A DNA stretch of 64,000 nt from Spiribacter roseus (GTDB lineage Bacteria; Pseudomonadota; Gammaproteobacteria; Nitrococcales; Nitrococcaceae): assembly GCF_002813635.1 (NCBI RefSeq), contig NZ_CP016382.1:868001-932000 (forward strand). The letters are read 5' to 3'. A program made the position numbers and the translations under genes. Under the pieces are notes generated by a model. That model ran no database searches. It saw only the letters and a program-made list of their open reading frames with translations, and was not told the origin of the DNA. Position 1 is the first letter of the stretch, and every line of letters begins with the position of its first letter. Shown piece by piece: positions 1 through 64,000 of this stretch.

Positions 1-437
1 CCGATGACGCTGCCCGGGCCGATCGAGCAGCCCGGTCCAATCCACGCGTCGGCCTCGATCACCGCCTGCGCCGCCACGCTGGCGGACTCGTCGACCCGGG
101 CATCCGGCGCGACCACGGCCGTCTCATCTACGCCTGCCGTGGGCGCTGGCGGCGGGTTGAGCAGCCACGCGATACGGGCGAAGACCAGATAGGGATTGTC
201 CGCGCGCAACACCGCGAACCGGGCGCCCTGCGCGGATTCCTCACGCGGCAGGATGACCGCTGCGGCTCGCGTGTCCGCCAGTTGCGCACGATATCGACGG
301 TTCGCCAGAAAGCTGATCTCGTCCGGGCCCGCGGTTTCCAGCGGCGCCACCGCGTGAATGGCCACCTGGCCGGCCCCTTCGCAGACGCTCCCGGTCAGCG
401 CCGCCAGCTCATCGAGCGTATACCGCGAATCGGCCAC
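1..437 (-). CDS. lpxD: UDP-3-O-acylglucosamine N-acyltransferase LpxD, 3' part beyond window edge
   Basis: The N-terminal part of LpxD, which adds the second 3-hydroxyacyl chain in lipid A synthesis in the cytoplasm. About 145 residues are visible: an N-terminal domain beginning VADSRYTLDELAAL, with the family motif DEISFLANRRYR near residue 40, then the first turns of the left-handed beta-helix (VIEADAWIGPGCSIGPG) before the window edge. The start is GTG at 437, because an AAAAGGGGAG Shine-Dalgarno lies just upstream. It is the last visible gene of the bamA-skp-lpxD run and begins 14 nt after the skp stop. The order bamA-skp-lpxD is standard in gammaproteobacteria and supports the call. Confidence 0.93.
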   Translation of the reverse strand, partial: MADSRYTLDELAALTGSVCEGAGQVAIHAVAPLETAGPDEISFLANRRYRAQLADTRAAAVILPREESAQGARFAVLRADNPYLVFARIAWLLNPPPAPTAGVDETAVVAPDARVDESASVAAQAVIEADAWIGPGCSIGPGSVI

Positions 438-451
438 CGGTGACTCCCCTT

Positions 452-1009
452 TTATTCATTGTTATTGCGCTGTTCGTACTGCCGCTCGAGCCGCTCGATG
501 ATGCGATCGGTGATGTTCACCGCATCGCTGGCAAAGACGACGCCGTCACTGACCACCAGGTCATAACCCTGCTCGGCCGCGAACCGCTCGACCACCCGCA
601 GGATGCGCTGCTGCAGATCGCCCAGCGCTTCGTTGCGGCGCAGGTTGAAGTCCTCGCGGAAAATCTCCTGCTGGCGCTGGATCTGTCGGCGCTGATTGAC
701 GATGCGGCGGCGCAACGCCTCCTCGGCCTCGCTGTCGAGGTTCATGCGCTGATTGGCGAGCCGATCCTCGAGATCGCGCAGCGACTCCTGCAGGGCGATG
801 ATCTCCTCATCCCGCGGGGCGAACTCTTCCTGCAGCCGCTGGCGGGCGGCGTCGGCCTGTGGCGCCTCATCCGAGACCCGCCCCGGGTTGACGTAGCCGA
901 TCGACAGGTCGCTATCCGGCTGCGCCGGCGCCGCCGTCGCCGTGCCCAGCAGGACAAGGGCACACACGGCATGGCGCAGGCGTAGCGTCACGGTCCTGGA
1001 AACAGACAT
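452..1009 (-). CDS. skp: Periplasmic chaperone Skp/OmpH
   Basis: A 185-aa protein of the OmpH/Skp family, a trimeric periplasmic holdase that carries unfolded outer-membrane proteins to the BAM complex. Residues 1-29 look like a signal peptide (basic start, hydrophobic stretch, AAPAQ cleavage region). The rest is a highly charged, Gln/Arg/Glu-rich helical segment (about residues 55-140), as expected for the tentacle-like coiled coils, followed by the typical C-terminal segment (YDLVVSDGVVFAS, NITDRIIERL). The ATG follows the bamA stop directly (TGAATG), so translation is probably coupled. It ends 14 nt before lpxD. Confidence 0.93.
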   Translation of the reverse strand: MSVSRTVTLRLRHAVCALVLLGTATAAPAQPDSDLSIGYVNPGRVSDEAPQADAARQRLQEEFAPRDEEIIALQESLRDLEDRLANQRMNLDSEAEEALRRRIVNQRRQIQRQQEIFREDFNLRRNEALGDLQQRILRVVERFAAEQGYDLVVSDGVVFASDAVNITDRIIERLERQYEQRNNNE

Positions 1010-3304
1010 TCAGAAACTGGCTCCAATCGTGAACTGAAAGCGCTGGGTGTCATCATTGCCCTTGTCATTGATTGGCTCGGCAATACTGACCGTGAACGGT
1101 CCGATGGGTGAATAGTAGACCAGTCCCAGGCCCGCGGAGTAGCGCAGGCCGGAAAAGGAAATATCGGACTTGTCGCGCAGATTGTCGCGTTCGCGGTCCC
1201 AGACCTGCCCGGCGTCGATGAAGGTGGCAAAGCGCAGGTTGTTGCCATCCTCGTCTTGGGCCAGCGGGAAGCGGATCTCGGCGCGACCCAGGGCGCGCAG
1301 ATTGCCGCCGGTGGGGTCGTTGTTTTCGTCCCGGGGACCCAGTGAGTTGGCCTCATAGCCGCGGACCGTGCGGATACCGCCGGCGAAGAAGTTCTCGTAG
1401 AACGGCAGACGCTCGCCCTCGCCATAGGCGTTGCCGTAGGACAGCGTGCCATCCAGCACCAGGGTGAACTGCTCGTTGAGCGCGAGGTAGCGGGACTGCT
1501 CGTAGCTGAACCGATAGTATTCGATGTCGGATACCTGCGGCAGGGCCACTGCCAGACCCAGACGCTGACGCGCTCCGCTGGATGGGAAGATCGCCGTATT
1601 GCGGGTATCCCGGGTCCAGGACAGATCGGTCAGGATCGCCCGGTTCGACTTGCCGTTGCGCGCCTGGAAATCCTCCTGAAACTCGGTCGGATCAGAAAAT
1701 TCAAGGGCCACGTCCTCGAAGGTCACGTCGGCACCCAGCCGGTCGCTACCACTGACCGGGATCCGGTAGCCGTAGGACGCGCGGGTGGTTTTGACCCCGT
1801 AATCCGCCAGATCGGCCTCGTCCGCGTCGCGGTCCCGGAATGACAGCGCATACCGCCGGTCGATGCCGCTCATGGTGTGGTTACGCTCAAGGTACGACAG
1901 GCGATAGACGGTGTCGGCGTCATCACTGTTGGCGACGAACTCGACCCGGTCACCCGTGCCGAACAGGTTGTCCTGCTGCACCCCGAGGTTGAGCAGCAGC
2001 CCCTGGTCACTCCCGAACCCGACACCGGCGCGCAGGCTGCCCGAGAGACGCTCGGTGGCATCCACCTCGACATCCACCTGGTCGGTGGTACCCGGCACCC
2101 GCGGCGTGCTGATGCTGACATCACTGAAAAAGCCCAGCCGACCCAGTCGCGACTCGGAGTTACGGAGATCGCGGGTCGACAGCCAGGTCCCCTCGTACTG
2201 GGTCAGCTCGCCGCGGATCACATCATCGCGGGTCGATTCATTGCCGCTGATGCGGATCCGCCGGACGTAGACGCGCTCGGCCGGGTCGACGAACAGCGTC
2301 AGATCGACCACCCGATCGGCTTCACGCAGCTCCGGGACGGGGTTCACCCGGGCGAAGGCATAGCCCCGCTCGCCGAGCTTCTCCTGTATGGCCTCGACAC
2401 TGCGGGTGATGTTGCGCTGGTTGTAGATCGCGCCACTGTCAATGGCGATCAGATCACGCAGCGTCTCGCGGGGATAGATCAGATCACCGGCGAGCTCGAT
2501 GTCGCCGACGGTATACTGCTGCCCCTCATCGAGGTTGACGGTGATGTTGATGCGCTCGCGGTCGGTGCTGATGGTGACCTGGGTCGACTCAATTCTGAAA
2601 TCGGCATAGCCACGGTCGCGGTAGAACGCGCGCAGCCGCTGCAGATCACCGGACAGACGCTCGCGGGAGTACTTGTCGCGCTGCGAGAGCACCGCCCACC
2701 AGGCCTTGGGCCCCATCTCGAAGACACCCCGCAGGCGATCAACATCAAAGGCCCGATTGCCGATAAAGCGGATGCCCTGGACCGAAGCCGGTTCGCCCTC
2801 CTCCACGTCCACCCGCAGGCTGACGCGATTGCGTGGCAGCGGCGAGACCGTGCTCTCGATGTCGACGTCATAGTAGCCAAGCGCGAAGTACTGCTGCTCG
2901 AGCTCGCGCTCGATGCGCGCGAGCAGCGGCCGGTCAAAGCTCTGCCCCTCACCGAGGCCGGCGCCACTGAGCCCCTCCCGCAGGCGCTCGCTGTCAATCT
3001 GGCTATTGCCGATGAACTCGATCCGGGCGATGGCCGGCCGCTCGTCCACCTCAACGATCAGCGTATCGCCGTCGCGCAGCAGACTGACATCATCGAAAAA
3101 GCCCGTGTCGAAAAGGGCCTCCACGGCATCCGAGGTGCGGGCCGGGGTCAGCTCGTCGCCCGCCTCCAGCGGCAGGTAGTTGAGTACCGTTCCCTCGGCG
3201 ATACGATCCAGTCCGCGGATGCGGATGTCTTCAATCGTGAATGCCTGTGCGCTGCTGAACCCGGCCAGCAGCAGCAGAAACGCGGCCAGTCTTAATCGCA
3301 TCAT
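1010..3304 (-). CDS. bamA: Outer-membrane protein assembly factor BamA
   Basis: The central BAM-complex component, which inserts beta-barrel proteins into the outer membrane. It is 764 aa from the ATG at 3304. This start was chosen because the signal peptide MMRLRLAAFLLLLAGFSSAQA follows at once and GAG-type ribosome-binding sequence precedes it; a longer reading frame upstream gives only low-complexity sequence. Mature FTIEDIRIRGLDRI opens five POTRA repeats (about residues 22-420). The rest is the 16-strand barrel, with the conserved loop-6 motif VRGYEANSLGPRD near residue 650 and a C-terminal aromatic signal (FQFTIGASF). It starts 11 nt after the rseP stop and abuts skp. Confidence 0.97.
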   Translation of the reverse strand: MMRLRLAAFLLLLAGFSSAQAFTIEDIRIRGLDRIAEGTVLNYLPLEAGDELTPARTSDAVEALFDTGFFDDVSLLRDGDTLIVEVDERPAIARIEFIGNSQIDSERLREGLSGAGLGEGQSFDRPLLARIERELEQQYFALGYYDVDIESTVSPLPRNRVSLRVDVEEGEPASVQGIRFIGNRAFDVDRLRGVFEMGPKAWWAVLSQRDKYSRERLSGDLQRLRAFYRDRGYADFRIESTQVTISTDRERINITVNLDEGQQYTVGDIELAGDLIYPRETLRDLIAIDSGAIYNQRNITRSVEAIQEKLGERGYAFARVNPVPELREADRVVDLTLFVDPAERVYVRRIRISGNESTRDDVIRGELTQYEGTWLSTRDLRNSESRLGRLGFFSDVSISTPRVPGTTDQVDVEVDATERLSGSLRAGVGFGSDQGLLLNLGVQQDNLFGTGDRVEFVANSDDADTVYRLSYLERNHTMSGIDRRYALSFRDRDADEADLADYGVKTTRASYGYRIPVSGSDRLGADVTFEDVALEFSDPTEFQEDFQARNGKSNRAILTDLSWTRDTRNTAIFPSSGARQRLGLAVALPQVSDIEYYRFSYEQSRYLALNEQFTLVLDGTLSYGNAYGEGERLPFYENFFAGGIRTVRGYEANSLGPRDENNDPTGGNLRALGRAEIRFPLAQDEDGNNLRFATFIDAGQVWDRERDNLRDKSDISFSGLRYSAGLGLVYYSPIGPFTVSIAEPINDKGNDDTQRFQFTIGASF

Positions 3305-3315
3305 TCGCTCTTTAC

Positions 3316-4680
3316 TCAGCCCCCGGCGCCGAATATCCGGTTGAGATCGTTGTAGAACGCCAAGGCCATGAGCATGAACAGCAGCACCATGCCGATCTGC
3401 TGGCCCATACCCTGCGCGGCTTCGGAAAGCGGACGCCCCCGCACCCATTCGATCGTGTTGTACAGCAAATGCCCGCCATCCAGTACCGGTACGGGCATCA
3501 GATTAAGGATACCAAGACTGATGCTGACGATCGCAAGAAACTTGAGAAACGGGATCAGCCCCAGCGAAACCGAGTCGCCGGCGTACTGGGCGATATTGAT
3601 CGGGCCGCTCAGGTTTTTCACCGATGCCTCGCCGATCACCATTTTCACCAGCACATCGACGGTCAGGGTGGCGGCGCGCCAGCTTGATCCCACGGCCTCG
3701 CCCACCGCGGCGACCGGCCCGTAGCGGACCTCGTGACGCAGGTTCGAGAACGTCCCCTCGGGGACCTGCGGGGTCACACCCAGCACGCCGGTGCGCTCGC
3801 CTCCCGACCCGCGGCTGTCCAGTGTGAAGGTCCGCGTCAGGGTGTCGCCCTGCCGCTCAAAAGCCAGCGACACGGTCTGCTCGGGGCGATCGCGGATGGC
3901 CATGACCAGCGCCCGCCAGGTGTCCATCGGCTCACCGTCGAGCGCGCGGATCCGGTCCCCCGGTTGCAGACCGGCGCGCGCGGCACTGCTGCCTTCCACG
4001 ACCTCGTTGATCACCGGGTCGATCCGCGGCTGCATCGGCTGCAGGCCGATGCGCTCGAGCACCTCGCCCTGCTCCTCGAGCAGCTGCACCCCGGTCAGAT
4101 CCAGATCAAGACTGGCCCGCGCCCCACCGGCGCGTTCCACCTCGATCGGGAAGGGCCCATCGTCCGCCGCACCGATCAGGGTCATGACCGTTTCATCCCA
4201 CGCCTGGACCCGATTGCCGTCCACACGCAGGAACTCGTCACCGCTGGCAAGCCCGGCGGTGGCGGCGGGTGACTCCGGTGCCACCGGCCCGATCACCGGC
4301 CGTACCTCCGTGGCGCCGATCACGAACACCAGCCAATACGCCACGATCGCCAGCGCGAAATTGAACGCCGGTCCGGCGCAGATCACCGCGTTGCGCGCCC
4401 AGAGCGGTTTGCGGTTGTACGCGCGATGCTGCTCGGCCTCGTCCACCGGTGCCTCGCGCTCGTCGAGCATTTTCACATAGCCACCCAGCGGGATGGCGGC
4501 GAGCACATACTCGGTACCATCCGCACCGGTCCGCTGCAGCAGCGGGCGGCCAAACCCAATGGAAAAACGCAGCACGCGCACGCCCACCCGACGGGCCACC
4601 CAGAAGTGACCGTACTCGTGGACGGCGACAAGCACGCCGATGACCAGCACAAACCCCAGTATATTGATCAGCAAGCTCAA
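3316..4680 (-). CDS. rseP: RseP site-2 metalloprotease
   Basis: An inner-membrane zinc protease that cleaves the anti-sigma-E factor RseA during envelope stress. It is 454 aa from a TTG start at 4680, chosen because GGGAGG lies 5-7 nt upstream and the product then starts [13 protein letters not shown] as in homologues; an upstream GTG gives 16 extra unlikely residues. HEYGH (residues 21-25) is the zinc-binding HExxH in the first membrane segment. Two PDZ-like regions follow (about 115-190 and 205-290), and the C-terminal [13 protein letters not shown] supplies the third zinc ligand. The TTG overlaps the dxr stop (TTGA), so the two are translationally coupled. Confidence 0.96.
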
Positions 4681-5876
4681 CGGTGCCTCCCGCGTTGGAG
4701 CGATTCGGTGGTCTGCCGTCGCGCCCATTGCTCGTGGCCAATCAGCGCCTCGAGGGTGTCATCCGGTTCCGCCGGCCGGGCGGCGAGCGTCTCCTCGATC
4801 ACCCCAGCGATCCGATCATATCGCAGACCGCCCCGCAGGAACTCCGCGACGGCCACCTCATTGGCGCCGTTGAGCGCTGCAGTGGCCCCACGCCCCGCCT
4901 TCAGCGCCGCCCGGGCAAGGGCCAGACACGGAAACCGCTGATCATCCGGCGCGGCAAAATCAAGCCGACCGGCGCCAACCAGGTCCAGCGGCGCCACGCC
5001 CGCCGCCACCCGTTCGGGCCAGGCCAGGGCATTGGCGATCGGGGTGCGCATGTCCGGATTGCCCATCTGAGCAAGCGTGGATCCATCCTGATACTGGACC
5101 AGGGCGTGGACATAACTCTGTGGATGCACCACGACCTCCACCTGATCGGCGGGCAGGCCGAAAAACCGGCAGGCCTCGATCACCTCGAGGCCCTTGTTCA
5201 TCATCGTGGCCGAGTCCACGGAAATCTTGCGACCCATCGACCAGTTGGGATGAGCACAGGCCTCGGCCACGGTGACCTCACTCAGTGTGGCCGGGTCGCG
5301 ATCGCGGAACGGCCCGCCCGAGGCGGTCAGGACCAGGCGCTCGACCCCGGCCAGCGACAACGGCTGACCGGGGCGCGCGGGCAGGCACTGAAAGAGTCCG
5401 TTGTGCTCGCTGTCGATGGGTAGCAGCACGGCCCCGCTGCGGCGGGCGGCGTTCATGATCAGGGAGCCGGCGACGACGAGGGCCTCCTTGTTGGCGATCA
5501 ACACCCGCCGACCGGCCTCTACGGCCGCCAGACACGGCGCGAGCCCGGCCGCCCCGACGATGCCGGCGATCACGGTCTGCGCCTCCGCGTGGGTGGCGAC
5601 CGCCGCCTGCCCCGCGGCGCCTTCAGCCACGGCTGTATCGCCCAGGTCACTGATCTGCCGGCGCAATGCGGCGGCCGCGTGGGGATCCGCCATGGCCACC
5701 AGCGCCGGGCGAAACCGTCGGCACAGGCGCTCCATGGCGGCCACATCCCGATGCGCAGATAACGCCACGACCCGGTAGCGATCCATGTGGCGGGCGATGA
5801 CGTCAAGGCTGCTCCCGCCGATCGACCCGGTGGCGCCGAGTAGGGCGATGCCAGTGGGCTCTGCCGCGTCCATCAT
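4677..5876 (-). CDS. dxr: 1-deoxy-D-xylulose 5-phosphate reductoisomerase
   Basis: The second enzyme of the MEP isoprenoid pathway, converting DXP to MEP with NADPH and a divalent metal. The 399-aa length is normal. Visible motifs are the Rossmann [10 protein letters not shown] (residues 14-23), the metal and substrate motif [10 protein letters not shown], the flexible-loop region with [12 protein letters not shown], and [21 protein letters not shown]. Two tandem ATGs (5876 and 5873) are possible starts; both overlap the cdsA stop in an ATGA arrangement. The downstream end overlaps rseP. It belongs to the isoprenoid/lipid block uppS-cdsA-dxr. Confidence 0.97.
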
Positions 5877-6694
5877 GAGACGCTGACCAGCGCCGCGGCC
5901 ATGACCGGTGCCGCGGCAAGCAGTGCATCAATGCGATCGAGCAGTCCGCCATGCCCGGGTAGCAGGCGGCCACTGTCCTTGCGACCGGCCTGCCGCTTAA
6001 GCAGGCTTTCGGCCAGATCCCCCACCACCGAGAACACCACCACCATGACCGTGACCGGCAGCAGCCAGGCCAGACCGGGCATGTCGCCGGCCGCCCCGGC
6101 GCTGACCCGCTCCACCCCGAGCGCCACGAGCAGGGCCAGCAACAGCCCGCCGGCCACCCCTTCCCAGGTCTTCCCCGGGCTGATGGTGGCGGCGAGTCTG
6201 CGCCGACCAAAACGCCGTCCGGCAAAATAGCCACCGATGTCCGCGCCCCAGACCAGTCCCATCAACAGCGTCAGCCACAACGGGCCGAGGCCACTGCGGG
6301 CGTGGATGGCCGACACACTCAGCCAGGCCAGGGTCAGGGTGATGAGCCCCGCCGCACCCCGCAGCCAACCGGGCAGCGGGGGGATCGCCGATCGACGCGA
6401 CACGGACAGCAGCCAGACCGCGATCCCGAGCCACCAGATCAGCCCGGGGACCTGCCAACCGGCGCGTGCCGGGACGTCAAGCAGGGCTGCTACCGCGATT
6501 AGTCCGGCGACGAGCCCCGCGTAGCCAAGGCGCGCGGCACCGGCCCGCAGACCGGCCAGATCCGCCCACTCCCAGGCCGCCATCACCATGGCGGCGGCCA
6601 TCACGCCCTGGGTCCAGATACCCGGTGCCCACCAGACGATGGCCAATACCACCAGCGCCAGCGGGACGGCCGTCAGCACGCGCTGCTTAAGCAT
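5873..6694 (-). CDS. cdsA: Phosphatidate cytidylyltransferase CdsA
   Basis: An integral membrane enzyme making CDP-diacylglycerol from phosphatidic acid and CTP, the branch point of phospholipid synthesis. It is 273 aa from the ATG at 6694 ([14 protein letters not shown]); the frame stays open upstream inside uppS, but homologues start at this motif. Several hydrophobic segments are visible. The C-terminal signature region contains [31 protein letters not shown] and [20 protein letters not shown], ending in the acidic/Gly motif typical of the family. It overlaps the end of uppS by 8 nt and the start of dxr by 4 nt. Confidence 0.95.
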
Positions 6695-7448
6695 CGCCAG
6701 TGCCCCCGTCGCCAGCGGGCGCAGTGACCCGGCCAAACCGGCGCTCCCGGCGAGCGAACCAGTCGAACGCAGCGCCCAGGGCGTCATCGTCAAAGTCCGG
6801 CCAGAGCACCGGGGTGAAGTAGAGCTCGGTGTAGGCCATCTGCCAGAGCAGGAAATTGCTGATGCGCTGCTCGCCGCCGGTGCGAATGAAAAGATCCGGC
6901 GCTGGCAGCGCGTTCAGGCAGGTCTGCCCGCTCAGGGCATCGGCATCGATGGACTCGGGCGTGCGCTCTCCGGCGGCCACTTCCTCAGCGAGGCGGCGTG
7001 CCGCCTGGGCAATGTCCCAGCGCCCGCCATAACTGGCGGCGATATTGAGCTGCATACGGGTTTCGTCGGCCGTCAGTGCCTCGGCGGCTTCACAGCGCGC
7101 CTGAAGCGCCCGCGACAGACGGTCACGGTCGCCCACCACGTTCAGGCGGATGCCATTGCGCTGCAGGCGCTGGGCTTCACGATCCAGCACCCGCATGAAC
7201 AGCGACATGAGCATGCTCACCTCGGCGGCCGGGCGCTGCCAGTTCTCGCTGCTGAAGGCGAACAGGGTCAGTGCTTCAACGCCGGCCCGGGCACAGTACT
7301 CCACCGTACGGCGGACCGCCTCGGCACCGGCGCGGTGACCATGGTGGCGGGGCTCGCCGCGCTCGGCGGCCCAGCGCCCATTGCCGTCCATAATGACTGC
7401 GACATGTCGCGGGACGACATCGTGAGGCGGCGTTTGCTCGGTCGTCAT
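6687..7448 (-). CDS. uppS: Undecaprenyl diphosphate synthase (cis-prenyltransferase)
   Basis: Condenses isopentenyl diphosphate with farnesyl diphosphate to C55 undecaprenyl diphosphate, the lipid carrier of peptidoglycan and O-antigen. The 253-aa length is typical. Asp21 in VIMDGNGRWA is the catalytic magnesium ligand. Other family motifs are FAFSSENWQRP, the Asn in NIAASYGGRWDI, and the C-terminal DLFIRTGGEQRISNFLLWQ. It lies 13 nt downstream of frr and overlaps cdsA by 8 nt. Confidence 0.97.
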   Translation of the reverse strand: MTTEQTPPHDVVPRHVAVIMDGNGRWAAERGEPRHHGHRAGAEAVRRTVEYCARAGVEALTLFAFSSENWQRPAAEVSMLMSLFMRVLDREAQRLQRNGIRLNVVGDRDRLSRALQARCEAAEALTADETRMQLNIAASYGGRWDIAQAARRLAEEVAAGERTPESIDADALSGQTCLNALPAPDLFIRTGGEQRISNFLLWQMAYTELYFTPVLWPDFDDDALGAAFDWFARRERRFGRVTAPAGDGGTGDA

Positions 7449-7461
7449 AGGCCCAATGACC

Positions 7462-8019
7462 CTAGACGGCCATCAGCTCTTCTTCCTTGGCCGAAAGCAT
7501 CTCGTCAATGGTCTTGACATGCCGATCGGTGAGCTTCTGGATGCGATCCTCGGCCTGCTTCTCCTCGTCCTCGGTAATGTCCTTGTCCTTGAGAAGCTGC
7601 TTGAGATCGCCGTTGGCATCACGACGGATGTTGCGGATGGCGACCTTGGCCTGTTCGCCCTCGCCGCGCACCACCTTGACCAGATCCTTGCGCCGTTCCT
7701 CGGTCAGCGGCGGCAGCGGTATGCGGATGGTCAATCCCGCGGAGTTGGGCATGAGCCCGAGGTTGGACTCCATGATGGCCTTTTCGATGGGCCCCACCAT
7801 GCTCTTCTCGAAGGGCGTCACCGTCAGCGTCCGCGCGTCGCCCACCGCCACCGAGGCCGCCTGATTGAGCGGGACTTCGGTGCCGTAGTAGCTCACCGTG
7901 ATCTGGTCGAGCAGGCTGGTGTTCGCCCGTCCGGTGCGGATTTTCTGGAGATCGTTGCGCAGGCTCTCGACGCTTTTATCCATGCGCTGGCCGGCGTCTT
8001 TTTCGATGTCCTCGATCAT
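7462..8019 (-). CDS. frr: Ribosome recycling factor
   Basis: A cytoplasmic factor that splits post-termination ribosomes together with EF-G. It is 185 aa, the canonical length, from the ATG at 8019 ([20 protein letters not shown]); the reading frame extends upstream only into pyrH. Family motifs include [42 protein letters not shown] and the C-terminal [19 protein letters not shown]. It starts 4 nt after the pyrH stop, in the conserved rpsB-tsf-pyrH-frr order. Confidence 0.97.
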
Positions 8020-8023
8020 TCGA

Positions 8024-8743
8024 TTACCCTCGCTCGACCCGCGTGCCGACCGCTTCGCCTTCAACGATGCTTGCCAGTGCGCCGGGCCGGTTAATGTCGA
8101 ATACGATGATAGGCATGTTCTGGTCACGGCACATCACGATCGCGGTCGCATCCATCACGGACAGACGTTCGTCGAGCACGCGGTCGTAGGTGAGACGCTC
8201 GTAGCGGAAGGCTGACTCGTCGGTCATCGGATCCGAGGAGTAGACCCCGTCCACCTTGGTGGCCTTGAGCATCAGGTCGGCCCCGATCTCCACCGCCCGG
8301 AGGCTCGCCGCCGAATCAGTGGTGAAAAACGGATTCCCGGTGCCCGCGGCCAGGATGACCACCCGGCCTTTTTCGAGATGGCGGATGGCCCGGCGGCGGA
8401 TGTAGTCCTCGCAGACCTGATTGATCTTGACCGCCGACATCACCCGCGTAAAAACGCCCTCATGTTCGAGGGCGTCCTGCATGGCGAGTCCGTTCATGAC
8501 GGTGGCGAGCATGCCCATGTGATCGGCGCTCACCCGGTCCATGCCCGAGGCGGCGAGACCCGCCCCACGAAAGATGTTGCCCCCGCCGATCACCAGCGCC
8601 ACCTCGACGCCACGATCGATCAGGGCATGGACCTCGGCGGCGAGACGGCGCAGCACCACCGGGTCGATGCCGTACTCGGCATTGCCGAGCAGTGCCTCGC
8701 CACTGAGCTTGAGCAGGATGCGTTTATAGACGGGATCTGCCAT
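8024..8743 (-). CDS. pyrH: UMP kinase PyrH
   Basis: Hexameric bacterial UMP kinase of the amino-acid-kinase fold, phosphorylating UMP to UDP. It is 239 aa from the ATG at 8743, which has GAGGAG 7-9 nt upstream; the longer upstream frame lies inside tsf. Visible motifs are [15 protein letters not shown] (phosphate loop), [32 protein letters not shown] and [16 protein letters not shown]. It starts 11 nt after tsf. Confidence 0.97.
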
Positions 8744-8754
8744 CGAACGACTCC

Positions 8755-9639
8755 TCAGGTGCCCTGAATCGTCGCGGCCACCTCTTCGGCGAAGTTCTCC
8801 TGCTTTTTCTCGATGCCCTCTCCCACCTCGAGGCGGGTGAAGTTGATCACTCGGGCGCCTTTGGCCTCGAGCAGGGCCTCGACGGTCTGATCCGGATCCT
8901 TCACGAAGGGCTGACCCAGCAGCGTGATCTCCGCCAGCCACTTGCGCAGACGGCCCTCGACCATTTTATCGATGATCTCCGGCGGCTTGCCCGATGCCTC
9001 GGCCTGCGCGACGAGCACTTCGCGCTCGCTGGCGGCGCGCTCCTCGGGGACATCGTCGACGCTGACGCAGACCGGCCGGCTGGCGGCGATGTGCATGCAC
9101 AGATCCCGCCCGAGTGCCTCGTCACCGCCTTCGATCTCGATGAGCACGCCGATGCGGCTGCCATGCAGGTAGTGATGGACCTGCGCCGCGTCGTTCGCGT
9201 AGCGCTGGAACCGCCGGACCTGGATGTTCTCGCCGATCCGGGCCACCAGCTCTTTCTGCGCCAGCTCGACGGACTCGCCCCCGGCGTTGAACGGCAGCGC
9301 CATCAACGCTTCAAGGTCGGCCGGGTCATCGGCCAGAATCCGCTCGACCACCTGCGCGGCGAAGGCCTTGAAGTCGTCGCCGTTGGCGACGAAATCGGTT
9401 TCGCTGTTGATCTCGACGATGGCGCCGCTGTGGCCGTCGTCGGCGATCTTCGCGACGACCGCCCCATCCGCGGCCACGCGGTCGGCTTTCTTGTCGGCCT
9501 TGGCCAGGCCGCGCTTACGCATGTGCTCGACCGCGGCCTCCATGTCGCCGTCGGTCTCCACCAGCGCTTTCTTGCACTCCATCATGCCGGCGCCGGTACG
9601 CTCACGCAGATCCTTGACCTGTTGTGCGCTAATTGCCAT
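8755..9639 (-). CDS. tsf: Elongation factor Ts
   Basis: The guanine-nucleotide exchange factor for EF-Tu. It is 294 aa. The N-terminal UBA-like domain includes [19 protein letters not shown] (residues 8-26), and the core contains [10 protein letters not shown], the contact with EF-Tu. Two dimerisation subdomains and a C-terminal [10 protein letters not shown] segment follow. It lies 26 nt downstream of rpsB and is probably co-transcribed from the rpsB promoter. Confidence 0.97.
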
Positions 9640-9665
9640 TCGATGCTTCCTCTGTCCGTGTCAGA

Positions 9666-10463
9666 TTAACCGGCGGTCTGCTCGCCGCTGGTGTCGGTTT
9701 CGTCATTGGCCGGCTCCTCGGCCGCCGCCGGCTCCCCCGGCAGCTCGACGAACTCGTCGTCGCCGGCCGGCGCCTGGGCAGTGCTCATGCGCGCATCAAG
9801 GATGGCGTCCGAGATCCCCCGCAGGTACAGACGAATGGCACGGATGGCGTCGTCGTTGCCGGGCACGACGTAGTCGACCTCACGCGGGCTGTTGTTGGTG
9901 TCCACGACAGCCACCACCGGAATGCCGAGCTTGCGCGCTTCCTGGATGGCGATCTTCTCGTAACCGACGTCAATCACGAACAGCGCGTCCGGCAGTGACT
10001 CCATGTTGACGATGCCGCCGAACGAGCGCTCGAGCTTGTCCATCTCACGCTGCAGGGAGAGGACCTCGCGCTTGCCAAGCTTTTCGAAGGTGCCATCGGT
10101 CTTCTGCTGCTGCAGCTCCTTGAACCGGCGGATCGAGCGCTTGACCGTGCGGAAGTTGGTCAGCATGCCGCCCAGCCAGCGGTGGTTGACGTAGGGCATG
10201 CCGCAGCGCTCGGCCTCTTCGCGGACCGCGTCCTGCGCGGCACGCTTGGTGCCCACGAACAGGATGCGCCCGCCGTTGGCGGCGAGCTTGCCGACGTAGT
10301 TCACGGCATCCTCGTAGAGCGGCAGGCTCTTTTCGAGGTTGACGATATGAATCTTGTTGCGGTGGCCGAAGATATAGGGAGCCATTTTCGGATCCCAGTA
10401 CCGCGTCTGGTGGCCGAAATGCACGCCGGCCTCCAGCATCTGGCGCATGGTCACTTTCGCCAT
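9666..10463 (-). CDS. rpsB: 30S ribosomal protein S2
   Basis: A ribosomal protein of the small-subunit shoulder. It is 265 aa from the ATG at 10463 ([20 protein letters not shown]), with AAGGAG about 8 nt upstream. Conserved motifs are [39 protein letters not shown] and [11 protein letters not shown]. The last 30 residues form an acidic, Ala/Glu-rich tail ([14 protein letters not shown]), longer than in E. coli; such tails are common in halophiles. It is the first gene of the rpsB-to-lpxD block. Confidence 0.97.
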
Positions 10464-10568
10464 GTCTGTAAACTCCTTGTGGTGGGTTGAGCCTCCATGC
10501 ACCCGCAACTGACAACCTCGAGGGCACCCAGCCAGTCGTGTCGGTACATGTGTGGTTTATGGATTGAA

Positions 10569-10597
10569 TTGCCCAAATGGCGCGGCATTTATACCAT
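10569..10597 (+). promoter_or_regulatory. Candidate sigma-70 promoter of map
   Basis: On the plus strand, TTGCCC (10569-10574) and TACCAT (10592-10597) are separated by 17 nt, each matching four of six consensus positions. It overlaps the rpsB promoter face to face, and transcription would start about 25 nt upstream of the map ATG. The hexamers are moderate. Confidence 0.4.
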
Positions 10598-10616
10598 AGG
10601 CGGCTCACAGCGACAA
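10588..10616 (-). promoter_or_regulatory. Sigma-70 promoter of rpsB
   Basis: On the minus strand, TTGTCG (-35, 10611-10616) and TATAAA (-10, 10588-10593) are separated by exactly 17 nt. A TGG immediately precedes the -10, giving an extended -10. This predicts an rpsB leader of about 115-120 nt, which could hold the autoregulatory S2 binding site known in enterobacteria; I did not identify that structure. Confidence 0.75.
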
Positions 10617-10629
10617 TTTGAAAGCCCTC

Positions 10630-11388
10630 ATGACCATCACCACCAAGTCTGCCGCCGAGATCGAGAAGATGCGCGAGGCCGGTGCCCGCGCCGCCGCGGT
10701 GCTCGACATGATCGCCGAGCATGTGCGGCCCGGCGTGACCACCGCCGAACTCGATCGGCTCTGCCACGAGAAAATCGACGCCATGGGAGACATCCCGGCG
10801 CCGCTCAACTACCGCGGTTTTCCGAAAGCCACCTGCATCTCGGTCAATCACGTGATCTGCCATGGCATTCCCGGCAGCAAGATGCTCAAGCGCGGCGACA
10901 TCCTCAACATCGACGTCACGGTGATCCACGACGGCTGGCACGGCGATACCAGCCGGATGTACTTTGCCGGTGATCCGGGGGTCCAGGCCCGCCGCGTCAG
11001 CCGGGTGGCCTTCGATGCGCTCCATGCCGGCATCGATCAGGTCCGACCGGGCGCGCGGCTGGGGGACATCGGCCACGCCATCCAGACCCTCGCCGAGGCT
11101 GAAGGCTGCTCGGTGGTCCGCGAGTACTGTGGTCACGGCATCGGGCGTGGCTTTCACGAAGACCCGCAGGTGCTGCATCACGGCCAGCCCGGCACCGGCG
11201 AGGTCCTCAAGCCAGGCATGACCTTCACCATCGAGCCGATGATTAATGCCGGGCGCGCCGAGACACGCCTGCTCGGCGATCAGTGGACGGTGGTCACCAA
11301 GGACCACAGCCTTTCCGCCCAATGGGAGCACACCGTCGCCGTCACGGATGGGGGCGTCGATATCCTGACCCTCAGCGGCAATCACTGA
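10630..11388 (+). CDS. map: Methionine aminopeptidase type I
   Basis: Removes the initiator methionine from nascent proteins using a dinuclear metal centre. It is 252 aa from the ATG at 10630; a TTG 12 nt upstream is in frame but less likely. The metal ligands are visible as Asp in NIDVTVIHDGWHGDTS (two Asp), His in GHGIGRGFHEDPQV, Glu in FTIEPMINAG and Glu in QWEHTVAV; the substrate His is in HVICHGIP. It begins the map-glnD-dapCDE plus-strand run, divergent from rpsB, as in many gammaproteobacteria. Confidence 0.96.
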   Translation: MTITTKSAAEIEKMREAGARAAAVLDMIAEHVRPGVTTAELDRLCHEKIDAMGDIPAPLNYRGFPKATCISVNHVICHGIPGSKMLKRGDILNIDVTVIHDGWHGDTSRMYFAGDPGVQARRVSRVAFDALHAGIDQVRPGARLGDIGHAIQTLAEAEGCSVVREYCGHGIGRGFHEDPQVLHHGQPGTGEVLKPGMTFTIEPMINAGRAETRLLGDQWTVVTKDHSLSAQWEHTVAVTDGGVDILTLSGNH

Positions 11389-11389
11389 C

Positions 11390-14107
11390 ATGGTCGCGGT
11401 GACCGCGACCGATGCCGGTCCTGCGCCGGTGGTTGACCGGCAGCTGCTCGACCTTGACGCCCTTGATCGGGCACTGGCCGGCGGCGACGACATCACACCG
11501 ATCCTGCAGGGCGCGCTGCGTGACGCCGACGAAACCCTCAGCGCCCGGTTCCTGGACGGCGAGCCGGCGCTCAAGCTGGTTCCCCTGCGCGCTGCGGTGA
11601 TGGATGCGGTGGTCACGCGGGCATGGGCGCTGTGCCTGGGGGATCTGGCCGGTGCGGCCTGTCTGGTGGCCGTGGGGGGTTACGGCCGCGGAGAACTGCA
11701 TCCCGGTTCGGACACGGATCTGATGATCATCATCCCCACGCCGCTGCCCGGCCCGCTCGAGGCGCGATTGAGCGACCTGGTCACCCGGCTCTGGGACATC
11801 GGCCTCGAGGTCGGCCACAGCGTGCGCAGCGTGGAAGACTGTGTGACCCAGGCCGAAGCGGATATCACCGTGGCCACCAATCTGATGGAGGCCCGGCCGC
11901 TTGCCGGCGACCGGTCGCTGTTCGCGGCGATGGAAGCCGCCACCAGCCCCTACCACATCTGGTCGGGACCGGCTTTTTTTGAAGCCAAGCGGGCCGAACA
12001 ACAGCGCCGCCACGAGCGCTACGACGACACGGCCTACAACCTGGAGCCCAACCTCAAGGAGGGCCCCGGCGGGCTGCGCGACATCCACATGATCGGCTGG
12101 GTGGCGAAGCGGCACTTCAATGCCGGTGCGCTGAGTGATCTGGTCGACCTGGGATTCCTCAGCGAAAGCGAGTACGAGGAGCTCATCCAGGGCCAGCATT
12201 TTCTCTGGGACATCCGCTTTGCCCTGCATGGCCTCGCCGGGCGTCGCGAAGACCGGCTGCTGTTCGACTACCAGGCCGATCTGGCCCGCCAGTTCGGCTA
12301 CAAGGATGCCACGCATACCCTGGCCGTCGAGCAGTTCATGCAGCGTTACTATCGCATGATCAAACGCCTATCGCGTCTTAATGAGATGTTGCTGCAGCTC
12401 TACGAAGAGACCATTCTCTACACCGACGTCGACGAAAAGCCGCAGCTGCTCAACAAGCGCTTTCAAGTCAAGCGCGGCTTCATTGAAATCACCCATCGGC
12501 AGGTCTTTCAGCGCTATCCGTTCGCCATGCTGGAGCTGTTCCTGCTGATGCAGCAGCACCCGGAAATCCGCGGCATCCGCGCGGCCACGATCCGCCAGCT
12601 GCGTGCCCACCGCGACCGCATCAATCCGGCGTTCCGTCGTGATCTGCGGGCGCGGAGTCTTTTCATGGAAATCTTCCGACAGCCCGTGGGGATCACCCAC
12701 GCGCTGCGGCGCATGCACAGCCACGGCATTCTGGGGCGCTATATCCCGGCGTTCGCCGCGATCACCGGGCGCATGCAGTATGACCTGTTCCACGTCTACA
12801 CCGTCGACACCCACACGCTCATGGTGGTCAGCAACCTGCGCCGGCTGAGCGTGCCCGAGCATCGCGACGAATTCCCGCAACTCAGCGAAATCCACTCGCG
12901 ACTGCCCAAGCCCGAGCTGCTGTATCTGGCCGCCCTGTTCCACGACATCGCCAAGGGCCGCGGCGGCGATCACTCCGAGCTGGGCGCCGAGGACGCCTAT
13001 GCGTTCTGCCTGCAGCACGGGCTGTCGCGGTATGACTGCCGCTTTGTCGCCTGGCTGGTGCGCAAGCACCTGCTGATGTCGATGACCGCGCAGCGGCGCG
13101 ATATCAGTGACCCCGGCGTCATCAACGAATTCGCCGGCGAGGTGGGCGACCTCAAGCACCTCGAGTATCTGTACCTGCTGACCGTGGCGGACATCCGGGC
13201 CACCGATGCCAAGCTCTGGAACACCTGGCGCAAGTCCCTGCTCCACGAGCTGTATCGGCGCACCGCACGGGCCCTGCGACGTGGGCTCGGCCAGCCCATC
13301 GACGAGGACGAGCTGGTCGCCGAGGCCCAGCATCGGGCGCGCGAGCTGCTACGGCGCAAGGGCCTGCACCATATGACCGTGCGCTCGATCTGGCGGCATT
13401 TCACACCGGACTATTTCCTGCGCTACTCGGCCGCCGAGGTGGCCTGGCATACCGAGGCCATCCACGCCGCCGGCAATGCCGCGCACGAGCCCCTCGTACT
13501 GATCGAGCCGGACGCCCAGCGCGGGGGGATCGAGGTATTCATCTACACCCGCGACCGCGACAACATCTTCGCCCTGGCGGTCTCGGCACTGGACCGCCTG
13601 AGCCTGGATATTCTCGATGCGCGGATCATCACCACGGATAACGGCTACACCCTGGACAGTTTCCTGGTGCAGATGCCGCAGGGCGGCGGCGCGGATCGGG
13701 CCGGGCTGGTGGAGACACTGCGCGTGACGCTGCGCGATCACCTGCACGATCCACAGACACTGCCCGAACCCGCCACCGGCGAAACGCCGCGTCGCCTGCG
13801 CCACTTCAACACCGACACCCAGATCGACTTCAGCGACGACACACGCAATCACCGCACGGTCATGGAACTGATCGCCGGCGACCAGCCGGGACTCCTGGCT
13901 CAGGTGGGCTATACCCTGGCCCGCCACGGGCTGCGGGTGCAGAACGCCAAGATCGCCACACTGGGTGAACGTGCCGAGGATGTGTTCTTCATCACCGACG
14001 ACGCCAATGCGCCACTCACCAGCGCGACGCGACAGCAGTTGCGGGCCGAGCTACTGAGCGCATTTGAGGAAGACGGCGACATCATGCGGAGGGGCGATGG
14101 CGTCTGA
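11390..14107 (+). CDS. glnD: PII uridylyltransferase/uridylyl-removing enzyme GlnD
   Basis: Senses glutamine and uridylylates or deuridylylates PII proteins, controlling glutamine synthetase. It is 905 aa, slightly longer than E. coli GlnD. The N-terminal nucleotidyltransferase has GGYGRGELHPGSDTDLMII (about residues 96-115). The middle HD domain has LFHDIAKGRGGDHSELGAED (about 510-530). Two C-terminal ACT domains follow, the last from about residue 820 (TVMELIAGDQPGLLAQVGYTL). The ATG starts 1 nt after the map stop. It overlaps dapC by 11 nt. Confidence 0.97.
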   Translation: MVAVTATDAGPAPVVDRQLLDLDALDRALAGGDDITPILQGALRDADETLSARFLDGEPALKLVPLRAAVMDAVVTRAWALCLGDLAGAACLVAVGGYGRGELHPGSDTDLMIIIPTPLPGPLEARLSDLVTRLWDIGLEVGHSVRSVEDCVTQAEADITVATNLMEARPLAGDRSLFAAMEAATSPYHIWSGPAFFEAKRAEQQRRHERYDDTAYNLEPNLKEGPGGLRDIHMIGWVAKRHFNAGALSDLVDLGFLSESEYEELIQGQHFLWDIRFALHGLAGRREDRLLFDYQADLARQFGYKDATHTLAVEQFMQRYYRMIKRLSRLNEMLLQLYEETILYTDVDEKPQLLNKRFQVKRGFIEITHRQVFQRYPFAMLELFLLMQQHPEIRGIRAATIRQLRAHRDRINPAFRRDLRARSLFMEIFRQPVGITHALRRMHSHGILGRYIPAFAAITGRMQYDLFHVYTVDTHTLMVVSNLRRLSVPEHRDEFPQLSEIHSRLPKPELLYLAALFHDIAKGRGGDHSELGAEDAYAFCLQHGLSRYDCRFVAWLVRKHLLMSMTAQRRDISDPGVINEFAGEVGDLKHLEYLYLLTVADIRATDAKLWNTWRKSLLHELYRRTARALRRGLGQPIDEDELVAEAQHRARELLRRKGLHHMTVRSIWRHFTPDYFLRYSAAEVAWHTEAIHAAGNAAHEPLVLIEPDAQRGGIEVFIYTRDRDNIFALAVSALDRLSLDILDARIITTDNGYTLDSFLVQMPQGGGADRAGLVETLRVTLRDHLHDPQTLPEPATGETPRRLRHFNTDTQIDFSDDTRNHRTVMELIAGDQPGLLAQVGYTLARHGLRVQNAKIATLGERAEDVFFITDDANAPLTSATRQQLRAELLSAFEEDGDIMRRGDGV

Positions 14108-15323
14108 TCAGCAACGGCCGGGCCAGGCGGGTCTCAGCCACCTTCAGCCGTACCCGTTCGAGCGCCTCCGTGCCCTGCTTGCGGACATCACTCCGCCGGC
14201 GGATCGCGAGCCGGTGGCGCTGTCCATCGGCGAGCCCCGCCATCCGGTGCCGGACTGGATCACCCGGGCCGCCGCCGACGCGCTGCATGACAGCCTGGGG
14301 CGGTACCCCGCCAGTGCGGGGCAGCCGGCGCTGCGCGAGACCATCGCGGGCTGGATCCGCCGACGCTTTCAACTGACCGACGGCGCCATTGACCCCGATC
14401 GCCACATCCTCCCGGCCGCCGGTACCCGGGAAGCCCTGTTTGCCGTGACCCAGGCACTGCTCAACCCCGCTGAACGGCCCGATGTGGCCATGCCCAACCC
14501 GTTCTATCAGATCTACGAGGGCGCGGCGCTGCTGGCCGGCGGCATCCCGAAACTGCTCAATACGGACCCGGTGGACGGACTGCCATCACTGGACGACTGG
14601 CAGGCGGCCGACTGGGCACGCTGCGGACTCATCTATCTATGCAGCCCGGGCAACCCCACGGGCCGGGTCATTCCGCAGACGTTCTGGGAGAAGCTCTTCG
14701 AGCAACAGGACCGCCACGGTTTCGTGATCGCGGCCGACGAGTGTTACAGCGAACTCTACCGCGATGAATCCAATCCGCCGCTGGGCCTGTTGCAGGCCTG
14801 CCAGGCGGCCGGCCGCACGGACTTCGCCGGCTGTCTCGTCTTCCACAGCCTGTCGAAGCGCTCCAATGTTCCGGGACTACGCTCCGGCTTCATCGCCGGT
14901 GACGCCCGACTGATCGCGTCTTTTCGCGCCTACCGCACCTATCAGGGCTGCGCCCTGCCGCTGCATGTGCAGCAGGCCAGCCGCGCGGCCTGGCAGGATG
15001 AGGCCCACGTGGCCGCGAATCGCGCCGCCTATCGCGACAAGTTCGAGCGCGCCCGCTCGATCATCGGCGATATCTGTCCCTATCAAGACCCTGAAGCGGG
15101 CTTTTATATCTGGTTGCCGGTCCCCGACGGCGATGACGAGGCCTTCACCCGCGGGCTCTACCGCGACACCGGCGTAACCGTGCTGCCGGGACGCTACCTG
15201 TCACGGCCCACGCCCGCGGGCGACCCCGGGCGGGGTCATGCGCGCCTGGCGCTGGTGGCCGAGACCCCGGTCTGCGAGGATGCGCTACATCGCATCCGCC
15301 ATTTTATTGAACACTCGTACTGA
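14097..15323 (+). CDS. dapC: N-succinyldiaminopimelate aminotransferase
   Basis: A PLP-dependent class I/II aminotransferase converting N-succinyl-2-amino-6-ketopimelate to succinyl-diaminopimelate in lysine and peptidoglycan synthesis. It is 408 aa from the ATG at 14097, preceded by CGGAGG. The PLP lysine lies in [16 protein letters not shown]; other fold motifs are [30 protein letters not shown] and [11 protein letters not shown]. Functional assignment rests largely on the direct neighbourhood dapC-dapD-dapE; by sequence alone other class I aminotransferases cannot be excluded. Confidence 0.9.
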
Positions 15324-15340
15324 CCCACGGAGCCGACTGC

Positions 15341-16159
15341 ATGGAATCCATCCAGGAAATCATTGAAACCGCCTTTGAGCGGCGCGATACCCTCAATCCC
15401 GCCGACGCGCCCGCTGAGCTGCATGCCGCCGTGCGGGACGCCCTCGGGCGACTCGACCGCGGCGAGGCGCGGGTGGCCGAGCCGGTCGACGGTGACTGGC
15501 AGGTCAATGAATGGCTCAAAAAGGCGGTCCTGCTGTCTTTCCGCCTCACCCCCAATCAGCGCATCCGCGGCGGTGAGACCGATTACTTCGACAAGGTCGC
15601 CATGAAGTACGCCGATTACAGCAGCGCCGACTTCGAGGCCGATGGCGTGCGGGTCGTGCCGCCGGCCGCGGCGCGCCGCGGCGCCTACATCGCTGACGGC
15701 GTGGTGCTGATGCCCTCCTACGTCAACATCGGCGCCTACGTCGACCGTGGGACGATGGTGGACACCTGGGCCACTGTCGGCTCCTGCGCGCAGATCGGCC
15801 GGAACGTGCACCTGTCTGGCGGCGCGGGCATCGGCGGGGTCCTCGAGCCGCTGCAGGCCAATCCGACCATCATCGAGGATGACTGCTTCATCGGCGCCCG
15901 CTCGGAGATCGTCGAAGGCGTTCGGGTCGAACAGGGCGCGGTGATCTCGATGGGCGTTTTCATCGGCCAGAGCACCCGCATCTACAACCGCGAGACCGGC
16001 GAGATCCTGTACGGCCGTGTCCCGGCCGGCGCCGTGGTGGTCCCCGGCAACCTGCCCGCCGCGGACGGCAGTCACAGCCTCTATTGCGCGGTCATCATCA
16101 AGCAGGTTGATGCGAAGACCCGGGCCAAGGTCGGCATCAACGAGCTGCTGCGCCCCTGA
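15341..16159 (+). CDS. dapD: Tetrahydrodipicolinate N-succinyltransferase
   Basis: Transfers succinate from succinyl-CoA to tetrahydrodipicolinate. It is 272 aa. An N-terminal helical domain precedes a left-handed beta-helix of hexapeptide repeats (from about residue 105). Family motifs include [50 protein letters not shown] and [20 protein letters not shown]. It lies between dapC and dapE with short gaps, confirming the succinylase variant of the pathway. Confidence 0.97.
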
Positions 16160-16174
16160 GGCGGCACCCCGACA

Positions 16175-17329
16175 ATGGGCAGCGAGGTTTCGACACAACA
16201 GGCCATCGCCCTGACCGAGGCACTGGTCGCCCGCGCCTCGGTGACACCGGAGGATGCCGGCTGCCAGACACTGGTGGCTGAGCATCTGGCCGCTGCGGGG
16301 TTTGCCCTCGAATGGCTGCCCCGGGGGCCGGTCAGCAACCTGCTGGCCATCCGGGGGGACGAAGGACCGGTGCTGCTGTTTCTCGGCCACACCGATGTCG
16401 TCCCCGCCGGGCCGGCGGATGCCTGGACATCACCCCCCTTCGAGCCGACCCGGCGCGACGGTCACCTCTACGGACGCGGCAGCGCCGACATGAAGGCCAG
16501 TGTGGCGGCCTTTGTCACGGCCTGTGAGGCGGTGGCCGCCACCACACATATGCGCATCGCCGTTGCCCTGACCAGCGACGAGGAAGGCCCGGCGCAGGAC
16601 GGTATCCGCGCCATCGCCCCACTGATCCATGAACGGCTGGGCCGCATCGACTGGTGCCTTGTCGGCGAGCCGAGCAGCCAGACCCGCCTTGGTGACACGG
16701 TACGGGTGGGGCGCCGGGGCTCACTGAGTGGCGAGATCACCGTCACCGGCCACCAGGGGCATGTGGCTTACCCCGCTCAGGCGGACAACCCACTGCACCG
16801 ACTGATGCCGCTCATGGCCGAGCTCGCTGCGACGCGCTGGGATGACGGCACCCGTGAGTTCCCGCCCACCGGATTGCAGATCACCGGTGTCGGCGCCGCC
16901 ACCGATGCCATCAACGTCATCCCGGGGCAGGCATCGGCCCGCTTCAACCTGCGCTACTCGCCCGCCAGCACGGCCGAGGGCCTGCAGCAGCGCATCCATT
17001 CAATGGCCGATGCCCACGCTCCCGGTGCCACCATTGACTGGAAACATTCCGCAGCGCCCTTTTCAAGTGAACCGGGCGCCCTGCGACGGGCCATCGAGGC
17101 GGTGATCACCGATCGCAGCGGTACGCCCCCGCGGGCGGATACGGCCGGCGGCACCTCCGACGGCCGGTTCATTGCGCCGCTGGGCGCCGAGGTCGTGGAG
17201 TTTGGTCCGGTCAACCAGAGCATTCACCAGATCGATGAACGGGTCGCGCTGGAGGCCATCGGCCAGCTTGCCGAGGACTACGCAGCCATCATTCAGCGCC
17301 TGGATCAGCCCGGCCGGCCGCGAGACTGA
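16175..17329 (+). CDS. dapE: Succinyl-diaminopimelate desuccinylase
   Basis: A dinuclear zinc M20 peptidase-family hydrolase releasing succinate from succinyl-diaminopimelate. It is 384 aa. Zinc-site motifs are [37 protein letters not shown] with the catalytic Glu, and the C-terminal [14 protein letters not shown]. It ends the map-glnD-dapCDE run. Its last 41 nt overlap, tail to tail, the end of the FAD oxidoreductase on the other strand. Confidence 0.95.
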
Positions 17330-18284
17330 TCAGCCGTCGGGCGGCTGCCCGGCCGCTGCGCCACGCTCCCTCGACGCGGCCGTCAACCACCCAGTCGCCG
17401 GCACACAACAGCTGATCGTGCTCGAGATAACCCACCGGCTCGGCCAGGGCCCGGCGCGAGCGGGCGAACCGCCAGCGATGAACGAACCGGTCGCTCACCG
17501 ATGGCTTGCGTCGCGTCAGCTCGGCGAACGCCTGCGTCAGGTATTCGCCGGCGGCGTCTTCGGACCATTCGATATTCGCCTCGCTCCAGGCATCGGTGGC
17601 GTGCAGCGTCCAGATCTCCGGGGTCTGCGGGCGCTGGGGACGGGCGCCCAGCCGCGCCACCCAGCCCAGCGGACCACTGCTCGGAAAGCCGGCGTCAAAC
17701 GCCAGATTGAGGGGCTCATCCAGCACCAGTCCCACCGCCCAGCAGGGTTTCATGGGCGCTTCCACCGCACGCGCCGCGAGGCGCGGACTGGGCTCGGCCA
17801 GTAGTGACTGGGCCTGGGGCGCGGGCGCGGTCAGCAACACGCCGTCGAATGTTCCCAGCGAATCACCGTGGCGATCCTGAATGGACCAGGCGGATGCCTC
17901 GCGGGTGATCTCGCGCACCTGCACCCCGCAGCGCACATCAAGTCCCTCGGCCATGTGCCGGGCCAGCGCGGACATGCGCGGCACCGCCACCAGACGGGCC
18001 TGCGCCCGGGCCGGCTGCCCCTCGGGCAGGACCCGCGGCGTCACCGGCCAGGATGCCAACACCCCGGCCTTGCGCCAGTCGTCCACGGCCGCCCGAAACT
18101 CTCCGTCGCGGGCGGTGAAATACTGGGTGCCCAGATCAACGCCAGCGTAGGGCGTGCGTTTGCTGACGATGCGTCCCCCGGGACCCCGGGCCTTATCGAA
18201 CACCACGGGCTCGAGGCCTGCGTCACTCAGGACGCGGGCCGCGCTCAGGCCCGCGAGCCCTGCCCCCACGATGGCAATGCGCAT
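17289..18284 (-). CDS. Renalase-like FAD/NAD(P)-dependent oxidoreductase
   Basis: A 331-aa flavoprotein of the amine-oxidase/renalase-like type. The N-terminal dinucleotide-binding motif [13 protein letters not shown] (residues 7-19) is followed by [16 protein letters not shown], a signature of the renalase-like group. The C-terminal FAD contact is [20 protein letters not shown]. No signal peptide is seen, so it is cytoplasmic. The substrate cannot be predicted. It is 26 nt downstream of dapB, in the hrcA-grpE-dnaK-dnaJ-dapB direction, and converges on dapE with a 41-nt overlap. A second protein of the same kind is at 36264-37454. Confidence 0.82.
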
Positions 18285-18310
18285 GACTGACTCCGGCGTT
18301 TGGCGACGAC

Positions 18311-19117
18311 TCAGTCGCTGAGACCGAGTACATCGTCCATGTCGAATCGGCCGGGAGGCTGGCTGATTACCCAGCGGGCCGCTCGCAGGGCACCACGGGC
18401 GAAGGTCTCGCGGCTCGCGGCTCGATGCGTGAGTTCAAGCCGCTCACCCTCACCCGCCAGCATGACCGTGTGTTCGCCTACGATATCGCCACCCCGCAGC
18501 GCCTGAAAACCGATGGCGCCCACGGGACGCTCCCCGGTCATCCCCTCGCGGGCGTACACCGCGTTCTCCTCCAGATCCACCCCGCGCCCATCGGCCACCG
18601 ACTGGCCCAGCGCCCGGGCCGTCCCGGAGGGCGCATCGCGCTTGCCGCGATGGTGCGCCTCGACGATCTCGACATCGTAGTCACTGCCGAGTGCGGCCGC
18701 CGCGGTCCGCACCAGGCGCTGCAGGAGCGTGACCCCGCTGCTGTAATTGGCGGCGAACACCACCGGCAGACTCCGGGCGGTGGCATCAATGGCCTGGATC
18801 CCGTCCGCATCCACCCCCGTGGTGCCGATCACGAGCGCGCAACCCCGCGAGCGGGCGGCGGTCAGATTGTCGGCCAATGCCGCCGGCAGGGTGAAATCGA
18901 TCGCGACATCGGCATCGGCCAATGCCGCTTCCGCGGAGGCGGTCAGGGTGACATCGAGCGCCCCGCAACCCGCGAGCAGACCGGCATCGCTGCCCACGGA
19001 GGGACTGTCCGCGCGGGTGGTGGCCCCGACCAGCTGCAGGTCATCGGCGGCGGCAACCAGCCCGATCAAAGTTCGGCCCATCCGGCCGGATGCCCCGAGG
19101 ATCGCCACTTTCGTCAT
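18311..19117 (-). CDS. dapB: 4-hydroxy-tetrahydrodipicolinate reductase
   Basis: Reduces hydroxy-tetrahydrodipicolinate with NAD(P)H in the lysine/diaminopimelate pathway, just upstream of the DapD step. It is 268 aa. The Rossmann motif is VAILGASGRMGRTL (residues 4-17), and the catalytic/substrate region is VEAHHRGKRDAPSGTA. It starts 1 nt after the dnaJ stop, so it is very likely in the heat-shock operon transcript. Confidence 0.96.
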   Translation of the reverse strand: MTKVAILGASGRMGRTLIGLVAAADDLQLVGATTRADSPSVGSDAGLLAGCGALDVTLTASAEAALADADVAIDFTLPAALADNLTAARSRGCALVIGTTGVDADGIQAIDATARSLPVVFAANYSSGVTLLQRLVRTAAAALGSDYDVEIVEAHHRGKRDAPSGTARALGQSVADGRGVDLEENAVYAREGMTGERPVGAIGFQALRGGDIVGEHTVMLAGEGERLELTHRAASRETFARGALRAARWVISQPPGRFDMDDVLGLSD

Positions 19118-19118
19118 G

Positions 19119-20258
19119 TCAGAGCTTCATCCGATCAAAAAAGGACTTCACCGTATCCAGCCATGAGCTGCCCCGCGGATTATGGTGCTCGCCATCCTGC
19201 TCAAGGGTCTCGGAGAGCTCCTCGAGCAGGGCCTTCTGCCGCGCGGTCAGGTTGACCGGCGTCTCGACCATGACCCGGCAGAGCAGATCGCCGTGGGTGC
19301 CGCCGCGGACCGGCTTGACGCCCTTGCCACGCACCCGGAAGACCTTGCCCGACTGGGTACCGGCGGGAATGCGCAGGGTCACCCGCCCCGCCAGCGTGGG
19401 GACCTCGATTTCGCCACCGAGCGCTGCGGTGGTCACGCTGAGCGGAATGTCGCAGCGCAGATCCGCTCCTTCGCGGGTGAAGATCGGATGCGGCTTGACC
19501 ACCATCTCGACGTACAGATCACCGGGCGGACCACCCTGCTCGCCGGGTTCACCCTCACCACTGAGGCGGATGCGATCGCCGGTATCCACACCCGGGGGCA
19601 CCTGCACGCTCAGGGTCTTCTGGTCGGGCACCGTGCCCTTACCCCGGCACTTGCGGCACGGATCACTGATCACCTGGCCCGTGCCATCACAGCGTGGGCA
19701 GGTCTGCTGAATCGAGAAAAATCCCTGCTGTACCCGGACATCGCCATGGCCATTGCAGGTCTGGCAGGTGACCGGCTCACTGCCGGGGGCCGCACCACTG
19801 CCGTCGCACTCATCGCAGCGCACCTGGGTGGGGATCTGGATATCCCGATCGACCCCCTGGACCGCCTCTTCGAGCGATATCTCCATGCGATAGCGCAGAT
19901 CCGCCCCGCGGAAGGCACGCCCGCCGCCGCGACCGCCGCCGAAGATATCACCGAAGACATCCGAGAAAATGTCGGAGAAATCGGCCCCGCCACGACCGAA
20001 TCCGCCCGCGCCGGGGCCGCCGCCGGCACTCGGGTCGACGCCGGCGTGACCGAACTGGTCATACGCCGAGCGCTTCTGCGGGTCGCTGAGGACCTCGTAG
20101 GCCTCCTTGACCTCCTTGAAGCGCACCTCGGCATCACCATCATCCGGATTGCGGTCGGGGTGATACTTCATCGCCAGCCGGCGATAGGCCTTTTTGAGGT
20201 CGCTTTCCGAGGCGTTCTTCGAGACCTCGAGGATTTCGTAATAATCGCGTTTTGCCAT
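19119..20258 (-). CDS. dnaJ: Chaperone DnaJ
   Basis: The Hsp40 co-chaperone stimulating DnaK ATPase. It is 379 aa. The J domain (residues 1-70) has the essential HPD in [13 protein letters not shown] Gly/Phe-rich linker (about 75-120) follows. The zinc domain has four CxxCxGxG repeats: [24 protein letters not shown] and CRKCRGKG. The C-terminal substrate-binding domains have the usual length. It lies 139 nt downstream of dnaK and 1 nt upstream of dapB. Confidence 0.98.
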
Positions 20259-20380
20259 GGTGCCCGTTCTAACCGTTGTCGTTGCAGAGTAACGGCCGCC
20301 GCGCTAACAGCAAAGGCGCAGGCACCGAATGCCGGCCGTGGCCGGGCAATCGGTGGGCTGCGCCCTGCCGAAGAAGCGGA

Positions 20381-20399
20381 AAGGCCGCGATGCGGCTTT
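20381..20399 (-). terminator. Weak hairpin after dnaK
   Basis: Directly at the dnaK stop, the minus strand reads GCCGC-ATC-GCGGC followed by CTTT. The 5-bp GC stem with a very short T run could attenuate transcription from dnaK into dnaJ. The rest of the dnaK-dnaJ gap holds no obvious promoter. The loop is only 3 nt and the T tract is poor. Confidence 0.3.
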
Positions 20400-22329
20400 A
20401 CTTCTTCTTGTCGTCGTCCTTGACTTCCTCGAAGTCGGCGTCGACGACGTCCTCCTGATCCGACTCGGCGTTCTCGGCACCGCCCGGCTGCTCGCCGCCG
20501 TCAGCGCCGCCCGCGTCGGAGTAGAGCTTCTCGGCAATCTTGCCCGAGGCGGTCGCCAGCGCTTCAGTGGCCGAGTCGATGGCCGCCTTGTCACTGCCCT
20601 TCATGGCCTCTTCGAGATTGCTGATCGCCTCTTCAACGGACTGCTTCTCTTCGTCCGAGACCTTGTCGCCCGCCTCTTCCAGGCTCTTGCGCGCCCCGTG
20701 GATCAGGCCATCGGCCTGGTTGCGGGCCTCGACCAGCTCACGGGCCTTGCGATCTTCCTCGGCATTGGTCTCGGCGTCCTCGACCATGCGCTCGATATCC
20801 TCGTCCGAGAGCCCGCCGGAGGCACGGATCTGGATGGACTGCTCCTTGCCGGTGCCCTTGTCCTTGGCGGTGACGTGCAGGATGCCGTTGGCATCGATAT
20901 CGAAGGTCACCTCGATCTGCGGCACGCCGCGCGGCGCCGGCGGAATGTCAGAGAGATCGAACTTGCCGAGCGACTTGTTATCGCTGGCCATCTCGCGCTC
21001 GCCCTGCAGGACGTGCACGGTCACGGCGCCCTGGTTGTCCTCGGCGGTGGAGAACACCTGATTGGCCTTGGTCGGGATCGTGGTGTTCTTCTCGATGAGC
21101 TTGGTCATCACGCCGCCCAGCGTCTCGATGCCGAGGGACAGCGGCGTCACGTCAAGCAGCAGGACGTCCTTGACGTCGCCACCGAGCACACCGCCCTGGA
21201 TCGCGGCACCCACTGCGACGGCTTCATCGGGGTTCACGTCTCGGCGCGGATCCTGGTCGAAGAACGACTTGACCGCCTCCTGCACCTTGGGCGTCCGCGT
21301 CTGGCCGCCGACCAGGATCACGTCATCGACGTCACTCGCCTTGAGGCCGGCATCCTTGAGGGCCACCTCGCAGGGCTTGATGGTGCGCTTGACCAGATCC
21401 TCGATCAGGCTCTCGAGCTTGGCCCGCGTGAGCTTGAGGTTGAGGTGCTTCGGCCCGGTGTTGTCCGCGGTGATGTACGGCAGGTTCACCTCGGTCTGCT
21501 GCGCGGAGGACAGCTCAATCTTGGCCTTCTCACCGGCCTCCTTGAGCCGCTGCAGCGCCAGACGGTCGCCGGACAGGTCGATACCCTGATCCTTCTTGAA
21601 CTCCGCGATCAGATAGTCGATGACCGCGCGGTCAAAGTCCTCGCCGCCCAGGAACGTGTCACCGTTGGTGGACAGCACCTCGAACTGGTGCTCGCCTTCG
21701 ACTTCGGCGATCTCGATGATCGACACGTCGAAGGTGCCGCCGCCCAGGTCATAGACCGCGATCTTGCGATCGCCACCCTGCTTGTCGAGTCCGTAGGCGA
21801 GCGCCGCCGCGGTGGGCTCATTGATGATGCGCTTGACCTCGAGCCCGGCGATGCGACCGGCGTCCTTGGTGGCCTGACGCTGGGAGTCATTGAAGTAGGC
21901 CGGCACGGTGATCACCGCCTCGGTCACTTCCTCGCCCAGATAATCCTCGGCGGTGCTCTTCATCTTCTGCAGCACCCGCGCGGAGACTTCCGGCGGCGCC
22001 ATCTTCTTGCCGCGCACTTCCACCCACGCATCGGCGTTGTCCGCCTTGACGATGCTGTAGGGCATCTCACGCACGTCGCGCTGGACGACATCCTCTTCGA
22101 ACTTGCGCCCGATCAGTCGTTTGATCGCATGCAGCGTGTTCTCGGGGTTGGTCACCGCCTGTCGCTTGGCCGCGGCGCCGACGAGCACCTCGCCGTCCTC
22201 AGTGAAGGCCACAGTGGAGGGCGTAGTGCGATCGCCTTCCGCGTTTTCAATGACGCGGGACGTCCCGCTCTCCATCACGGCGACGCAGGAATTGGTGGTT
22301 CCCAAGTCGATGCCTATGATCTTACCCAT
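20398..22329 (-). CDS. dnaK: Chaperone DnaK (Hsp70)
   Basis: An ATP-dependent Hsp70 chaperone. It is 643 aa. The nucleotide-binding domain starts [17 protein letters not shown] (residues 5-21). Other signatures are [17 protein letters not shown] and [13 protein letters not shown]. The linker region is [16 protein letters not shown], and the substrate domain is followed by an acidic, disordered C-terminus ([10 protein letters not shown]). It lies 67 nt downstream of grpE, with a possible heat-shock promoter in the gap. Confidence 0.99.
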
Positions 22330-22372
22330 CAGTGATTGCTCCTCAATATCCTGTAATTCGTGTCGTCAGGTG

Positions 22373-22401
22373 ATCTGGTGCCCGGCACCGGGTTTTTCAA
22401 G
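22373..22401 (-). promoter_or_regulatory. Sigma-32-like promoter candidate for dnaK
   Basis: On the minus strand, CTTGAAA (22395-22401), identical to the sigma-32 -35 element, is followed after 14 nt by CACCAGAT, which agrees with most of the CCCCATnT -10 element. It overlaps the grpE stop. The -10 match is imperfect, so this is a candidate only. Confidence 0.4.
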
Positions 22402-22981
22402 CCTCGTCGCCTGAATCCGCCGGGGCTTTTGCCACGATCACCCGCGCGGGGCGAAGCAGGCGGTCGCCAAGGCGATAGCCCTTCTGGATCACGCTGACCA
22501 CGGTGTTGGGTGCCTGCTCGTCGGTTTCCTGCGCGGTCATGGCCTCATGCCGCTCGGGATCAAAGCGCTCACCCTGGGGGTTGATGGCCTCGATGTTGAA
22601 TTTCTCGAGGGCCTGGTCAAACATCCGCAGCGTCAGTTCCGAGCCCTCGGCCAGCCGTGCGGCATCGGCGTTTTCATCCCGCGCCGCCTGCAGGCCCATC
22701 TCGAGACTGTCCTTGACCGCGAGCAGCTCGCCGGCGAGCTTTTCCAGCGACTGCTGGCGGGCCGCCGCCACGTCCTTTTCAGCGCGCCGGCGCAGGTTTT
22801 CCATCTCGGCCCGGGCGCGCAGAAATTCACTCCAGTTCTCCTGGGCACGCGCCTCGGCCGCCTCAAGTTCGGCGCTGAGCGTTTCGGCGGTCTTCTCCTG
22901 GCTTTCCTCCGCGGCGCCGTTATCCGCCGCGTCCTGCTCCTGCGGACCGTTCCCGGCCGGCTTGTCGTCTTCGTCTGTCAT
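22397..22981 (-). CDS. grpE: Nucleotide exchange factor GrpE
   Basis: Releases ADP from DnaK. It is 194 aa from the ATG at 22981 (MTDEDDKPAGNG); an upstream in-frame extension lies in the hrcA-grpE gap. A long charged helix (about residues 35-90, with RARAEMENLRRRAEKD) precedes the beta-domain, which contains the signature FDQALEKFNIEAINPQGERF and VVSVIQKGYRLGDRLLRPARV. It is 44 nt downstream of hrcA. Confidence 0.97.
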   Translation of the reverse strand: MTDEDDKPAGNGPQEQDAADNGAAEESQEKTAETLSAELEAAEARAQENWSEFLRARAEMENLRRRAEKDVAAARQQSLEKLAGELLAVKDSLEMGLQAARDENADAARLAEGSELTLRMFDQALEKFNIEAINPQGERFDPERHEAMTAQETDEQAPNTVVSVIQKGYRLGDRLLRPARVIVAKAPADSGDEA

Positions 22982-23025
22982 GCGTCGCTCCGCTTTTGAA
23001 ATGCACCTGTGCGCAGAGGTGGGGA

Positions 23026-24081
23026 TCAATGCGTCGGTTTCAAGGCATGCCCGAGCAACCGGGCCGTGACATCGACGATCGGGATCACCCGGTCGTACTC
23101 CATGCGCGTGGGGCCGATCACCCCCAGCACCCCCAGCACATTGTCATCACTCTGATAGGTGGACGTGACCAGGCTCACGCCATCGAAGGCCTGATAGCCC
23201 GACTCCTGGCCGATGAATATCTGCACGCCATCCGCCGACAGACAGCGGTCGAGCAGATGCAGGATGTCGCGCTTGCGCCCGAATGCCTCGAACAGCTCCT
23301 TTAACTTTTCCACACTCGAGAGCTCGGCGAAGGTCATCAGATTGGTCTCACCGGCCATCACGAAATCATCGCTGGACTCGCCATCACCGGCGAACAGTGT
23401 CTGCGCCACGGCAATCGCCGAGGTCATCAGCTCGTTGACGTCCCGCTGATCGGCCTGCATCGCCTCGAGCAGGCCATGACGGACCTCGCCGACGCTCTTG
23501 CCGGCGAATTCGCTGGAGAGATAGTTCGACACCTGCTGCAGCTCGGCGGCGCTGTAGTCGCGATCGGTCTCGATGACCCGGTTCTGCACTTCGGAGTCAT
23601 TGAGCACGACGATCGCCAGGATGCGGCGCTGGGCGAGCGGCAGGAATTCGATCTGACGGATCGAGCCGAAGTCACGTTTCGGCAGCGTCACCACGCCGGC
23701 CAGATGCGTCAGCCCCGAGAGGATGTTGGACGCCGAATCCACCAGTGAGTCGGTACTGCCCTCGCCGTCCAGCCGAATCCGTAGATTATCCGCGTCAAGC
23801 CCGCTGTCCGGACGGGCGCTCAGCAGGGTGTCGACAAAAAACCGGTAGCCCCGATCGGTCGGAATCCGTCCCGCGGAGGTATGCGGCGAGTGGATGTAGC
23901 CCGCCTCCTCCAGATCGGCCATGACATTGCGGATCGAGGCCGCACTCAGATCCATGCCGGCCTCGCGCGTCAGGGCCCGCGACCCAACCGGCTGACCGTC
24001 ACGGATATATCGATGCACAAGGGCCCGGAGCAGGTGCTGCGCACGAGCCCCGGACGGCCCGTCGCGATGTCGCTGAACCAT
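23026..24081 (-). CDS. hrcA: Heat-inducible transcriptional repressor HrcA
   Basis: Represses heat-shock operons by binding CIRCE; its folding depends on chaperonin GroEL, which gives feedback. It is 351 aa from the ATG at 24081, preceded by TGGAGG. The N-terminal winged helix includes RALVHRYIRDGQPVGSRAL and DLSAASIRNVMADLEEAGYIHSPHTSAGRIPT, and the C-terminal part ends VGVIGPTRMEYDRVIPIVD. A perfect CIRCE lies 15 nt upstream, so hrcA-grpE-dnaK-dnaJ is probably autoregulated. HrcA/CIRCE occurs only in some gammaproteobacteria. Confidence 0.97.
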   Translation of the reverse strand: MVQRHRDGPSGARAQHLLRALVHRYIRDGQPVGSRALTREAGMDLSAASIRNVMADLEEAGYIHSPHTSAGRIPTDRGYRFFVDTLLSARPDSGLDADNLRIRLDGEGSTDSLVDSASNILSGLTHLAGVVTLPKRDFGSIRQIEFLPLAQRRILAIVVLNDSEVQNRVIETDRDYSAAELQQVSNYLSSEFAGKSVGEVRHGLLEAMQADQRDVNELMTSAIAVAQTLFAGDGESSDDFVMAGETNLMTFAELSSVEKLKELFEAFGRKRDILHLLDRCLSADGVQIFIGQESGYQAFDGVSLVTSTYQSDDNVLGVLGVIGPTRMEYDRVIPIVDVTARLLGHALKPTH

Positions 24082-24096
24082 ACCGTCCTCCAGGGA

Positions 24097-24123
24097 TTGG
24101 CACTCGTGACAGACGAGTGCCAA
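24097..24123 (-). promoter_or_regulatory. CIRCE operator
   Basis: TTGGCACTC-N9-GAGTGCCAA, a perfect 9-bp inverted repeat with the 9-nt spacer of CIRCE (consensus TTAGCACTC-N9-GAGTGCTAA; one symmetrical change). It sits between the candidate hrcA promoter and the hrcA ATG, where HrcA would block transcription. Confidence 0.96.
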
Positions 24124-24126
24124 GGC

Positions 24127-24155
24127 AAGCTATCAACACCCCCCATGGCTGTCAA
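24127..24155 (-). promoter_or_regulatory. Candidate sigma-70 promoter of hrcA operon
   Basis: On the minus strand, a perfect TTGACA (24150-24155) is followed after 17 nt by TAGCTT (24127-24132), a weak -10. The CIRCE element starts 3 nt downstream, at the predicted transcription start. Confidence 0.45.
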
Positions 24156-24202
24156 TTTGCGGCCACCGTGCTAGGTTGTCGGCGAACTGTCGAGGGAATT
24201 GC

Positions 24203-25087
24203 ATGCAACCGTTCCAACGTATCGCGATCACGGGCAAGCCGGGCGACCAGGCGGTCATCGATACGATTCGCAAGCTCATCCACGAGCTCGACGGACGCGG
24301 TCTCACCGTCTCCCTTGACGAGGCCATCGGCGATGCGACGGGTGCCTCCGCCACCCACCCCGTCGCCAGCCTCGACAGCCTCGCCCCGCGCATCGACCTG
24401 CTGATCGTCGTCGGCGGTGATGGCACGCTCCTGCACGCCGGTAAGCAGGTCGCCGCCCACCAGGTCCCGGTGCTGGGCATCAACCGTGGGCGGCTGGGAT
24501 TTCTGGTCGATGTATCGCCGGACCGCTTCGACGAGATCATCCGCGTGATCGATGGCGACTGTCGTGTTGAGGAGCGGCTTGTGCTCGAGGCACGAGTCGT
24601 CCATGACGACGGCATCGTCGCCCACGCCCCCGCCATCAATGAAGTGGTCCTGCAGCGCTGGAACACCGCGCGAATGATCGAGTTCGAGACCTGGATCGAC
24701 GGCGAGCCCTGCAACCGGCACCGCTCCGACGGCCTGATCATCTGCACGCCCACCGGCTCCACCGCCTATGCACTCTCGGGCGGCGGCCCCATCATGCACC
24801 CGGGGATCGATGCCGTGGCGCTGGTGCCGATTTCGCCCCACACCCTCAGCAATCGCCCCCTGGTGATCAGCGCCGGCAGCCATATCGAGGTGCGCGTCCA
24901 GCCCCAGTCCATCGAACAGGTGCATGTCAGCTGCGACAGCCAGACCGACCTGTCCCTGACCGCCGACGGTCGCCTCGACATCGTCGCCTACCCGCACGCA
25001 CTGCGACTGGTGCATCCTCCCGGGCATCGCTATTTCGATATCCTGCGGGCGAAACTGCACTGGGGAGACGGCGCGCCGCCATGCTGA
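24203..25087 (+). CDS. nadK: NAD kinase
   Basis: Phosphorylates NAD to NADP. It is 294 aa from the ATG at 24203 (MQPFQRIAITGKPGD); a GTG 27 nt upstream is less likely. The GGDG motif is in IVVGGDGTLLHAGK (about residues 72-85), the conserved Asn-Glu is in APAINEVVLQR, and the second motif is SDGLIICTPTGSTAYALSGGGPI. It is divergent from hrcA and overlaps recN by 7 nt, the usual gammaproteobacterial pairing. Confidence 0.96.
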   Translation: MQPFQRIAITGKPGDQAVIDTIRKLIHELDGRGLTVSLDEAIGDATGASATHPVASLDSLAPRIDLLIVVGGDGTLLHAGKQVAAHQVPVLGINRGRLGFLVDVSPDRFDEIIRVIDGDCRVEERLVLEARVVHDDGIVAHAPAINEVVLQRWNTARMIEFETWIDGEPCNRHRSDGLIICTPTGSTAYALSGGGPIMHPGIDAVALVPISPHTLSNRPLVISAGSHIEVRVQPQSIEQVHVSCDSQTDLSLTADGRLDIVAYPHALRLVHPPGHRYFDILRAKLHWGDGAPPC

Positions 25088-26751
25088 AACGTATCGAAAT
25101 CCGTGACTTCGCCATCATTGATCAACTCGGTCTGGATCTGGGCCCCGGCCTGACCACCCTCACCGGCGAGACCGGCGCCGGCAAATCCATCCTGCTCGAC
25201 GCCCTGGGTCTCTGCCTGGGTGACCGCACCGATCGCTCCATGGTCCCGGCCGAGGCAGGGAAGAGCGAGGTGCATGGCCTGTTCGATGTGGCCGATACCC
25301 CACGCGCCCGGGGATGGCTGACCGAGGAAGCGCTGGATGAAGACGATGAATGCCTGATCCGTCGGGTCGTGCAGAGCAACGGCCGCTCCCAGGCGTGGAT
25401 CAACGGCCGCCCGGTCACCCGCCATCAGCTTGAGCAGCTGGGCGCGCTGCTCATGGGCATCCATGGCCAGCATGCCCATCAGGCACTGATGCGGCCGGAC
25501 ACCCAGCGGCGCACCCTGGATGGGTTCGCCGCTCACCCCCAGCGTCTTGAGGCGGTCGCGGAGCTGGCCCGACGCTGGCGCCGGGTGAGTGCCGAAATCG
25601 AGTCCCTGAGCGGTGGCAGCGCCGATCATCACGACCGGATCGAGCTCCTGCGCTACCAGCTCGACGAGCTCGACGACGCCGCACCGAGCGCCGAGGAGAT
25701 GGCCGAGCTCGAACGTGAGCAACGCCGGCTGGCGGGGGCCGGCGAGATCATCACGGCCTGTCAGCAAAGCCTCGAGGCCCTCTATGACGGCGAGACCAGC
25801 GCCCAGTCGCTGATCGCCACGGCCGAGCGCGAGCTCTCGGCACACGGCGATGTCGACGCCCGCATCGACGAGGTCCAGCAGCTGCTGACCACCGGCCAGG
25901 TCCAGATCGACGAGGCCTGCCAGGCCCTGCGCCAGTTCGCCGACCAGCTCGAAATGGACCCCGAGCGGCTCGAGGCGGTGGAAACACGACTCAGCCGGCT
26001 GCACGATCTGGCCCGCAAGCACCAGATCGAGCCCGAGGGCCTTGCCGAGCATGCCGAGGCGCTGCGCGCAGAGCTGGATCGGCTGACCTCGGCGGATGAG
26101 CGGCTTGTCACGCTCAACGCCGAAAAGGAAAAGCTTTTCAGTGACTACCGCGAGGCCGCCCAGACCCTCTCTGAGTCCCGACAGGCCGCGGCCGCCGCGC
26201 TGAGCGAACGGGTCGATACCTTACTCGGCGAGCTGGGGATGGCGGGTGCGGCACTGATCATCGCAGTGGATCCCGACGATCAGGCGACCCCGTCCGAACA
26301 CGGAATCGACCGGGTGCGCTTTGATGTGCGCACCAACCCGGATCAGCGGCCCGCCCCGCTACAGAAAGTGGCATCCGGCGGCGAGCTCTCGCGCATCGGG
26401 CTGGCGCTGGAGGTGGCCACCGCGGATACCGCCGAGCTGCCATCGCTGATCTTTGACGAGGCGGACACCGGCATTGGCGGCGCCGTCGCCGAAGTGGTCG
26501 GCCGCCAGCTGCGGGCCCTGTCGGCGCATCATCAGGTGATCTGCATCACCCATCTGCCTCAGGTGGCCGCCCAGGGCATGCATCAACTCCAGGTGGACAA
26601 GCGCCAGAATGAGTCAGGCCGCACCGTCACTGATGTCCGGCCACTCGTCGGGGATCAGCGTGTCCACGAAATCGCCCGTATGCTCGGCGGTCTCGAGATC
26701 ACCGAGAACACCCTCAACCACGCCCGCGAAATGCTCGATCAGGCCGACTGA
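25081..26751 (+). CDS. recN: DNA repair protein RecN
   Basis: An SMC-like ATPase acting in double-strand-break repair. It is 556 aa. Walker A is TGETGAGKSILLDAL (about residues 29-43). A long coiled-coil region (about 155-380) follows, then the ABC signature VASGGELSRIGLALEV and Walker B SLIFDEADTGIGG near 465. The C-terminus has CITHLPQVAAQG. It overlaps nadK by 7 nt, and its end overlaps the end of fur by 13 nt on the other strand. Confidence 0.97.
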   Translation: MLKRIEIRDFAIIDQLGLDLGPGLTTLTGETGAGKSILLDALGLCLGDRTDRSMVPAEAGKSEVHGLFDVADTPRARGWLTEEALDEDDECLIRRVVQSNGRSQAWINGRPVTRHQLEQLGALLMGIHGQHAHQALMRPDTQRRTLDGFAAHPQRLEAVAELARRWRRVSAEIESLSGGSADHHDRIELLRYQLDELDDAAPSAEEMAELEREQRRLAGAGEIITACQQSLEALYDGETSAQSLIATAERELSAHGDVDARIDEVQQLLTTGQVQIDEACQALRQFADQLEMDPERLEAVETRLSRLHDLARKHQIEPEGLAEHAEALRAELDRLTSADERLVTLNAEKEKLFSDYREAAQTLSESRQAAAAALSERVDTLLGELGMAGAALIIAVDPDDQATPSEHGIDRVRFDVRTNPDQRPAPLQKVASGGELSRIGLALEVATADTAELPSLIFDEADTGIGGAVAEVVGRQLRALSAHHQVICITHLPQVAAQGMHQLQVDKRQNESGRTVTDVRPLVGDQRVHEIARMLGGLEITENTLNHAREMLDQAD

Positions 26752-27224
26752 TCCCCGCGCCGTGCCACCCGGGCACAATCCGGACAGCGCCCGTAGAGGA
26801 TGAGCGAGTGGCTGTGGAGCTCGTAGCCCGAGACCGCGGCGACATCCACCTGACGACGCTCAATGACCCGATCCTTGAATTCCTCGACCTTGCCGCAGTC
26901 GACGCAGACCAGATGGTCGTGATGGATCCCCGAGTTGAGTTCGAACACCGCCCGATCGCTGTCGAAGTTGTGACGGATCACGATGCCCGCCTCGGCAAAC
27001 TGGGTGAGCACGCGGTAGACCGTCGCCAGGCCGATGTCCTCTCCGTCGTCGTGGAGGCGCTGATAGACCTCTTCGGCGGCGAGGTGGGCGCGCTCGCGGC
27101 CGGCAAGAATGCGCAGGATCTTGAGTCGCGGTGCGGTGGCCTTGAGCCCGGCGCGCCGGAGCTCGTCCGACTCGTGACTGATTTCCCAGGGAATGTGTGA
27201 GGCGGGACGGGCTTGGGTTACCAT
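26739..27224 (-). CDS. fur: Ferric uptake regulator Fur
   Basis: Iron-responsive repressor. The frame gives 161 aa from the ATG at 27224; the family core starts at SHESDELRRAGLKATAPRLKIL, so the first 15 residues may be an extension or the true start may be a later, unrecognised codon. The winged helix includes ATVYRVLTQFAEAGIV. Metal sites are the His-rich HHDHLVCVDCGKVEEF and a second Cys pair in YGRCPDCARV. It is divergent from bamE with a 35-nt gap, the conserved fur/bamE arrangement. Confidence 0.93.
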   Translation of the reverse strand: MVTQARPASHIPWEISHESDELRRAGLKATAPRLKILRILAGRERAHLAAEEVYQRLHDDGEDIGLATVYRVLTQFAEAGIVIRHNFDSDRAVFELNSGIHHDHLVCVDCGKVEEFKDRVIERRQVDVAAVSGYELHSHSLILYGRCPDCARVARRGDQSA

Positions 27225-27259
27225 GTCGCAAAACCACTCAGGACGACGCTTTCTTTATA

Positions 27260-27643
27260 ATGATTTCAGTATACACCGGCAAACGGATCGTCGCAGCCCT
27301 GCTCGTGTCAGCGGCGCTTGTGGGGTGTGCCAGCACCGTCGAGGAGCTGCCCATTCTCTATAAACCGGAGATCCGGCAGGGCACGCTCTTTGACGAGGCC
27401 GACGTGGACGAGCTGCGGGCGGGGATGACCCGCCGCCAGGTGCGCTTCGTGCTGGGTCCACCCACCATTGATGACCCGTTTACCGATGACCGCTGGGATT
27501 ATGTCTATGAGGTGGAGCCACGCAGCGCCGATGTCGAGGCCGTCTCGCGCCGACTGACGCTGACCTTCGACGCCAACGGTCTGGCCACGGCCCGCGGCGA
27601 TTTCGTTGACGCCGACCACCCACTGGCGGGAACGGCGCGCTAG
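27260..27643 (+). CDS. bamE: Outer-membrane assembly lipoprotein BamE
   Basis: A BAM-complex lipoprotein (SmpA/OmlA family). It is 127 aa from the ATG at 27260. Residues 1-24 form a lipoprotein signal peptide with lipobox LVGC (Cys24). The SmpA/OmlA domain includes YKPEIRQGTLFDEADVDELRAGMTR (shown in part), VRFVLGPP and DRWDYVYEVEP. A TATAAT string overlaps the ATG. Its TAG stop shares CTAG with the stop of the rnfH-like gene on the other strand. Confidence 0.94.
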   Translation: MISVYTGKRIVAALLVSAALVGCASTVEELPILYKPEIRQGTLFDEADVDELRAGMTRRQVRFVLGPPTIDDPFTDDRWDYVYEVEPRSADVEAVSRRLTLTFDANGLATARGDFVDADHPLAGTAR

Positions 27644-27963
27644 CGCTTCTGCGTGTGGCGCTGCGCCCGGGCGCGATGACGCCGCTGGGCCTTGGGATCG
27701 ATCTGCAGGGGGCGATAGACCTCGACGCGATCGCCCGGCGCCAGAGGGGTTTCGGCGCTGACCGGCTCTGCAAATATCCCGACGCCGGCCGCGTCAATAT
27801 CCAGTTCCGGGATGTCGTCGAGCAGGCCCGATTGCTCAACCGCCGCCCGTGCCGTGGTGCCAGCCTGTACGCGCAGGGCAATGAGCCATTGACGATCCGG
27901 TCGCGCATAGGTGACCTCGACATCGATCCAGTCGTCGGGCCCGTGGCGGTGGTCAGCGGCCAT
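27640..27963 (-). CDS. rnfH: RnfH-family (UPF0125) ubiquitin-like protein
   Basis: A 107-aa protein of the RnfH/UPF0125 family with a beta-grasp fold. Typical features are IDVEVTYARPDRQWLIALRV at the N-terminus, AAVEQSGLL, the mid region VGIFAEPVSAETPLAPGDRVEVYRPLQIDPK and a basic tail. Its biochemical role is unclear in the family. It overlaps ratA by 11 nt; rnfH next to ratA, smpB and bamE is conserved. Confidence 0.92.
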   Translation of the reverse strand: MAADHRHGPDDWIDVEVTYARPDRQWLIALRVQAGTTARAAVEQSGLLDDIPELDIDAAGVGIFAEPVSAETPLAPGDRVEVYRPLQIDPKAQRRHRARAQRHTQKR

Positions 27964-28387
27964 AGCGCTCGTCAGCCCGGTTGACGAACGAATCCACCAG
28001 CGTCCCGGCGACCTGAGTGAATACCTTCCCGAAGGCCATGGCCAGCAGCCGGCTGGAGAACTCGAACTCGAGATCCACCGAAACCTTGCAGGCCCCCTCG
28101 CCCATGGGCTCGAAACGCCAGAAACCCTCGAGGTGGCGAAACGGCCCCTCGATGAGGCGGATTTCGATCATCTTGCCGGGCTGACGATGATTGCGGGTGA
28201 CGAACGACTTCTCGAATCCCGCCTTCGAGAAAAGCAGCTCACCGACCACCCGGTCTTCAGTGCGCTCGCGCTCGCGGCTGCGCTTTACCCACGGGAGATA
28301 GTCCTCGTAATGGGCTACGTCATCGACCAGATCGAACATCTGCTCGGCGGAATGCCGGACGATGGCGGAGCGGGAAACGGTGGTCAT
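27953..28387 (-). CDS. ratA: RatA/COQ10-type START-domain protein
   Basis: A 144-aa protein from the ATG at 28387 (MTTVSRSAIVRHSAEQMFDLV). In E. coli RatA was reported as a toxin interfering with 50S-30S association; homologues of COQ10 bind ubiquinone. Family motifs are DVAHYEDYLPWVKRS, the hydrophobic-cavity strands and FKVFEF-like C-terminal helix region (LEFEFSSRLLAMAFGKVF). It faces smpB across a short divergent gap, as in most gammaproteobacteria. Confidence 0.92.
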   Translation of the reverse strand: MTTVSRSAIVRHSAEQMFDLVDDVAHYEDYLPWVKRSRERERTEDRVVGELLFSKAGFEKSFVTRNHRQPGKMIEIRLIEGPFRHLEGFWRFEPMGEGACKVSVDLEFEFSSRLLAMAFGKVFTQVAGTLVDSFVNRADERYGR

Positions 28388-28504
28388 GCGCTGTGCTCGA
28401 GAGTTGCCGGTCAATAAGCGCCAGAGGATATCAGACTCCGCGCGGCGGCTCACCGCCGGCCCGGCGCATTGGATGCCACTGCCCGGCGCCGTTAGACTGT
28501 GTGG

Positions 28505-28993
28505 GTGAGTAAGAAATCAGGCAAAAAGAAACCCGGTGACGGCGGCTCGTCCATCGTCGTCAATCGAAGGGCGCGGTTCGAGTTCTTCATCGAAGAGCGC
28601 TTCGAGGCAGGGCTCGTGCTCGAAGGCTGGGAGGTCAAGAGCCTGCGGGCCGGACGCGCCAATCTGACCGAGGCGTATGTCTTCATCCGCAATGGCGAAG
28701 CCTATCTGATCGGCTGCAACCTGCCGCCGCTGCCAACCGCGTCCACGCACATCCACCCCGACCCCACCCGAACGCGCAAGCTGTTGCTGCACCAAAAGGA
28801 GCTGGCGAAGCTTGTCGGCGCGACCGAGCAGCGTGGATACACGGTGGTGCCGTTGGATATGCACTGGTCGCGTGGCCGCGCAAAGCTGACCATCGGGCTT
28901 GCGAAGGGCAAAAAACAGCATGACAAGCGCGCCGATAAGAAGGAACGCGACTGGCAGCGCGAGAAGGAACGCCTGCTCAAGCACCGCGTCTAG
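28505..28993 (+). CDS. smpB: SsrA-binding protein SmpB
   Basis: Binds tmRNA and places it on stalled ribosomes. It is 162 aa from the GTG at 28505 ([14 protein letters not shown]); a GTG 6 nt upstream is an alternative. Motifs are [46 protein letters not shown] and the C-terminal basic tail with [12 protein letters not shown]. No clear Shine-Dalgarno is seen; a TTAGACT sequence lies just upstream and could be a -10. It sits 55 nt upstream of ssrA, its partner RNA. Confidence 0.97.
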
Positions 28994-29048
28994 CCGCCGG
29001 CCCTTCCCCCGGAACTCCGCAACCGCTACCCTGTCTACTCACATATCT

Positions 29049-29406
29049 GGGGACGACATGGCTTCGACGAAGGTCGCAAAGCTCCAGGTGCATGTCGGGG
29101 ATGTCACTCAACCTCGTTAAAAACGTGACAAAAAAGATAGTTGCCAACGACGACAACTTCGCTCTCGCGGCCTAAACACCCGTGAGCTGTCCACACTTGA
29201 TCGCCTGTGGTTGGGTGTCGGACAGGCATATTACACAGGCTAGCCCCGCGGGGAGCCCGGACCCGCGCGGCGAAACCTGACGGGATCGCGGCAACCAGAC
29301 CCTGGCCGTTGGGTCGGTGGCTGCTAAAACTAAAGACGGCGCTAAGCATGTAGACCCTGTAGTGGAGGTCCTTCGGACGCGGGTTCGATTCCCGCCGTCT
29401 CCACCA
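29049..29406 (+). ncRNA. ssrA: Transfer-messenger RNA (ssrA)
   Basis: A 358-nt tmRNA. The 5' acceptor strand GGGGACG (29049-29055) pairs with CGTCTCC (29396-29402), followed by A and encoded CCA. The T arm is GCGGG-TTCGATT-CCCGC. The tag frame starts with the GCC resume codon at 29143 and ends at TAA 29173-29175, encoding ANDDNFALAA after the non-encoded alanine. The tag keeps the ALAA degron recognised by ClpXP/ClpAP. smpB is immediately upstream and an intrinsic terminator downstream. Confidence 0.97.
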
Positions 29407-29414
29407 ACACTTGG

Positions 29415-29438
29415 AACCCCGCTGCGGCGGGGTTTTTT
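29415..29438 (+). terminator. Intrinsic terminator of ssrA
   Basis: CCCCGC-TGCG-GCGGGG stem with flanking A/T pairs followed by TTTTTT, starting 9 nt after the tmRNA CCA end. A textbook rho-independent terminator. Confidence 0.93.
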
Positions 29439-29495
29439 ATTGGCGGCTGAGAGAGTGTTAGTTTGCGGTATCAAGACACCGTCTAAGGAAGAACA

Positions 29496-29786
29496 ATGAA
29501 CAAACACCGCGCACTCGAGCTATTGAAACAGAGCAAGCCTGAGCTCGAAGCTCGTTTCGGTGTCACTCGGCTCGCGCTTTTCGGATCAACCGCCCGAGAC
29601 GCCACGAACGTTGGCAGCGATGTAGACGTACTGGTTGCCTTCGATGGTCCGGCTACCTCTAAACGCTACTTTGGCGTGCAGTTCTACTTGGAGGACCTCC
29701 TCGACTGCCCAGTCGACTTAGTGACAGAAAAGGCACTTCGCCCAGAGCTCCGTCCATTTATTGAGCACGAGCGAGTCAATGTCTGA
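29496..29786 (+). CDS. mntA: MntA-type nucleotidyltransferase antitoxin
   Basis: A 96-aa minimal nucleotidyltransferase. In the HepT/MntA system MntA adds AMP groups to the HepT toxin and inactivates it. The active-site motif GSX10DXD is visible as GSTARDATNVGSDVDV (residues 30-45), followed by LVAF. The C-terminal PVDLVTEKALRPELRPFIE is typical of small MNTs. It overlaps hepT by 8 nt, the usual antitoxin-first order here. Codon use and GC are visibly lower than in the surrounding genes and it sits just downstream of ssrA, a common integration site; both suggest transfer. Confidence 0.9.
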   Translation: MNKHRALELLKQSKPELEARFGVTRLALFGSTARDATNVGSDVDVLVAFDGPATSKRYFGVQFYLEDLLDCPVDLVTEKALRPELRPFIEHERVNV

Positions 29787-30120
29787 AGGCGGGCAACGTC
29801 AATGGCGTTTTTATCTGGACGACATGACTGAGTTCGCCGAGAAAGTACTCGCGTACACCGATGGCCTGGACCAAGAAAGTTTTGTAGCCAGCGGTATAAC
29901 CTATGACGCAACATTAAGGAATCTCGAATTGATTGGGGAAGCCGCCAGGCATGTACCTCATGAAATTCGCACCGATCGCCCGCAAATCCCGTGGCGAATG
30001 ATCATTGCCACTCGTAACCGCGTGATACATGGCTATCTGGGTATAGATCAAGACACCCTCTGGAGCATCATTCAAGATGACATTCCCGAGCTCGTGCGAG
30101 TCTTGAAGGATGCGAAGTAG
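29779..30120 (+). CDS. hepT: HepT-type HEPN toxin
   Basis: A 113-aa HEPN-domain protein, the putative RNase toxin of the pair. The catalytic RX4HXY motif is complete in RNRVIHGY (about residues 83-90), including the Tyr that MntA modifies in the studied system. The ATG at 29779 overlaps the mntA stop (ATGTCTGA). An in-frame TTG 18 nt upstream is less likely. GC is lower than in neighbouring core genes. The 118 nt after it contain nothing I can identify. Confidence 0.9.
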   Translation: MSEGGQRQWRFYLDDMTEFAEKVLAYTDGLDQESFVASGITYDATLRNLELIGEAARHVPHEIRTDRPQIPWRMIIATRNRVIHGYLGIDQDTLWSIIQDDIPELVRVLKDAK

Positions 30121-30238
30121 GGACTCAAACAGGCTCCTTGGTCGCGTTATGTCAACGGCCGCCTGGATCGAGTCCTGAGCTGTCTATCTTGACTGTTTTG
30201 TTATGAAGGAAAGCTTAGGTGACTATCCGAGGGCCTTT

Positions 30239-30418
30239 TCACCGCTTTCGGCTCTTCCAGGTTCCGCCATACTGATACGAGTCGGGATGCATCGGCTTGA
30301 TCGTTTTCAGACAGGCCCCGCAGACAAAAACCCAGTCGGAGCCTGCGCCGTAGCGACACCGGTAGAGGACATCCCCGGGGCGGTCACACTCGGCGCAGGT
30401 TTTCGTTCGTCGACGCAT
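30239..30418 (-). CDS. Small Cys-rich (zinc-binding?) protein
   Basis: A 59-aa basic protein from the ATG at 30418, chosen because GAGG lies about 7 nt upstream; an ATG 6 nt earlier sits too close to it. Two CxxC pairs (CAEC near residue 7 and CGAC near 34) plus one further Cys could hold a zinc ion. The C-terminus is KPMHPDSYQYGGTWKSRKR, a strongly conserved-looking tail; I recall similar short proteins in other proteobacteria but no assigned function. It has no operon partner. Confidence 0.6.
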   Translation of the reverse strand: MRRRTKTCAECDRPGDVLYRCRYGAGSDWVFVCGACLKTIKPMHPDSYQYGGTWKSRKR

Positions 30419-30447
30419 GGGCATCCCTCATCGCGCCTTCATGCCGC

Positions 30448-31137
30448 CTACCGCTTCCCGAGCCACTCCAGCAGCGCCTGTGCGGTCGGTGCGGAGGACG
30501 GCGGGTTCTGACCAGTGATCAGTTGTCCATCCACACGCACGTAGGGCGCGAAGTCATCCGCCTTGGCGTAGTCGGCACCGCAGGCCTGCAGGGCGTCCTC
30601 CACCCGATGAGGCACGACGTCGGTCAGGCCCACCGCAGCTTCCTCGCCATTGGTGAAGCCCGTCACCTCGCGCCCCTTTACGAGCGGCTCACCCGCCTCG
30701 GTCCGGGCGCCAACGAGCACGATCGGTGCGTGGCAGACGCTCGCCACCGGCTTACCCTGGGTGATGAAGGTCTCGATCAGACGGATCGAGTCGGCATCTT
30801 CAGCCAGGTCCCACAGCGGGCCGTGGCCCCCGGGGTAGAACACGGCGTCAAAGTCATCGGCAGTCATCTCACTGAGGCGATGCGTGCTGGCCAGTGCCGC
30901 CTGAGCCTCAGCGTCGGATTCGAAACGCCGCGTGGCCTCGGTATGACTCTCCTCGGCGTCGCTGGACGGATCCACCGGCGGCTGGCCGCCCATGGGCGAG
31001 GCCAGCGTCAGGGAGACGCCCGCATCCTTGAGCACATAGTAGGGCGCGGCCAGTTCCTCGAGCCAGAAGCCGGTTTTTTTCCCGGTATCGCCCAGCTGAT
31101 CGTGCGAGGTAAGGACGATTAACACGTTTTCAGACAT
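30448..31137 (-). CDS. DJ-1/PfpI-family protein (Hsp31-like)
   Basis: A 229-aa cytoplasmic protein of the type 1 glutamine-amidotransferase-like/DJ-1 superfamily. The nucleophile elbow is ASVCHAPIVLVG with the catalytic Cys near residue 130. Other motifs are SPMGGQPPVDPSS, FYPGGHGPLWDLAED and TGFTNGEEAAVG, which place it near the Hsp31/YDR533C group of glyoxalase-III-like hydrolases or deglycases. The exact activity cannot be read. It is transcribed alone, 73 nt from the upstream cyclase gene's end. Confidence 0.85.
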   Translation of the reverse strand: MSENVLIVLTSHDQLGDTGKKTGFWLEELAAPYYVLKDAGVSLTLASPMGGQPPVDPSSDAEESHTEATRRFESDAEAQAALASTHRLSEMTADDFDAVFYPGGHGPLWDLAEDADSIRLIETFITQGKPVASVCHAPIVLVGARTEAGEPLVKGREVTGFTNGEEAAVGLTDVVPHRVEDALQACGADYAKADDFAPYVRVDGQLITGQNPPSSAPTAQALLEWLGKR

Positions 31138-31210
31138 CGATACTCCGTTGTCTTTGGTCAGATCGCCATGACGCTACACCTGCCCAGGGGCTTTTCATAC
31201 AGCCGCGGCG

Positions 31211-33175
31211 TTAATCCGGTCGGGCCTCCTGTTGCACCGTCCGGTTGCGGCCCGCCCGTTTGCCGGCGTACATGCAGTCGTCCACGCGTTTTATGAGTGC
31301 TCGTAGCGTCTCGTGACCGTCACAATCAACGACGCCCAGACTGATGGTCACTGGTGTTGGCACACCGAGGTCAGCGCCTTCAACACCGCATCGCAGGGCT
31401 TCTGCTACCTTGTAACCACTCGCCTCATCCGTGGCGGGCAGCAGAACGAGAAACTCCTCCCCACCCCACCGCGCAAGGGCATCAACCCGGCGAAGCCGCT
31501 GACTGACAAGTACCGCCAGCGTCTTCAGTACGGTATCGCCGGCCGCATGGCCGTATTGGTCGTTAACCCACTTGAAATGATCCACGTCGAACAGAATCAG
31601 GCTGAACACCCCACCATGCCGTTGAACGCGCTGCATCTCCGCGTTCAGAAGCTCCGTCATCCGCCACCGGTTCCAGACCCCGGTCAGTTCATCGTGGGCC
31701 GCCCGGTATTCAAGGTGAGCCTCCGCTTCGCGCTGCCGCGTGATATCGACGCCTGAGGCGAGTATGCCGGTAACCTGACCGGTGGTGTCCCTGAACGGGG
31801 CGTTACGAAAAGCGATGACCCGTTTTTCGCCTTTCGCCGTCACAATGTGATTTTCATGGTATTCCGTTTGTTGGGTATCTCCTCGCCGCAACGCCGCGAA
31901 AACTCCCTCAAGGCGTGATTTTTCTTCCGCCGGCAGAAAGGCATCAAACCATCGTGTGCCAACGATCGCTTCACGCGGGAGGCCGATCAGCTCACAACCG
32001 TATTCATTGATTTCGGTGATCGCTCCGGTGATATCCATGAAAAGGATCATGACCGGCGCCGTATGGAAGTAAGCCTCGGTCTGACCGCGTGCCTGCTGAA
32101 GCGCCTTAATGGCAGCCTTTTTCTCAGAAATATCACGCACCATCATTTGGACAATCACATCATCATCCAGATCAATCCGGCTCAGCTGGACTTCCGCCGG
32201 GAACACACGGCCCGTCGCCGTTTCGTGATACCACTCGAACAGCGACTGGCCGCAGTCAAGGGCATGTTGAGTCCAACGCTGCGTGGCGTCGGCGGAGGGT
32301 TCGCCATCAGGCTGGGTCGTGGGCGATAGGGCAGCAGGCGTCGCATAGCCACGAAGGAACTGCCCGGAGTCATGGACTTCGAAGAGGGCCAGCGCCGCGG
32401 GATTGACGGCCATGAAATACCCTTCCGCGGCCATCAACATCACCGCATCGCGGGAGGCCTCAAACACCGCGCGATAGATGGATGGATCCCGGTCGAACTC
32501 CCCCCGTAGGGTGTAGAAGCGCTCAATATCTTGATCGATCATCTCCTCCGCCGATCGCCCCAGGATTGCCTCAAGGGCGGCGTCGACCCGCTTAATGCGC
32601 CGCTGATGATCGATGAACGCGACACCCGCCCCGGGGCGGCCGGCCGCGAGCGGGACTGCATCGCCGGTTGACCCGGTGGCCGGTTGCGGCCTTGGCGCCG
32701 CATCGCCGGCCCCCGGCGACCGCGGGACGACGGCCGATTCAATCAGGGCCTGGAGTCTCTGCGTTTCATCCAGCAGCGATTGCCGCGCCGCAAGGGCTGG
32801 ATCGACATCGCTATGCATCCAGACAAGGTGATCGACATCGCCGCCCGAGGCGGAGAATGGCAGGACGCTCCATCTCACCTGATAGGCGATGCCATCGCGC
32901 CGGAGGCCCCAGACGACGGCAACGCAGGGGGTATCGGTGCTTAGATTGGCCTTCAGGGCGTCGATCAGCGCGGGCTCGCCCAGAGGCGCCAGAGACGGCA
33001 CAGGCCGGGTCCCCAGCAGCTGTGCACGCGAACAGCCGGTGAGACGCGCAAAAGCCCTGTTCAGATCGCTGACCACCGGCCCGGGTTGTTCCGGAACGAG
33101 CCTGGCGGTACAGACGGGATATTCCGACTGCGCGATACAGCGACTCAGTGAATCAGCCATGTCTGTGTCAGTCAT
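31211..33175 (-). CDS. Multi-PAS diguanylate cyclase
   Basis: A 654-aa protein from the ATG at 33175 (MTDTDMADSL), spaced 8 nt from AGGGA; an ATG 6 nt upstream is too close. It has several PAS-like segments (about residues 15-130, 190-240, 240-355 and 365-485) and a C-terminal GGDEF domain. The catalytic motif is intact (GGEEF in ARWGGEEFLVLL), and an RxxD inhibitory site (RRVD) lies five residues upstream, so c-di-GMP synthesis with product inhibition is expected. No membrane segment is visible, so the PAS domains probably sense a cytoplasmic cue. Confidence 0.92.
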   Translation of the reverse strand: MTDTDMADSLSRCIAQSEYPVCTARLVPEQPGPVVSDLNRAFARLTGCSRAQLLGTRPVPSLAPLGEPALIDALKANLSTDTPCVAVVWGLRRDGIAYQVRWSVLPFSASGGDVDHLVWMHSDVDPALAARQSLLDETQRLQALIESAVVPRSPGAGDAAPRPQPATGSTGDAVPLAAGRPGAGVAFIDHQRRIKRVDAALEAILGRSAEEMIDQDIERFYTLRGEFDRDPSIYRAVFEASRDAVMLMAAEGYFMAVNPAALALFEVHDSGQFLRGYATPAALSPTTQPDGEPSADATQRWTQHALDCGQSLFEWYHETATGRVFPAEVQLSRIDLDDDVIVQMMVRDISEKKAAIKALQQARGQTEAYFHTAPVMILFMDITGAITEINEYGCELIGLPREAIVGTRWFDAFLPAEEKSRLEGVFAALRRGDTQQTEYHENHIVTAKGEKRVIAFRNAPFRDTTGQVTGILASGVDITRQREAEAHLEYRAAHDELTGVWNRWRMTELLNAEMQRVQRHGGVFSLILFDVDHFKWVNDQYGHAAGDTVLKTLAVLVSQRLRRVDALARWGGEEFLVLLPATDEASGYKVAEALRCGVEGADLGVPTPVTISLGVVDCDGHETLRALIKRVDDCMYAGKRAGRNRTVQQEARPD

Positions 33176-33342
33176 ACCCATCTTCCCTGAAAATTTCTGC
33201 TAAAGGCCATCCATGTCGCCATACACTGGATTGATTGCCCGGATTTAACAACTCACTTGGATAACGGTATTGATCGACCGCGGACCCGCCTTTTAGCCTG
33301 CATGCATTACGGTTTATTTCACCTCAATAGAGGAGAAGACCC

Positions 33343-34119
33343 ATGGAACTGGAAGGAAAGACGGCACTGGTCACCGGCGGTGGACGCGGAATCGGCGAAG
33401 GGATCGCCATCGCACTGGCCAATGCCGGCGCCGACGTGATGATCGCGGATCTCGATATCGAGATTGCCCGGGAAACCGCCACCCGGGTTGAAGAGACCGG
33501 CCGGCGCAGCGGTGCTTTCCAGGTCGACGTGTCCGACCCGGAATCGGTCAATGAGCTGATTGACAGCGTGGTCGCGCAGGCGGGACAACTGGATATTGCC
33601 GTCAACAACGCCGGGGTTCTCAGCATTGGTTCGGTCGACGAACTCTCCATTGATGACTGGGACTGGATCATGAAGGTCAATGCGAAGGGCGTATTCCTCT
33701 GCTCGCAGGCGGAGCTGGCCGTCATGCGGCCGCGGCGCTTTGGTCGCATCATCAATGTGGCCTCGATCGCCGGCAAGGTCGGCTTCCCGGACCTGTCCCA
33801 CTACACCGCGTCGAAGTTCGCCGTCATCGGCTTCACCAACGCGATCGCCAAGGAGGTCGCCGCCGAGGGAGTGACGGTGAATGCCCTGTGCCCGGGCATT
33901 GTCGGGACCGGCATGTGGCGCGGCGAGGACGGCCTTGCCGGCCGCTGGCGCCACGAAGGCGAAACCGAGGCCGAATCCTGGGAGCGCCACCAGAAAACAT
34001 TGCTCCCGCAGGGTGAGGCCCAGACCCCTGAGGACATGGGCCAGCTCGCCGTGTATCTGGCGACCGCCCAGCATGTCACGGGGCAGGCGATGGCCGTCGA
34101 CGGCGGCTTTTCGCTATAA
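33343..34119 (+). CDS. SDR-family oxidoreductase
   Basis: A 258-aa classical short-chain dehydrogenase. The cofactor motif is TGGGRGIGEG (residues 11-20), with Asp in IADLD suggesting NAD preference. NNAG is at about 88, catalytic Ser in NVASIAGKVG, and the Tyr-Lys pair in YTASK. GAGGAG precedes the ATG. A C-terminal TGQAMAVDGGFSL is typical. The substrate is unknown (polyol or 3-hydroxyacyl type). It stands alone and ends at a hairpin. Confidence 0.9.
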   Translation: MELEGKTALVTGGGRGIGEGIAIALANAGADVMIADLDIEIARETATRVEETGRRSGAFQVDVSDPESVNELIDSVVAQAGQLDIAVNNAGVLSIGSVDELSIDDWDWIMKVNAKGVFLCSQAELAVMRPRRFGRIINVASIAGKVGFPDLSHYTASKFAVIGFTNAIAKEVAAEGVTVNALCPGIVGTGMWRGEDGLAGRWRHEGETEAESWERHQKTLLPQGEAQTPEDMGQLAVYLATAQHVTGQAMAVDGGFSL

Positions 34120-34128
34120 AAGCCGCAG

Positions 34129-34145
34129 CCCCGCCTCAGGCGGGG
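34129..34145 (+). terminator. Hairpin terminator after SDR gene
   Basis: CCCCGCC-TCA-GGCGGGG followed by TTGTCT. The 7-bp GC stem is strong but the loop is only 3 nt and the T run poor. It overlaps the last codons and stop of the convergent usp gene. Confidence 0.5.
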
Positions 34146-34612
34146 TTGTCTCCCACCGGGGGCAGATGGCGTTTCTGCTCCTCGGCTAGATCCACATCGT
34201 GCACGACCAGAATCGGCTGATCGGCATGCCGGACGAGCCATTCCGTCGCCGAGCCGTGCAGGAATTGCTGAAACCCGGTCCGGCTGCGCGTGCCCATGGC
34301 AATCAGATCGGCCTTCCATTGTTTGGCCTGATCACTGATGGTCTCCGCCGGGTTGCCCACCGCAACGGCCTGCTCCTCATCATCGCGCTGCCAGGTCGCG
34401 AGCCTGCGACTGGCCTCATCTTCGGCCTTGCTGCGCTCATCCCGCGCGTGGGTCGGATTAATGACGGGATTGGCCGTCGCCGAAGCGATATCACTCGGAT
34501 TGACCACGTAGAGCAGGCGGATGACCGCGCCGGGGTGATAGGCCCGCGTGACCGCAAGCGCCCGCGCCGAAGCGGTTGTGAAGTTGACCGGTACCAGAAT
34601 GCGCTGCTGCAT
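34136..34612 (-). CDS. Universal stress protein (UspA family)
   Basis: A 158-aa single-domain Usp. The N-terminus RILVPVNFTTASARAL and the ATP-binding signature GTRSRTGFQQFLHGSATEWL (about residues 106-125), then PILVVHD, match the nucleotide-binding subgroup. It is divergent from a SulP transporter gene 161 nt away; Usp and SulP genes are often neighbours, but a joint role here is inference. Confidence 0.92.
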   Translation of the reverse strand: MQQRILVPVNFTTASARALAVTRAYHPGAVIRLLYVVNPSDIASATANPVINPTHARDERSKAEDEASRRLATWQRDDEEQAVAVGNPAETISDQAKQWKADLIAMGTRSRTGFQQFLHGSATEWLVRHADQPILVVHDVDLAEEQKRHLPPVGDNPA

Positions 34613-34773
34613 GGCTCCTCAGCCTGTTGATCGATGAGGCTGCATGGTAACGGAAATCTCGATGCACCACGCATCATCGCCCATCGCCACTTGCCGCGGT
34701 GCAGCAACTGCCGTAGCTTACCCGACCTCCCGCCCGCGGATGGCCTCACCGGCAGTATTAAGGAACGAGCGAC

Positions 34774-36267
34774 TTGGTTGATCGAGCGACGGACTATTGG
34801 GCGACGCTTCGCCGCAGCTGGTTTTCGAACGTGCGCGGCGACCTTGTCGCCGGCATCGTCGTGGCCCTCGCACTGATTCCGGAGGCGATCGCCTTTTCGA
34901 TCATCGCCGGCGTCGATCCTGCCGTCGGGCTTTACGCCTCGTTCTCAATGGCCGTGGTCATCGCGTTCACCGGTGGACGACCCGGCATGATATCGGCCGC
35001 CACCGGGGCCATGGCACTGGTCATGATCACCCTGGTCGCCGAGCACGGTGTCGAATACCTGTTTGCCGCGACAATACTCACGGGCGTGCTGCAGATGGTC
35101 TTCGGTCGGCTGAGGCTCGCGCGGTACATGATGTTCATCCCGCGCACGGTCATGCAGGGGTTCGTCAACGCACTGGCCATCCTGATCTTCATGGCCCAGG
35201 TGCCACATTTCGTCGGCCACGGTACACCCACCTATGTGATGGTGATCGGCGGACTCGCCATTCTGTATCTGTTCCCGTACATCAACCGGACCGTTCCCCC
35301 GGCGCTTGTCACCATCGTCACGCTCACCGGCGTGGCGTACTTCCTGGACATGCCCCTGAATACCGTCGGCGATATGGGTGAACTGCCGAGCGGGTTACCG
35401 GTATTCGGGATCCCCATGGTGCCGATGAACCTCGAGACCCTTCAGATCATCCTGCCGACCGCGCTGACCCTCACCATCGTCGGGCTGCTCGAGTCACTGC
35501 TCACCGCCTCGATCGTCGACGATCTCACCGACACACCAAGCAAGAAAAACCGCGAGTGCATCGGCCAGGGCATCGGCAACTGCGTCACCGGGCTGTTCGG
35601 CGGCATGGCGGCCTGTGCAATGATCGGTCAGTCGATCATCAACGTTAAGTCCGGCGGGCGCGGACGGCTTTCCAGTCTCGCTGCCGGGGTGTATCTGCTC
35701 TGTTTCATCGTTTTCTTCGGGGACCTCGTCTCGATGATCCCGATGCCGGCGTTGGTCTCAGTGATGATCATGGTGTCCATCGGCACCTTCGACTGGAGTA
35801 CCTTTGGCATGCTCCGCAGAATGCCCCGGACCGACGCCTTTGTGCTGATCGTCACCGTCGCCACCGTTGTCCTCACCCATGACCTCGCCAAGGGCGTGCT
35901 GGCCGGTGTCCTGCTGAGCGCGGTGTTCTTTGTGCGTAAGCTGGCCCGACAGATCACCGTCACCTGTAAGGACAGCGACGATGGCCAACACCGTGTCTAT
36001 CATGTCAACGGTGTGCTGTTTTTTGTGGCGGTGGACAACTTCCTCTCAGGGTTCGATTTTGCCGCCGACGTACCGCAGGTCACCATCGACCTCACCCACA
36101 CGACCCTCTGGGACAGTTCCGCGGTCGGGGCGGTGGATCGTGTGGTCGGCAAGCTCCGTCGCAACGGCGCCGAGGTCGCGGTCCGTCACCCCGAGGGCCA
36201 GGGCGCCCTTCTCATGGACGCCATGGCCGCGTATGACGACCCCAAGGCAGGCGCCTCGCAGCACTAG
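34774..36267 (+). CDS. SulP-family anion transporter with STAS domain
   Basis: A 497-aa inner-membrane transporter of the SLC26/SulP family. The N-terminal signature is [23 protein letters not shown] (shown here at its core ALIPEAIAF) and about 10-12 hydrophobic segments follow to residue 395. A C-terminal STAS domain (about 400-490) has [23 protein letters not shown] at 34774 is taken as start, with AAGGA about 9 nt upstream. Candidate substrates are sulfate, bicarbonate or dicarboxylate. Its stop shares CTAG with the convergent FAD oxidoreductase. Confidence 0.92.
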
Positions 36268-37454
36268 CGCGAGCAAGTGCCGACCATCGCATCGGCGACT
36301 TCGACACCGGACACCAACGCCGACTCGCAGCTGCCCATTCGCGTGTCGGTGCGGACGTAATCCCCACAGAACGCCACACGGGCGTCGGGGCACACCGCCA
36401 AGGCCTGCGGCAGTGGCTCGCCCTGCGGAAAGGCATTCCCCCAGCGATGCAGCAGCGGGCCGAAGGCGTAGTCGGCGTTGCTGGCAGCCGGCAGACCGGG
36501 AATGCCATCAAGCGCGACGAGCATTTCCTCGATGATCGCGGCTTCCCGGGCAGTATCCGAGGACGCGTCGCCCACCCGCGCGGCACTCGACGAGCTCCCG
36601 TGCACGCCTGCGTTGCCCGCGGCATAGTCGTCGGTGGAGTGCAGCACCACCGCACAGCGCGCCTCACCACAGGGCTGGATGGAGATTTTCGAGAGCACCG
36701 CGTGATCGGCGACCACTGCGTCCCTGAACGCCAGGCTCTGCCATTGGGCGGCGAGGTCGCCCGTGCAGTACAGCAGGACCGTCAGCACCGGCGCCGCCGT
36801 CTGCTGGGCCACCACCTCGAGGGCGTCGTTCAGCCGCGCATCCCCCAGGTCGGAGGCAGCCCCGACCAGCGGCGGCTCGCCGCCGAACGTCGCCGACCAG
36901 CGCGGATGGGCGATGCCACTGCCGGCCGCGATCAGCCAGTCGGCCCGTCCGATCTCCTCGCCGTTTTTATCCGACAGCACCCACGGATCGTCAGACGCCC
37001 GACCACGACTGAGGCCCCTGACCATGCTCGAGTAATGCGTCGTGACGGGTGCGAGCAGACGGTTTTCGTCATCACGCAGCAGATCGCCGGCGATGTTCGC
37101 CATCTCGCCATCCCGGCCCGTGATCAGAGCCGTGCCAGGCTCCTGCCGGCGCGGCGCAACAGCGCCGGTCGCTCCATCCAGGGTGCATCGTGGCCCCGTA
37201 TAGGCCGTCGTGGCATCGCCCAGAGATGCCAGCATCTCCCGTCCCGTGCGGGTTGAGATATCCGCATAAGGGGCCCCGTGGTTGATGCGCAGCTCGGGAA
37301 TCGACCGCGTTCGACGGGTGGCGGCCCGGCCACCGGGGCCGCGACCGATTTCATACAGGCTGATCGGGCTGAAGGCATCGGGCCTGGTGAGGGCCAGCCG
37401 GCGCGCCACCGACGCGCCGGCGATGCCGTTACCGATAATGGCGACACTCGACAT
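36264..37454 (-). CDS. Renalase-like FAD-dependent oxidoreductase
   Basis: A 396-aa flavoprotein from the ATG at 37454, with TGGAG 5-6 nt upstream. The nucleotide-binding motif is IIGNGIAGASVARRL (residues 6-20), followed by EIGRGPGGRAATRRT, the same renalase-like signature as the protein at 17289-18284. The C-terminus has CGDYVRTDTRMGSCESALVSG. It follows the acetamidase/formamidase gene with a 2-nt gap, so the two form an operon, perhaps handling a nitrogen compound; the substrate is unknown. Confidence 0.8.
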   Translation of the reverse strand: MSSVAIIGNGIAGASVARRLALTRPDAFSPISLYEIGRGPGGRAATRRTRSIPELRINHGAPYADISTRTGREMLASLGDATTAYTGPRCTLDGATGAVAPRRQEPGTALITGRDGEMANIAGDLLRDDENRLLAPVTTHYSSMVRGLSRGRASDDPWVLSDKNGEEIGRADWLIAAGSGIAHPRWSATFGGEPPLVGAASDLGDARLNDALEVVAQQTAAPVLTVLLYCTGDLAAQWQSLAFRDAVVADHAVLSKISIQPCGEARCAVVLHSTDDYAAGNAGVHGSSSSAARVGDASSDTAREAAIIEEMLVALDGIPGLPAASNADYAFGPLLHRWGNAFPQGEPLPQALAVCPDARVAFCGDYVRTDTRMGSCESALVSGVEVADAMVGTCSR

Positions 37455-37456
37455 GT

Positions 37457-38776
37457 TCACTCCAGACCATACTGCTCGCGGGCATAGTCACCCAGACCCA
37501 CCGCATCCAGTCGCGCCAGCGGCGCCAGAAAGGTCACCTGAATCACCCCGGGCGCCCGACCGATCTCGATGGCGCCGTTGACGGTGGCGCGGTTGCGCAC
37601 CTCGGGCACGGACAACCTGAGCAGTCGGGCCGCGCGTTCCAGCCCGTTATCAATGGCGTCGTTGAGGTTGGCGGCCGTGCCAATCACCGAGATGGGTGCG
37701 GTCGGTTCGATGGGCCCAGTGCCCCAGCGGTTGGCCAGCCGCTCTCCCCTCGCCTTTTCCTCGTCGCTGAATGGCCGGGCCATGGGCGGCAGGTCTTCAA
37801 CCAGCGGAAAGAGGACCGGACCATCGATGGGGTAGTCTTTCAGCACCTCCACCTGCAGCGTGACGCTTCCCGCCACGTCCATGGTGTGACCGGCGATTTC
37901 GCCATCGCCCTGTCCGGCATGCATGTCCCCCAGATAGAGCCCGCCCCCGTTGACCTTCACCGGCGCCACCAGGATCGCGCCAGCCCGCACCGCATCAATG
38001 TCGAGGTGGCCGTCGGTCTTGTGCTCGACCAGCTCCGCCTGGGTGATCGAGTAATCATGGGGCGCGCCCACCAGAAAGGCCCCGAAATCGCCGGCGTTGT
38101 GACTGTCTGGCAGCGCCCGTGAGGGGCAGCTCCCAAGCTGGCCGAGGAATGGACGCATACGGATGAGCGTCGCCGGCATGTCAGCCGGGGCGTAATGGAG
38201 CACGGAGTGCTGATGGCTGCCATCCGGTAGCGCCGCATAATGATCCGCATCGTGACCCACCGTTTCGGCGGCGGCCGGGGGCAGGGTCACGCCCACATGG
38301 CGGCTGTCATCAAAGGCGACGGTATAGCCATGGACGATCTCGAAGGGTTTTACCGGCTGATTGCAGGCATCACAGCGCACCGAGTCCTGTCCGATCCCCT
38401 CGATATGCGTCGCCGGCCAGAGGGTGTCGCACTGCGGACAGCGGGCGGCGACGTAGGGATCACCCAGGCAGAACCCCTCGGGCGAACTGTCGTGGCCCGA
38501 CGCGGTTGCCAGCGAGGTGACGGTGATGTCGCGGATACGCACCACAAGCCCGTCTCCCACTCGAGCACCGACAACCTCGACGGGGCGGGTGACCTCGTGC
38601 CCGCCCCGCAGGCTTGGCGTGATCATTGGGCCCCAGCAGCCGGGCGCCGTATTGGCGATGATGGTGCCACCATCCTCGACCGGACCGAGCATGCGGGCCT
38701 CGGGATCGATGACGCTGTTGGTGTACTCGTTCACGACGACACTGCGGTATCCGGACGCTTTGACCTTGTCGAGCAT
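37457..38776 (-). CDS. Acetamidase/formamidase family protein with Cys4 insert
   Basis: A 439-aa protein of the FmdA/AmdA family, which hydrolyses formamide or acetamide to ammonia and the acid. Family motifs include GPVEDGGTIIANTAPGCWGP, LGDMHAGQGDGEIAGHTMDV and the C-terminal ISVIGTAANLNDAI. Between about residues 110 and 140 it has CPQC and CDAC pairs about 20 residues apart, like a zinc ribbon, absent from the FmdA proteins I know best. GAGG precedes the ATG. It is co-transcribed with the FAD oxidoreductase and divergent from the DUF5993-dsbB-cio genes. Confidence 0.85.
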   Translation of the reverse strand: MLDKVKASGYRSVVVNEYTNSVIDPEARMLGPVEDGGTIIANTAPGCWGPMITPSLRGGHEVTRPVEVVGARVGDGLVVRIRDITVTSLATASGHDSSPEGFCLGDPYVAARCPQCDTLWPATHIEGIGQDSVRCDACNQPVKPFEIVHGYTVAFDDSRHVGVTLPPAAAETVGHDADHYAALPDGSHQHSVLHYAPADMPATLIRMRPFLGQLGSCPSRALPDSHNAGDFGAFLVGAPHDYSITQAELVEHKTDGHLDIDAVRAGAILVAPVKVNGGGLYLGDMHAGQGDGEIAGHTMDVAGSVTLQVEVLKDYPIDGPVLFPLVEDLPPMARPFSDEEKARGERLANRWGTGPIEPTAPISVIGTAANLNDAIDNGLERAARLLRLSVPEVRNRATVNGAIEIGRAPGVIQVTFLAPLARLDAVGLGDYAREQYGLE

Positions 38777-38846
38777 GGCGACCTCTATTGGTTTGGAAGG
38801 GGATCGGTTCTGAGACTACCACCGCCCATCGTGGCTGTCGCGAGTG

Positions 38847-38870
38847 CTGACGGGCGGCGACCGCCGTCAG
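38847..38870. other. Intergenic stem-loop / inverted repeat
   Basis: CTGACGG(G)CGG-CGA-CCGCCGTCAG: a 10-bp inverted repeat with one bulged G, in the divergent gap between the acetamidase gene and the cio-linked operon. No T run follows, so it may be an operator or leader structure rather than a terminator. Confidence 0.45.
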
Positions 38871-38971
38871 GATTTGTCAGTAAATTTCACCGTATTTTTC
38901 TGGCTTCGATGGGTACAAACGGGTATTACTAATCTGCGCCGTATCGACCATAAAAAAGGGGAATCGCATTC

Positions 38972-39127
38972 ATGATGGTCCTGCCTTTTCTACTCGTTGC
39001 CATCGCGCTCGCGCTGGTCTTTTTCGACAGGCCCGCGCTGGCACACGCGACCTGGGGGGTCGGTCTGCTCTGGACGCTCTACCTGCTGAACGTCCATGCA
39101 ACCGACAAGCTCAATCTCAACTTCTAG
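38972..39127 (+). CDS. DUF5993-like small membrane protein
   Basis: A 51-aa protein with two hydrophobic segments (residues 3-19 and 27-42) separated by a short basic loop, ending HATDKLNLNF. That ending and the length match small DUF5993 membrane proteins as I recall them. AAGGGG lies about 10 nt before the ATG at 38972 (a second ATG follows at 38975). The dsbB-like gene starts 10 nt after its stop, so the two are co-transcribed. Its function is unknown; the neighbourhood suggests a role in quinone-linked disulfide formation or oxidase assembly. Confidence 0.8.
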   Translation: MMVLPFLLVAIALALVFFDRPALAHATWGVGLLWTLYLLNVHATDKLNLNF

Positions 39128-39137
39128 GGGTCGCGAA

Positions 39138-39689
39138 ATGACAGAGTCACTCTCAAAAAACCTCAATGCCCTGGGATTGATCGCGATCACCATCGTGCTG
39201 GGGTTCGCATTCACCGATCAGCTAATCAACGATGATCTGCCCTGTCCGCTGTGCCTGCTGCAGCGCGCCGGGTTCGCCCTCGCGGGATTCGGCCTGGTCC
39301 TCAACCTGTTTCACGGGCAGCGGGCGCGGCACTATGGCCTCGTGATCCTGGGCGCACTCGCCGGATTCGCCGTCGCCGTCCGCCAGATCTTTCTGCACAT
39401 CGCTCCCGGCACCGGCAGCTACGGTGATGCGTTCATCGGCCTGCACTTCTACACCTGGGCCGCGCTGCTGTTTGGCCTGATCGTGCTGGGATCGGCGGTG
39501 ATGCTGCTCATCGATGGCGGATTCCGAACCACCAGCGAGCGGCGCAGCACCCACCCGACCGGGCTTGCATTGCTGGCATTCGGCCTGTTCAGCCTCATCG
39601 TCGTCGCCAATGCCGCATCGACCTTCGCCGAGTGCGAGCTGGGCCTGTGCGCCGATAATCCAACCCAGTACGAGCTGCTGGAGAACTAG
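39138..39689 (+). CDS. DsbB-family disulfide bond formation protein
   Basis: A 183-aa inner-membrane protein from the ATG at 39138. DsbB-type proteins pass electrons from thiol oxidants to quinone. Four to five hydrophobic segments are visible. The first redox pair is CPLC in DDLPCPLCLLQRAGF (about residues 38-41); the second is the spaced pair CELGLC near residue 167, between the last membrane segment and the C-terminus rather than in the E. coli DsbB periplasmic loop. This resembles the DsbI/DsbB-like group. It precedes cioA by 11 nt. Confidence 0.88.
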   Translation: MTESLSKNLNALGLIAITIVLGFAFTDQLINDDLPCPLCLLQRAGFALAGFGLVLNLFHGQRARHYGLVILGALAGFAVAVRQIFLHIAPGTGSYGDAFIGLHFYTWAALLFGLIVLGSAVMLLIDGGFRTTSERRSTHPTGLALLAFGLFSLIVVANAASTFAECELGLCADNPTQYELLEN

Positions 39690-39700
39690 GGCACCCGCGT

Positions 39701-41083
39701 ATGGAACTCGATCCACTGATCCTGTCCCGGATCCAGTTTGCGTTCACGATGACGTTCCACATCATCTTCCCGTCCTTCACGATCGGGTTGGCGGCGTGGC
39801 TCGCGACGCTGGAGGGGCTGTCGCTCGCCACGTCGCGGCCGATCTATCGTGAACTGTTCGATTTCTGGCTCAGGATCTTTGTGATCGCCTTCGTCATGGG
39901 GGTCGTCTCCGGCATCGTCATGGCGTTCCAGTTCGGCACCAACTGGAGTGCCCTGTCCGCCCGCACCGGTCCCATTCAGGGCCCCCTGCTGGCGTACGAA
40001 TCGTTTACCGCGTTCCTGCTCGAGGCGACGTTCTTCGGTGTCATGGTCTTCGGCCGTCAGCGTGTCTCGCGTGGCGTGTACTTCTTCTCGTGTCTGATGG
40101 TGGCGATCGGCACCACCGTGTCCTCGTTCTGGATACTCGCCAACAACACGTGGATGCAGGTACCGGTCGGCTACGCCATGCAGGGCAACCAGTTCGTGCC
40201 CACCGACTGGGGCGCCATATTTTCCAGCGAAGTCCTGTGGGTCCGCTTCCCGCACATGATTCTGGCCGCCTATCTGACCACCGCGTTCTGCGTGGCGGCG
40301 ACCGGTGCCTGGTACACCCTGCGCCACCGACACGCCGAGGGGGCACGCGTCATGCTGCGGATGGGGCTGGGGTTGGCCGCGGTACTGATCCCCCTGCAGC
40401 TGGTGATCGGGCATCTGAACGGTGAATATGTCGAGGCCCATCAGCCGAGCAAGTTCACGGCCATCGAAGGCCGTTGGCAGACTGAACAACCCGCACGGCT
40501 GCTGCTCCTTGCCTGGCCGGATGAGGCCGCTGAGCGCAATGCCTTCGAGATCGGTGTGCCGGTCATGGGGAGTTTTTTCGACAGCCTGACCTTTGACTCG
40601 CGCGAGCCCGGCATTGTCACGGTGCCCGTCAATGAGCGTCCGCCGTTTCTCGTCCCCTTCTATGGATTCCGGATCATGGTCGGAATGGGGCTGGTGATGC
40701 TGTTCGTGTCGTGGTCAGGCGTCTGGCTGACGCGGCGGGCCCGCATGGACAAAGGGCGCGCACCGCCCCGGTGGTTCTTATGGGCGACGGCGATCAGCTT
40801 TCCGAGTGGTTTCATCGCGATCGTCGCGGGCTGGTTTACCGCCGAAATCGGGCGCCAGCCCTGGGTGGTGTTTGGCGCGCTGCGCACCGCCGACGCCGTG
40901 ACGCCGTCGCTGACCACCAGCGCGGCCCTCACCTCCCTGCTTGTCTATGTGACGCTCTACTCGTTGATCTTCCCGGCCGGGACTTACTACATCTGGCGGG
41001 CGCTAAGGGCCGGACCCGGTGCGGAAAAGACGACGAGCAATCAGGGTGATCGCGGTCTCATCGTCGAACCGGCGCGGGTGTAA
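39701..41083 (+). CDS. cioA: bd-type quinol oxidase subunit I (CioA-like)
   Basis: A 460-aa membrane subunit carrying haems b558, b595 and d; oxidises quinol and reduces oxygen. Visible motifs are SRIQFAFTMTFHIIFPSFTIG with a haem-ligand His, FLLEATFFGVMVFGRQRVSRG, GHLNGEYVEAHQPSKFTAIEG and FYGFRIMVGMG. The quinol-binding Q loop is short, as in cyanide-insensitive oxidases rather than E. coli CydA (522 aa). It is 2 nt upstream of cioB and part of the DUF5993-dsbB-cioAB operon. Confidence 0.94.
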   Translation: MELDPLILSRIQFAFTMTFHIIFPSFTIGLAAWLATLEGLSLATSRPIYRELFDFWLRIFVIAFVMGVVSGIVMAFQFGTNWSALSARTGPIQGPLLAYESFTAFLLEATFFGVMVFGRQRVSRGVYFFSCLMVAIGTTVSSFWILANNTWMQVPVGYAMQGNQFVPTDWGAIFSSEVLWVRFPHMILAAYLTTAFCVAATGAWYTLRHRHAEGARVMLRMGLGLAAVLIPLQLVIGHLNGEYVEAHQPSKFTAIEGRWQTEQPARLLLLAWPDEAAERNAFEIGVPVMGSFFDSLTFDSREPGIVTVPVNERPPFLVPFYGFRIMVGMGLVMLFVSWSGVWLTRRARMDKGRAPPRWFLWATAISFPSGFIAIVAGWFTAEIGRQPWVVFGALRTADAVTPSLTTSAALTSLLVYVTLYSLIFPAGTYYIWRALRAGPGAEKTTSNQGDRGLIVEPARV

Positions 41084-41085
41084 GC

Positions 41086-42108
41086 GTGCCGTTGGATCTG
41101 ATGCAGACCCTCGCGGCATTCAATCTAGTCCACTTCTGGGCACTGGTACTGGCATTCGCCATCCTCATCTACGGGCTGCTGGATGGCTTTGATCTGGGGG
41201 TGGGCATTCTCTTTGGGTTCAATGCCGATCCAGTCCAGCGTGATCAGATGATGCAGACCATTGAGCCGGTCTGGGATGGCAACGAGACCTGGCTCGTGGT
41301 GGTGGGAACGGTCCTTTTTGCGGCCTTCCCCGCGGCGTATGCGATCTTCCTCTCGGCGTTCTACCTGCCCGTCGTCATCCTGCTGGGCGCGCTCATACTC
41401 AGGGGCGTGTCCATGGAATTCCGTGGCCGCAGCGGGCGCCTGCGGGGACTCTGGAGCGGCTGTTTCAGTGGCGGCTCGCTGGTTGCCACCTTTGTGCAGG
41501 GGACGGCGATCGGCGCCCTGGTCGAGGGTATCGACATCAGCAACGGTGAGTACGCCGGCGGCGCCTGGGATTGGCTGTCGCCCTTCGCGCTGCTCGGCGG
41601 GTTCGGGCTTGTGGCGGGCTATGCGCTGTTGGGCGCCGGTTGGCTAGTCCTGAAGACCCGCGGCGGGCTGCGCGAATGGAGTTATCGGTGGCTGCCGCGA
41701 CTCATGGTCCTCACCGTTGCCTGCGTACTGGCAAGCTTCATCTGGACCCTGATGGGATCGATGGACATCAGCCATCGCTGGGCCGACTCACCGGAGTGGG
41801 TGATGGTGCCGCTGGTGCTGGTCTTGTTGGGTGCGGGCGGCCTCGCATTGAGTGTGCGTCAGCGCCGGGACCGACTCGCCTACCCCATGGCCGCGATGAT
41901 CTTCATCGCCGCCTTCTGCGCATTCATATTCAGCTTCTGGCCGTGGATCCTGCCCGGGGACCTGCGCTTCTATCAGGCGGCCGCGCCGCCGGCCTCCCTG
42001 CAGTTCCTTTTCTACGGCGCCGGGCTGGTGGTGTTACCCGTGGTGCTGATCTACACCGTCGGCGTGTACTGGATCTTTCGGGGTAAATCGCGACCCATTG
42101 ACCCATAA
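41086..42108 (+). CDS. cioB: bd-type quinol oxidase subunit II (CioB-like)
   Basis: A 340-aa membrane protein starting at GTG 41086. Family motifs are YGLLDGFDLGVGILFG, IEPVWDGNETWLVVVGT and LILRGVSMEFRGR, with eight or so hydrophobic segments. It pairs with cioA to form the oxidase. No cydX-like small gene or cydDC is found after it. Confidence 0.94.
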   Translation: MPLDLMQTLAAFNLVHFWALVLAFAILIYGLLDGFDLGVGILFGFNADPVQRDQMMQTIEPVWDGNETWLVVVGTVLFAAFPAAYAIFLSAFYLPVVILLGALILRGVSMEFRGRSGRLRGLWSGCFSGGSLVATFVQGTAIGALVEGIDISNGEYAGGAWDWLSPFALLGGFGLVAGYALLGAGWLVLKTRGGLREWSYRWLPRLMVLTVACVLASFIWTLMGSMDISHRWADSPEWVMVPLVLVLLGAGGLALSVRQRRDRLAYPMAAMIFIAAFCAFIFSFWPWILPGDLRFYQAAAPPASLQFLFYGAGLVVLPVVLIYTVGVYWIFRGKSRPIDP

Positions 42109-42116
42109 AACGCCAC

Positions 42117-43130
42117 TCACAAGCGTCGGGTCAGTTCGTTGTCGCAGACCTCGTCGCGGGAGACGGCGGCAACGTTCTGCAGCGTCACCTCGGCGATCTG
42201 GGTCATCGCCTCCTGGGTGAAGAAACCCTGATGGCCGGTGATGAGCACATTGGGGAATGTCAGCAGGCGCGAGAGCGTGTCGTCGGCGAGGATCTCGTCA
42301 GACAGATCGCGAAAGAAGACGTCACTCTCCTGCTCGTAGACATCCAGGGCCAGGTGGCCGACCTTCTTTGACTTGAGCGCGGCGATGACCGCCTCGGTGT
42401 CGACCAGCCCGCCGCGGCTGGTATTCACCAGCATCACACCATCGCGCATGCGCGCGATTGATTCGGCGTTGATCATGTAGTGGTTGGACTCGGTCAGCGG
42501 ACAGTGGAGGCTGATGATGTCGGCCCGGGCATACAGATCGTCCAGCGCCACATACTGTCCACCCAGCGCCTTGAACGCCGGGTTTTCGTAGACATCGTAA
42601 CCCAACAGCGCCACCCCCAGACCCGACAGCACGCGAGCGGTGGCCACGCCGATGCGGCCCGTTCCAATCAGCCCGACGGTGCGGCCGTTGAGGTTAAAAC
42701 CCAGCAGCCCCTTGAGGTTGAAGTCGCCCTCGCGCACCCGGGCATAGGCCCGATGCGTGTTCCGGTTGAGCGTGAGGATCAGCGCAAGGGTATGCTCAGC
42801 GACCGCCTCCGGGGAGTAGGCCGGCACCGAGACCACCGCCAGCCCCAGGCGCTTGGCCTCGGGCAGATCGACGTGATTGAAACCCGCACAGCGCAGCGCC
42901 ACCGTGCGCACGCCGGCGTCGGCGAGCGCCCGCAGACAGGCCGCATCCAGCGTGTCATTGACGAAGGCACAGATCACCTCGGCGCCGTCGGCGAGCCTTG
43001 CCGTGTCGGCATTCAGCGGTGCGTCGGTAAAGGCCAGATCAAAGCCGTGGGCGGTGTTGGCCGCCTCGAAAAAGGCCTGATCATATTTCTGCGCGCTGTA
43101 GAAGTAGATACGCGGCGTTGAATCCATCAT
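42117..43130 (-). CDS. ldhA: D-lactate dehydrogenase (NAD-dependent 2-hydroxyacid dehydrogenase)
   Basis: A 337-aa enzyme interconverting pyruvate and D-lactate. The NAD motif is VGLIGTGRIGVATARVL (about residues 152-168). Catalytic elements are Arg in NTSRGGLVDTEA, Glu in DVYEQESDVFF and His in ITGHQGFFT. The stretch VYEQESDVFFRDLSDEI and the C-terminus match LdhA closely. Its ATG overlaps the yajD stop (ATGA). It converges on cioB. Confidence 0.9.
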   Translation of the reverse strand: MMDSTPRIYFYSAQKYDQAFFEAANTAHGFDLAFTDAPLNADTARLADGAEVICAFVNDTLDAACLRALADAGVRTVALRCAGFNHVDLPEAKRLGLAVVSVPAYSPEAVAEHTLALILTLNRNTHRAYARVREGDFNLKGLLGFNLNGRTVGLIGTGRIGVATARVLSGLGVALLGYDVYENPAFKALGGQYVALDDLYARADIISLHCPLTESNHYMINAESIARMRDGVMLVNTSRGGLVDTEAVIAALKSKKVGHLALDVYEQESDVFFRDLSDEILADDTLSRLLTFPNVLITGHQGFFTQEAMTQIAEVTLQNVAAVSRDEVCDNELTRRL

Positions 43131-43477
43131 TTATCCAACATTGACCTCAGATCGGCGAATGGCGAATGGGTGCCCGGGGGCGAACCCTGATCCGACTCGC
43201 CCGGCGCGTGATGCGCCTCGAGGGCACGCTGATGCTCATTGTCGTGGCAGTAGATGCACAACAGCTCCCAGTTGCTGCCGTCATCCGGGTTGTTGTGGTG
43301 GTCATGATCGCGGTGATGGACCGTGAGCTCGTGGACATTGGCCCGCGTAAACTCGCGCGTGCAGCGGCCGCACACCCACGGGAAGAGCTTGAGAGCCTTT
43401 TCCCGATACCCCCGCCTGCGCGCATCGGCCGCCCGGTTGGCATCGCCGACGATGCGATCGAGCTTTTCATGATCCAT
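43127..43477 (-). CDS. yajD: YajD-family HNH nuclease
   Basis: A 116-aa HNH-type protein. Structural Cys pairs CGRC and CIYC hold a zinc ion; the HNH core is HELTVHHRDHDHHNNPDDGSN followed by HDNEH. It is a standalone member of the YajD family with no known substrate. It overlaps ldhA by 4 nt and lies 17 nt downstream of queF, so the three genes are probably co-transcribed. Confidence 0.9.
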   Translation of the reverse strand: MDHEKLDRIVGDANRAADARRRGYREKALKLFPWVCGRCTREFTRANVHELTVHHRDHDHHNNPDDGSNWELLCIYCHDNEHQRALEAHHAPGESDQGSPPGTHSPFADLRSMLDK

Positions 43478-43494
43478 CGCTCGGACCCTCCCTG

Positions 43495-43959
43495 CTAACC
43501 ACGACCGCGGTAGCCTGCGACACCCTGCTCGGGGATCCAGACATCAACCGGCGGTTGCCCGGTCTGATAGAACACATCGATCGGCATACCGCCTCGCGGG
43601 TACCAATAACCACCAATCCGCAGCCAGACCGGTTCGAGAAGATCCGCGAGCCGCCGGGCAATGGTGACCGTGCAGTCTTCGTGGAAGGCGCCGTGGTTAC
43701 GAAAGGCAAAAAGAAACAGCTTGAGGGATTTGCTCTCGATTAACCATTGCCCGGGGACATAGTCGATCACCAGGTGCGCGAAATCCGGTTGCCCCGTCAT
43801 TGGGCACAACGACGTGAACTCCGGGGCGGTGAACCGCGCCAGGTAGTGCACGTCGGACTGCGGGTTCGGCACCCGCTCGAGTACCGCCTCCTCGGGGTTC
43901 GTTGGAATGGGCGACTGACTGCCAAGCTGTGAAAGGCCGGCGGTGGGATCCTCGCTCAT
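43495..43959 (-). CDS. queF: NADPH-dependent preQ0 reductase QueF (short type)
   Basis: Reduces 7-cyano-7-deazaguanine (preQ0) to preQ1 in queuosine synthesis. It is 154 aa from the ATG at 43959, so it is the unimodular, B. subtilis-like type. The catalytic Cys is in [14 protein letters not shown], and the QueF signature is [21 protein letters not shown]. It lies 38 nt downstream of the LysE-family gene. Confidence 0.95.
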
Positions 43960-43997
43960 GCTGGTCTCTGCTCCGCTGGGTTGTGTGAGGGGAATCG

Positions 43998-44630
43998 TCA
44001 TTCATACAGCGAAGGCAGCCCGATGACCAGTCCCACCGCAATCAACAAAAGCCCCGCCACCTGGTTGACCCGCCTCAACGCCGCGGGCGACTGGATCAGG
44101 CGTCGCAACCGGTCGATGCCGACCGCGAAGATCATGTTGCCGAGAAACGGAATCACCATCGATGTGACCACGATCACACTGATGTCCAGTGCCGTTACCG
44201 TGCCAAGATCGAAAAAACCCGGCAGCAGCCCCAGATAGAACAGCACCGCCTTGGGGTTCCCCAGGATCGCCGCCAGCCCCGCACTGAAGCCTGGCCAGAA
44301 ACCCGGACGCGTCAGTCGGCCATCGGCCTGAATGGCCCGGTCCGCGTGCCGGATCAGCTGCATGCCCATCGCGGCGAATAAAAGCGCCGCGACCCAGCGC
44401 AGTATCACCAGCGTTTCATCATGGGCCGACACAACCCAACTCAGGCCATGGATGGCCGCCAACGGCCAAAGCAGATCCCCCACCACCACGCCAAGGGCCA
44501 ATGGCAGCGCAGCCGCGAATCCGCCCGAGAGCGTACGCGCCAGTAGCGCCAGCCACACCGGCCCCGGTGTCAGAAACAACACCAGCAGCGCCCCGGCGTA
44601 GAGGGTGAGATCCGCGATCCCGATCGTCAT
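43998..44630 (-). CDS. LysE/RhtB-family amino-acid exporter
   Basis: A 210-aa inner-membrane protein with about six hydrophobic segments. The N-terminal [21 protein letters not shown] and the central [17 protein letters not shown] are diagnostic of LysE/RhtB exporters. The exported amino acid is not known. It heads the queF-yajD-ldhA strand and is divergent from the COG2855 gene with a 65-nt gap. Confidence 0.92.
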
Positions 44631-44695
44631 GCCGGTCGATGATACACACCGACTCCGCTATGCTGCGCCCCCATGAACGTCACCCGACACCCACT

Positions 44696-45733
44696 ATGAC
44701 GGGGCTTGCCGAAGCCGCCCGCCATCGCCTCGCAGTGGGTCGCCGTGCCGCGCCCGGTGTCGGGATCAGTCTGGCGGTGGCCATGGTGGCGCTGTTCCTC
44801 GCCAGCCACTACGGCGCGCCGGTGATGTTGTTTGCCCTGCTGCTGGGGATGGCGCTGGGGTTTCTGCGCGAGCGCGAGCGTGTGGCGCCTGGCATCCGCC
44901 TGAGCACCCGAACGATTCTGCGGGTGGGCGTGGCGCTGCTCGGCGCCCGCCTGACGCTAACCGATCTCACTGCACTGGGTCTGACCCCGGTGCTGATCAC
45001 GCTGGCGACGGTCGCCGCCACCCTGCTTGTCGGTTTTGGGGTGGCGCGCGCACTGGGAATGGGCGGGCGTTTCGCTGTGCTATCCGCCGGAGCCGTGAGT
45101 ATCTGTGGGGCCTCGGCGGCCCTCGCGATCGCCTCGACCCTGCCGCGGGATGAGCGACTGCACCTCGACACGGTTCTGGTGGTGGTCAGCGTCAGCACCC
45201 TGAGTACCGTCGCGCTGGTGATCTATCCCATCCTCGCGGCGCAACTGGGCATGGACGACGCCCAGGCGGGCGTGTTTCTAGGGGCCACGATCCATGATGT
45301 GGCCCAAGTTGTCGGTGCGGGTTTCAGTGTCTCTGAGACCTCGGGCGAGACGGCGACCATCATCAAGCTGCTGAGAGTGGCGCTGCTGCTGCCGCTGGTG
45401 CTGGGACTGGCGCTGGTGTTGCGCGAGCGCGGTAACCGTCATCTTCCCGGGCAGCCGCACAAGCGCCCCGCCCCACCGATTCCCGGGTTTCTGCTGGGGT
45501 TCCTCGCCCTCGTGGGCATCAATAGTCTGGGTTGGCTGCCAGCGCCCTTGATGGCGGTGCTGGCGACCACTTCCACCGCCTGCCTCATTACCGCCGTGGC
45601 GGCGCTCGGCATCCAGAGCCAGATCGGCGAAATGCTCAAGCTTGGCTGGCGCCCGATCACGGTGATCGTGCTGCAGACCCTGTTCATGGGGGCAATGGGC
45701 GCGATGCTGGTCGGCTATTGGCTCCCCGCCTGA
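44696..45733 (+). CDS. Putative sulfate exporter family (COG2855/YeiH) protein
   Basis: A 345-aa membrane protein of UPF0324 from the ATG at 44696 (MTGLAEAARH); the open frame upstream is unlikely coding. Family landmarks are PVMLFALLLGMALGF, RVGVALLGARLTL, SAGAVSICGASAALAIAS and GATIHDVAQVVGAG. The family name, putative sulfate exporter, comes from genes next to sulfonate catabolism; transport has not been shown for most members. Its last 19 nt overlap the glycerate kinase end on the other strand. Confidence 0.92.
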   Translation: MTGLAEAARHRLAVGRRAAPGVGISLAVAMVALFLASHYGAPVMLFALLLGMALGFLRERERVAPGIRLSTRTILRVGVALLGARLTLTDLTALGLTPVLITLATVAATLLVGFGVARALGMGGRFAVLSAGAVSICGASAALAIASTLPRDERLHLDTVLVVVSVSTLSTVALVIYPILAAQLGMDDAQAGVFLGATIHDVAQVVGAGFSVSETSGETATIIKLLRVALLLPLVLGLALVLRERGNRHLPGQPHKRPAPPIPGFLLGFLALVGINSLGWLPAPLMAVLATTSTACLITAVAALGIQSQIGEMLKLGWRPITVIVLQTLFMGAMGAMLVGYWLPA

Positions 45734-47031
45734 GCACGAGGCTCAGCAATAAGAATAGCGCGCAGATCATTGACATTGGTGAGGGTGGGACCGGTCATCA
45801 CCAGATCGCCCAGGGCGGCAAAAAAGCCGTAGGCATCATTGTTGGCGAGCCGATCCCGGGGGTTGACGCCCATCCGACGCGCGCGGGCGAGCGTATCCGG
45901 GGTGACCATCGCCCCGGCATTGTCCTCGCTGCCATCAATGCCGTCACTGTCGCCGGCCAGGGCATGGACCGTTTCGGCTCCCTCAAGGGCAATGGCAAGC
46001 CCGAGCAGGAACTCGAGATTGCGGCCGCCCCGCCCTTCACCCCGCACGGTCACCGAGGTCTCGCCGCCGGACAGCAGCACACAGGGCGGCGCGGCGGGTT
46101 GATGATGACGGGCGACCTGTCGGGCAATGCCGGCCATGACGCGACCCACCTCACGCGCCTCGCCTTCGATGGCATCGCCCAGAATGATGGGCCTGATGCC
46201 CTGCGAGCGAGCGTATTCCGCCATGGCCTCCAGTGATGTCTGCGAGCGGGCCACAATGATGTTCTCCACAGCATCGAGCCGCGGATCACCGGGTTTGGGC
46301 GTTTCCTGCCCGGATGACTCAAGGTGATGGCGCACGGCCGTGGGTGGATCGATGCCAAATCGATCCAGAATCGCTCGTGCATCGCCGAAAGTGGTCGGAT
46401 CTGCGACCGTCGGACCCGAGGCAATCGTCGCCGGATCATCGCCGGCGACATCCGAGATCATCAGGGTGGTCACGCGGGCGGGCCAGGCCGCGACGGCGAG
46501 TTGCCCGCCTTTGACGGCCGACAGATGCTTCCTGACGCAGTTGATATCGGCGATGTCAGCACCCGACCTGAGGAGCGCTGACGATACTGCCTGCTGATCC
46601 GCCATTGTCAGACCGTCGGCCGGCAAGGTGAGCAGCGCAGAGCCGCCGCCGGAGAGCAGACACAGCAGCTGATCCCCCTCCCCCAATTCATGGGCGATGT
46701 CGACCATCCGTTGAGCGGCCTCACGGCCGGCTGCATCCGGTAGCGGATGGGATGCCTCGATGCACTCGATGCTCTCGAGCATCGCCCCATGGCCATAACG
46801 GGTGACAACCAGTCCTTGCGGCGCCGGCACGTCCGGTGGCCACGCCTTCTCCAGCGCCTGCGCCATTGCCGCGGCGGCCTTCCCCGCACCGATGACCCGG
46901 GTCCGCCCGTCTTTACTGATCGGCGGAAAATGCGGCGCAACCACGCGGGCTGGATGCGCGGCAGCCACACCCGCATCAAATAGACGACGGAGCGCATCCA
47001 TCGGATGGCTGATCTCAGGCCCATTGATCAT
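45715..47031 (-). CDS. Glycerate 2-kinase (GckA/MOFRL family)
   Basis: A 438-aa type II glycerate kinase, phosphorylating D-glycerate to 2-phosphoglycerate. The N-terminal DUF4147 domain has VIGAGKAAAAMAQALE (about residues 46-61) and LLCLLSGGGSALLTLP; the C-terminal MOFRL domain has LLSGGETSVTVRGEGRGGRNLEF. The first ATG (47031) has no good ribosome-binding site, and MDALRRLFDAG 30 nt downstream is a possible start. It could link serine-, glyoxylate- or sugar-acid-derived glycerate to glycolysis. Confidence 0.9.
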   Translation of the reverse strand: MINGPEISHPMDALRRLFDAGVAAAHPARVVAPHFPPISKDGRTRVIGAGKAAAAMAQALEKAWPPDVPAPQGLVVTRYGHGAMLESIECIEASHPLPDAAGREAAQRMVDIAHELGEGDQLLCLLSGGGSALLTLPADGLTMADQQAVSSALLRSGADIADINCVRKHLSAVKGGQLAVAAWPARVTTLMISDVAGDDPATIASGPTVADPTTFGDARAILDRFGIDPPTAVRHHLESSGQETPKPGDPRLDAVENIIVARSQTSLEAMAEYARSQGIRPIILGDAIEGEAREVGRVMAGIARQVARHHQPAAPPCVLLSGGETSVTVRGEGRGGRNLEFLLGLAIALEGAETVHALAGDSDGIDGSEDNAGAMVTPDTLARARRMGVNPRDRLANNDAYGFFAALGDLVMTGPTLTNVNDLRAILIAEPRAQAGSQ

Positions 47032-47100
47032 CCGGGTCTACGCTCTCATGCTTGTATCGAGTGAATCCTACAAGGTCACCGGTCTCAGGAGTAAACCGCA

Positions 47101-47310
47101 ATGAAGCAATGGATCATCATTTTCATGATGTTATTGGGTAGCTGGAGCGGCAGCGCGCTTGCACAGTCCAGTTACGGGTCGGGCGTCATGCATGGCCCTG
47201 GACCGGGAATGATGACGGGAATGATGATCATCCCCATCGTCATCAGTCTTCTGATCATCGTCGTTCTGGTGCTTTTGATCCTCGCGCTTATCAAATACCT
47301 GCGTCAGTAA
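47101..47310 (+). CDS. Small Gly/Met-rich membrane protein
   Basis: A 69-aa protein with a likely cleavable signal peptide (residues 1-21, ending ALAQ), a short Gly/Met/Ser linker (GSGVMHGPGPGMMTGMM) and one hydrophobic C-terminal segment (about 43-65). CAGGAG lies 9 nt before the ATG. I do not recognise a family. Met-rich linkers can bind copper, and a DUF411 copper-protein candidate lies about 11 kb away, but that is only a suggestion. Confidence 0.65.
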   Translation: MKQWIIIFMMLLGSWSGSALAQSSYGSGVMHGPGPGMMTGMMIIPIVISLLIIVVLVLLILALIKYLRQ

Positions 47311-47342
47311 TCGGATCGCCGCCGGGGCCGATGCGCATGATG

Positions 47343-48074
47343 CTACTGCCCCCTGGCACGCAACGCGCCCCGACCGCCATCGACCGGGAACACCTGACCG
47401 GTGATCCAGCTGGCGTCGGTGCCCAGCAGGAATGCCGCCATCGCGGCGGAGTCGTCGGCGACGCCGACGCGTTTGAGCGGATGACTGGCCGCGAGCGCCT
47501 CGGCCATCTTCTCGTTGGACAGCAGCGAATCGGCGATTTCAGTCTGGCTGATGCTGGGCGCAATGCAGTTCACCCGGACCGAGGGCGCCAGATCGGCCGC
47601 CAGCGACCGGGCCAGGGCCTCGACGCCGCCTTTAGCCGCGGCAATCACGGCATGGTTGCCAAAGCCCTGTCCGGCCGCCACCGTCGAGAACATCACGACG
47701 CTGCCCCGCGCCTTCTGCAGTGCCGGTGCGGCGGCCTGCACCGCGATTGCCGCTCCCACGGTGTTCAGCCGGTAGCAGTCAAGCAGGTCTTTCTCGGTCA
47801 GGTTCTTGAGGGGCTTGAGGACGATATTGCCGACACAGTAAGCCAGTCCGGCAAGCCCTTCATCGGACTGCGCGCTTTGGACCGCCGCCTTGATCGAATC
47901 GGTATCCAGCACATCGCAGGCGAACACGTCGGCCCCGAGGGCCTGCGCCAGCGGCAGGATGGTCTGCGGATCACGCGCCGAGAGCACGAGCGGCTGACCC
48001 GCGGCGGCCAGGCGGCGGGCGAGTGCTTCGCCGATCCCGCCGCGGGCACCCATTATAAGCGTCGGTGCGGTCAT
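47343..48074 (-). CDS. SDR-like protein lacking the catalytic Tyr
   Basis: A 243-aa short-chain dehydrogenase fold. The cofactor motif is MGARGGIGEALARRL (residues 8-22), the catalytic Ser lies in VVMFSTVAAGQGFG and the Lys in IAAAKGGVEALARS. The Tyr of YxxxK is replaced by Ile (HAVIAAAKGG). C-terminal TGQVFPVDGGRGAL is normal. The protein may bind NAD(P) and act as a regulator, or use another acid. It is 10 nt upstream of msrAB on the same strand direction and ends near the 69-aa gene. Confidence 0.85.
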   Translation of the reverse strand: MTAPTLIMGARGGIGEALARRLAAAGQPLVLSARDPQTILPLAQALGADVFACDVLDTDSIKAAVQSAQSDEGLAGLAYCVGNIVLKPLKNLTEKDLLDCYRLNTVGAAIAVQAAAPALQKARGSVVMFSTVAAGQGFGNHAVIAAAKGGVEALARSLAADLAPSVRVNCIAPSISQTEIADSLLSNEKMAEALAASHPLKRVGVADDSAAMAAFLLGTDASWITGQVFPVDGGRGALRARGQ

Positions 48075-48084
48075 TGATTACGTC

Positions 48085-49224
48085 CTATTCAACTTCGCTG
48101 ATCAGTGAGCCATAGCCCGCCGCTTCCATCTCCTCCAGCGGGATGAACTCAAGCGCGGCGGAGTTCATGCAGTAGCGCAGACCCGTTGGTTCCGGCCCGT
48201 CGGTGAAGACATGGCCCAGGTGCGAATCGGCATGCTGACTGCGGATCTCAGTCCTTGTCATGAACAGGCTGTTGTCCTCGCGTTCAACCACCGCGTCCTC
48301 GCGGATGGGTTGCGTAAAGCTCGGCCAGCCGGTGTCAGAGCGGTACTTGTCACGCGACGAGAAAAGCGGCTCGCCCGAGACCACATCCACATAGATGCCG
48401 GGGCGCTTCTCGTCGTAATACGGATTGTCATAGGCGGGCTCAGTGCCGTCTTCCTGGGTCACGTAATACTGCTCATCGGTCAGACGCGACTGCAGGAGCG
48501 CTTCAGGGGGCTTTTCGAAGGTCGCCGGATCGAACGCTTCCACCGATGGAGAACCTGACTGGCGCTGCGGCTCATACTCGGAGAAATCCACTGACTGATC
48601 ATCGCCCCAGATCTCTTCGATGAACTGATAACGCCCGGAATTGAATGTATAGAGCCGGTAGCGCACCGGCTTTTCCTTGTAGTAGTCCTGATGACGGGCC
48701 TCGGCCTCGTAGAACGCGTCAAACGGGACTACTTCGATTCTGACCGGCTCGTCATAGCGGCCGGAGGCCTCGAGCGCCTCAATTGACGCCTCGGCGGCGC
48801 GTTTCTGGGCCTCATCATGGTAAAAGATCGCCGGGCGATACTGCTTGCCACGATCAACGTACTGGCCATTGATGTCGGTCGGGTCCGCCGTCCGCCACAG
48901 GCCTTCGAGCAGACCTTCGTAGGTGATTCTGGTGGGGTCGTAGTAAACCTGCACCGCCTCGGTGTGATCCGTACGGCCGCCGGAGACTTCCTCGTAGGTG
49001 GGATCCTGCACCTCGCCGCCGCTGTAGCCGGAAACGGCCTCGACCACGCCGGGCACGTTCTTCTCGTAGTACGCCTCAACGCACCAGAAGCACCCGCCCG
49101 CGAATGTCGCGACGGCCAGATCCGGATCATCCGGGGCAAAGCCCGAGTCGCTGGTCTGGGCACTGGCCACTGCCGCCAGCCCCAGACCGATAAAAGTGGC
49201 AATGCTTATTGAAAAGGCTTTCAT
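48085..49224 (-). CDS. msrAB: Periplasmic MsrA-MsrB methionine sulfoxide reductase fusion
   Basis: A 379-aa secreted repair enzyme from the ATG at 49224 ([13 protein letters not shown]). Residues 1-22 form a signal peptide (ending ASAQ). The MsrA domain (about 35-195) has the catalytic [13 protein letters not shown]. The MsrB domain (about 230-365) has GWPSFTQPI, the HLGHVF motif and catalytic [11 protein letters not shown]. The CxxC pairs that bind structural zinc in many MsrB proteins are absent. Reducing power would come from a periplasmic thiol pathway. The order MsrA-MsrB is as in PilB/MsrAB fusions. Confidence 0.95.
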
Positions 49225-49322
49225 GGCTTCCCTTGTCGTCCCGCCGGTGAAGGCAATGGCTGAGTATCCCATACGACATCGCGGAAGCCGATGAATTCAC
49301 GCCGCGGCCCGCCGGATGGGCG

Positions 49323-51053
49323 TCAGCGCAGCAGCCGGCAGACGTCGGCGCCCTCGCGCTGGCAGGCATCACACAGCGGCGCAGTCTCAAATACCGCGGC
49401 AATGGCATCTCCGGCCCGACTGAACAGGTTCTGCTCGCCAATCCGGCTGCTCAGCACCGGATGGCGTAACAACCGGAGGGCGTCGTCCTTGAACCCGCAA
49501 AGCCATAGCCCACCCCCGCGATCGCGCATGCGCTCGGTTTCCTGGGCCAGCATTTCGGCGGCGGCCAGATCGACCCGCTCGATCGCGCTGCCTTCAATGA
49601 TGACATGAGAATAGCCGCGGTCGCAGGCCGCCCACAGGCCCTCGCGCACGTGGTCCAGCGATCCGAAGAACAGCGGACCATCAACCCGCAGGATCAGCAC
49701 TTGCGGGCACTCCGCCAGTCCGCGTTTGTGGGCGTTCCGCAGCGGTCGCCCGGGCCGATCGGTCATGGGCACGACGCTGACCAGGCGGGGTCGGGCGCTG
49801 TGCTTGAGAAACAGGAGCAGAGACAGGAAAACGCCCACGTAAATGGCAAACTCGAGTCCCAGGAACAATGTGGCGAGCACCGTCACCGCAAGAATCGTGG
49901 TCTCCTCGCGGCTCGCCCGGACGATGTCGCGCAGGCGATGCCAGTCGATCAGGTTCCACGCAATCACGAACACCACCGCGGCCATCGCCGGCATGGGCAG
50001 ATACCCGGTGACATCCGGGAACCAGACAATCACCGCCAGCACGAACCCGGCTGCAAAAATACCGGCAATCGGTGTTCTCGCGCCGGCGTCGTAGTTGGCG
50101 CCGGTACGAGTGAACGACCCCGAAGCCGCATAGCACGAGAACAGACTGCCGAGGAGATTGGAGAGGCCCTGGCCGATGAACTCCTGACTCCCGTCGATGC
50201 GCTGGTGCGACCGCATACCCACGGCCTTGGCAATCGCCACCGCCTCGATCAGTGCAATCATGGCGACGGCCAACGCGCCGGATGCCAGCTCAGGCATGCG
50301 CTCGAAGGCGATGAGATCGAACGACGGGGGTGGCAGCGCCCCGGGGGTCGCACCAACCATCTGCACGCCCGCGGCGGCGCCGCCTGAGAGCGCACCGACC
50401 CCCGTACCCACCGCCATGGCGCTGAGCAGGACCGGCCAGCGCGGGCGATAGGCGCGAACCAGCAGCGCCGTGGCAAGCGTGACACCACCGATGATCACGG
50501 CCTGCGGCTCGGTCGCCGGCAGCGCGCCACTGATCGCCCGCAGGCGATCGACCAGTCCATAGCCAGCCTCCAGGCGGATGCCCAGAAAGTGATGGACCTG
50601 ACTGACCGCAATCACCACGGCCGCTCCGGCGGTAAACCCCACCACCACCGTGTGCGGGATGAAGTTGACCAGCGTTCCCACCCGGGCGATCCCCAGCATC
50701 AGCTGGATCACACCGACCATGAAGGTCAACGTCAGCACGTATGAGAGAAACGCCGGATGCTCGGGCGGGACGATGCCACTGACCACGCTGAACACCACAA
50801 TGGAGATCGCCGCAGTCGGCCCTGACACGAGGTGATGCGATGAGCCGAACAGCCCGGCAATGACCGGCGGGATGATCGCGGTATAAAGCCCGTACTGGGC
50901 TGGAAGGCCGGCGATGAGGGCATACGCCACCCCCTGGGGCAGGACAATGATCGCACCGGTCAGCCCGGCGCGCAGGTCGGCAAGCATCTGTCGGCGTCCG
51001 AGGCCGGGCCAGGCGCCGATGAAGGGCAGCAGTCGGATCAGGCGGTCAGGCAT
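49323..51053 (-). CDS. SulP-family anion transporter in LacI-linked operon
   Basis: A 576-aa SLC26/SulP transporter. The N-terminal signature is LPQGVAYALIAGLPAQYGLY; about 11 hydrophobic segments reach residue 410. The STAS domain (about 435-560) contains VLILRVDGPLFFGSL. The C-terminal tail has CDACQREGADVCRLLR with three Cys. Its start overlaps the end of the enolase-superfamily gene by 16 nt, so it belongs to the aldehyde dehydrogenase-enolase-SulP operon. It may import a substrate or export sulfite/sulfate; direction cannot be read. Confidence 0.92.
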   Translation of the reverse strand: MPDRLIRLLPFIGAWPGLGRRQMLADLRAGLTGAIIVLPQGVAYALIAGLPAQYGLYTAIIPPVIAGLFGSSHHLVSGPTAAISIVVFSVVSGIVPPEHPAFLSYVLTLTFMVGVIQLMLGIARVGTLVNFIPHTVVVGFTAGAAVVIAVSQVHHFLGIRLEAGYGLVDRLRAISGALPATEPQAVIIGGVTLATALLVRAYRPRWPVLLSAMAVGTGVGALSGGAAAGVQMVGATPGALPPPSFDLIAFERMPELASGALAVAMIALIEAVAIAKAVGMRSHQRIDGSQEFIGQGLSNLLGSLFSCYAASGSFTRTGANYDAGARTPIAGIFAAGFVLAVIVWFPDVTGYLPMPAMAAVVFVIAWNLIDWHRLRDIVRASREETTILAVTVLATLFLGLEFAIYVGVFLSLLLFLKHSARPRLVSVVPMTDRPGRPLRNAHKRGLAECPQVLILRVDGPLFFGSLDHVREGLWAACDRGYSHVIIEGSAIERVDLAAAEMLAQETERMRDRGGGLWLCGFKDDALRLLRHPVLSSRIGEQNLFSRAGDAIAAVFETAPLCDACQREGADVCRLLR

Positions 51054-52195
51054 AGCGTCTCCCAGTCACGCAACGCCGCCCCATCGGGCACCACTCCAAG
51101 ACCGGGGCCCGATGGCAGTTCCATGGCGCCGTTGGCAATACCCGGGAAGGGTGTCGCCAGCTGCTCGCGCAGCGGGTTGGGGTTGCAATCAACCTCAAGC
51201 CGGCCGTCTCCGCCCACGGCTGCCAGGGCATGCGCCGATGCGATCAGGCCAATGCCACCGCCCAGATAGTGCGGGCAGTAACGCCGTCCGGCCTCAAGCA
51301 CCCGCCGGGCGATGGGCAAGCACGCACTGAACCCGCCCCACTTGGCCAGATCCGGTTGGATCACCGATAGCAATCCGGCTTCCGCCGCCGCGTCGAACCC
51401 CGCGACCGAGGCCAGATTTTCGCCACCGGCCAGCGGGATGGCGGAGCACGCGGCCAGCGCCCGCCAGTCAGCCACCGGGGTGTCCACCGGCATGGGCTCC
51501 TCAAGCCATTCAAGACCGCTGCCCCGCAGATCGGCCACCATCGCCCGGGCTTCCGGAAGTGACCAGGCCTGATTGGCATCGGCCATCAGATGTTCCTGAT
51601 CGCCGCGCTCGGCGAGCAGCGCCGCGATCGTGCGTCGGTCCTGACCGGCCTCAAACCCGATCTTGACCTTGAAGGCATCAAAGCCCGACGCCCGGGCCCG
51701 CTGCAGGGTGGTGACCGCGCCGTGCGGATTGATGCCGCTGGCATAGACCGGTATCCGGGAGGCGACCGGTCCACCGGCGAGGACCTCGCCAAGCGGGCGG
51801 CCCTGACGGCGAGCGGCCAGATCCCAGAGCGCGATATCAACACCGGCCAGGACCTGATCAAGCGGCCCGAACTCACGCGTTTGCAGCGCGAGTACACGGG
51901 TCGCCTGCACCAGAAACCGCTGTGCGGCGGACGGATCATCGAAGGATCGGCCGACCAGCTGCGGCGCGACCACTTCGGCGGCCAGACGGGCCCGGTGCTC
52001 GGCCCCGCAGACCGGGTAGTTGCACCAGATTTCGCCCCAGCCGGAGGCCCCCTCGTGATCGGTCACCCCAACCAGTACACTAGGCCGATCGGTCATGGTC
52101 CCGAATGAGGTCCGCACGGGTTCTTCAATGGGCGCCCGCAGGACATGCAGGGCCACCTGCTCGATCCGCCCTGTGGTCAGCGCCTGCATGCCCAT
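51038..52195 (-). CDS. Mandelate racemase-type enolase superfamily enzyme
   Basis: A 385-aa enolase-superfamily member. The N-terminal capping domain ends near residue 120 and the barrel carries the KxK motif in FKVKIG (about 178-181). Metal ligands are Asp in MADANQAW, Glu in WLEEPMP and Glu in AGGENLAS. A His-Asp dyad (Asp in VIQPDLAKWGG, His in CPHYLGGGIG) marks the MR subgroup. These enzymes take an alpha-proton from a carboxylate and racemise or eliminate a beta-group, usually water. It overlaps the ALDH gene by 1 nt and SulP by 16 nt. The substrate is unknown; see findings. Confidence 0.88.
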   Translation of the reverse strand: MGMQALTTGRIEQVALHVLRAPIEEPVRTSFGTMTDRPSVLVGVTDHEGASGWGEIWCNYPVCGAEHRARLAAEVVAPQLVGRSFDDPSAAQRFLVQATRVLALQTREFGPLDQVLAGVDIALWDLAARRQGRPLGEVLAGGPVASRIPVYASGINPHGAVTTLQRARASGFDAFKVKIGFEAGQDRRTIAALLAERGDQEHLMADANQAWSLPEARAMVADLRGSGLEWLEEPMPVDTPVADWRALAACSAIPLAGGENLASVAGFDAAAEAGLLSVIQPDLAKWGGFSACLPIARRVLEAGRRYCPHYLGGGIGLIASAHALAAVGGDGRLEVDCNPNPLREQLATPFPGIANGAMELPSGPGLGVVPDGAALRDWETLCLTA

Positions 52196-53643
52196 CAGAT
52201 GCCGCCGGGCGACTGCAGGTACGCCGAATGCTCGGTGGTGTAGAAGTTGACCGCCGACGGACCCACCGAGTAAGCGCCCACGCCTGAGTGGCGAATGCCG
52301 CCAAACGGCATGTGATCATCAGGGATCGTGCCGTGATTGACGTGCAGCATGCCGTTCTGGCTTTCGTCGAGAAACCGCTGGATCAGCGCCGAATCGTTGG
52401 AGAAAAGCGACGAGGTCAGCCCGAAGTCGACATCATTGAGCAAGCGCATGGCCGTATCGAATTCCGTATAACGCATGACGCTGATGACCGGGCCGAAGAC
52501 TTCTTCGCGGGCGATCTCCATGGACGGTTCCACGTCGCGCAGGACGGTCGCCGGGTAGAAAAAACCATCGGGGGCACTGTCAACCTGGATCGCCCTGCCA
52601 CCGGCCACTACGTGGGCACCCGCCTCGACGGCGCGCTCGACAAAGCCGCTGACCCGTTGGAACTGATCCTGATTGATGAGCGGGCCCAGCGTCGTCGCCG
52701 GATCGATCCCCGCACCGACCACCTGGGCCTTCGCGCGCGCCCTGAGGCCATCGATCACCGCGTCATGCAGGGCGTCGGCGACGATCACACGACTGATGGC
52801 AGTGCAGCGCTGCCCGGCGCATTGGCAAGCCGCGCCAAAAACCTGGTCGAGGCAGCGCTCGAGATCGTCAGTGTCATTGATGACGACCGCGTTTTTGCCG
52901 CCCAGCTCGAGCGACAGTTCGGCAAGATTCTGCGCGGCTGCGGCATAGATCCTGCGGCCGGTTTCCACGGATCCGGTAAACGTCACGCCATCCACCGCGG
53001 CATCGCTGACCAGCGCTGCGCCTACCTCGCCGCCGCCATGGACGATCTGCAGCGCCCCGGCGGGCAGAAATTCCTCCGCCGCCTCGGCGATCAGACAGGC
53101 CGGTGCGGGCGTCAGCTCAGAGGGCTTGAGAATAATGGCATTGCCGTGGGCAAGCGCCGGCGCGATCTTGCGCATGGGCGTGAGGATCGGGAAGTTCCAG
53201 GGGGTGATGGCGGCGATGACGCCGCGCGGCCGACGCAGCACCATGTTGCGGCAATCGGGCTTCTGCGCGGGCATGACCGCGCTATGGCCGCGGACCGCCT
53301 CGCCGGCCATGAACCGCGCCTCGCGCAGCGACTTGCCGGTTTCACCACGGGATTCGGCAATGGGTTTTCCCTGCTCGAGCGTGACCGCACGGGCAATGTC
53401 CTCGGTGCGTGCCTCAACGGCATCCAGCAGTGCGACGACACGACGGCTCCGCTCGGCCGGCGGCAACGCCGCCCACTCGGCCTGCCCGCGGCGGGCGGCA
53501 TCCATGGCGGTGCGCAGCCCGGCGGGAGAAGTCGGAGAATAGCGACCCACGCAGGTCCCGGGCGCACTTGGGTCAACCGTTTCAAACACCTCGCCGGTGC
53601 CGGGCTGCCACTCGCCGTTAATGAACGATCCAAAGGTATACAT
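52195..53643 (-). CDS. Aldehyde dehydrogenase
   Basis: A 482-aa NAD(P)-dependent aldehyde dehydrogenase. Key motifs are ITPWNFPILTPMRKIAPAL, FTGSVETGRRI, the catalytic Glu in LELGGKNAVV and the catalytic Cys in CAGQRCTAISRV; the end MPFGGIRHSGVGAYS is typical of semialdehyde-type members. Candidates are sulfolactaldehyde, alpha-ketoglutarate semialdehyde or a related aldehyde. It is the first gene of a three-gene operon, divergent from the LacI-type regulator, and its TATACT -10 sits next to a LacI-type operator. Confidence 0.9.
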   Translation of the reverse strand: MYTFGSFINGEWQPGTGEVFETVDPSAPGTCVGRYSPTSPAGLRTAMDAARRGQAEWAALPPAERSRRVVALLDAVEARTEDIARAVTLEQGKPIAESRGETGKSLREARFMAGEAVRGHSAVMPAQKPDCRNMVLRRPRGVIAAITPWNFPILTPMRKIAPALAHGNAIILKPSELTPAPACLIAEAAEEFLPAGALQIVHGGGEVGAALVSDAAVDGVTFTGSVETGRRIYAAAAQNLAELSLELGGKNAVVINDTDDLERCLDQVFGAACQCAGQRCTAISRVIVADALHDAVIDGLRARAKAQVVGAGIDPATTLGPLINQDQFQRVSGFVERAVEAGAHVVAGGRAIQVDSAPDGFFYPATVLRDVEPSMEIAREEVFGPVISVMRYTEFDTAMRLLNDVDFGLTSSLFSNDSALIQRFLDESQNGMLHVNHGTIPDDHMPFGGIRHSGVGAYSVGPSAVNFYTTEHSAYLQSPGGI

Positions 53644-53667
53644 CAGCTGGACTCCTGTTGATTTCCA

Positions 53668-53691
53668 AGTATAGGGTTGAAAGCGCTAACA
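53668..53691 (-). promoter_or_regulatory. ALDH-operon -10 element and LacI-type operator O1
   Basis: On the minus strand, TATACT (53668-53673) is a good -10 for the ALDH operon. TGAAAGCGCTAACA (53678-53691, plus strand) matches the O2 palindrome TGTTAGCGCTAACA at 12 of 14 positions and lies in the -35/-10 spacer, where repressor binding would block transcription. No strong -35 is seen. The same site is 42 nt before the regulator's ATG, so autoregulation is likely. Confidence 0.75.
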
Positions 53692-53732
53692 TCGCGCTGG
53701 CAAAAAAAGGGCTGTCAGGGAAGCGCCGCGTC

Positions 53733-54758
53733 ATGGACCAACACTCGCCCGTTCGCATGGAGGATGTCGCCCGGGTGGCCGGCGTATCGGCCATCACCGT
53801 CTCGCGGGTCATTCACCATCCCGACAAAGTCGCCGACACCACCCGCGAGCGGGTCCTCGCGGCAATCGAGACCACGGGCTATGTGCCCAATCGGGTCGCC
53901 GGCAGCCTGGCATCCAACCAGACCCGTATCATCGGCGCCCTCGTACCCACCGTGACCAACTCGATCTTTGCCGACACCATCGACGGGTTGACCGACGAAC
54001 TTGGCGCCCAGGGCTACCAGCTGTTGCTGGGCGCAACCGGTTATTCCCTCGGCGAAGAGACCCGGCTGATCAATGCCATCCTGGCTCAGCGCCCCGCCGG
54101 CATTGTCGTCACCGGCCTGCAGCACGAACCGGCCGCAGAAACCCTGCTCCGCGCGGCTCGGATCCCGGTGGTCGAGACCTGGAACGTCGACGGTCGGCCG
54201 ATTGACATGGCTGTCGGGTTTTCCAACTTCAACGCCTGCCACGCGATGGTCGAGCGTCTCGTGGCGCGAGGGGCACGCTGCATCGGTTATGTCGGTGCCC
54301 CGACGCTGGCCAACGACCGTGCCGCCCAGCGCGTTGCCGGTTACCGGGCGGCGGTGACGGCACTGGGGCTGGAAGCCTCGGACTCGCTGATTTACGAAGG
54401 TAAGTTCTCGTTTGCCGCCGGGGCGGGTCGGCTTCGCGACCTGCTGGCCAGCCGGCCGGATGTCGATGCGGTGTTCTTCGGCAACGATATCCTCGCCCTG
54501 GGCGCGCTTTTCGAGTGTCAGCGTCAGGGCATCCGCGTGCCGGCGGATCTGGCGATCGCGGGCTTTGACGATGTGGAGCTGGCCGCCAGTGTCGCCCCGG
54601 CGCTGACCACCGTGCGCATTCACCGCTATGAAATCGGCCGCCAGGCCGCACACAAGATCCTCGAGAGGTTGCAGGGCGATACGACGCCACCCGCCCTGAG
54701 CGATCTGGGGTTCGAGATCATCGAGCGCGAGACCACGCCCGATGGAGGCGCTGACTGA
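53733..54758 (+). CDS. LacI-family transcriptional regulator
   Basis: A 341-aa regulator from the ATG at 53733 (MDQHSPVRMEDVARVAGVS). The LacI helix-turn-helix and hinge run over residues 9-62 (EDVARVAGVSAITVSRVIHH and PNRVAGSLAS). The periplasmic-binding-protein-like sensor domain follows, with GALVPTVTNSIFADTIDG, FFGNDILALGALFECQ and IAGFDDVELA. The three AGCGC-centred palindromes at 53678, 58507 and 58608 are the expected operator type. It is flanked by both candidate target operons. The ligand is unknown; similarity to the gluconate regulator GntR group is general only. Confidence 0.93.
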   Translation: MDQHSPVRMEDVARVAGVSAITVSRVIHHPDKVADTTRERVLAAIETTGYVPNRVAGSLASNQTRIIGALVPTVTNSIFADTIDGLTDELGAQGYQLLLGATGYSLGEETRLINAILAQRPAGIVVTGLQHEPAAETLLRAARIPVVETWNVDGRPIDMAVGFSNFNACHAMVERLVARGARCIGYVGAPTLANDRAAQRVAGYRAAVTALGLEASDSLIYEGKFSFAAGAGRLRDLLASRPDVDAVFFGNDILALGALFECQRQGIRVPADLAIAGFDDVELAASVAPALTTVRIHRYEIGRQAAHKILERLQGDTTPPALSDLGFEIIERETTPDGGAD

Positions 54759-54795
54759 CCGGCCCCACGCGTCGTTACCGTGATGAGGGAAGCTT

Positions 54796-55686
54796 CTAGC
54801 GCTCATCACCCATCGCCGTTTCGCGCAGCGCTGCATACACCGCCGTCCAGTCCTCGGCTCCGCGCCCGTGCCGGCGCGCCAGTCCGTAGGTCTGATGGGC
54901 GACTGCACCGAGCCACGCGGGTGCGTCCAGCTCACCGGCCATGGCCAGTGCCAGGCCCATGTCCTTGTGCGCCAGATCAACCATGAAACCGGGCGTCAGA
55001 TCGCCCTTGAGGACTTTGGCGGGATAGGTCGTTCCCATGTGCCCCTGACCGGCAACCGTGCCAAGCATTACGCTGCGCGCCTGTTCCGGATCGAGACCCG
55101 CACTTTCCGCCATGACCAGAGCTTCGGCGGTCAGCGCATTGAGGGCGATGGACATGTAGTTGTTGACCAGCTTCATCTTCTGGCCGGCCCCTGTCGGACC
55201 GCAGTGGACAATGGTGTCGCCAAGAGGCTCGAGGAACGCCCTGGCCCGGTCGACGTCGCCTGCCTCGCCACCGACCATGATCAACAGTTTGCCGTCGATG
55301 GCATGCTGCGACGACCTTCCAACCGGAGCGTCAACAACGCAGACACCAGCGGCCCGGAGCCGGTGTGCGAACCGCTCGCAATGACTCGGCAGAATGGTGC
55401 TCATGTCGATGTAGAGAGTACCCTCCCGCATCGCGGTCGCCGCACCCTGGTCACCGAAAAGTGCCGACTCCACATGCTCACCCCGGGGCAGCATGGTGAT
55501 CACACAGTCGGCCTCCGAGGCCGCAGCGGCCGCATTGGCGGCCACTTCGGCGCCGTCCTTTTCAAGACCCGCAACCAGTCGCGAGTCTAGATCGAATACG
55601 CGGACCCGATGGCCGGCCCGCAGAAGATTGCGGGCCATGGGCCCACCCATGGTTCCGACACCAATAAAACCGACGCTCGCGCCCAT
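54796..55686 (-). CDS. YihU-like beta-hydroxyacid dehydrogenase (sulfolactaldehyde reductase-like)
   Basis: A 296-aa NAD-dependent dehydrogenase from the ATG at 55686. The cofactor motif is GFIGVGTMGGPMARNLL (residues 6-22). From memory of E. coli YihU, long stretches agree: DAPVGRSSQHAIDG (YihU has PVGRTS, the sulfonate-recognising segment, where GarR and 3-hydroxyisobutyrate dehydrogenases have PVSGG), KLVNNYMSIALNAL with the catalytic Lys, and FMVDLAHKDMG. YihU reduces sulfolactaldehyde to dihydroxypropanesulfonate; the reverse is possible. It is the last gene of the ABC operon. A succinic-semialdehyde or other hydroxyacid role is the alternative. Confidence 0.75.
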   Translation of the reverse strand: MGASVGFIGVGTMGGPMARNLLRAGHRVRVFDLDSRLVAGLEKDGAEVAANAAAAASEADCVITMLPRGEHVESALFGDQGAATAMREGTLYIDMSTILPSHCERFAHRLRAAGVCVVDAPVGRSSQHAIDGKLLIMVGGEAGDVDRARAFLEPLGDTIVHCGPTGAGQKMKLVNNYMSIALNALTAEALVMAESAGLDPEQARSVMLGTVAGQGHMGTTYPAKVLKGDLTPGFMVDLAHKDMGLALAMAGELDAPAWLGAVAHQTYGLARRHGRGAEDWTAVYAALRETAMGDER

Positions 55687-55717
55687 TTTTTTCTCCTTGA
55701 AAAACCGCGAAATTGAA

Positions 55718-55748
55718 CCCGCCACCCCTGCCGATGAGAGGTGGCGGG
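55718..55748 (-). other. Intercistronic hairpin after binding-protein gene
   Basis: A perfect 9-bp stem (CCCGCCACC / GGTGGCGGG, 13-nt loop) between the binding-protein stop and the YihU-like gene. No long T run follows directly. Such hairpins after binding-protein genes often protect the mRNA end and raise its level over downstream genes, or terminate part of the transcripts. Confidence 0.65.
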
Positions 55749-55754
55749 GCGTGC

Positions 55755-56768
55755 TCAACCCGCGATGTTGATGTAGTGCTGCGGATGGAAGTACTCGCTG
55801 GCGCGGCGGGGATTGCTGATGCCTCCCTGCTCGACGAAGAAGTCGGTCACCTGGTCAAGCCATTCAGTGACGGTGCCGTCTTCATACCGCGTGAGCCACT
55901 GGTCGCGTGAGAACACCCGCTGGGCCTGATACTGGGCCTGCAACTGGTCGAGGCTGACATTCGGGTAGTAGTTGGCCTGGAGAATACCGAGTGCCTCTTC
56001 GGGGTTATTGACCAGCATCTCGTTGGCCGGCAGCCAGCCGCGGATGATCTTGTCGATAACCTCGGGATTCTCCTGATAGAAGTCACCGCGTGCGGCCCAG
56101 CCACCCACGATGGCGGCTTCGGGGTAGTACGCTGAGGCGTCCACCAGCATTTTTGCCGACGGCCGCTGCTCGGCCACCTGCACGTTAAAGGGCACCCAGA
56201 GCGCCACCGCCGGCACGGCGCCGGAGATGAACGAGGTGACCGCGTCGCTCATGCGCTGATTGACCAGCTCAACGTCCCGGTCGGGATCGAGTCCCGCCTC
56301 AACCAGGGCACGATGCAGGAACACATGCGCGGTGGTACCCGTGGTGGTGGAGATCTGCTTGCCCTTGAGGTCAGCGATCTCATTGATGCCCGACTCGGGA
56401 TCGGCCCACAGCTGGGCGGTCCCCTCCTCGACGTTGTTGATCAGAAATGCCTCGCCCTGACCGCGCGCTGGGAAGTTTGAGATCACTGCACCGGTCGCGA
56501 GCACATCAAGGCTCCCACCGACCAGCGCCTGGAACAGTTCGAGCCCCGTGGTGAACTGGATGTACTCCATGTTCAGGCCCTGTTCGGCCCACGTTCCCAT
56601 GTGGTCGGCGAGCCAGATATGGCCGTCCACCGCCAGGGTATGCAGGTAGCCAACCCGTACCGTCTGCCCGCTCTGGGCAAACAGGCTGGGTACGCCGCCC
56701 ATGGCATACAGACCGGCACCCGCGCCGATCCCCTTCATGAAGTTTCTGCGACTGCTGGAATAGCTCAT
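55755..56768 (-). CDS. NitT/TauT-type ABC substrate-binding protein, Tat signal
   Basis: A 337-aa periplasmic binding protein of the SsuA/TauA/THI5-like class. The N-terminus SSRRNFMKGIGAGAGLYAMGG is a twin-arginine signal (SRRNFMK), so it is probably exported folded. Family features are VRVGYLHTLAVDGHIWLADHMG, GLELFQALVGGSLDVLATG and the ISTTTGTTAHVFLHRAL loop. GAGGAGAGAG precedes the ATG. Relatives bind taurine, alkanesulfonates, nitrate or aromatic acids; the neighbouring YihU-like enzyme points to a sulfonate. Confidence 0.88.
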   Translation of the reverse strand: MSYSSSRRNFMKGIGAGAGLYAMGGVPSLFAQSGQTVRVGYLHTLAVDGHIWLADHMGTWAEQGLNMEYIQFTTGLELFQALVGGSLDVLATGAVISNFPARGQGEAFLINNVEEGTAQLWADPESGINEIADLKGKQISTTTGTTAHVFLHRALVEAGLDPDRDVELVNQRMSDAVTSFISGAVPAVALWVPFNVQVAEQRPSAKMLVDASAYYPEAAIVGGWAARGDFYQENPEVIDKIIRGWLPANEMLVNNPEEALGILQANYYPNVSLDQLQAQYQAQRVFSRDQWLTRYEDGTVTEWLDQVTDFFVEQGGISNPRRASEYFHPQHYINIAG

Positions 56769-56800
56769 TTCTCTCTCCTCTTGCGGTAATGAGGCGTTTT

Positions 56801-57625
56801 CTACGCCTGTCCTGTTGTTTGTTTCTGCCGCGCCTGACTTTCCTGCGCGGCGTACTCCTGCATCACCAGTTCGCGGACCTCGCTTCGCAGATCAGCAAAG
56901 GCGGCGGAGTCGCGCAGCTCGGCCGTGCGTGGAAACCCGAACGGCACCTCGATGATGCGGCGGATGCGCGACGGGCGTGCGCTGATGACAAGGATCCGGG
57001 AGGACAGATACAGCGCCTCCTCCACCGAATGGGTGATGAGCATCACGGTCTTGCGGACCTCGCCCATCACATTCAGCAGCAGGTCCTGCATTGCGGTCCG
57101 GGTCTGGGCATCGAGCGCGCCGAACGGCTCATCCATCAAAAGGAACTCTGGGTTGACCGCATAGGAACGCGCCAGGGCAAGTCGCTGACGCATCCCCCCG
57201 GAAAGTGTCTTCGGATAGGCCCGGCGGAATTCGCTGAGCCCCATGAGCTCAATGAAATGGTCGACGATCTCCCTGCGCCGGGCATCGGTGACGCGATTGG
57301 CGCGAAGGCGCAGACCGAAGGCAATGTTGTCCTCGACACTCAGCCATGGAAAAACGCCATAGTCCTGGAACATCATGCCGCGTTCCGAACCGGGCCCCTG
57401 AATGGGCTGACCGTCCAGCAGAACCGAGCCGGTGGTTGGCTGCATGAACCCCGCTACCATGTTGAGCATGGTGGTTTTCCCGCAGCCTGATGGTCCGACC
57501 AGCGAGACGAACTCGCCATCCCCGACACCAAAGGAGACATCCTCGGCAACCTGGATCGAGCCATTGTCGGTGTCGAATACCTTGCCGACGTTCTCGAAAC
57601 GGATTCTTTCGTTGTACTGACTCAT
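56801..57625 (-). CDS. NitT/TauT-type ABC transporter ATPase
   Basis: A 274-aa ATPase from the ATG at 57625, preceded by GAGGGGG; an ATG at 57643 that overlaps the permease stop is less well placed. Walker A is VGPSGCGKTTMLN (about residues 42-54), the Q loop MMFQDYGVFPW, the signature LSGGMRQRLALARS and Walker B FLLMDEPFGALD, then ITHSVEEALYLS. It energises the permease encoded just upstream (gap 10 nt). Confidence 0.93.
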   Translation of the reverse strand: MSQYNERIRFENVGKVFDTDNGSIQVAEDVSFGVGDGEFVSLVGPSGCGKTTMLNMVAGFMQPTTGSVLLDGQPIQGPGSERGMMFQDYGVFPWLSVEDNIAFGLRLRANRVTDARRREIVDHFIELMGLSEFRRAYPKTLSGGMRQRLALARSYAVNPEFLLMDEPFGALDAQTRTAMQDLLLNVMGEVRKTVMLITHSVEEALYLSSRILVISARPSRIRRIIEVPFGFPRTAELRDSAAFADLRSEVRELVMQEYAAQESQARQKQTTGQA

Positions 57626-57635
57626 TCCGGCCCCC

Positions 57636-58451
57636 TCAGTCATTGCGTTCCTGCCAGACAAGCGCACGGCGGGTGAGTCGCCGCAGGGCGACGTCCATGG
57701 CCAGCGCGATAAACCCGATGCAGATGATCCCCATGTAGATGGTGTCGAGCTGGAAATACGCGGACGCATCCTGGATCACCGCACCAAGTCCCTGCTGAGC
57801 GGCGACCAGCTCGGCGGCCACCAGGGTTGCCCACGCCACACCCAGCGCCACGCGGAGTGCTGTCAGGGCATGCGGCACGGCCAGGGGAATAATCACCTTG
57901 CGGAATATTTCGAAATCACTCGCCCCGAGGGTCTGGGCGACCCGGATATACAGCGGTGAAATCTGACTGATCCCCTCGTACATCACGATGACGCTGGCAA
58001 AGAACGCCGCGTAGAACAGGATGATCACTTTGGCGGATTCGCCGATCCCGAAGTAAACGATGACCAGAGGGATCAGCGCGATCGGTGGGAGGGCGCGGAA
58101 AAAGTTGATCAATGGGTCCATGAACGACCGCAGGCCCTTGTACCAGCCCAGCAGGAAACCGACAGGCACGGCACAGGCGGTGCCAAGCATCACTCCAAGA
58201 AAAACGCGCTGGGTCGACATGTACATGTCCAGTGCCAGATCGCCCCCGATCAGCATGTCCCAGAGCCGCGTGGCGACCTGCACCGGCGTCGGAATCAGCG
58301 AGGCCTCGAAAAAGCCGGAGTAGCGAACGCCATACCAGAGCGCGAGAATCAGCGCCCAGGGCCCCAGAAAATGGGCGATGCGACGTGCAGTCGCTCCAAG
58401 GCGGCCGAATGGCCGTCGGGACGGGCGGGGCGTGGACGATTCAGCGCCCAT
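57636..58451 (-). CDS. NitT/TauT-type ABC transporter permease
   Basis: A 271-aa inner-membrane permease with about six hydrophobic segments. The EAA-loop region is RVAQTLGASDFEIFRKVIIPLAVPHALTALR, typical of SsuC/TauC-like permeases. It is the first gene of the operon permease-ATPase-binding protein-YihU-like enzyme. Two LacI-type operators lie 56 and 157 nt upstream. Confidence 0.92.
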   Translation of the reverse strand: MGAESSTPRPSRRPFGRLGATARRIAHFLGPWALILALWYGVRYSGFFEASLIPTPVQVATRLWDMLIGGDLALDMYMSTQRVFLGVMLGTACAVPVGFLLGWYKGLRSFMDPLINFFRALPPIALIPLVIVYFGIGESAKVIILFYAAFFASVIVMYEGISQISPLYIRVAQTLGASDFEIFRKVIIPLAVPHALTALRVALGVAWATLVAAELVAAQQGLGAVIQDASAYFQLDTIYMGIICIGFIALAMDVALRRLTRRALVWQERND

Positions 58452-58491
58452 AGTGATCTCCTCCAGTTGTCTTTCATGCTTTCTGCATTTT

Positions 58492-58521
58492 TTTATCAGG
58501 TCGCAATGTTAGCGCTAACAA
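58492..58521 (-). promoter_or_regulatory. Candidate promoter of the ABC operon
   Basis: On the minus strand, TTGTTA (58516-58521) and GATAAA (58492-58497) are separated by 18 nt. The -35 overlaps operator O2, so a bound repressor would exclude RNA polymerase. Each hexamer matches four of six consensus positions. Confidence 0.45.
58507..58520. promoter_or_regulatory. LacI-type operator O2
   Basis: TGTTAGCGCTAACA, a perfect 14-bp palindrome with the AGCGCT centre common in LacI-family operators. It overlaps the -35 of the candidate ABC-operon promoter. O1 and O3 carry close matches. Confidence 0.85.
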
Positions 58522-58607
58522 CCGTCCGATCCGGACCGGCGCATTACGCATTGTCCACGATCACGGTGCGTTGCCGTGATGCTGCGACCTCAGGCTCTCG
58601 GACCTGA

Positions 58608-58621
58608 TGTTAGCGCAAACA
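58608..58621. promoter_or_regulatory. LacI-type operator O3
   Basis: TGTTAGCGCAAACA, differing from O2 at one position. It is centred 101 bp upstream of O2 relative to the ABC operon, a distance compatible with DNA looping by a tetrameric repressor. It could also serve the divergent DUF411 gene, whose ATG is 101 nt away. Confidence 0.8.
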
Positions 58622-58721
58622 TGGCAGCAGTGATCACACCCTGTCAATACGCCAATCCCGGTAATGCGCGATGAACCCACATTGGTTATACTCGGAGGCG
58701 TAAAACAACGGAGGCCATTAG

Positions 58722-59201
58722 ATGTTCAGTTCCCGATCGCTCTCTCATCTGGCTGTTGCCCTCGGATTCGTCGCGCTCAGCCCCGTCGCCATGGCCACCG
58801 ACTCCATCATCAAGGTCGCCAAGACACCAACCTGCGGCTGCTGCTCGGCCTGGATCGAGCATCTTGAAGCCAACGGGTTCGAGGTAACCGTCCACGACGT
58901 CAGCCATCGCCAGTTAAACGCCATCAAGGTCGACCTGGACATCACTCCGGCGCAAGCCTCATGCCATACCGCCATGGTTGATGGCTATTTCATCGAGGGC
59001 CATGTCCACGCCCGTGAGATCCGTTCTCTGCTGGCGAGTCAGCCAGAGGCGAACGGACTGACCGTCCCGGGCATGCCAGTGGGATCGCCGGGAATGGAAA
59101 TGGGCGAGCACCAGGACGAGTATTCAACACTGCTCGTTGAAGATGACGGCAGTACCCGAACCTATCGACAACATGCGACACCCCCCGAGCGCTCCGAGTG
59201 A
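58722..59201 (+). CDS. DUF411 periplasmic metal-binding protein
   Basis: A 159-aa secreted protein with a signal peptide (residues 1-25, ending VAMA). The DUF411 core has KTPTCGCCSAWIEHL with three Cys in a TCGCC motif and a later Cys-His in SCHTAMVDGYFIEGHVHA. DUF411 members are associated with copper or silver resistance loci. A Met/His segment near 118-130 could add ligands. It stands alone; operator O3 lies upstream. Confidence 0.9.
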   Translation: MFSSRSLSHLAVALGFVALSPVAMATDSIIKVAKTPTCGCCSAWIEHLEANGFEVTVHDVSHRQLNAIKVDLDITPAQASCHTAMVDGYFIEGHVHAREIRSLLASQPEANGLTVPGMPVGSPGMEMGEHQDEYSTLLVEDDGSTRTYRQHATPPERSE

Positions 59202-59267
59202 TGGAACGATTCCGGGACGAGGGCGTCCAGATGGGGACTTATTCACCATACCATCAGGGGGCTCAGT

Positions 59268-60329
59268 ATGACGCCAGCGAAAGCCTACGGCGCTCAATCG
59301 GATCAATCCGGACTCGCACCGCTCAATATCGAACGTCGTGAGCTTCGGCCCGACGACGTCGCCATTCAGATCGACTACTGTGGCGTTTGCCACACCGACA
59401 TTCATTTCGTTCAGAACGACTGGGGAATGACGCAGTATCCGCTGGTCCCGGGCCACGAGATCGTCGGTCGGGTCTCCGCTGTCGGTGACCAGGTCACCGG
59501 GTTCCGTCCCGGCGATGTCGTGGGTGTCGGCTGCATGGTGGATGCCTGCCGCGAGTGTGAGCCCTGCCAGCATGGCCTGGAGCAGTACTGCCTCGAAGGA
59601 CCGACGCTGACCTACAACGGCCAGGATCGGCGTGACGGGTCCATTACCTTTGGCGGTTATTCAGAGTCGGTGGTGGTCAGCGACCGGTTCGTCGTGCGTG
59701 TGCCTGAGGCGCTGGATCCGGCGGCCGCGGCGCCGTTGCTCTGCGCGGGAATCACCACCTACTCGCCCCTGCGTCACTACGGCGTCCAGGCGGGTCACAA
59801 GGTCGGTGTGATTGGCATGGGCGGCCTTGGCCACATGGGCATCAAGTTTGCCCGCGCCATCGGCGCTGAGGTGACGGTCTTCACCCGCAGCGAGGCCAAG
59901 GTCAGCGAGGCACGGGCCCAGGGGGCCCATCACGTGGTCGTCTCCTCGGACGAGGCACAGATGCAGGCCGCGGCGGGTTATTTCGATTACATGCTCGATA
60001 CCGTGCCCGTCCAGCACGACCTCAACCCCTATCTCTCGGCGTTGAAGTATGACGGCACGCATATTCTGGTCGGGCTGATCGAGCCCATCGAGCCACCGGT
60101 CCACGGCGGCAGCCTGATCTTCGGCCGGCGGGTACTGGCGGGATCGCTGATCGGCGGGATGCCGGAGACTCAGGAAGTCCTCGACTTCTGCGCGGATCAC
60201 GACATTGCCTGCGATGTTGAGATGCTTGACATCCGCAACATCAATGAAGCCTACGAGCGGGTGAAAAAGGGCGACGTCAAGTACCGCTTCGTCATCGACA
60301 TGGAGACGCTGCGCAACACGGCGGATTGA
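59268..60329 (+). CDS. YahK-like zinc-dependent alcohol dehydrogenase
   Basis: A 353-aa NADP-type medium-chain dehydrogenase. The catalytic zinc Cys is in DYCGVCHTDIHF, the His-Glu in PGHEIVGRV, and structural zinc Cys in CRECEPCQHGLEQYC. The nucleotide motif is GVIGMGGLGHMGIKFA. The C-terminus (INEAYERVKKGDVKYRFVIDM) matches YahK/cinnamyl-alcohol-dehydrogenase-type aldehyde reductases of broad specificity. It ends at a strong shared terminator. Confidence 0.93.
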   Translation: MTPAKAYGAQSDQSGLAPLNIERRELRPDDVAIQIDYCGVCHTDIHFVQNDWGMTQYPLVPGHEIVGRVSAVGDQVTGFRPGDVVGVGCMVDACRECEPCQHGLEQYCLEGPTLTYNGQDRRDGSITFGGYSESVVVSDRFVVRVPEALDPAAAAPLLCAGITTYSPLRHYGVQAGHKVGVIGMGGLGHMGIKFARAIGAEVTVFTRSEAKVSEARAQGAHHVVVSSDEAQMQAAAGYFDYMLDTVPVQHDLNPYLSALKYDGTHILVGLIEPIEPPVHGGSLIFGRRVLAGSLIGGMPETQEVLDFCADHDIACDVEMLDIRNINEAYERVKKGDVKYRFVIDMETLRNTAD

Positions 60330-60331
60330 TA

Positions 60332-60369
60332 AAAAAGGCGCCGGGACGTCATCGCCCCGGCGCCTTTTA
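60332..60369. terminator. Bidirectional intrinsic terminator
   Basis: AAAAGGCGCCGGG and CCCGGCGCCTTTT form a 13-bp stem with a 10-nt loop between the converging alcohol dehydrogenase and betaine-binding protein genes. A/T ends on both sides allow termination in both directions. Confidence 0.92.
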
Positions 60370-60395
60370 ACTTCAGATCCTGAGCGGCTCAGGCG

Positions 60396-61358
60396 TTAGA
60401 ACATGTCCTGCACGTTGGCGCGGGCATCGTCGCTGAGCCAGTCCATCCACACGTCGGTGTTGTTCTGCAGGAACTGCACGACCGCTTCATCGACAGTGGC
60501 ATCGTTGTTCGCATGCCACGCCAGCAGGCCGTTCATGGTGTCGTTCTCGAACGTCATGTTCTGCATGAGTTCGAAAGCCTCCGGCTCGCTCTCGGCAAGA
60601 TCGGTGGTCACCACGTTGAACACCGGTGCGGCCGGCCAGCCTGTCTTGCCGACTTCGTTGCACTCGGTGTCCTGGTTGCACTCGTAGGCCTCCTGGTTCA
60701 CCGGGCCCATATCGACACTGACCATGTCGTACTGACCCAGCGGCGCGGTCGGTCCCCAGTAGTAGCCGAAGTACGGTTCTTCGTTTTCAGCCGCCGACAC
60801 CAGTGCCGCCTGCAGGGTCTCGCCCGAGCCGTGGTTGAAGACCTCGATGCCATGGTCCTCGAGCTCAAAGGCTTGGACCAGCGAGTCATTCGCGATCCGG
60901 CAGCCCCAGCCATCCGGGCAGTTATGGAATCGGGCACCAACCAGCTCCGGGTTATTCAGAATACCCTCAATGGTGGCGAGCTCCGGGTGCTCCTCAACCA
61001 GAAAGCCCGGCACCAGCCAGTGCTCGGTAGCACCTTCGCTGAAGGCATCCGATGCCTTGACGACTTTGCCCTGCTCGGCCAGGTCGTAGTATGCCGGGGC
61101 GCCGTTCGGCCAGAACTCCGGCACGATGTCCGGCTCGTTGTTCTCGGCCAGCGATGTGATGGCCGTGGTGGTGGCCGATGGCACGACCGTCACATCACAG
61201 CCATAACCCTGGGTCAGCAGAAACTCGGTGACACCGGTGATGATGCCGCCCGAGGTCCAGTTCATCTCGGCCACCGAGATCTCGCCGCATTCGGCGTTCG
61301 CGGCCATGGGGGCCAGCGCGCCGGTCAGTGCCAAAGCGTATAGGGAACGCTTATTCAT
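60396..61358 (-). CDS. Glycine betaine/choline-type ABC substrate-binding protein
   Basis: A 320-aa periplasmic protein with a signal peptide (residues 1-22, AANA). The OpuAC/ProX-like domain includes VAEMNWTSGGIITGVTEFLL, EPDIVPEFWPNGAPAYYDLAEQG and PYFGYYWGPTAPLGQYDM, with aromatic residues for quaternary amines. Six Cys after the signal (CGE, GCD, NCPDGWGC, ECNQDTEC) suggest disulfides. No permease or ATPase is adjacent, so it is an orphan here or works with a distant transporter for osmoprotectant uptake. Confidence 0.88.
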   Translation of the reverse strand: MNKRSLYALALTGALAPMAANAECGEISVAEMNWTSGGIITGVTEFLLTQGYGCDVTVVPSATTTAITSLAENNEPDIVPEFWPNGAPAYYDLAEQGKVVKASDAFSEGATEHWLVPGFLVEEHPELATIEGILNNPELVGARFHNCPDGWGCRIANDSLVQAFELEDHGIEVFNHGSGETLQAALVSAAENEEPYFGYYWGPTAPLGQYDMVSVDMGPVNQEAYECNQDTECNEVGKTGWPAAPVFNVVTTDLAESEPEAFELMQNMTFENDTMNGLLAWHANNDATVDEAVVQFLQNNTDVWMDWLSDDARANVQDMF

Positions 61359-61615
61359 ACATATGCTCCTTTTTCCTTGCGTTTGACCATTCCGTCTCCG
61401 GGGTTCAACTCATGGACTGGCGCCTGCGCAGCGGAAGGGACGGAGTACATGCGGTCTAGCGGGAGGAAATTCGCCCGATCAGGCGTCCAGCCTTGTTTAA
61501 CCATAGACCAATTTTTTTGATCCGTACAACCCGCCGGACCGACAACTTTGCGAGCCAACGCCCGGCAAGGCATCCTGCCGGGGCAATCCAGCGACAGGGA
61601 CGATTGAAGCAGCCA

Positions 61616-63703
61616 ATGACCGACATCGATGGTCGCGGCGACACCATGCCCGATGAACAAAGCCTCGACGCGCTATTGAACGCGAGCGATAACGCCTGCG
61701 CCATCATTGATCGGCATTACCGGTATGTCTGGGCCAACACCGCCTATCAGCGGCTGCACCTGGGCGCGCCCAGTGATCTATCGGGGCGGTGCGTTCAGGA
61801 TGTGCTCGGCGGGGCGTTCGAGCGCGTGGATCGCTGGCGACTGGATCGGTGCCTGGCGGGCGAGCCACAGTGCTATCGCACCGAGCGGCATAGCCCGGCA
61901 CTCGGCTGGCGCACCCTGGAAGTCCGCCATCACCCGCTGAATGCCCCGGCGGCGGTGGTCTCTCAGGTGGGCGTGGTCATTGCGGATATCACCCAGAGTC
62001 GGCAGAACGACCACGAAATCCACAAACTCATGCAGGTGGCCCATCTCAACCCGGCCCCCATCGCGATCACCGACGCTCAAGGCGGCATCGAATATGTCAA
62101 TCCGGCGTTTGAACACAACTCCGGCTATCGTCGCGATGAGCTCCTCGGCGACACCCTGACCTGCATCAAAAGCGGCAATACCCCCGACGCGGTCAATCGC
62201 GAGATCTGGGAAACCGTCGAAGCGGGCGGGATATGGACCGGCGAGCTCGAGAGCCGACGCAAGGATGGCGAGCCTTACCGGGAGTACACACTGATCGCGC
62301 CCCTCGAAAACGAGGATCGGGCAATCGCCAATTACATCGCCATCAAACAGGACACGACGGCCCTGCGAGCCACCGAGAAGCGCCTTGAGCGCGCAGCGCT
62401 GGAAGATCCATTGACAGGGCTCCCCACCCGCACCGGCTTCAGTGAAGCGCTGCAGGCGCAGCTTGATGGGCAGGGCTGGCCGGATAATGGCGTCATCGCC
62501 ATGGTCGACATCATCAGCCTTCGAGACATCAACGATGCCTATGGCTACGAAGGCGGTGACCGGTTGTTGATCCAGTTCAGCCAGCGGCTGCGCTCGCTTG
62601 CCGGTGAGCACGGTCTCAGCGGACGCATCGGCGGTGATGAGTGCACGCTGTATCTGCCGCTGGCGCCGGATAGATCAACGGTGAGTCAGCTCGAGCAGCT
62701 CGTCGAGGCGCTCTCCCAACCTTTCGATCTGAATGGCGTCGCCATTCGGCTTGCCATTCGTCTTGGCTACAGTCATCTCGGCCAAACTCCCCGCCCTGCC
62801 GAGACCCTGCTCCAGGAAGCGGAGCGGGCACTGTTCCGCCATCGTGCCGAATCGACGCTGCCGTGGGTCGCCTACAGCGAGGCGCTGGAGGCCGAAACGC
62901 AGGCGCGGGTCGGCCTGACACAGGCCCTGCGACGCGCGCTTGAGAACGATGAGTTTGAAGTCCATTTCCAGCCCAAGGTCGACATGGCCACCGGGCGTGT
63001 AATCGCCGCCGAAGCACTGCTTCGCTGGAATCATCCGACCCGCGGGCTGGTCTCCCCCGGCGTGTTCATCCCCATCGCCGAGCAGAGTCAGCTCATCGGA
63101 CCGATCGGTGAATGGACACTGCGACGCGCCTGCCAGCATCTGAAGGCCTGGAGCGACGCCGGACTGGATCTGGTGCGCGTCGCGGTCAACGTCTCTTTGA
63201 TCCAGTTTCGCTCGGGCCACTTTCCCGACCAGGTCCGGCGCATCCTCGATGAGTCGGGAATTGAACCACAACAGCTTTCACTCGAGATCACGGAGAGCGT
63301 ATTCGCCAGCGAATCCACCCTGCTTCTGGAGCAGTTACGCGCCCTGCGGGCAATGAATGTGCGCCTGTCACTGGATGACTTCGGCACCGGCTACTCATCC
63401 CTGCTCTATCTGCAGCACTACCCTTTCGACGAGATCAAGATTGACCAGGGGTTTGTCGCCGACCTGATGCAGAGGAATTTCAACCGCAACCTGATCGATG
63501 CCGTCAGGCGCCTTGCCCAGGCCCTTGATGCCGAAATCATCGCCGAAGGCATTGAGGCCGCTGACGTCCGCGATGAGCTATTGGCGATAGGCATTCAGTT
63601 TGGCCAGGGCTTTTATTACAGTATGCCGCTGGAGGCCGAGGACTTCCGCTGGTTGCTCGAGCGTCGCAGTCACCTCCCTCTGACACGCGGACGAACGGAG
63701 TAG
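61616..63703 (+). CDS. PAS-GGDEF-EAL c-di-GMP phosphodiesterase
   Basis: About 695 aa from the ATG at 61616; no strong ribosome-binding site, and an ATG at 61646 is an alternative. Two PAS segments (about residues 15-125 and 130-255) precede a GGDEF domain with a degenerate GGDEC motif and no clear RxxD site. The EAL domain (about 440-685) is intact: AEALLRWNHP, DDFGTGYSS and KIDQGFV. It is probably a c-di-GMP phosphodiesterase with a regulatory GGDEF. It is followed 3 nt later by a KaiC-like gene. Confidence 0.92.
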   Translation: MTDIDGRGDTMPDEQSLDALLNASDNACAIIDRHYRYVWANTAYQRLHLGAPSDLSGRCVQDVLGGAFERVDRWRLDRCLAGEPQCYRTERHSPALGWRTLEVRHHPLNAPAAVVSQVGVVIADITQSRQNDHEIHKLMQVAHLNPAPIAITDAQGGIEYVNPAFEHNSGYRRDELLGDTLTCIKSGNTPDAVNREIWETVEAGGIWTGELESRRKDGEPYREYTLIAPLENEDRAIANYIAIKQDTTALRATEKRLERAALEDPLTGLPTRTGFSEALQAQLDGQGWPDNGVIAMVDIISLRDINDAYGYEGGDRLLIQFSQRLRSLAGEHGLSGRIGGDECTLYLPLAPDRSTVSQLEQLVEALSQPFDLNGVAIRLAIRLGYSHLGQTPRPAETLLQEAERALFRHRAESTLPWVAYSEALEAETQARVGLTQALRRALENDEFEVHFQPKVDMATGRVIAAEALLRWNHPTRGLVSPGVFIPIAEQSQLIGPIGEWTLRRACQHLKAWSDAGLDLVRVAVNVSLIQFRSGHFPDQVRRILDESGIEPQQLSLEITESVFASESTLLLEQLRALRAMNVRLSLDDFGTGYSSLLYLQHYPFDEIKIDQGFVADLMQRNFNRNLIDAVRRLAQALDAEIIAEGIEAADVRDELLAIGIQFGQGFYYSMPLEAEDFRWLLERRSHLPLTRGRTE

Positions 63704-63706
63704 ATC

Positions 63707-64000
63707 GTGGAAAAACGCACCACGGGGATCATCGATCTCGATCGGGTGACCCAGGGCGGACTGCCCGCCGGGCAGACAACGCTGGTGCTGGGCGAGGCCG
63801 CTGCTGGCAAGACCGTGCTGGCCCTACAGGTCCTTGCCCGGGCCATTGAGCAAGGTGGCGCCGGGGTGTTCGTCTCGTTCGAGGAATCTCCCGCCCAGAT
63901 CCGGCAGGATGCCGCTTCCTTCAATTGGGGCAAAAACCTGATTGAGGCCGACTCGCTGGAAGTCATCGATGCCCGCCCACGCCTGAGCGCGGAGACGGCC
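63707..64000 (+). CDS. KaiC-like RecA-superfamily ATPase, truncated by window end
   Basis: The first 98 residues of a KaiC-type ATPase from the GTG at 63707, with GGAG about 7 nt upstream. TGIIDLDRVTQGGLPAGQTTLVLG and the P-loop GEAAAGKT (about residues 30-37), then VFVSFEESPAQI, match the KaiC/RadA-like family used in signalling and circadian systems. The 3-nt gap to the GGDEF-EAL gene suggests joint action. Confidence 0.88.
   Translation, partial: MEKRTTGIIDLDRVTQGGLPAGQTTLVLGEAAAGKTVLALQVLARAIEQGGAGVFVSFEESPAQIRQDAASFNWGKNLIEADSLEVIDARPRLSAETA

Follow-up and report, generated by a model that had tools for sequence, protein, structure and literature searches.

The window, a 64,000-nucleotide stretch of the genome of the salt-loving bacterium Spiribacter roseus (completeness 99.93%), contains a gene cluster read from the minus strand. 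In the order of transcription, tauC, tauB, the gene for an NMT1/SsuA-type binding protein and a HIBADH gene are followed by genes for an aldehyde dehydrogenase (ALDH), an MR-type enzyme and a SulP transporter. A LacI gene facing the opposite way sits between HIBADH and ALDH. The genes overlap or nearly overlap; SulP starts just before the MR gene ends. An earlier reading, made from the sequence alone, had named this pathway gene set, and profile searches place every family where it had put it. The limits that it gave, 51038-58451, enclose the other genes, but SulP (49323-51053) lies almost entirely outside them. The features are as follows (positions within the window).

58608..58621, no strand: LacI operator, 1 mismatch, upstream of tauC
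58507..58520, no strand: LacI operator TGTTAGCGCTAACA, 0 mismatches, upstream of tauC
57636..58451, minus: TauC/SsuC-type ABC permease (NCBIfam TauC 171.8 bits, below the cut-off of 342; BPD_transp_1)
56801..57640, minus: TauB/SsuB-type ABC ATPase (ntrCD, SaoA and TauB models at 232-238 bits, all below cut-off; start codon uncertain)
55755..56768, minus: NMT1/SsuA-type substrate-binding protein (TIGR01728 SsuA_fam 1.5e-37, below cut-off; PF09084), overlapping the HIBADH frame
54796..55758, minus: YihU-like HIBADH dehydrogenase (start probably near 55683; best structure 6sm7, 280.5 bits; PVGR)
53733..54758, plus: LacI-family regulator (PF00356, PF13377; GntR-type LacI model 342.3 bits, below the cut-off of 400)
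53678..53691, no strand: LacI operator, 2 mismatches, between ALDH and LacI
52195..53643, minus: ALDH (PF00171, 8.8e-142), with a 1-base overlap with the MR gene
51038..52195, minus: MR-type enolase-superfamily enzyme (PF02746, PF13378; best solved relative 3ddm)
49323..51053, minus: SulP-family anion transporter with STAS domain (TIGR00815 380.3 bits, cut-off 380.45; PF00916, PF01740)

Allowing for up to two mismatches, the operator occurs four times in the whole genome. Three of these sites fall in the cluster, where they precede tauCBA-HIBADH and ALDH-MR-SulP; the reversed pattern, searched as a control, gives 2 sites per strand against 4. The site between ALDH and LacI has counterparts in three relatives' loci: L017 (2 mismatches), L018 (1) and L070 (0). 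Because the operator is common to both operons, the two are, on this evidence, one LacI-controlled regulon, a claim that had earlier only been inferred. Downstream lie a glycerate kinase gene (45715-47031), an SDR gene (47343-48074) and an MsrA/B-like gene (48085-49272). These were considered as regulon members and dropped because no operator copy with up to two mismatches occurs near them.

The binding protein scores 129.4 bits against SsuA_fam (cut-off 163.5), and its matches among SsuA-type and taurine-binding structures are weak. Since it falls below that cut-off, the 'TauT-type' import of the sequence-only reading holds at the level of the family and no further. SulP occupies the equivalent position in L017 and L018; that it is the exit route for sulfite or sulfate is a guess. 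Two TauE genes occur in the genome, both outside the cluster, and a search of the same genome for a SorA-type sulfite dehydrogenase gave nothing above cut-off (21.6 against 24).

Among solved structures the HIBADH is nearest to 6sm7, the sulfolactaldehyde reductase YihU of Escherichia coli, and the next best match falls to 165.3 bits. It scores 354.6 bits against the NCBIfam model for sulfolactaldehyde 3-reductase, narrowly over the cut-off of 348. Its PVGR motif is found in YihU and in all four close homologues and is absent from the matched spans of all four distant ones; both other structure alignments shown have PVSGG at this position. We take the arginine of PVGR to be a sulfonate contact. 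Kinship and motif together bear out the description of this enzyme as YihU-like, and we predict that it turns 2,3-dihydroxypropane-1-sulfonate (DHPS) into sulfolactaldehyde, working in the oxidative direction.

The ALDH is predicted to oxidise sulfolactaldehyde to 3-sulfolactate. Its solved-structure matches at E 1e-80 include none that is named as a sulfolactaldehyde dehydrogenase. Arg171 and Arg289 of RlGabD are proposed sulfonate binders, and other known sulfolactaldehyde dehydrogenases have His/Asn pairs instead, according to excerpts of PMC10599462. The window ALDH has Arg at the first position and Gln at the second.

The MR enzyme matches 3ddm, itself named only as putative, with 394.6 bits. 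It has the full pattern of the mandelate-racemase subgroup (KxK, D-x-N, E, E, H-D dyad, C-terminal E): K176, K178, D206, N208, E232, E259, D282, H309 and E334 are kept in 89/89 rows of an alignment of the clade that omits L006 (38% identical). Whereas this catalytic and metal set is common to the subgroup, N59, H67, Q105, W244, K285-W286, D336 and N338 set the clade apart; they too are identical in 89/89 rows, which argues for one small substrate. We predict that the enzyme is a 3-sulfolactate sulfite-lyase. We know of no MR-subgroup member that expels sulfite. A literature search, with subscription papers and preprints mostly outside it, found nothing that joins sulfolactate to mandelate racemase and nothing on an MR-type sulfolactate sulfite-lyase; the papers naming both the enolase superfamily and sulfolactate are unrelated, judging by their titles.

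How might these genes work together? A TauABC-type transporter would bring in DHPS, which the YihU-like dehydrogenase would oxidise to sulfolactaldehyde and the ALDH to 3-sulfolactate. The MR enzyme would hold the carboxylate of 3-sulfolactate on Mg2+ while K178 or H309 (of the H309-D282 dyad) removes the C2 proton. The resulting enediolate would lose sulfite from C3 to give enolpyruvate and then pyruvate, and sulfite or its oxidation product would exit via SulP. We put the probability that this is a LacI regulon for complete DHPS use, with the MR enzyme as a sulfite lyase yielding pyruvate and sulfite, at roughly 0.6. The proposal is based on the genes, the operator, the conservation of motifs, the absence of known lyases above cut-off and, as the strongest evidence, the gene context of relatives. 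What we infer is which substrate is used, in which direction and with what stereochemistry the reactions run, that sulfite is the group expelled, and that it is exported.

SuyAB, the Fe2+-dependent (R)-sulfolactate sulfolyase of the UxaA/galactarate dehydratase family, consists of a PF04295/PF20629 large subunit and a SAF small subunit. Its net reaction is the one proposed for the MR enzyme, but the two belong to unrelated Pfam families. The sequence-only reading had said that SuyAB is absent, and at the level of PF04295 (SuyB/UxaA) this holds genome-wide, a profile search of the whole genome finding no match. It had also named no known route but SuyAB; in passages of PMC11382572, Xsc and CuyA are further routes. 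In this genome Xsc reaches at best 236.5 bits (cut-off 676.4), and TIGR01275, for the broader CuyA family, 25.4 (cut-off 289.4).

An organosulfur marker lies near 34 of the 50 well-covered loci of the MR clade (16 lack one) and near none of 20 other MR genes. Some of the marker queries were taken from clade loci; those loci were dropped from the single-feature counts, and from the composite only in a second tally of 30/46 against 0/20. A TctC query had the wrong reading frame, the clade loci are not independent of each other, and TauE is under-detected (that of L051 was seen by Pfam and missed by tblastn). The controls, from 18 genomes, were hand-picked among the PF13378 matches listed, clade members being excluded by position; 3/20 (L122, L125, L128) gave no MR match with the queries used, and L112 has tauB and tauC matches. 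An alcohol-oxidising gene is present in 24/29 Tau-type clade loci.

L017, L018 and L070 are the three relatives found with the TauABC-HIBADH-LacI-ALDH-MR order of the window. In L022 MR directly follows genes for an HpsN, a Zn-ADH and an SDR whose closest match is HpsO; the HpsN scores 585.6 bits against sulfopropanediol 3-dehydrogenase 8v35 and 242.1 against the best histidinol dehydrogenase. NCBIfam nonetheless labels the HpsN-like proteins histidinol dehydrogenase, over cut-off (424-449 bits against 243.8). In L010 a distance of 6.6 kb separates the MR gene from a series of genes for an HpsP-like ADH (451 bits to 8wwd; next 121), an SDR, a HisD homologue and TRAP. Shinella (L011) has a single run of ALDH, SDR, MR and a TSUP (TauE-type) exporter; its ALDH scores 908.7 bits against 8c54, listed as succinate semialdehyde dehydrogenase and presumably RlGabD. 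A quick tree, omitting spans shorter than 330 residues as well as L021 and L026, whose matched spans contain stops, puts the window MR in a set of 24 rows (SH-aLRT 99) together with the HpsN and Shinella ALDH-TauE settings. In Sulfitobacter (L007) TauE overlaps MR, with a TTT transporter close by; fumarase and succinate-dehydrogenase genes face the TauE-MR pair.

The route as first proposed is supported in part. For it speak the kinship to YihU, the lack of SuyB-, Xsc- or CuyA-family proteins above cut-off, the HpsN-type and sulfolactaldehyde-dehydrogenase-like neighbours and the negative control. Support stops short of the whole because substrate and sulfite elimination are predictions, SulP export is guessed and some relatives have SuyAB-type genes. 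Also counting against the pathway are the ALDH's lack of one of the two proposed sulfonate-binding arginines, the histidinol dehydrogenase call on HpsN-like proteins, the failure of any SorA-type protein to pass its cut-off, the 16 clade loci without an organosulfur marker, and choline-sulfatase-like neighbours in relatives, for which sulfonate chemistry has no use.

The SuyAB-type genes raise the possibility, in our view an unlikely one, that the MR enzyme racemises sulfolactate and cuts no C-S bond, either supplying a lyase that takes one enantiomer, as SuyAB does, or balancing S- and R-sulfolactate. MR-type enzymes racemise alpha-hydroxy acids, both catalytic bases are retained here, and SuyAB is R-specific according to passages of PMC12890257 and PMC9594981. 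Of 34 genomes of relatives tested, 26 have a PF04295 protein of some kind. The genome of L055 has a SuyA/SuyB-like pair, and twice such a gene lies near MR: a SuyB-type gene about 10 kb away on the same contig in L033, and a PF04295 gene about 11 kb away in L057. Yet PF04295 is missing from the other 8/34, among them L017, L018 and L070. Aquisalimonas lutea and Alloalcanivorax marinus (L018, L072 and L082) belong to the relatives with no such match. The Spiribacter genome has no known lyase above cut-off for a racemase to feed, and with racemisation alone sulfolactate would be a dead end there. Moreover, the genomes of L022, L076 and L033, whose SuyB-type genes have SlcC- and ComC-like neighbours, already carry genes for racemisation.

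There is also a small chance that the MR enzyme takes a different beta-group off some small acid other than 3-sulfolactate. A sulfated glycerate might lose sulfate in this way, or sulfosuccinate might lose sulfite, and the window pathway would then handle a related alcohol. Some clade loci adjoin sulfatase genes, the one tested being choline-sulfatase-like (603 bits, cut-off 433); sulfatase, GMC and ALDH genes occur together in 15/80 loci, and some loci have formylglycine-generating enzymes. The fumarase and succinate-dehydrogenase genes of Sulfitobacter would fit such chemistry as well. Against this, the window regulon has no sulfatase, the kinship to YihU and HpsN points toward C3 sulfonates, and the invariant clade-specific residues speak for a single substrate.

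An ordinary acid-sugar dehydratase pathway, with TauABC-like transport, HIBADH and ALDH serving a non-sulfur hydroxy acid, seems to us quite improbable. Such enzymes abound in the MR subgroup, IlvD and HpcH genes occur in some clade loci, and the best NCBIfam model for the MR enzyme is L-talarate/galactarate dehydratase; but its score (102.3 bits) is far under the cut-off of 500, and neither the contrast in organosulfur markers between clade and controls nor the YihU-type motif fits a non-sulfur substrate. Least probable of these is a role in dehydrating sulfo-sugar acids like that of SfcF, the sulfogalactonate dehydratase of Paracoccus wurundjeri, which has the same Pfam pair and acts on a sulfonate in vitro (passages of PMC12421959), since the regulon lacks a sugar transporter, lactonase and aldolase and Chelativorans L033 has a separate second MR gene (27% identical), with SDR and HpcH, beside its clade member. 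SfcF eliminates water and leaves the C-S bond in place, whereas the MR enzyme would cut it. The second MR of L033, distant from the clade member, is the likely relative of SfcF, and another strain of that Chelativorans species is among the SfcF carriers listed in the same paper. The SfcF-type neighbours (SDR, lactonase, HpcH aldolase, sugar transporter) are not found among the regulon genes, the downstream SDR lacking an operator.

In the sulfur cycle, sulfolactate and DHPS, a common sulfonate with three carbons, serve as major currencies. In the HpsOPN-SuyAB system of Cupriavidus pinatubonensis, dehydrogenases convert DHPS to sulfolactate as proposed here; the window differs in having a YihU-like HIBADH and an ALDH, with MR in the place of SuyAB. 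DHPS oxidation in Desulfovibrio sp. DF1, in passages of PMC10599462, uses the dehydrogenase families of the window (PF03446, PF00171) with another lyase step and another transporter. A survey of HpsN describes some organisms with no known sulfolyase gene adjacent (PMC11382572). If the sulfite-lyase reading is right, an enzyme family not previously tied to sulfite splitting, and here predicted from genes, would perform that step; many genomes could be re-read as sulfite-releasing, and a superfamily that is a textbook case of enzyme evolution would gain a new leaving group. Tentatively, and at a shade under even odds, the clade may represent a fourth way of desulfonating sulfolactate, widespread, dependent on Mg2+ and working without Fe, ThDP or PLP, perhaps on both enantiomers. 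In Pseudomonadota and Thermodesulfobacteriota it would be common to pathways for DHPS, for sulfoglycolysis and for sulfolactate uptake, and with its members C-S cleavage would enter the enolase superfamily for the first time. For the Shinella cluster, 'sulfo-EMP' is only a resemblance, because the aldolase there is distant from YihT, at 70 bits, and matches 8tnf best (492 bits).

The enzyme of the mandelate-racemase type (MR) is the predicted last step of a route from dihydroxypropanesulfonate (DHPS) through sulfolactaldehyde and 3-sulfolactate to pyruvate and sulfite. General knowledge of the superfamily makes one mechanism the most likely (probability a little under 0.6): a carboxylate-stabilised enediolate would form from 3-sulfolactate, as in MR-subgroup enzymes, and would then expel sulfite from C3. 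Sulfite, unlike hydroxide, needs no general acid to leave, so its loss is chemically undemanding. Dehydration is closed to the enzyme because 3-sulfolactate has no beta-hydroxyl; racemisation or sulfite loss remain. We favour sulfite loss because no other known lyase was found in the genome (1.93 Mb, single contig, 99.93% complete; the window is 868001-932000 of it). PF04295, which covers SuyB and its kin, has no match in that genome, and the same search was positive in 5 of 14 control genomes; at the level of PF04295, the sequence-only reading's statement that SuyAB is absent therefore holds genome-wide. Nor did Xsc (best 236.5 bits, cut-off 676.4) or TIGR01275 (best 25.4, cut-off 289.4), the family to which we take CuyA to belong, score above cut-off there. 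A 2024 paper (PMC11382572) gives the sulfolactate routes as SuyAB, Xsc and CuyA, and a 2026 review (PMC12890257) names SuyAB. SfcF (PMC12421959) has the same Pfam pair as MR and acts on sulfonates, but as a dehydratase.

The cluster consists of two minus-strand operons that flank a LacI gene of opposite orientation.

Operon 1, minus strand: tauC-tauB-substrate-binding protein-dehydrogenase (HIBADH)
Operon 2, minus strand: aldehyde dehydrogenase (ALDH)-MR-SulP anion transporter
58507, 58608 and 53678: operator sites, from a genome-wide pattern scan

That these genes form a regulon, as first read from the sequence, is supported by the palindrome TGTTAGCGCTAACA, three of whose four genome-wide matches at up to two mismatches lie inside the cluster. 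The reversed pattern gave two matches per strand against four for the operator, so sites with two mismatches are weak when taken alone. Among related loci carrying MR (L-numbers), scanned at up to three mismatches, L017 and L018 have the operator at places matching those of the window, L070 has one between LacI and ALDH, and L043 (Devosia) has two, one of them 82 bases 5' of the MR match. The MR gene is present in 2 of 14 genomes of the genus, this one included, and the cluster is thus accessory. Directly 3' of SulP, window:48085-49272 resembles by eye a fused MsrA-MsrB gene; L017 has a gene of similar length at the matching position. Outside the cluster, the genome has TauE-family genes at G000:C1:933763-934467, about 1.8 kb past the window end, and at 1860601.

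The label 'YihU-like' fits HIBADH. Among solved structures it scores highest against YihU, the sulfolactaldehyde reductase of E. coli (280.5 bits; runner-up 165.3). Its PVGRSS aligns with PVGRTS of YihU, a stretch that reads PVSGGE in tartronate semialdehyde reductase. PVGR, whose arginine we take to hold the sulfonate in YihU, is present in HIBADH of the window and of L017, L018, L043 and L070, but no PV[GSA] motif was seen in the parts of four distant HIBADHs that matched (30-34%; L028, L036, L063, L067). ALDH has Arg at the place of RlGabD Arg171 and Gln at that of Arg289. Taken alone ALDH says little, since the solved matches at E 1e-80 are phenylacetaldehyde, unspecified aldehyde and succinate-semialdehyde dehydrogenases.

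The closest solved protein to MR is 3ddm. The catalytic and metal residues of the MR subgroup are kept in 89 of 89 rows, as are N59, Q105, W244, K285, W286, D336 and N338; H67 is kept in 87. Of the seven named as invariant, six outgroup MR proteins share only K285 (two proteins) and D336 (one protein).

For comparison we used 10 of 16 plasmid matches and 80 genome loci, the best 80 among the matches listed (at least 551 of 594 matched stretches encode a relative at E 1e-3), and mapped neighbours in tblastn searches whose queries covered 29 labelled gene families.

Gene settings of MR
(a) TauABC, YihU-like gene, LacI, ALDH, MR: window, L017, L018, L070 (SulP in the first three)
(b) GMC oxidoreductase and SsuA-type binding protein: 21 of the best 80 loci, mostly GMC-TauABC-GntR-MR, Burkholderiales
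(c) sulfatase, GMC, ALDH: 15 of the best 80 loci
(d) sugar ABC, PfkB, LacD-type aldolase, ALDH, SDR, MR, TSUP/TauE: Shinella
(e) TTT transporter, TauE, MR: L007, L068, L091, and L051 (by Pfam)
(f) TRAP, ALDH, GMC, GntR, MR: Alcanivoracaceae L072, L082, L084
(g) HisD homologue, SDR, Zn-ADH, MR, TTT: Desulfobacteraceae L022; HisD homologue and SDR ahead of GntR-MR: L026; ADH-SDR-HisD-TRAP run 6.6 kb from MR: Paracoccus seriniphilus L010

L043 has ALDH, LacI, the YihU-like gene and MR without TauABC, and runs partly like (d) are found among further Rhizobiaceae, in Aurantimonadaceae and in Variovorax L085. For (g) we take identities from solved structures. NCBIfam names the HisD homologues of L022, L010 and L026 histidinol dehydrogenase. 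The L022 copy, 59% identical to that of L010 and the one compared with solved structures, scores 585.6 bits with sulfopropanediol 3-dehydrogenase but 242.1 with histidinol dehydrogenase. The L022 SDR gives 259.5 bits to HpsO (8wwf), a thin margin, as two other SDRs follow closely at 253.4 and 249.2; the L010 ADH gives 451 bits to 8wwd against 121. The data statement of the structures' paper assigns 8WWF to HpsO, 8WWD to HpsP and 8WWE to HpsN. For (d), the best solved match of ALDH from Shinella is 8c54, at 908.7 against 667.4 for the runner-up. We infer that 3-sulfolactate is the sole metabolite common to the dehydrogenase, sulfoglycolytic and direct-uptake settings; it does not account for setting (c).

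Neighbourhoods reaching 8.5 kb from MR were compared between 50 clade loci, each 15 kb or longer, and 20 other MR-superfamily genes. The latter were 19 kb stretches out of 18 genomes, the window's own and 17 of relatives. At least one organosulfur marker (SsuA-type binding protein, TauE, SulP, sulfatase, FGE, HpsN-like HisD) was present in 34/50 clade loci and 0/20 controls (Fisher p 4.5e-8). Leaving out the four loci from which marker queries had been taken gave 30/46 against 0/20 (p 1.8e-7), and leaving out all query-supplying loci 29/42 against 0/20 (p 6.2e-8); all three values ignore kinship of loci. Singly, the clade exceeded controls for GMC (29/50 vs 2/20), GntR (34/50 vs 0/20), SsuA-type (21/50 vs 0/20), tauC (21/50 vs 1/20) and sulfatase (11/48 vs 0/20, p 0.015). 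The differences for ALDH (15/50 vs 5/20) and HIBADH (7/50 vs 0/20, p 0.08) were not significant, and TauE, SulP, FGE, PfkB, LacD and HisD were too rare for a single-feature test. An alcohol-oxidising gene accompanies 24 of 29 tau-type loci, the others being L032, L060 and L073 on short contigs (3-6 kb) and L059 and L087, which are not short, and 11 of 21 TTT loci.

In a quick tree (96 rows, including six outgroup rows) the window's MR belongs to a 24-row set (support 99). This set also takes in L022 (HpsN), L010, the ALDH-TauE rows of Shinella, the Sulfitobacter row with TauE, and L018 and L043, both with YihU-like genes. The settings that say most about sulfolactate thus lie in the same part of the tree as the window's protein. 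Most GMC-TauABC and sulfatase rows make up part of a second, distinct set of 52 rows (support 99), L075, L096, L024 and L009 being among the exceptions; the YihU-ALDH setting is scattered, L070 lying outside the 24 rows.

Some results count against the proposed route. PF04295 proteins occur in 26 of 34 tested relatives' genomes (34 of the 80). The eight without a match are those of L017, L018, L026, L070, L072, L082, L083 and L084, genomes of unstated completeness and several of them MAGs. In the three genomes inspected for its surroundings, those of L022, L076 and L033, the SuyB-like gene has an Ldh_2 gene and one for a D-2-hydroxyacid dehydrogenase beside it, which is the order SlcC-ComC-SuyB; the genome of L055 has a SAF-domain and SuyB-like pair. 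Two loci have the gene on the MR contig.

L033: PF04295 gene 9515-9889, MR 19490-20578
L057: PF04295 gene 22545-22919, MR 10853-11974

In such relatives it would be unsafe to take MR as the sole lyase.

Several loci have further features. A Burkholderiales MAG has a choline-sulfatase-equivalog match (L049:5106-6662; 603 bits, cut-off 433) in a GMC-ALDH-MR cluster, and similar loci have sulfatases at the same place. On a plasmid of Sulfitobacter sp. THAF37, a 3-sulfinopropanoyl-CoA desulfinase gene (L007:390-1562; NCBIfam 635 bits, cut-off 600) is separated by about 7 kb from TauE and MR genes that overlap each other (L007:8775-10657) and face fumarase and succinate-dehydrogenase-like genes; this is possibly a locus for sulfosuccinate or another sulfonated acid. 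In Rhizobiaceae, L013:11983-20586 and L015:11927-20515 hold arylsulfatases, FGE and a complete TauABC 3' of MR-TauE, so that sulfate-ester use may adjoin a sulfonate-type cluster. The MR gene of L015 (Rhizobium sp. CC-CFT758; L015:10001-11102) is in two pieces, by frameshift or assembly error, and the sulfatase matches beside it are split too. Mis-binning or mislabelling is possible for two MAG contigs in the quick tree: L065, titled Akkermansia muciniphila, has an MR that groups with Comamonadaceae, and L060, titled Bordetella parapertussis, one that groups with a beta-proteobacterium, apart from the Bordetella rows.
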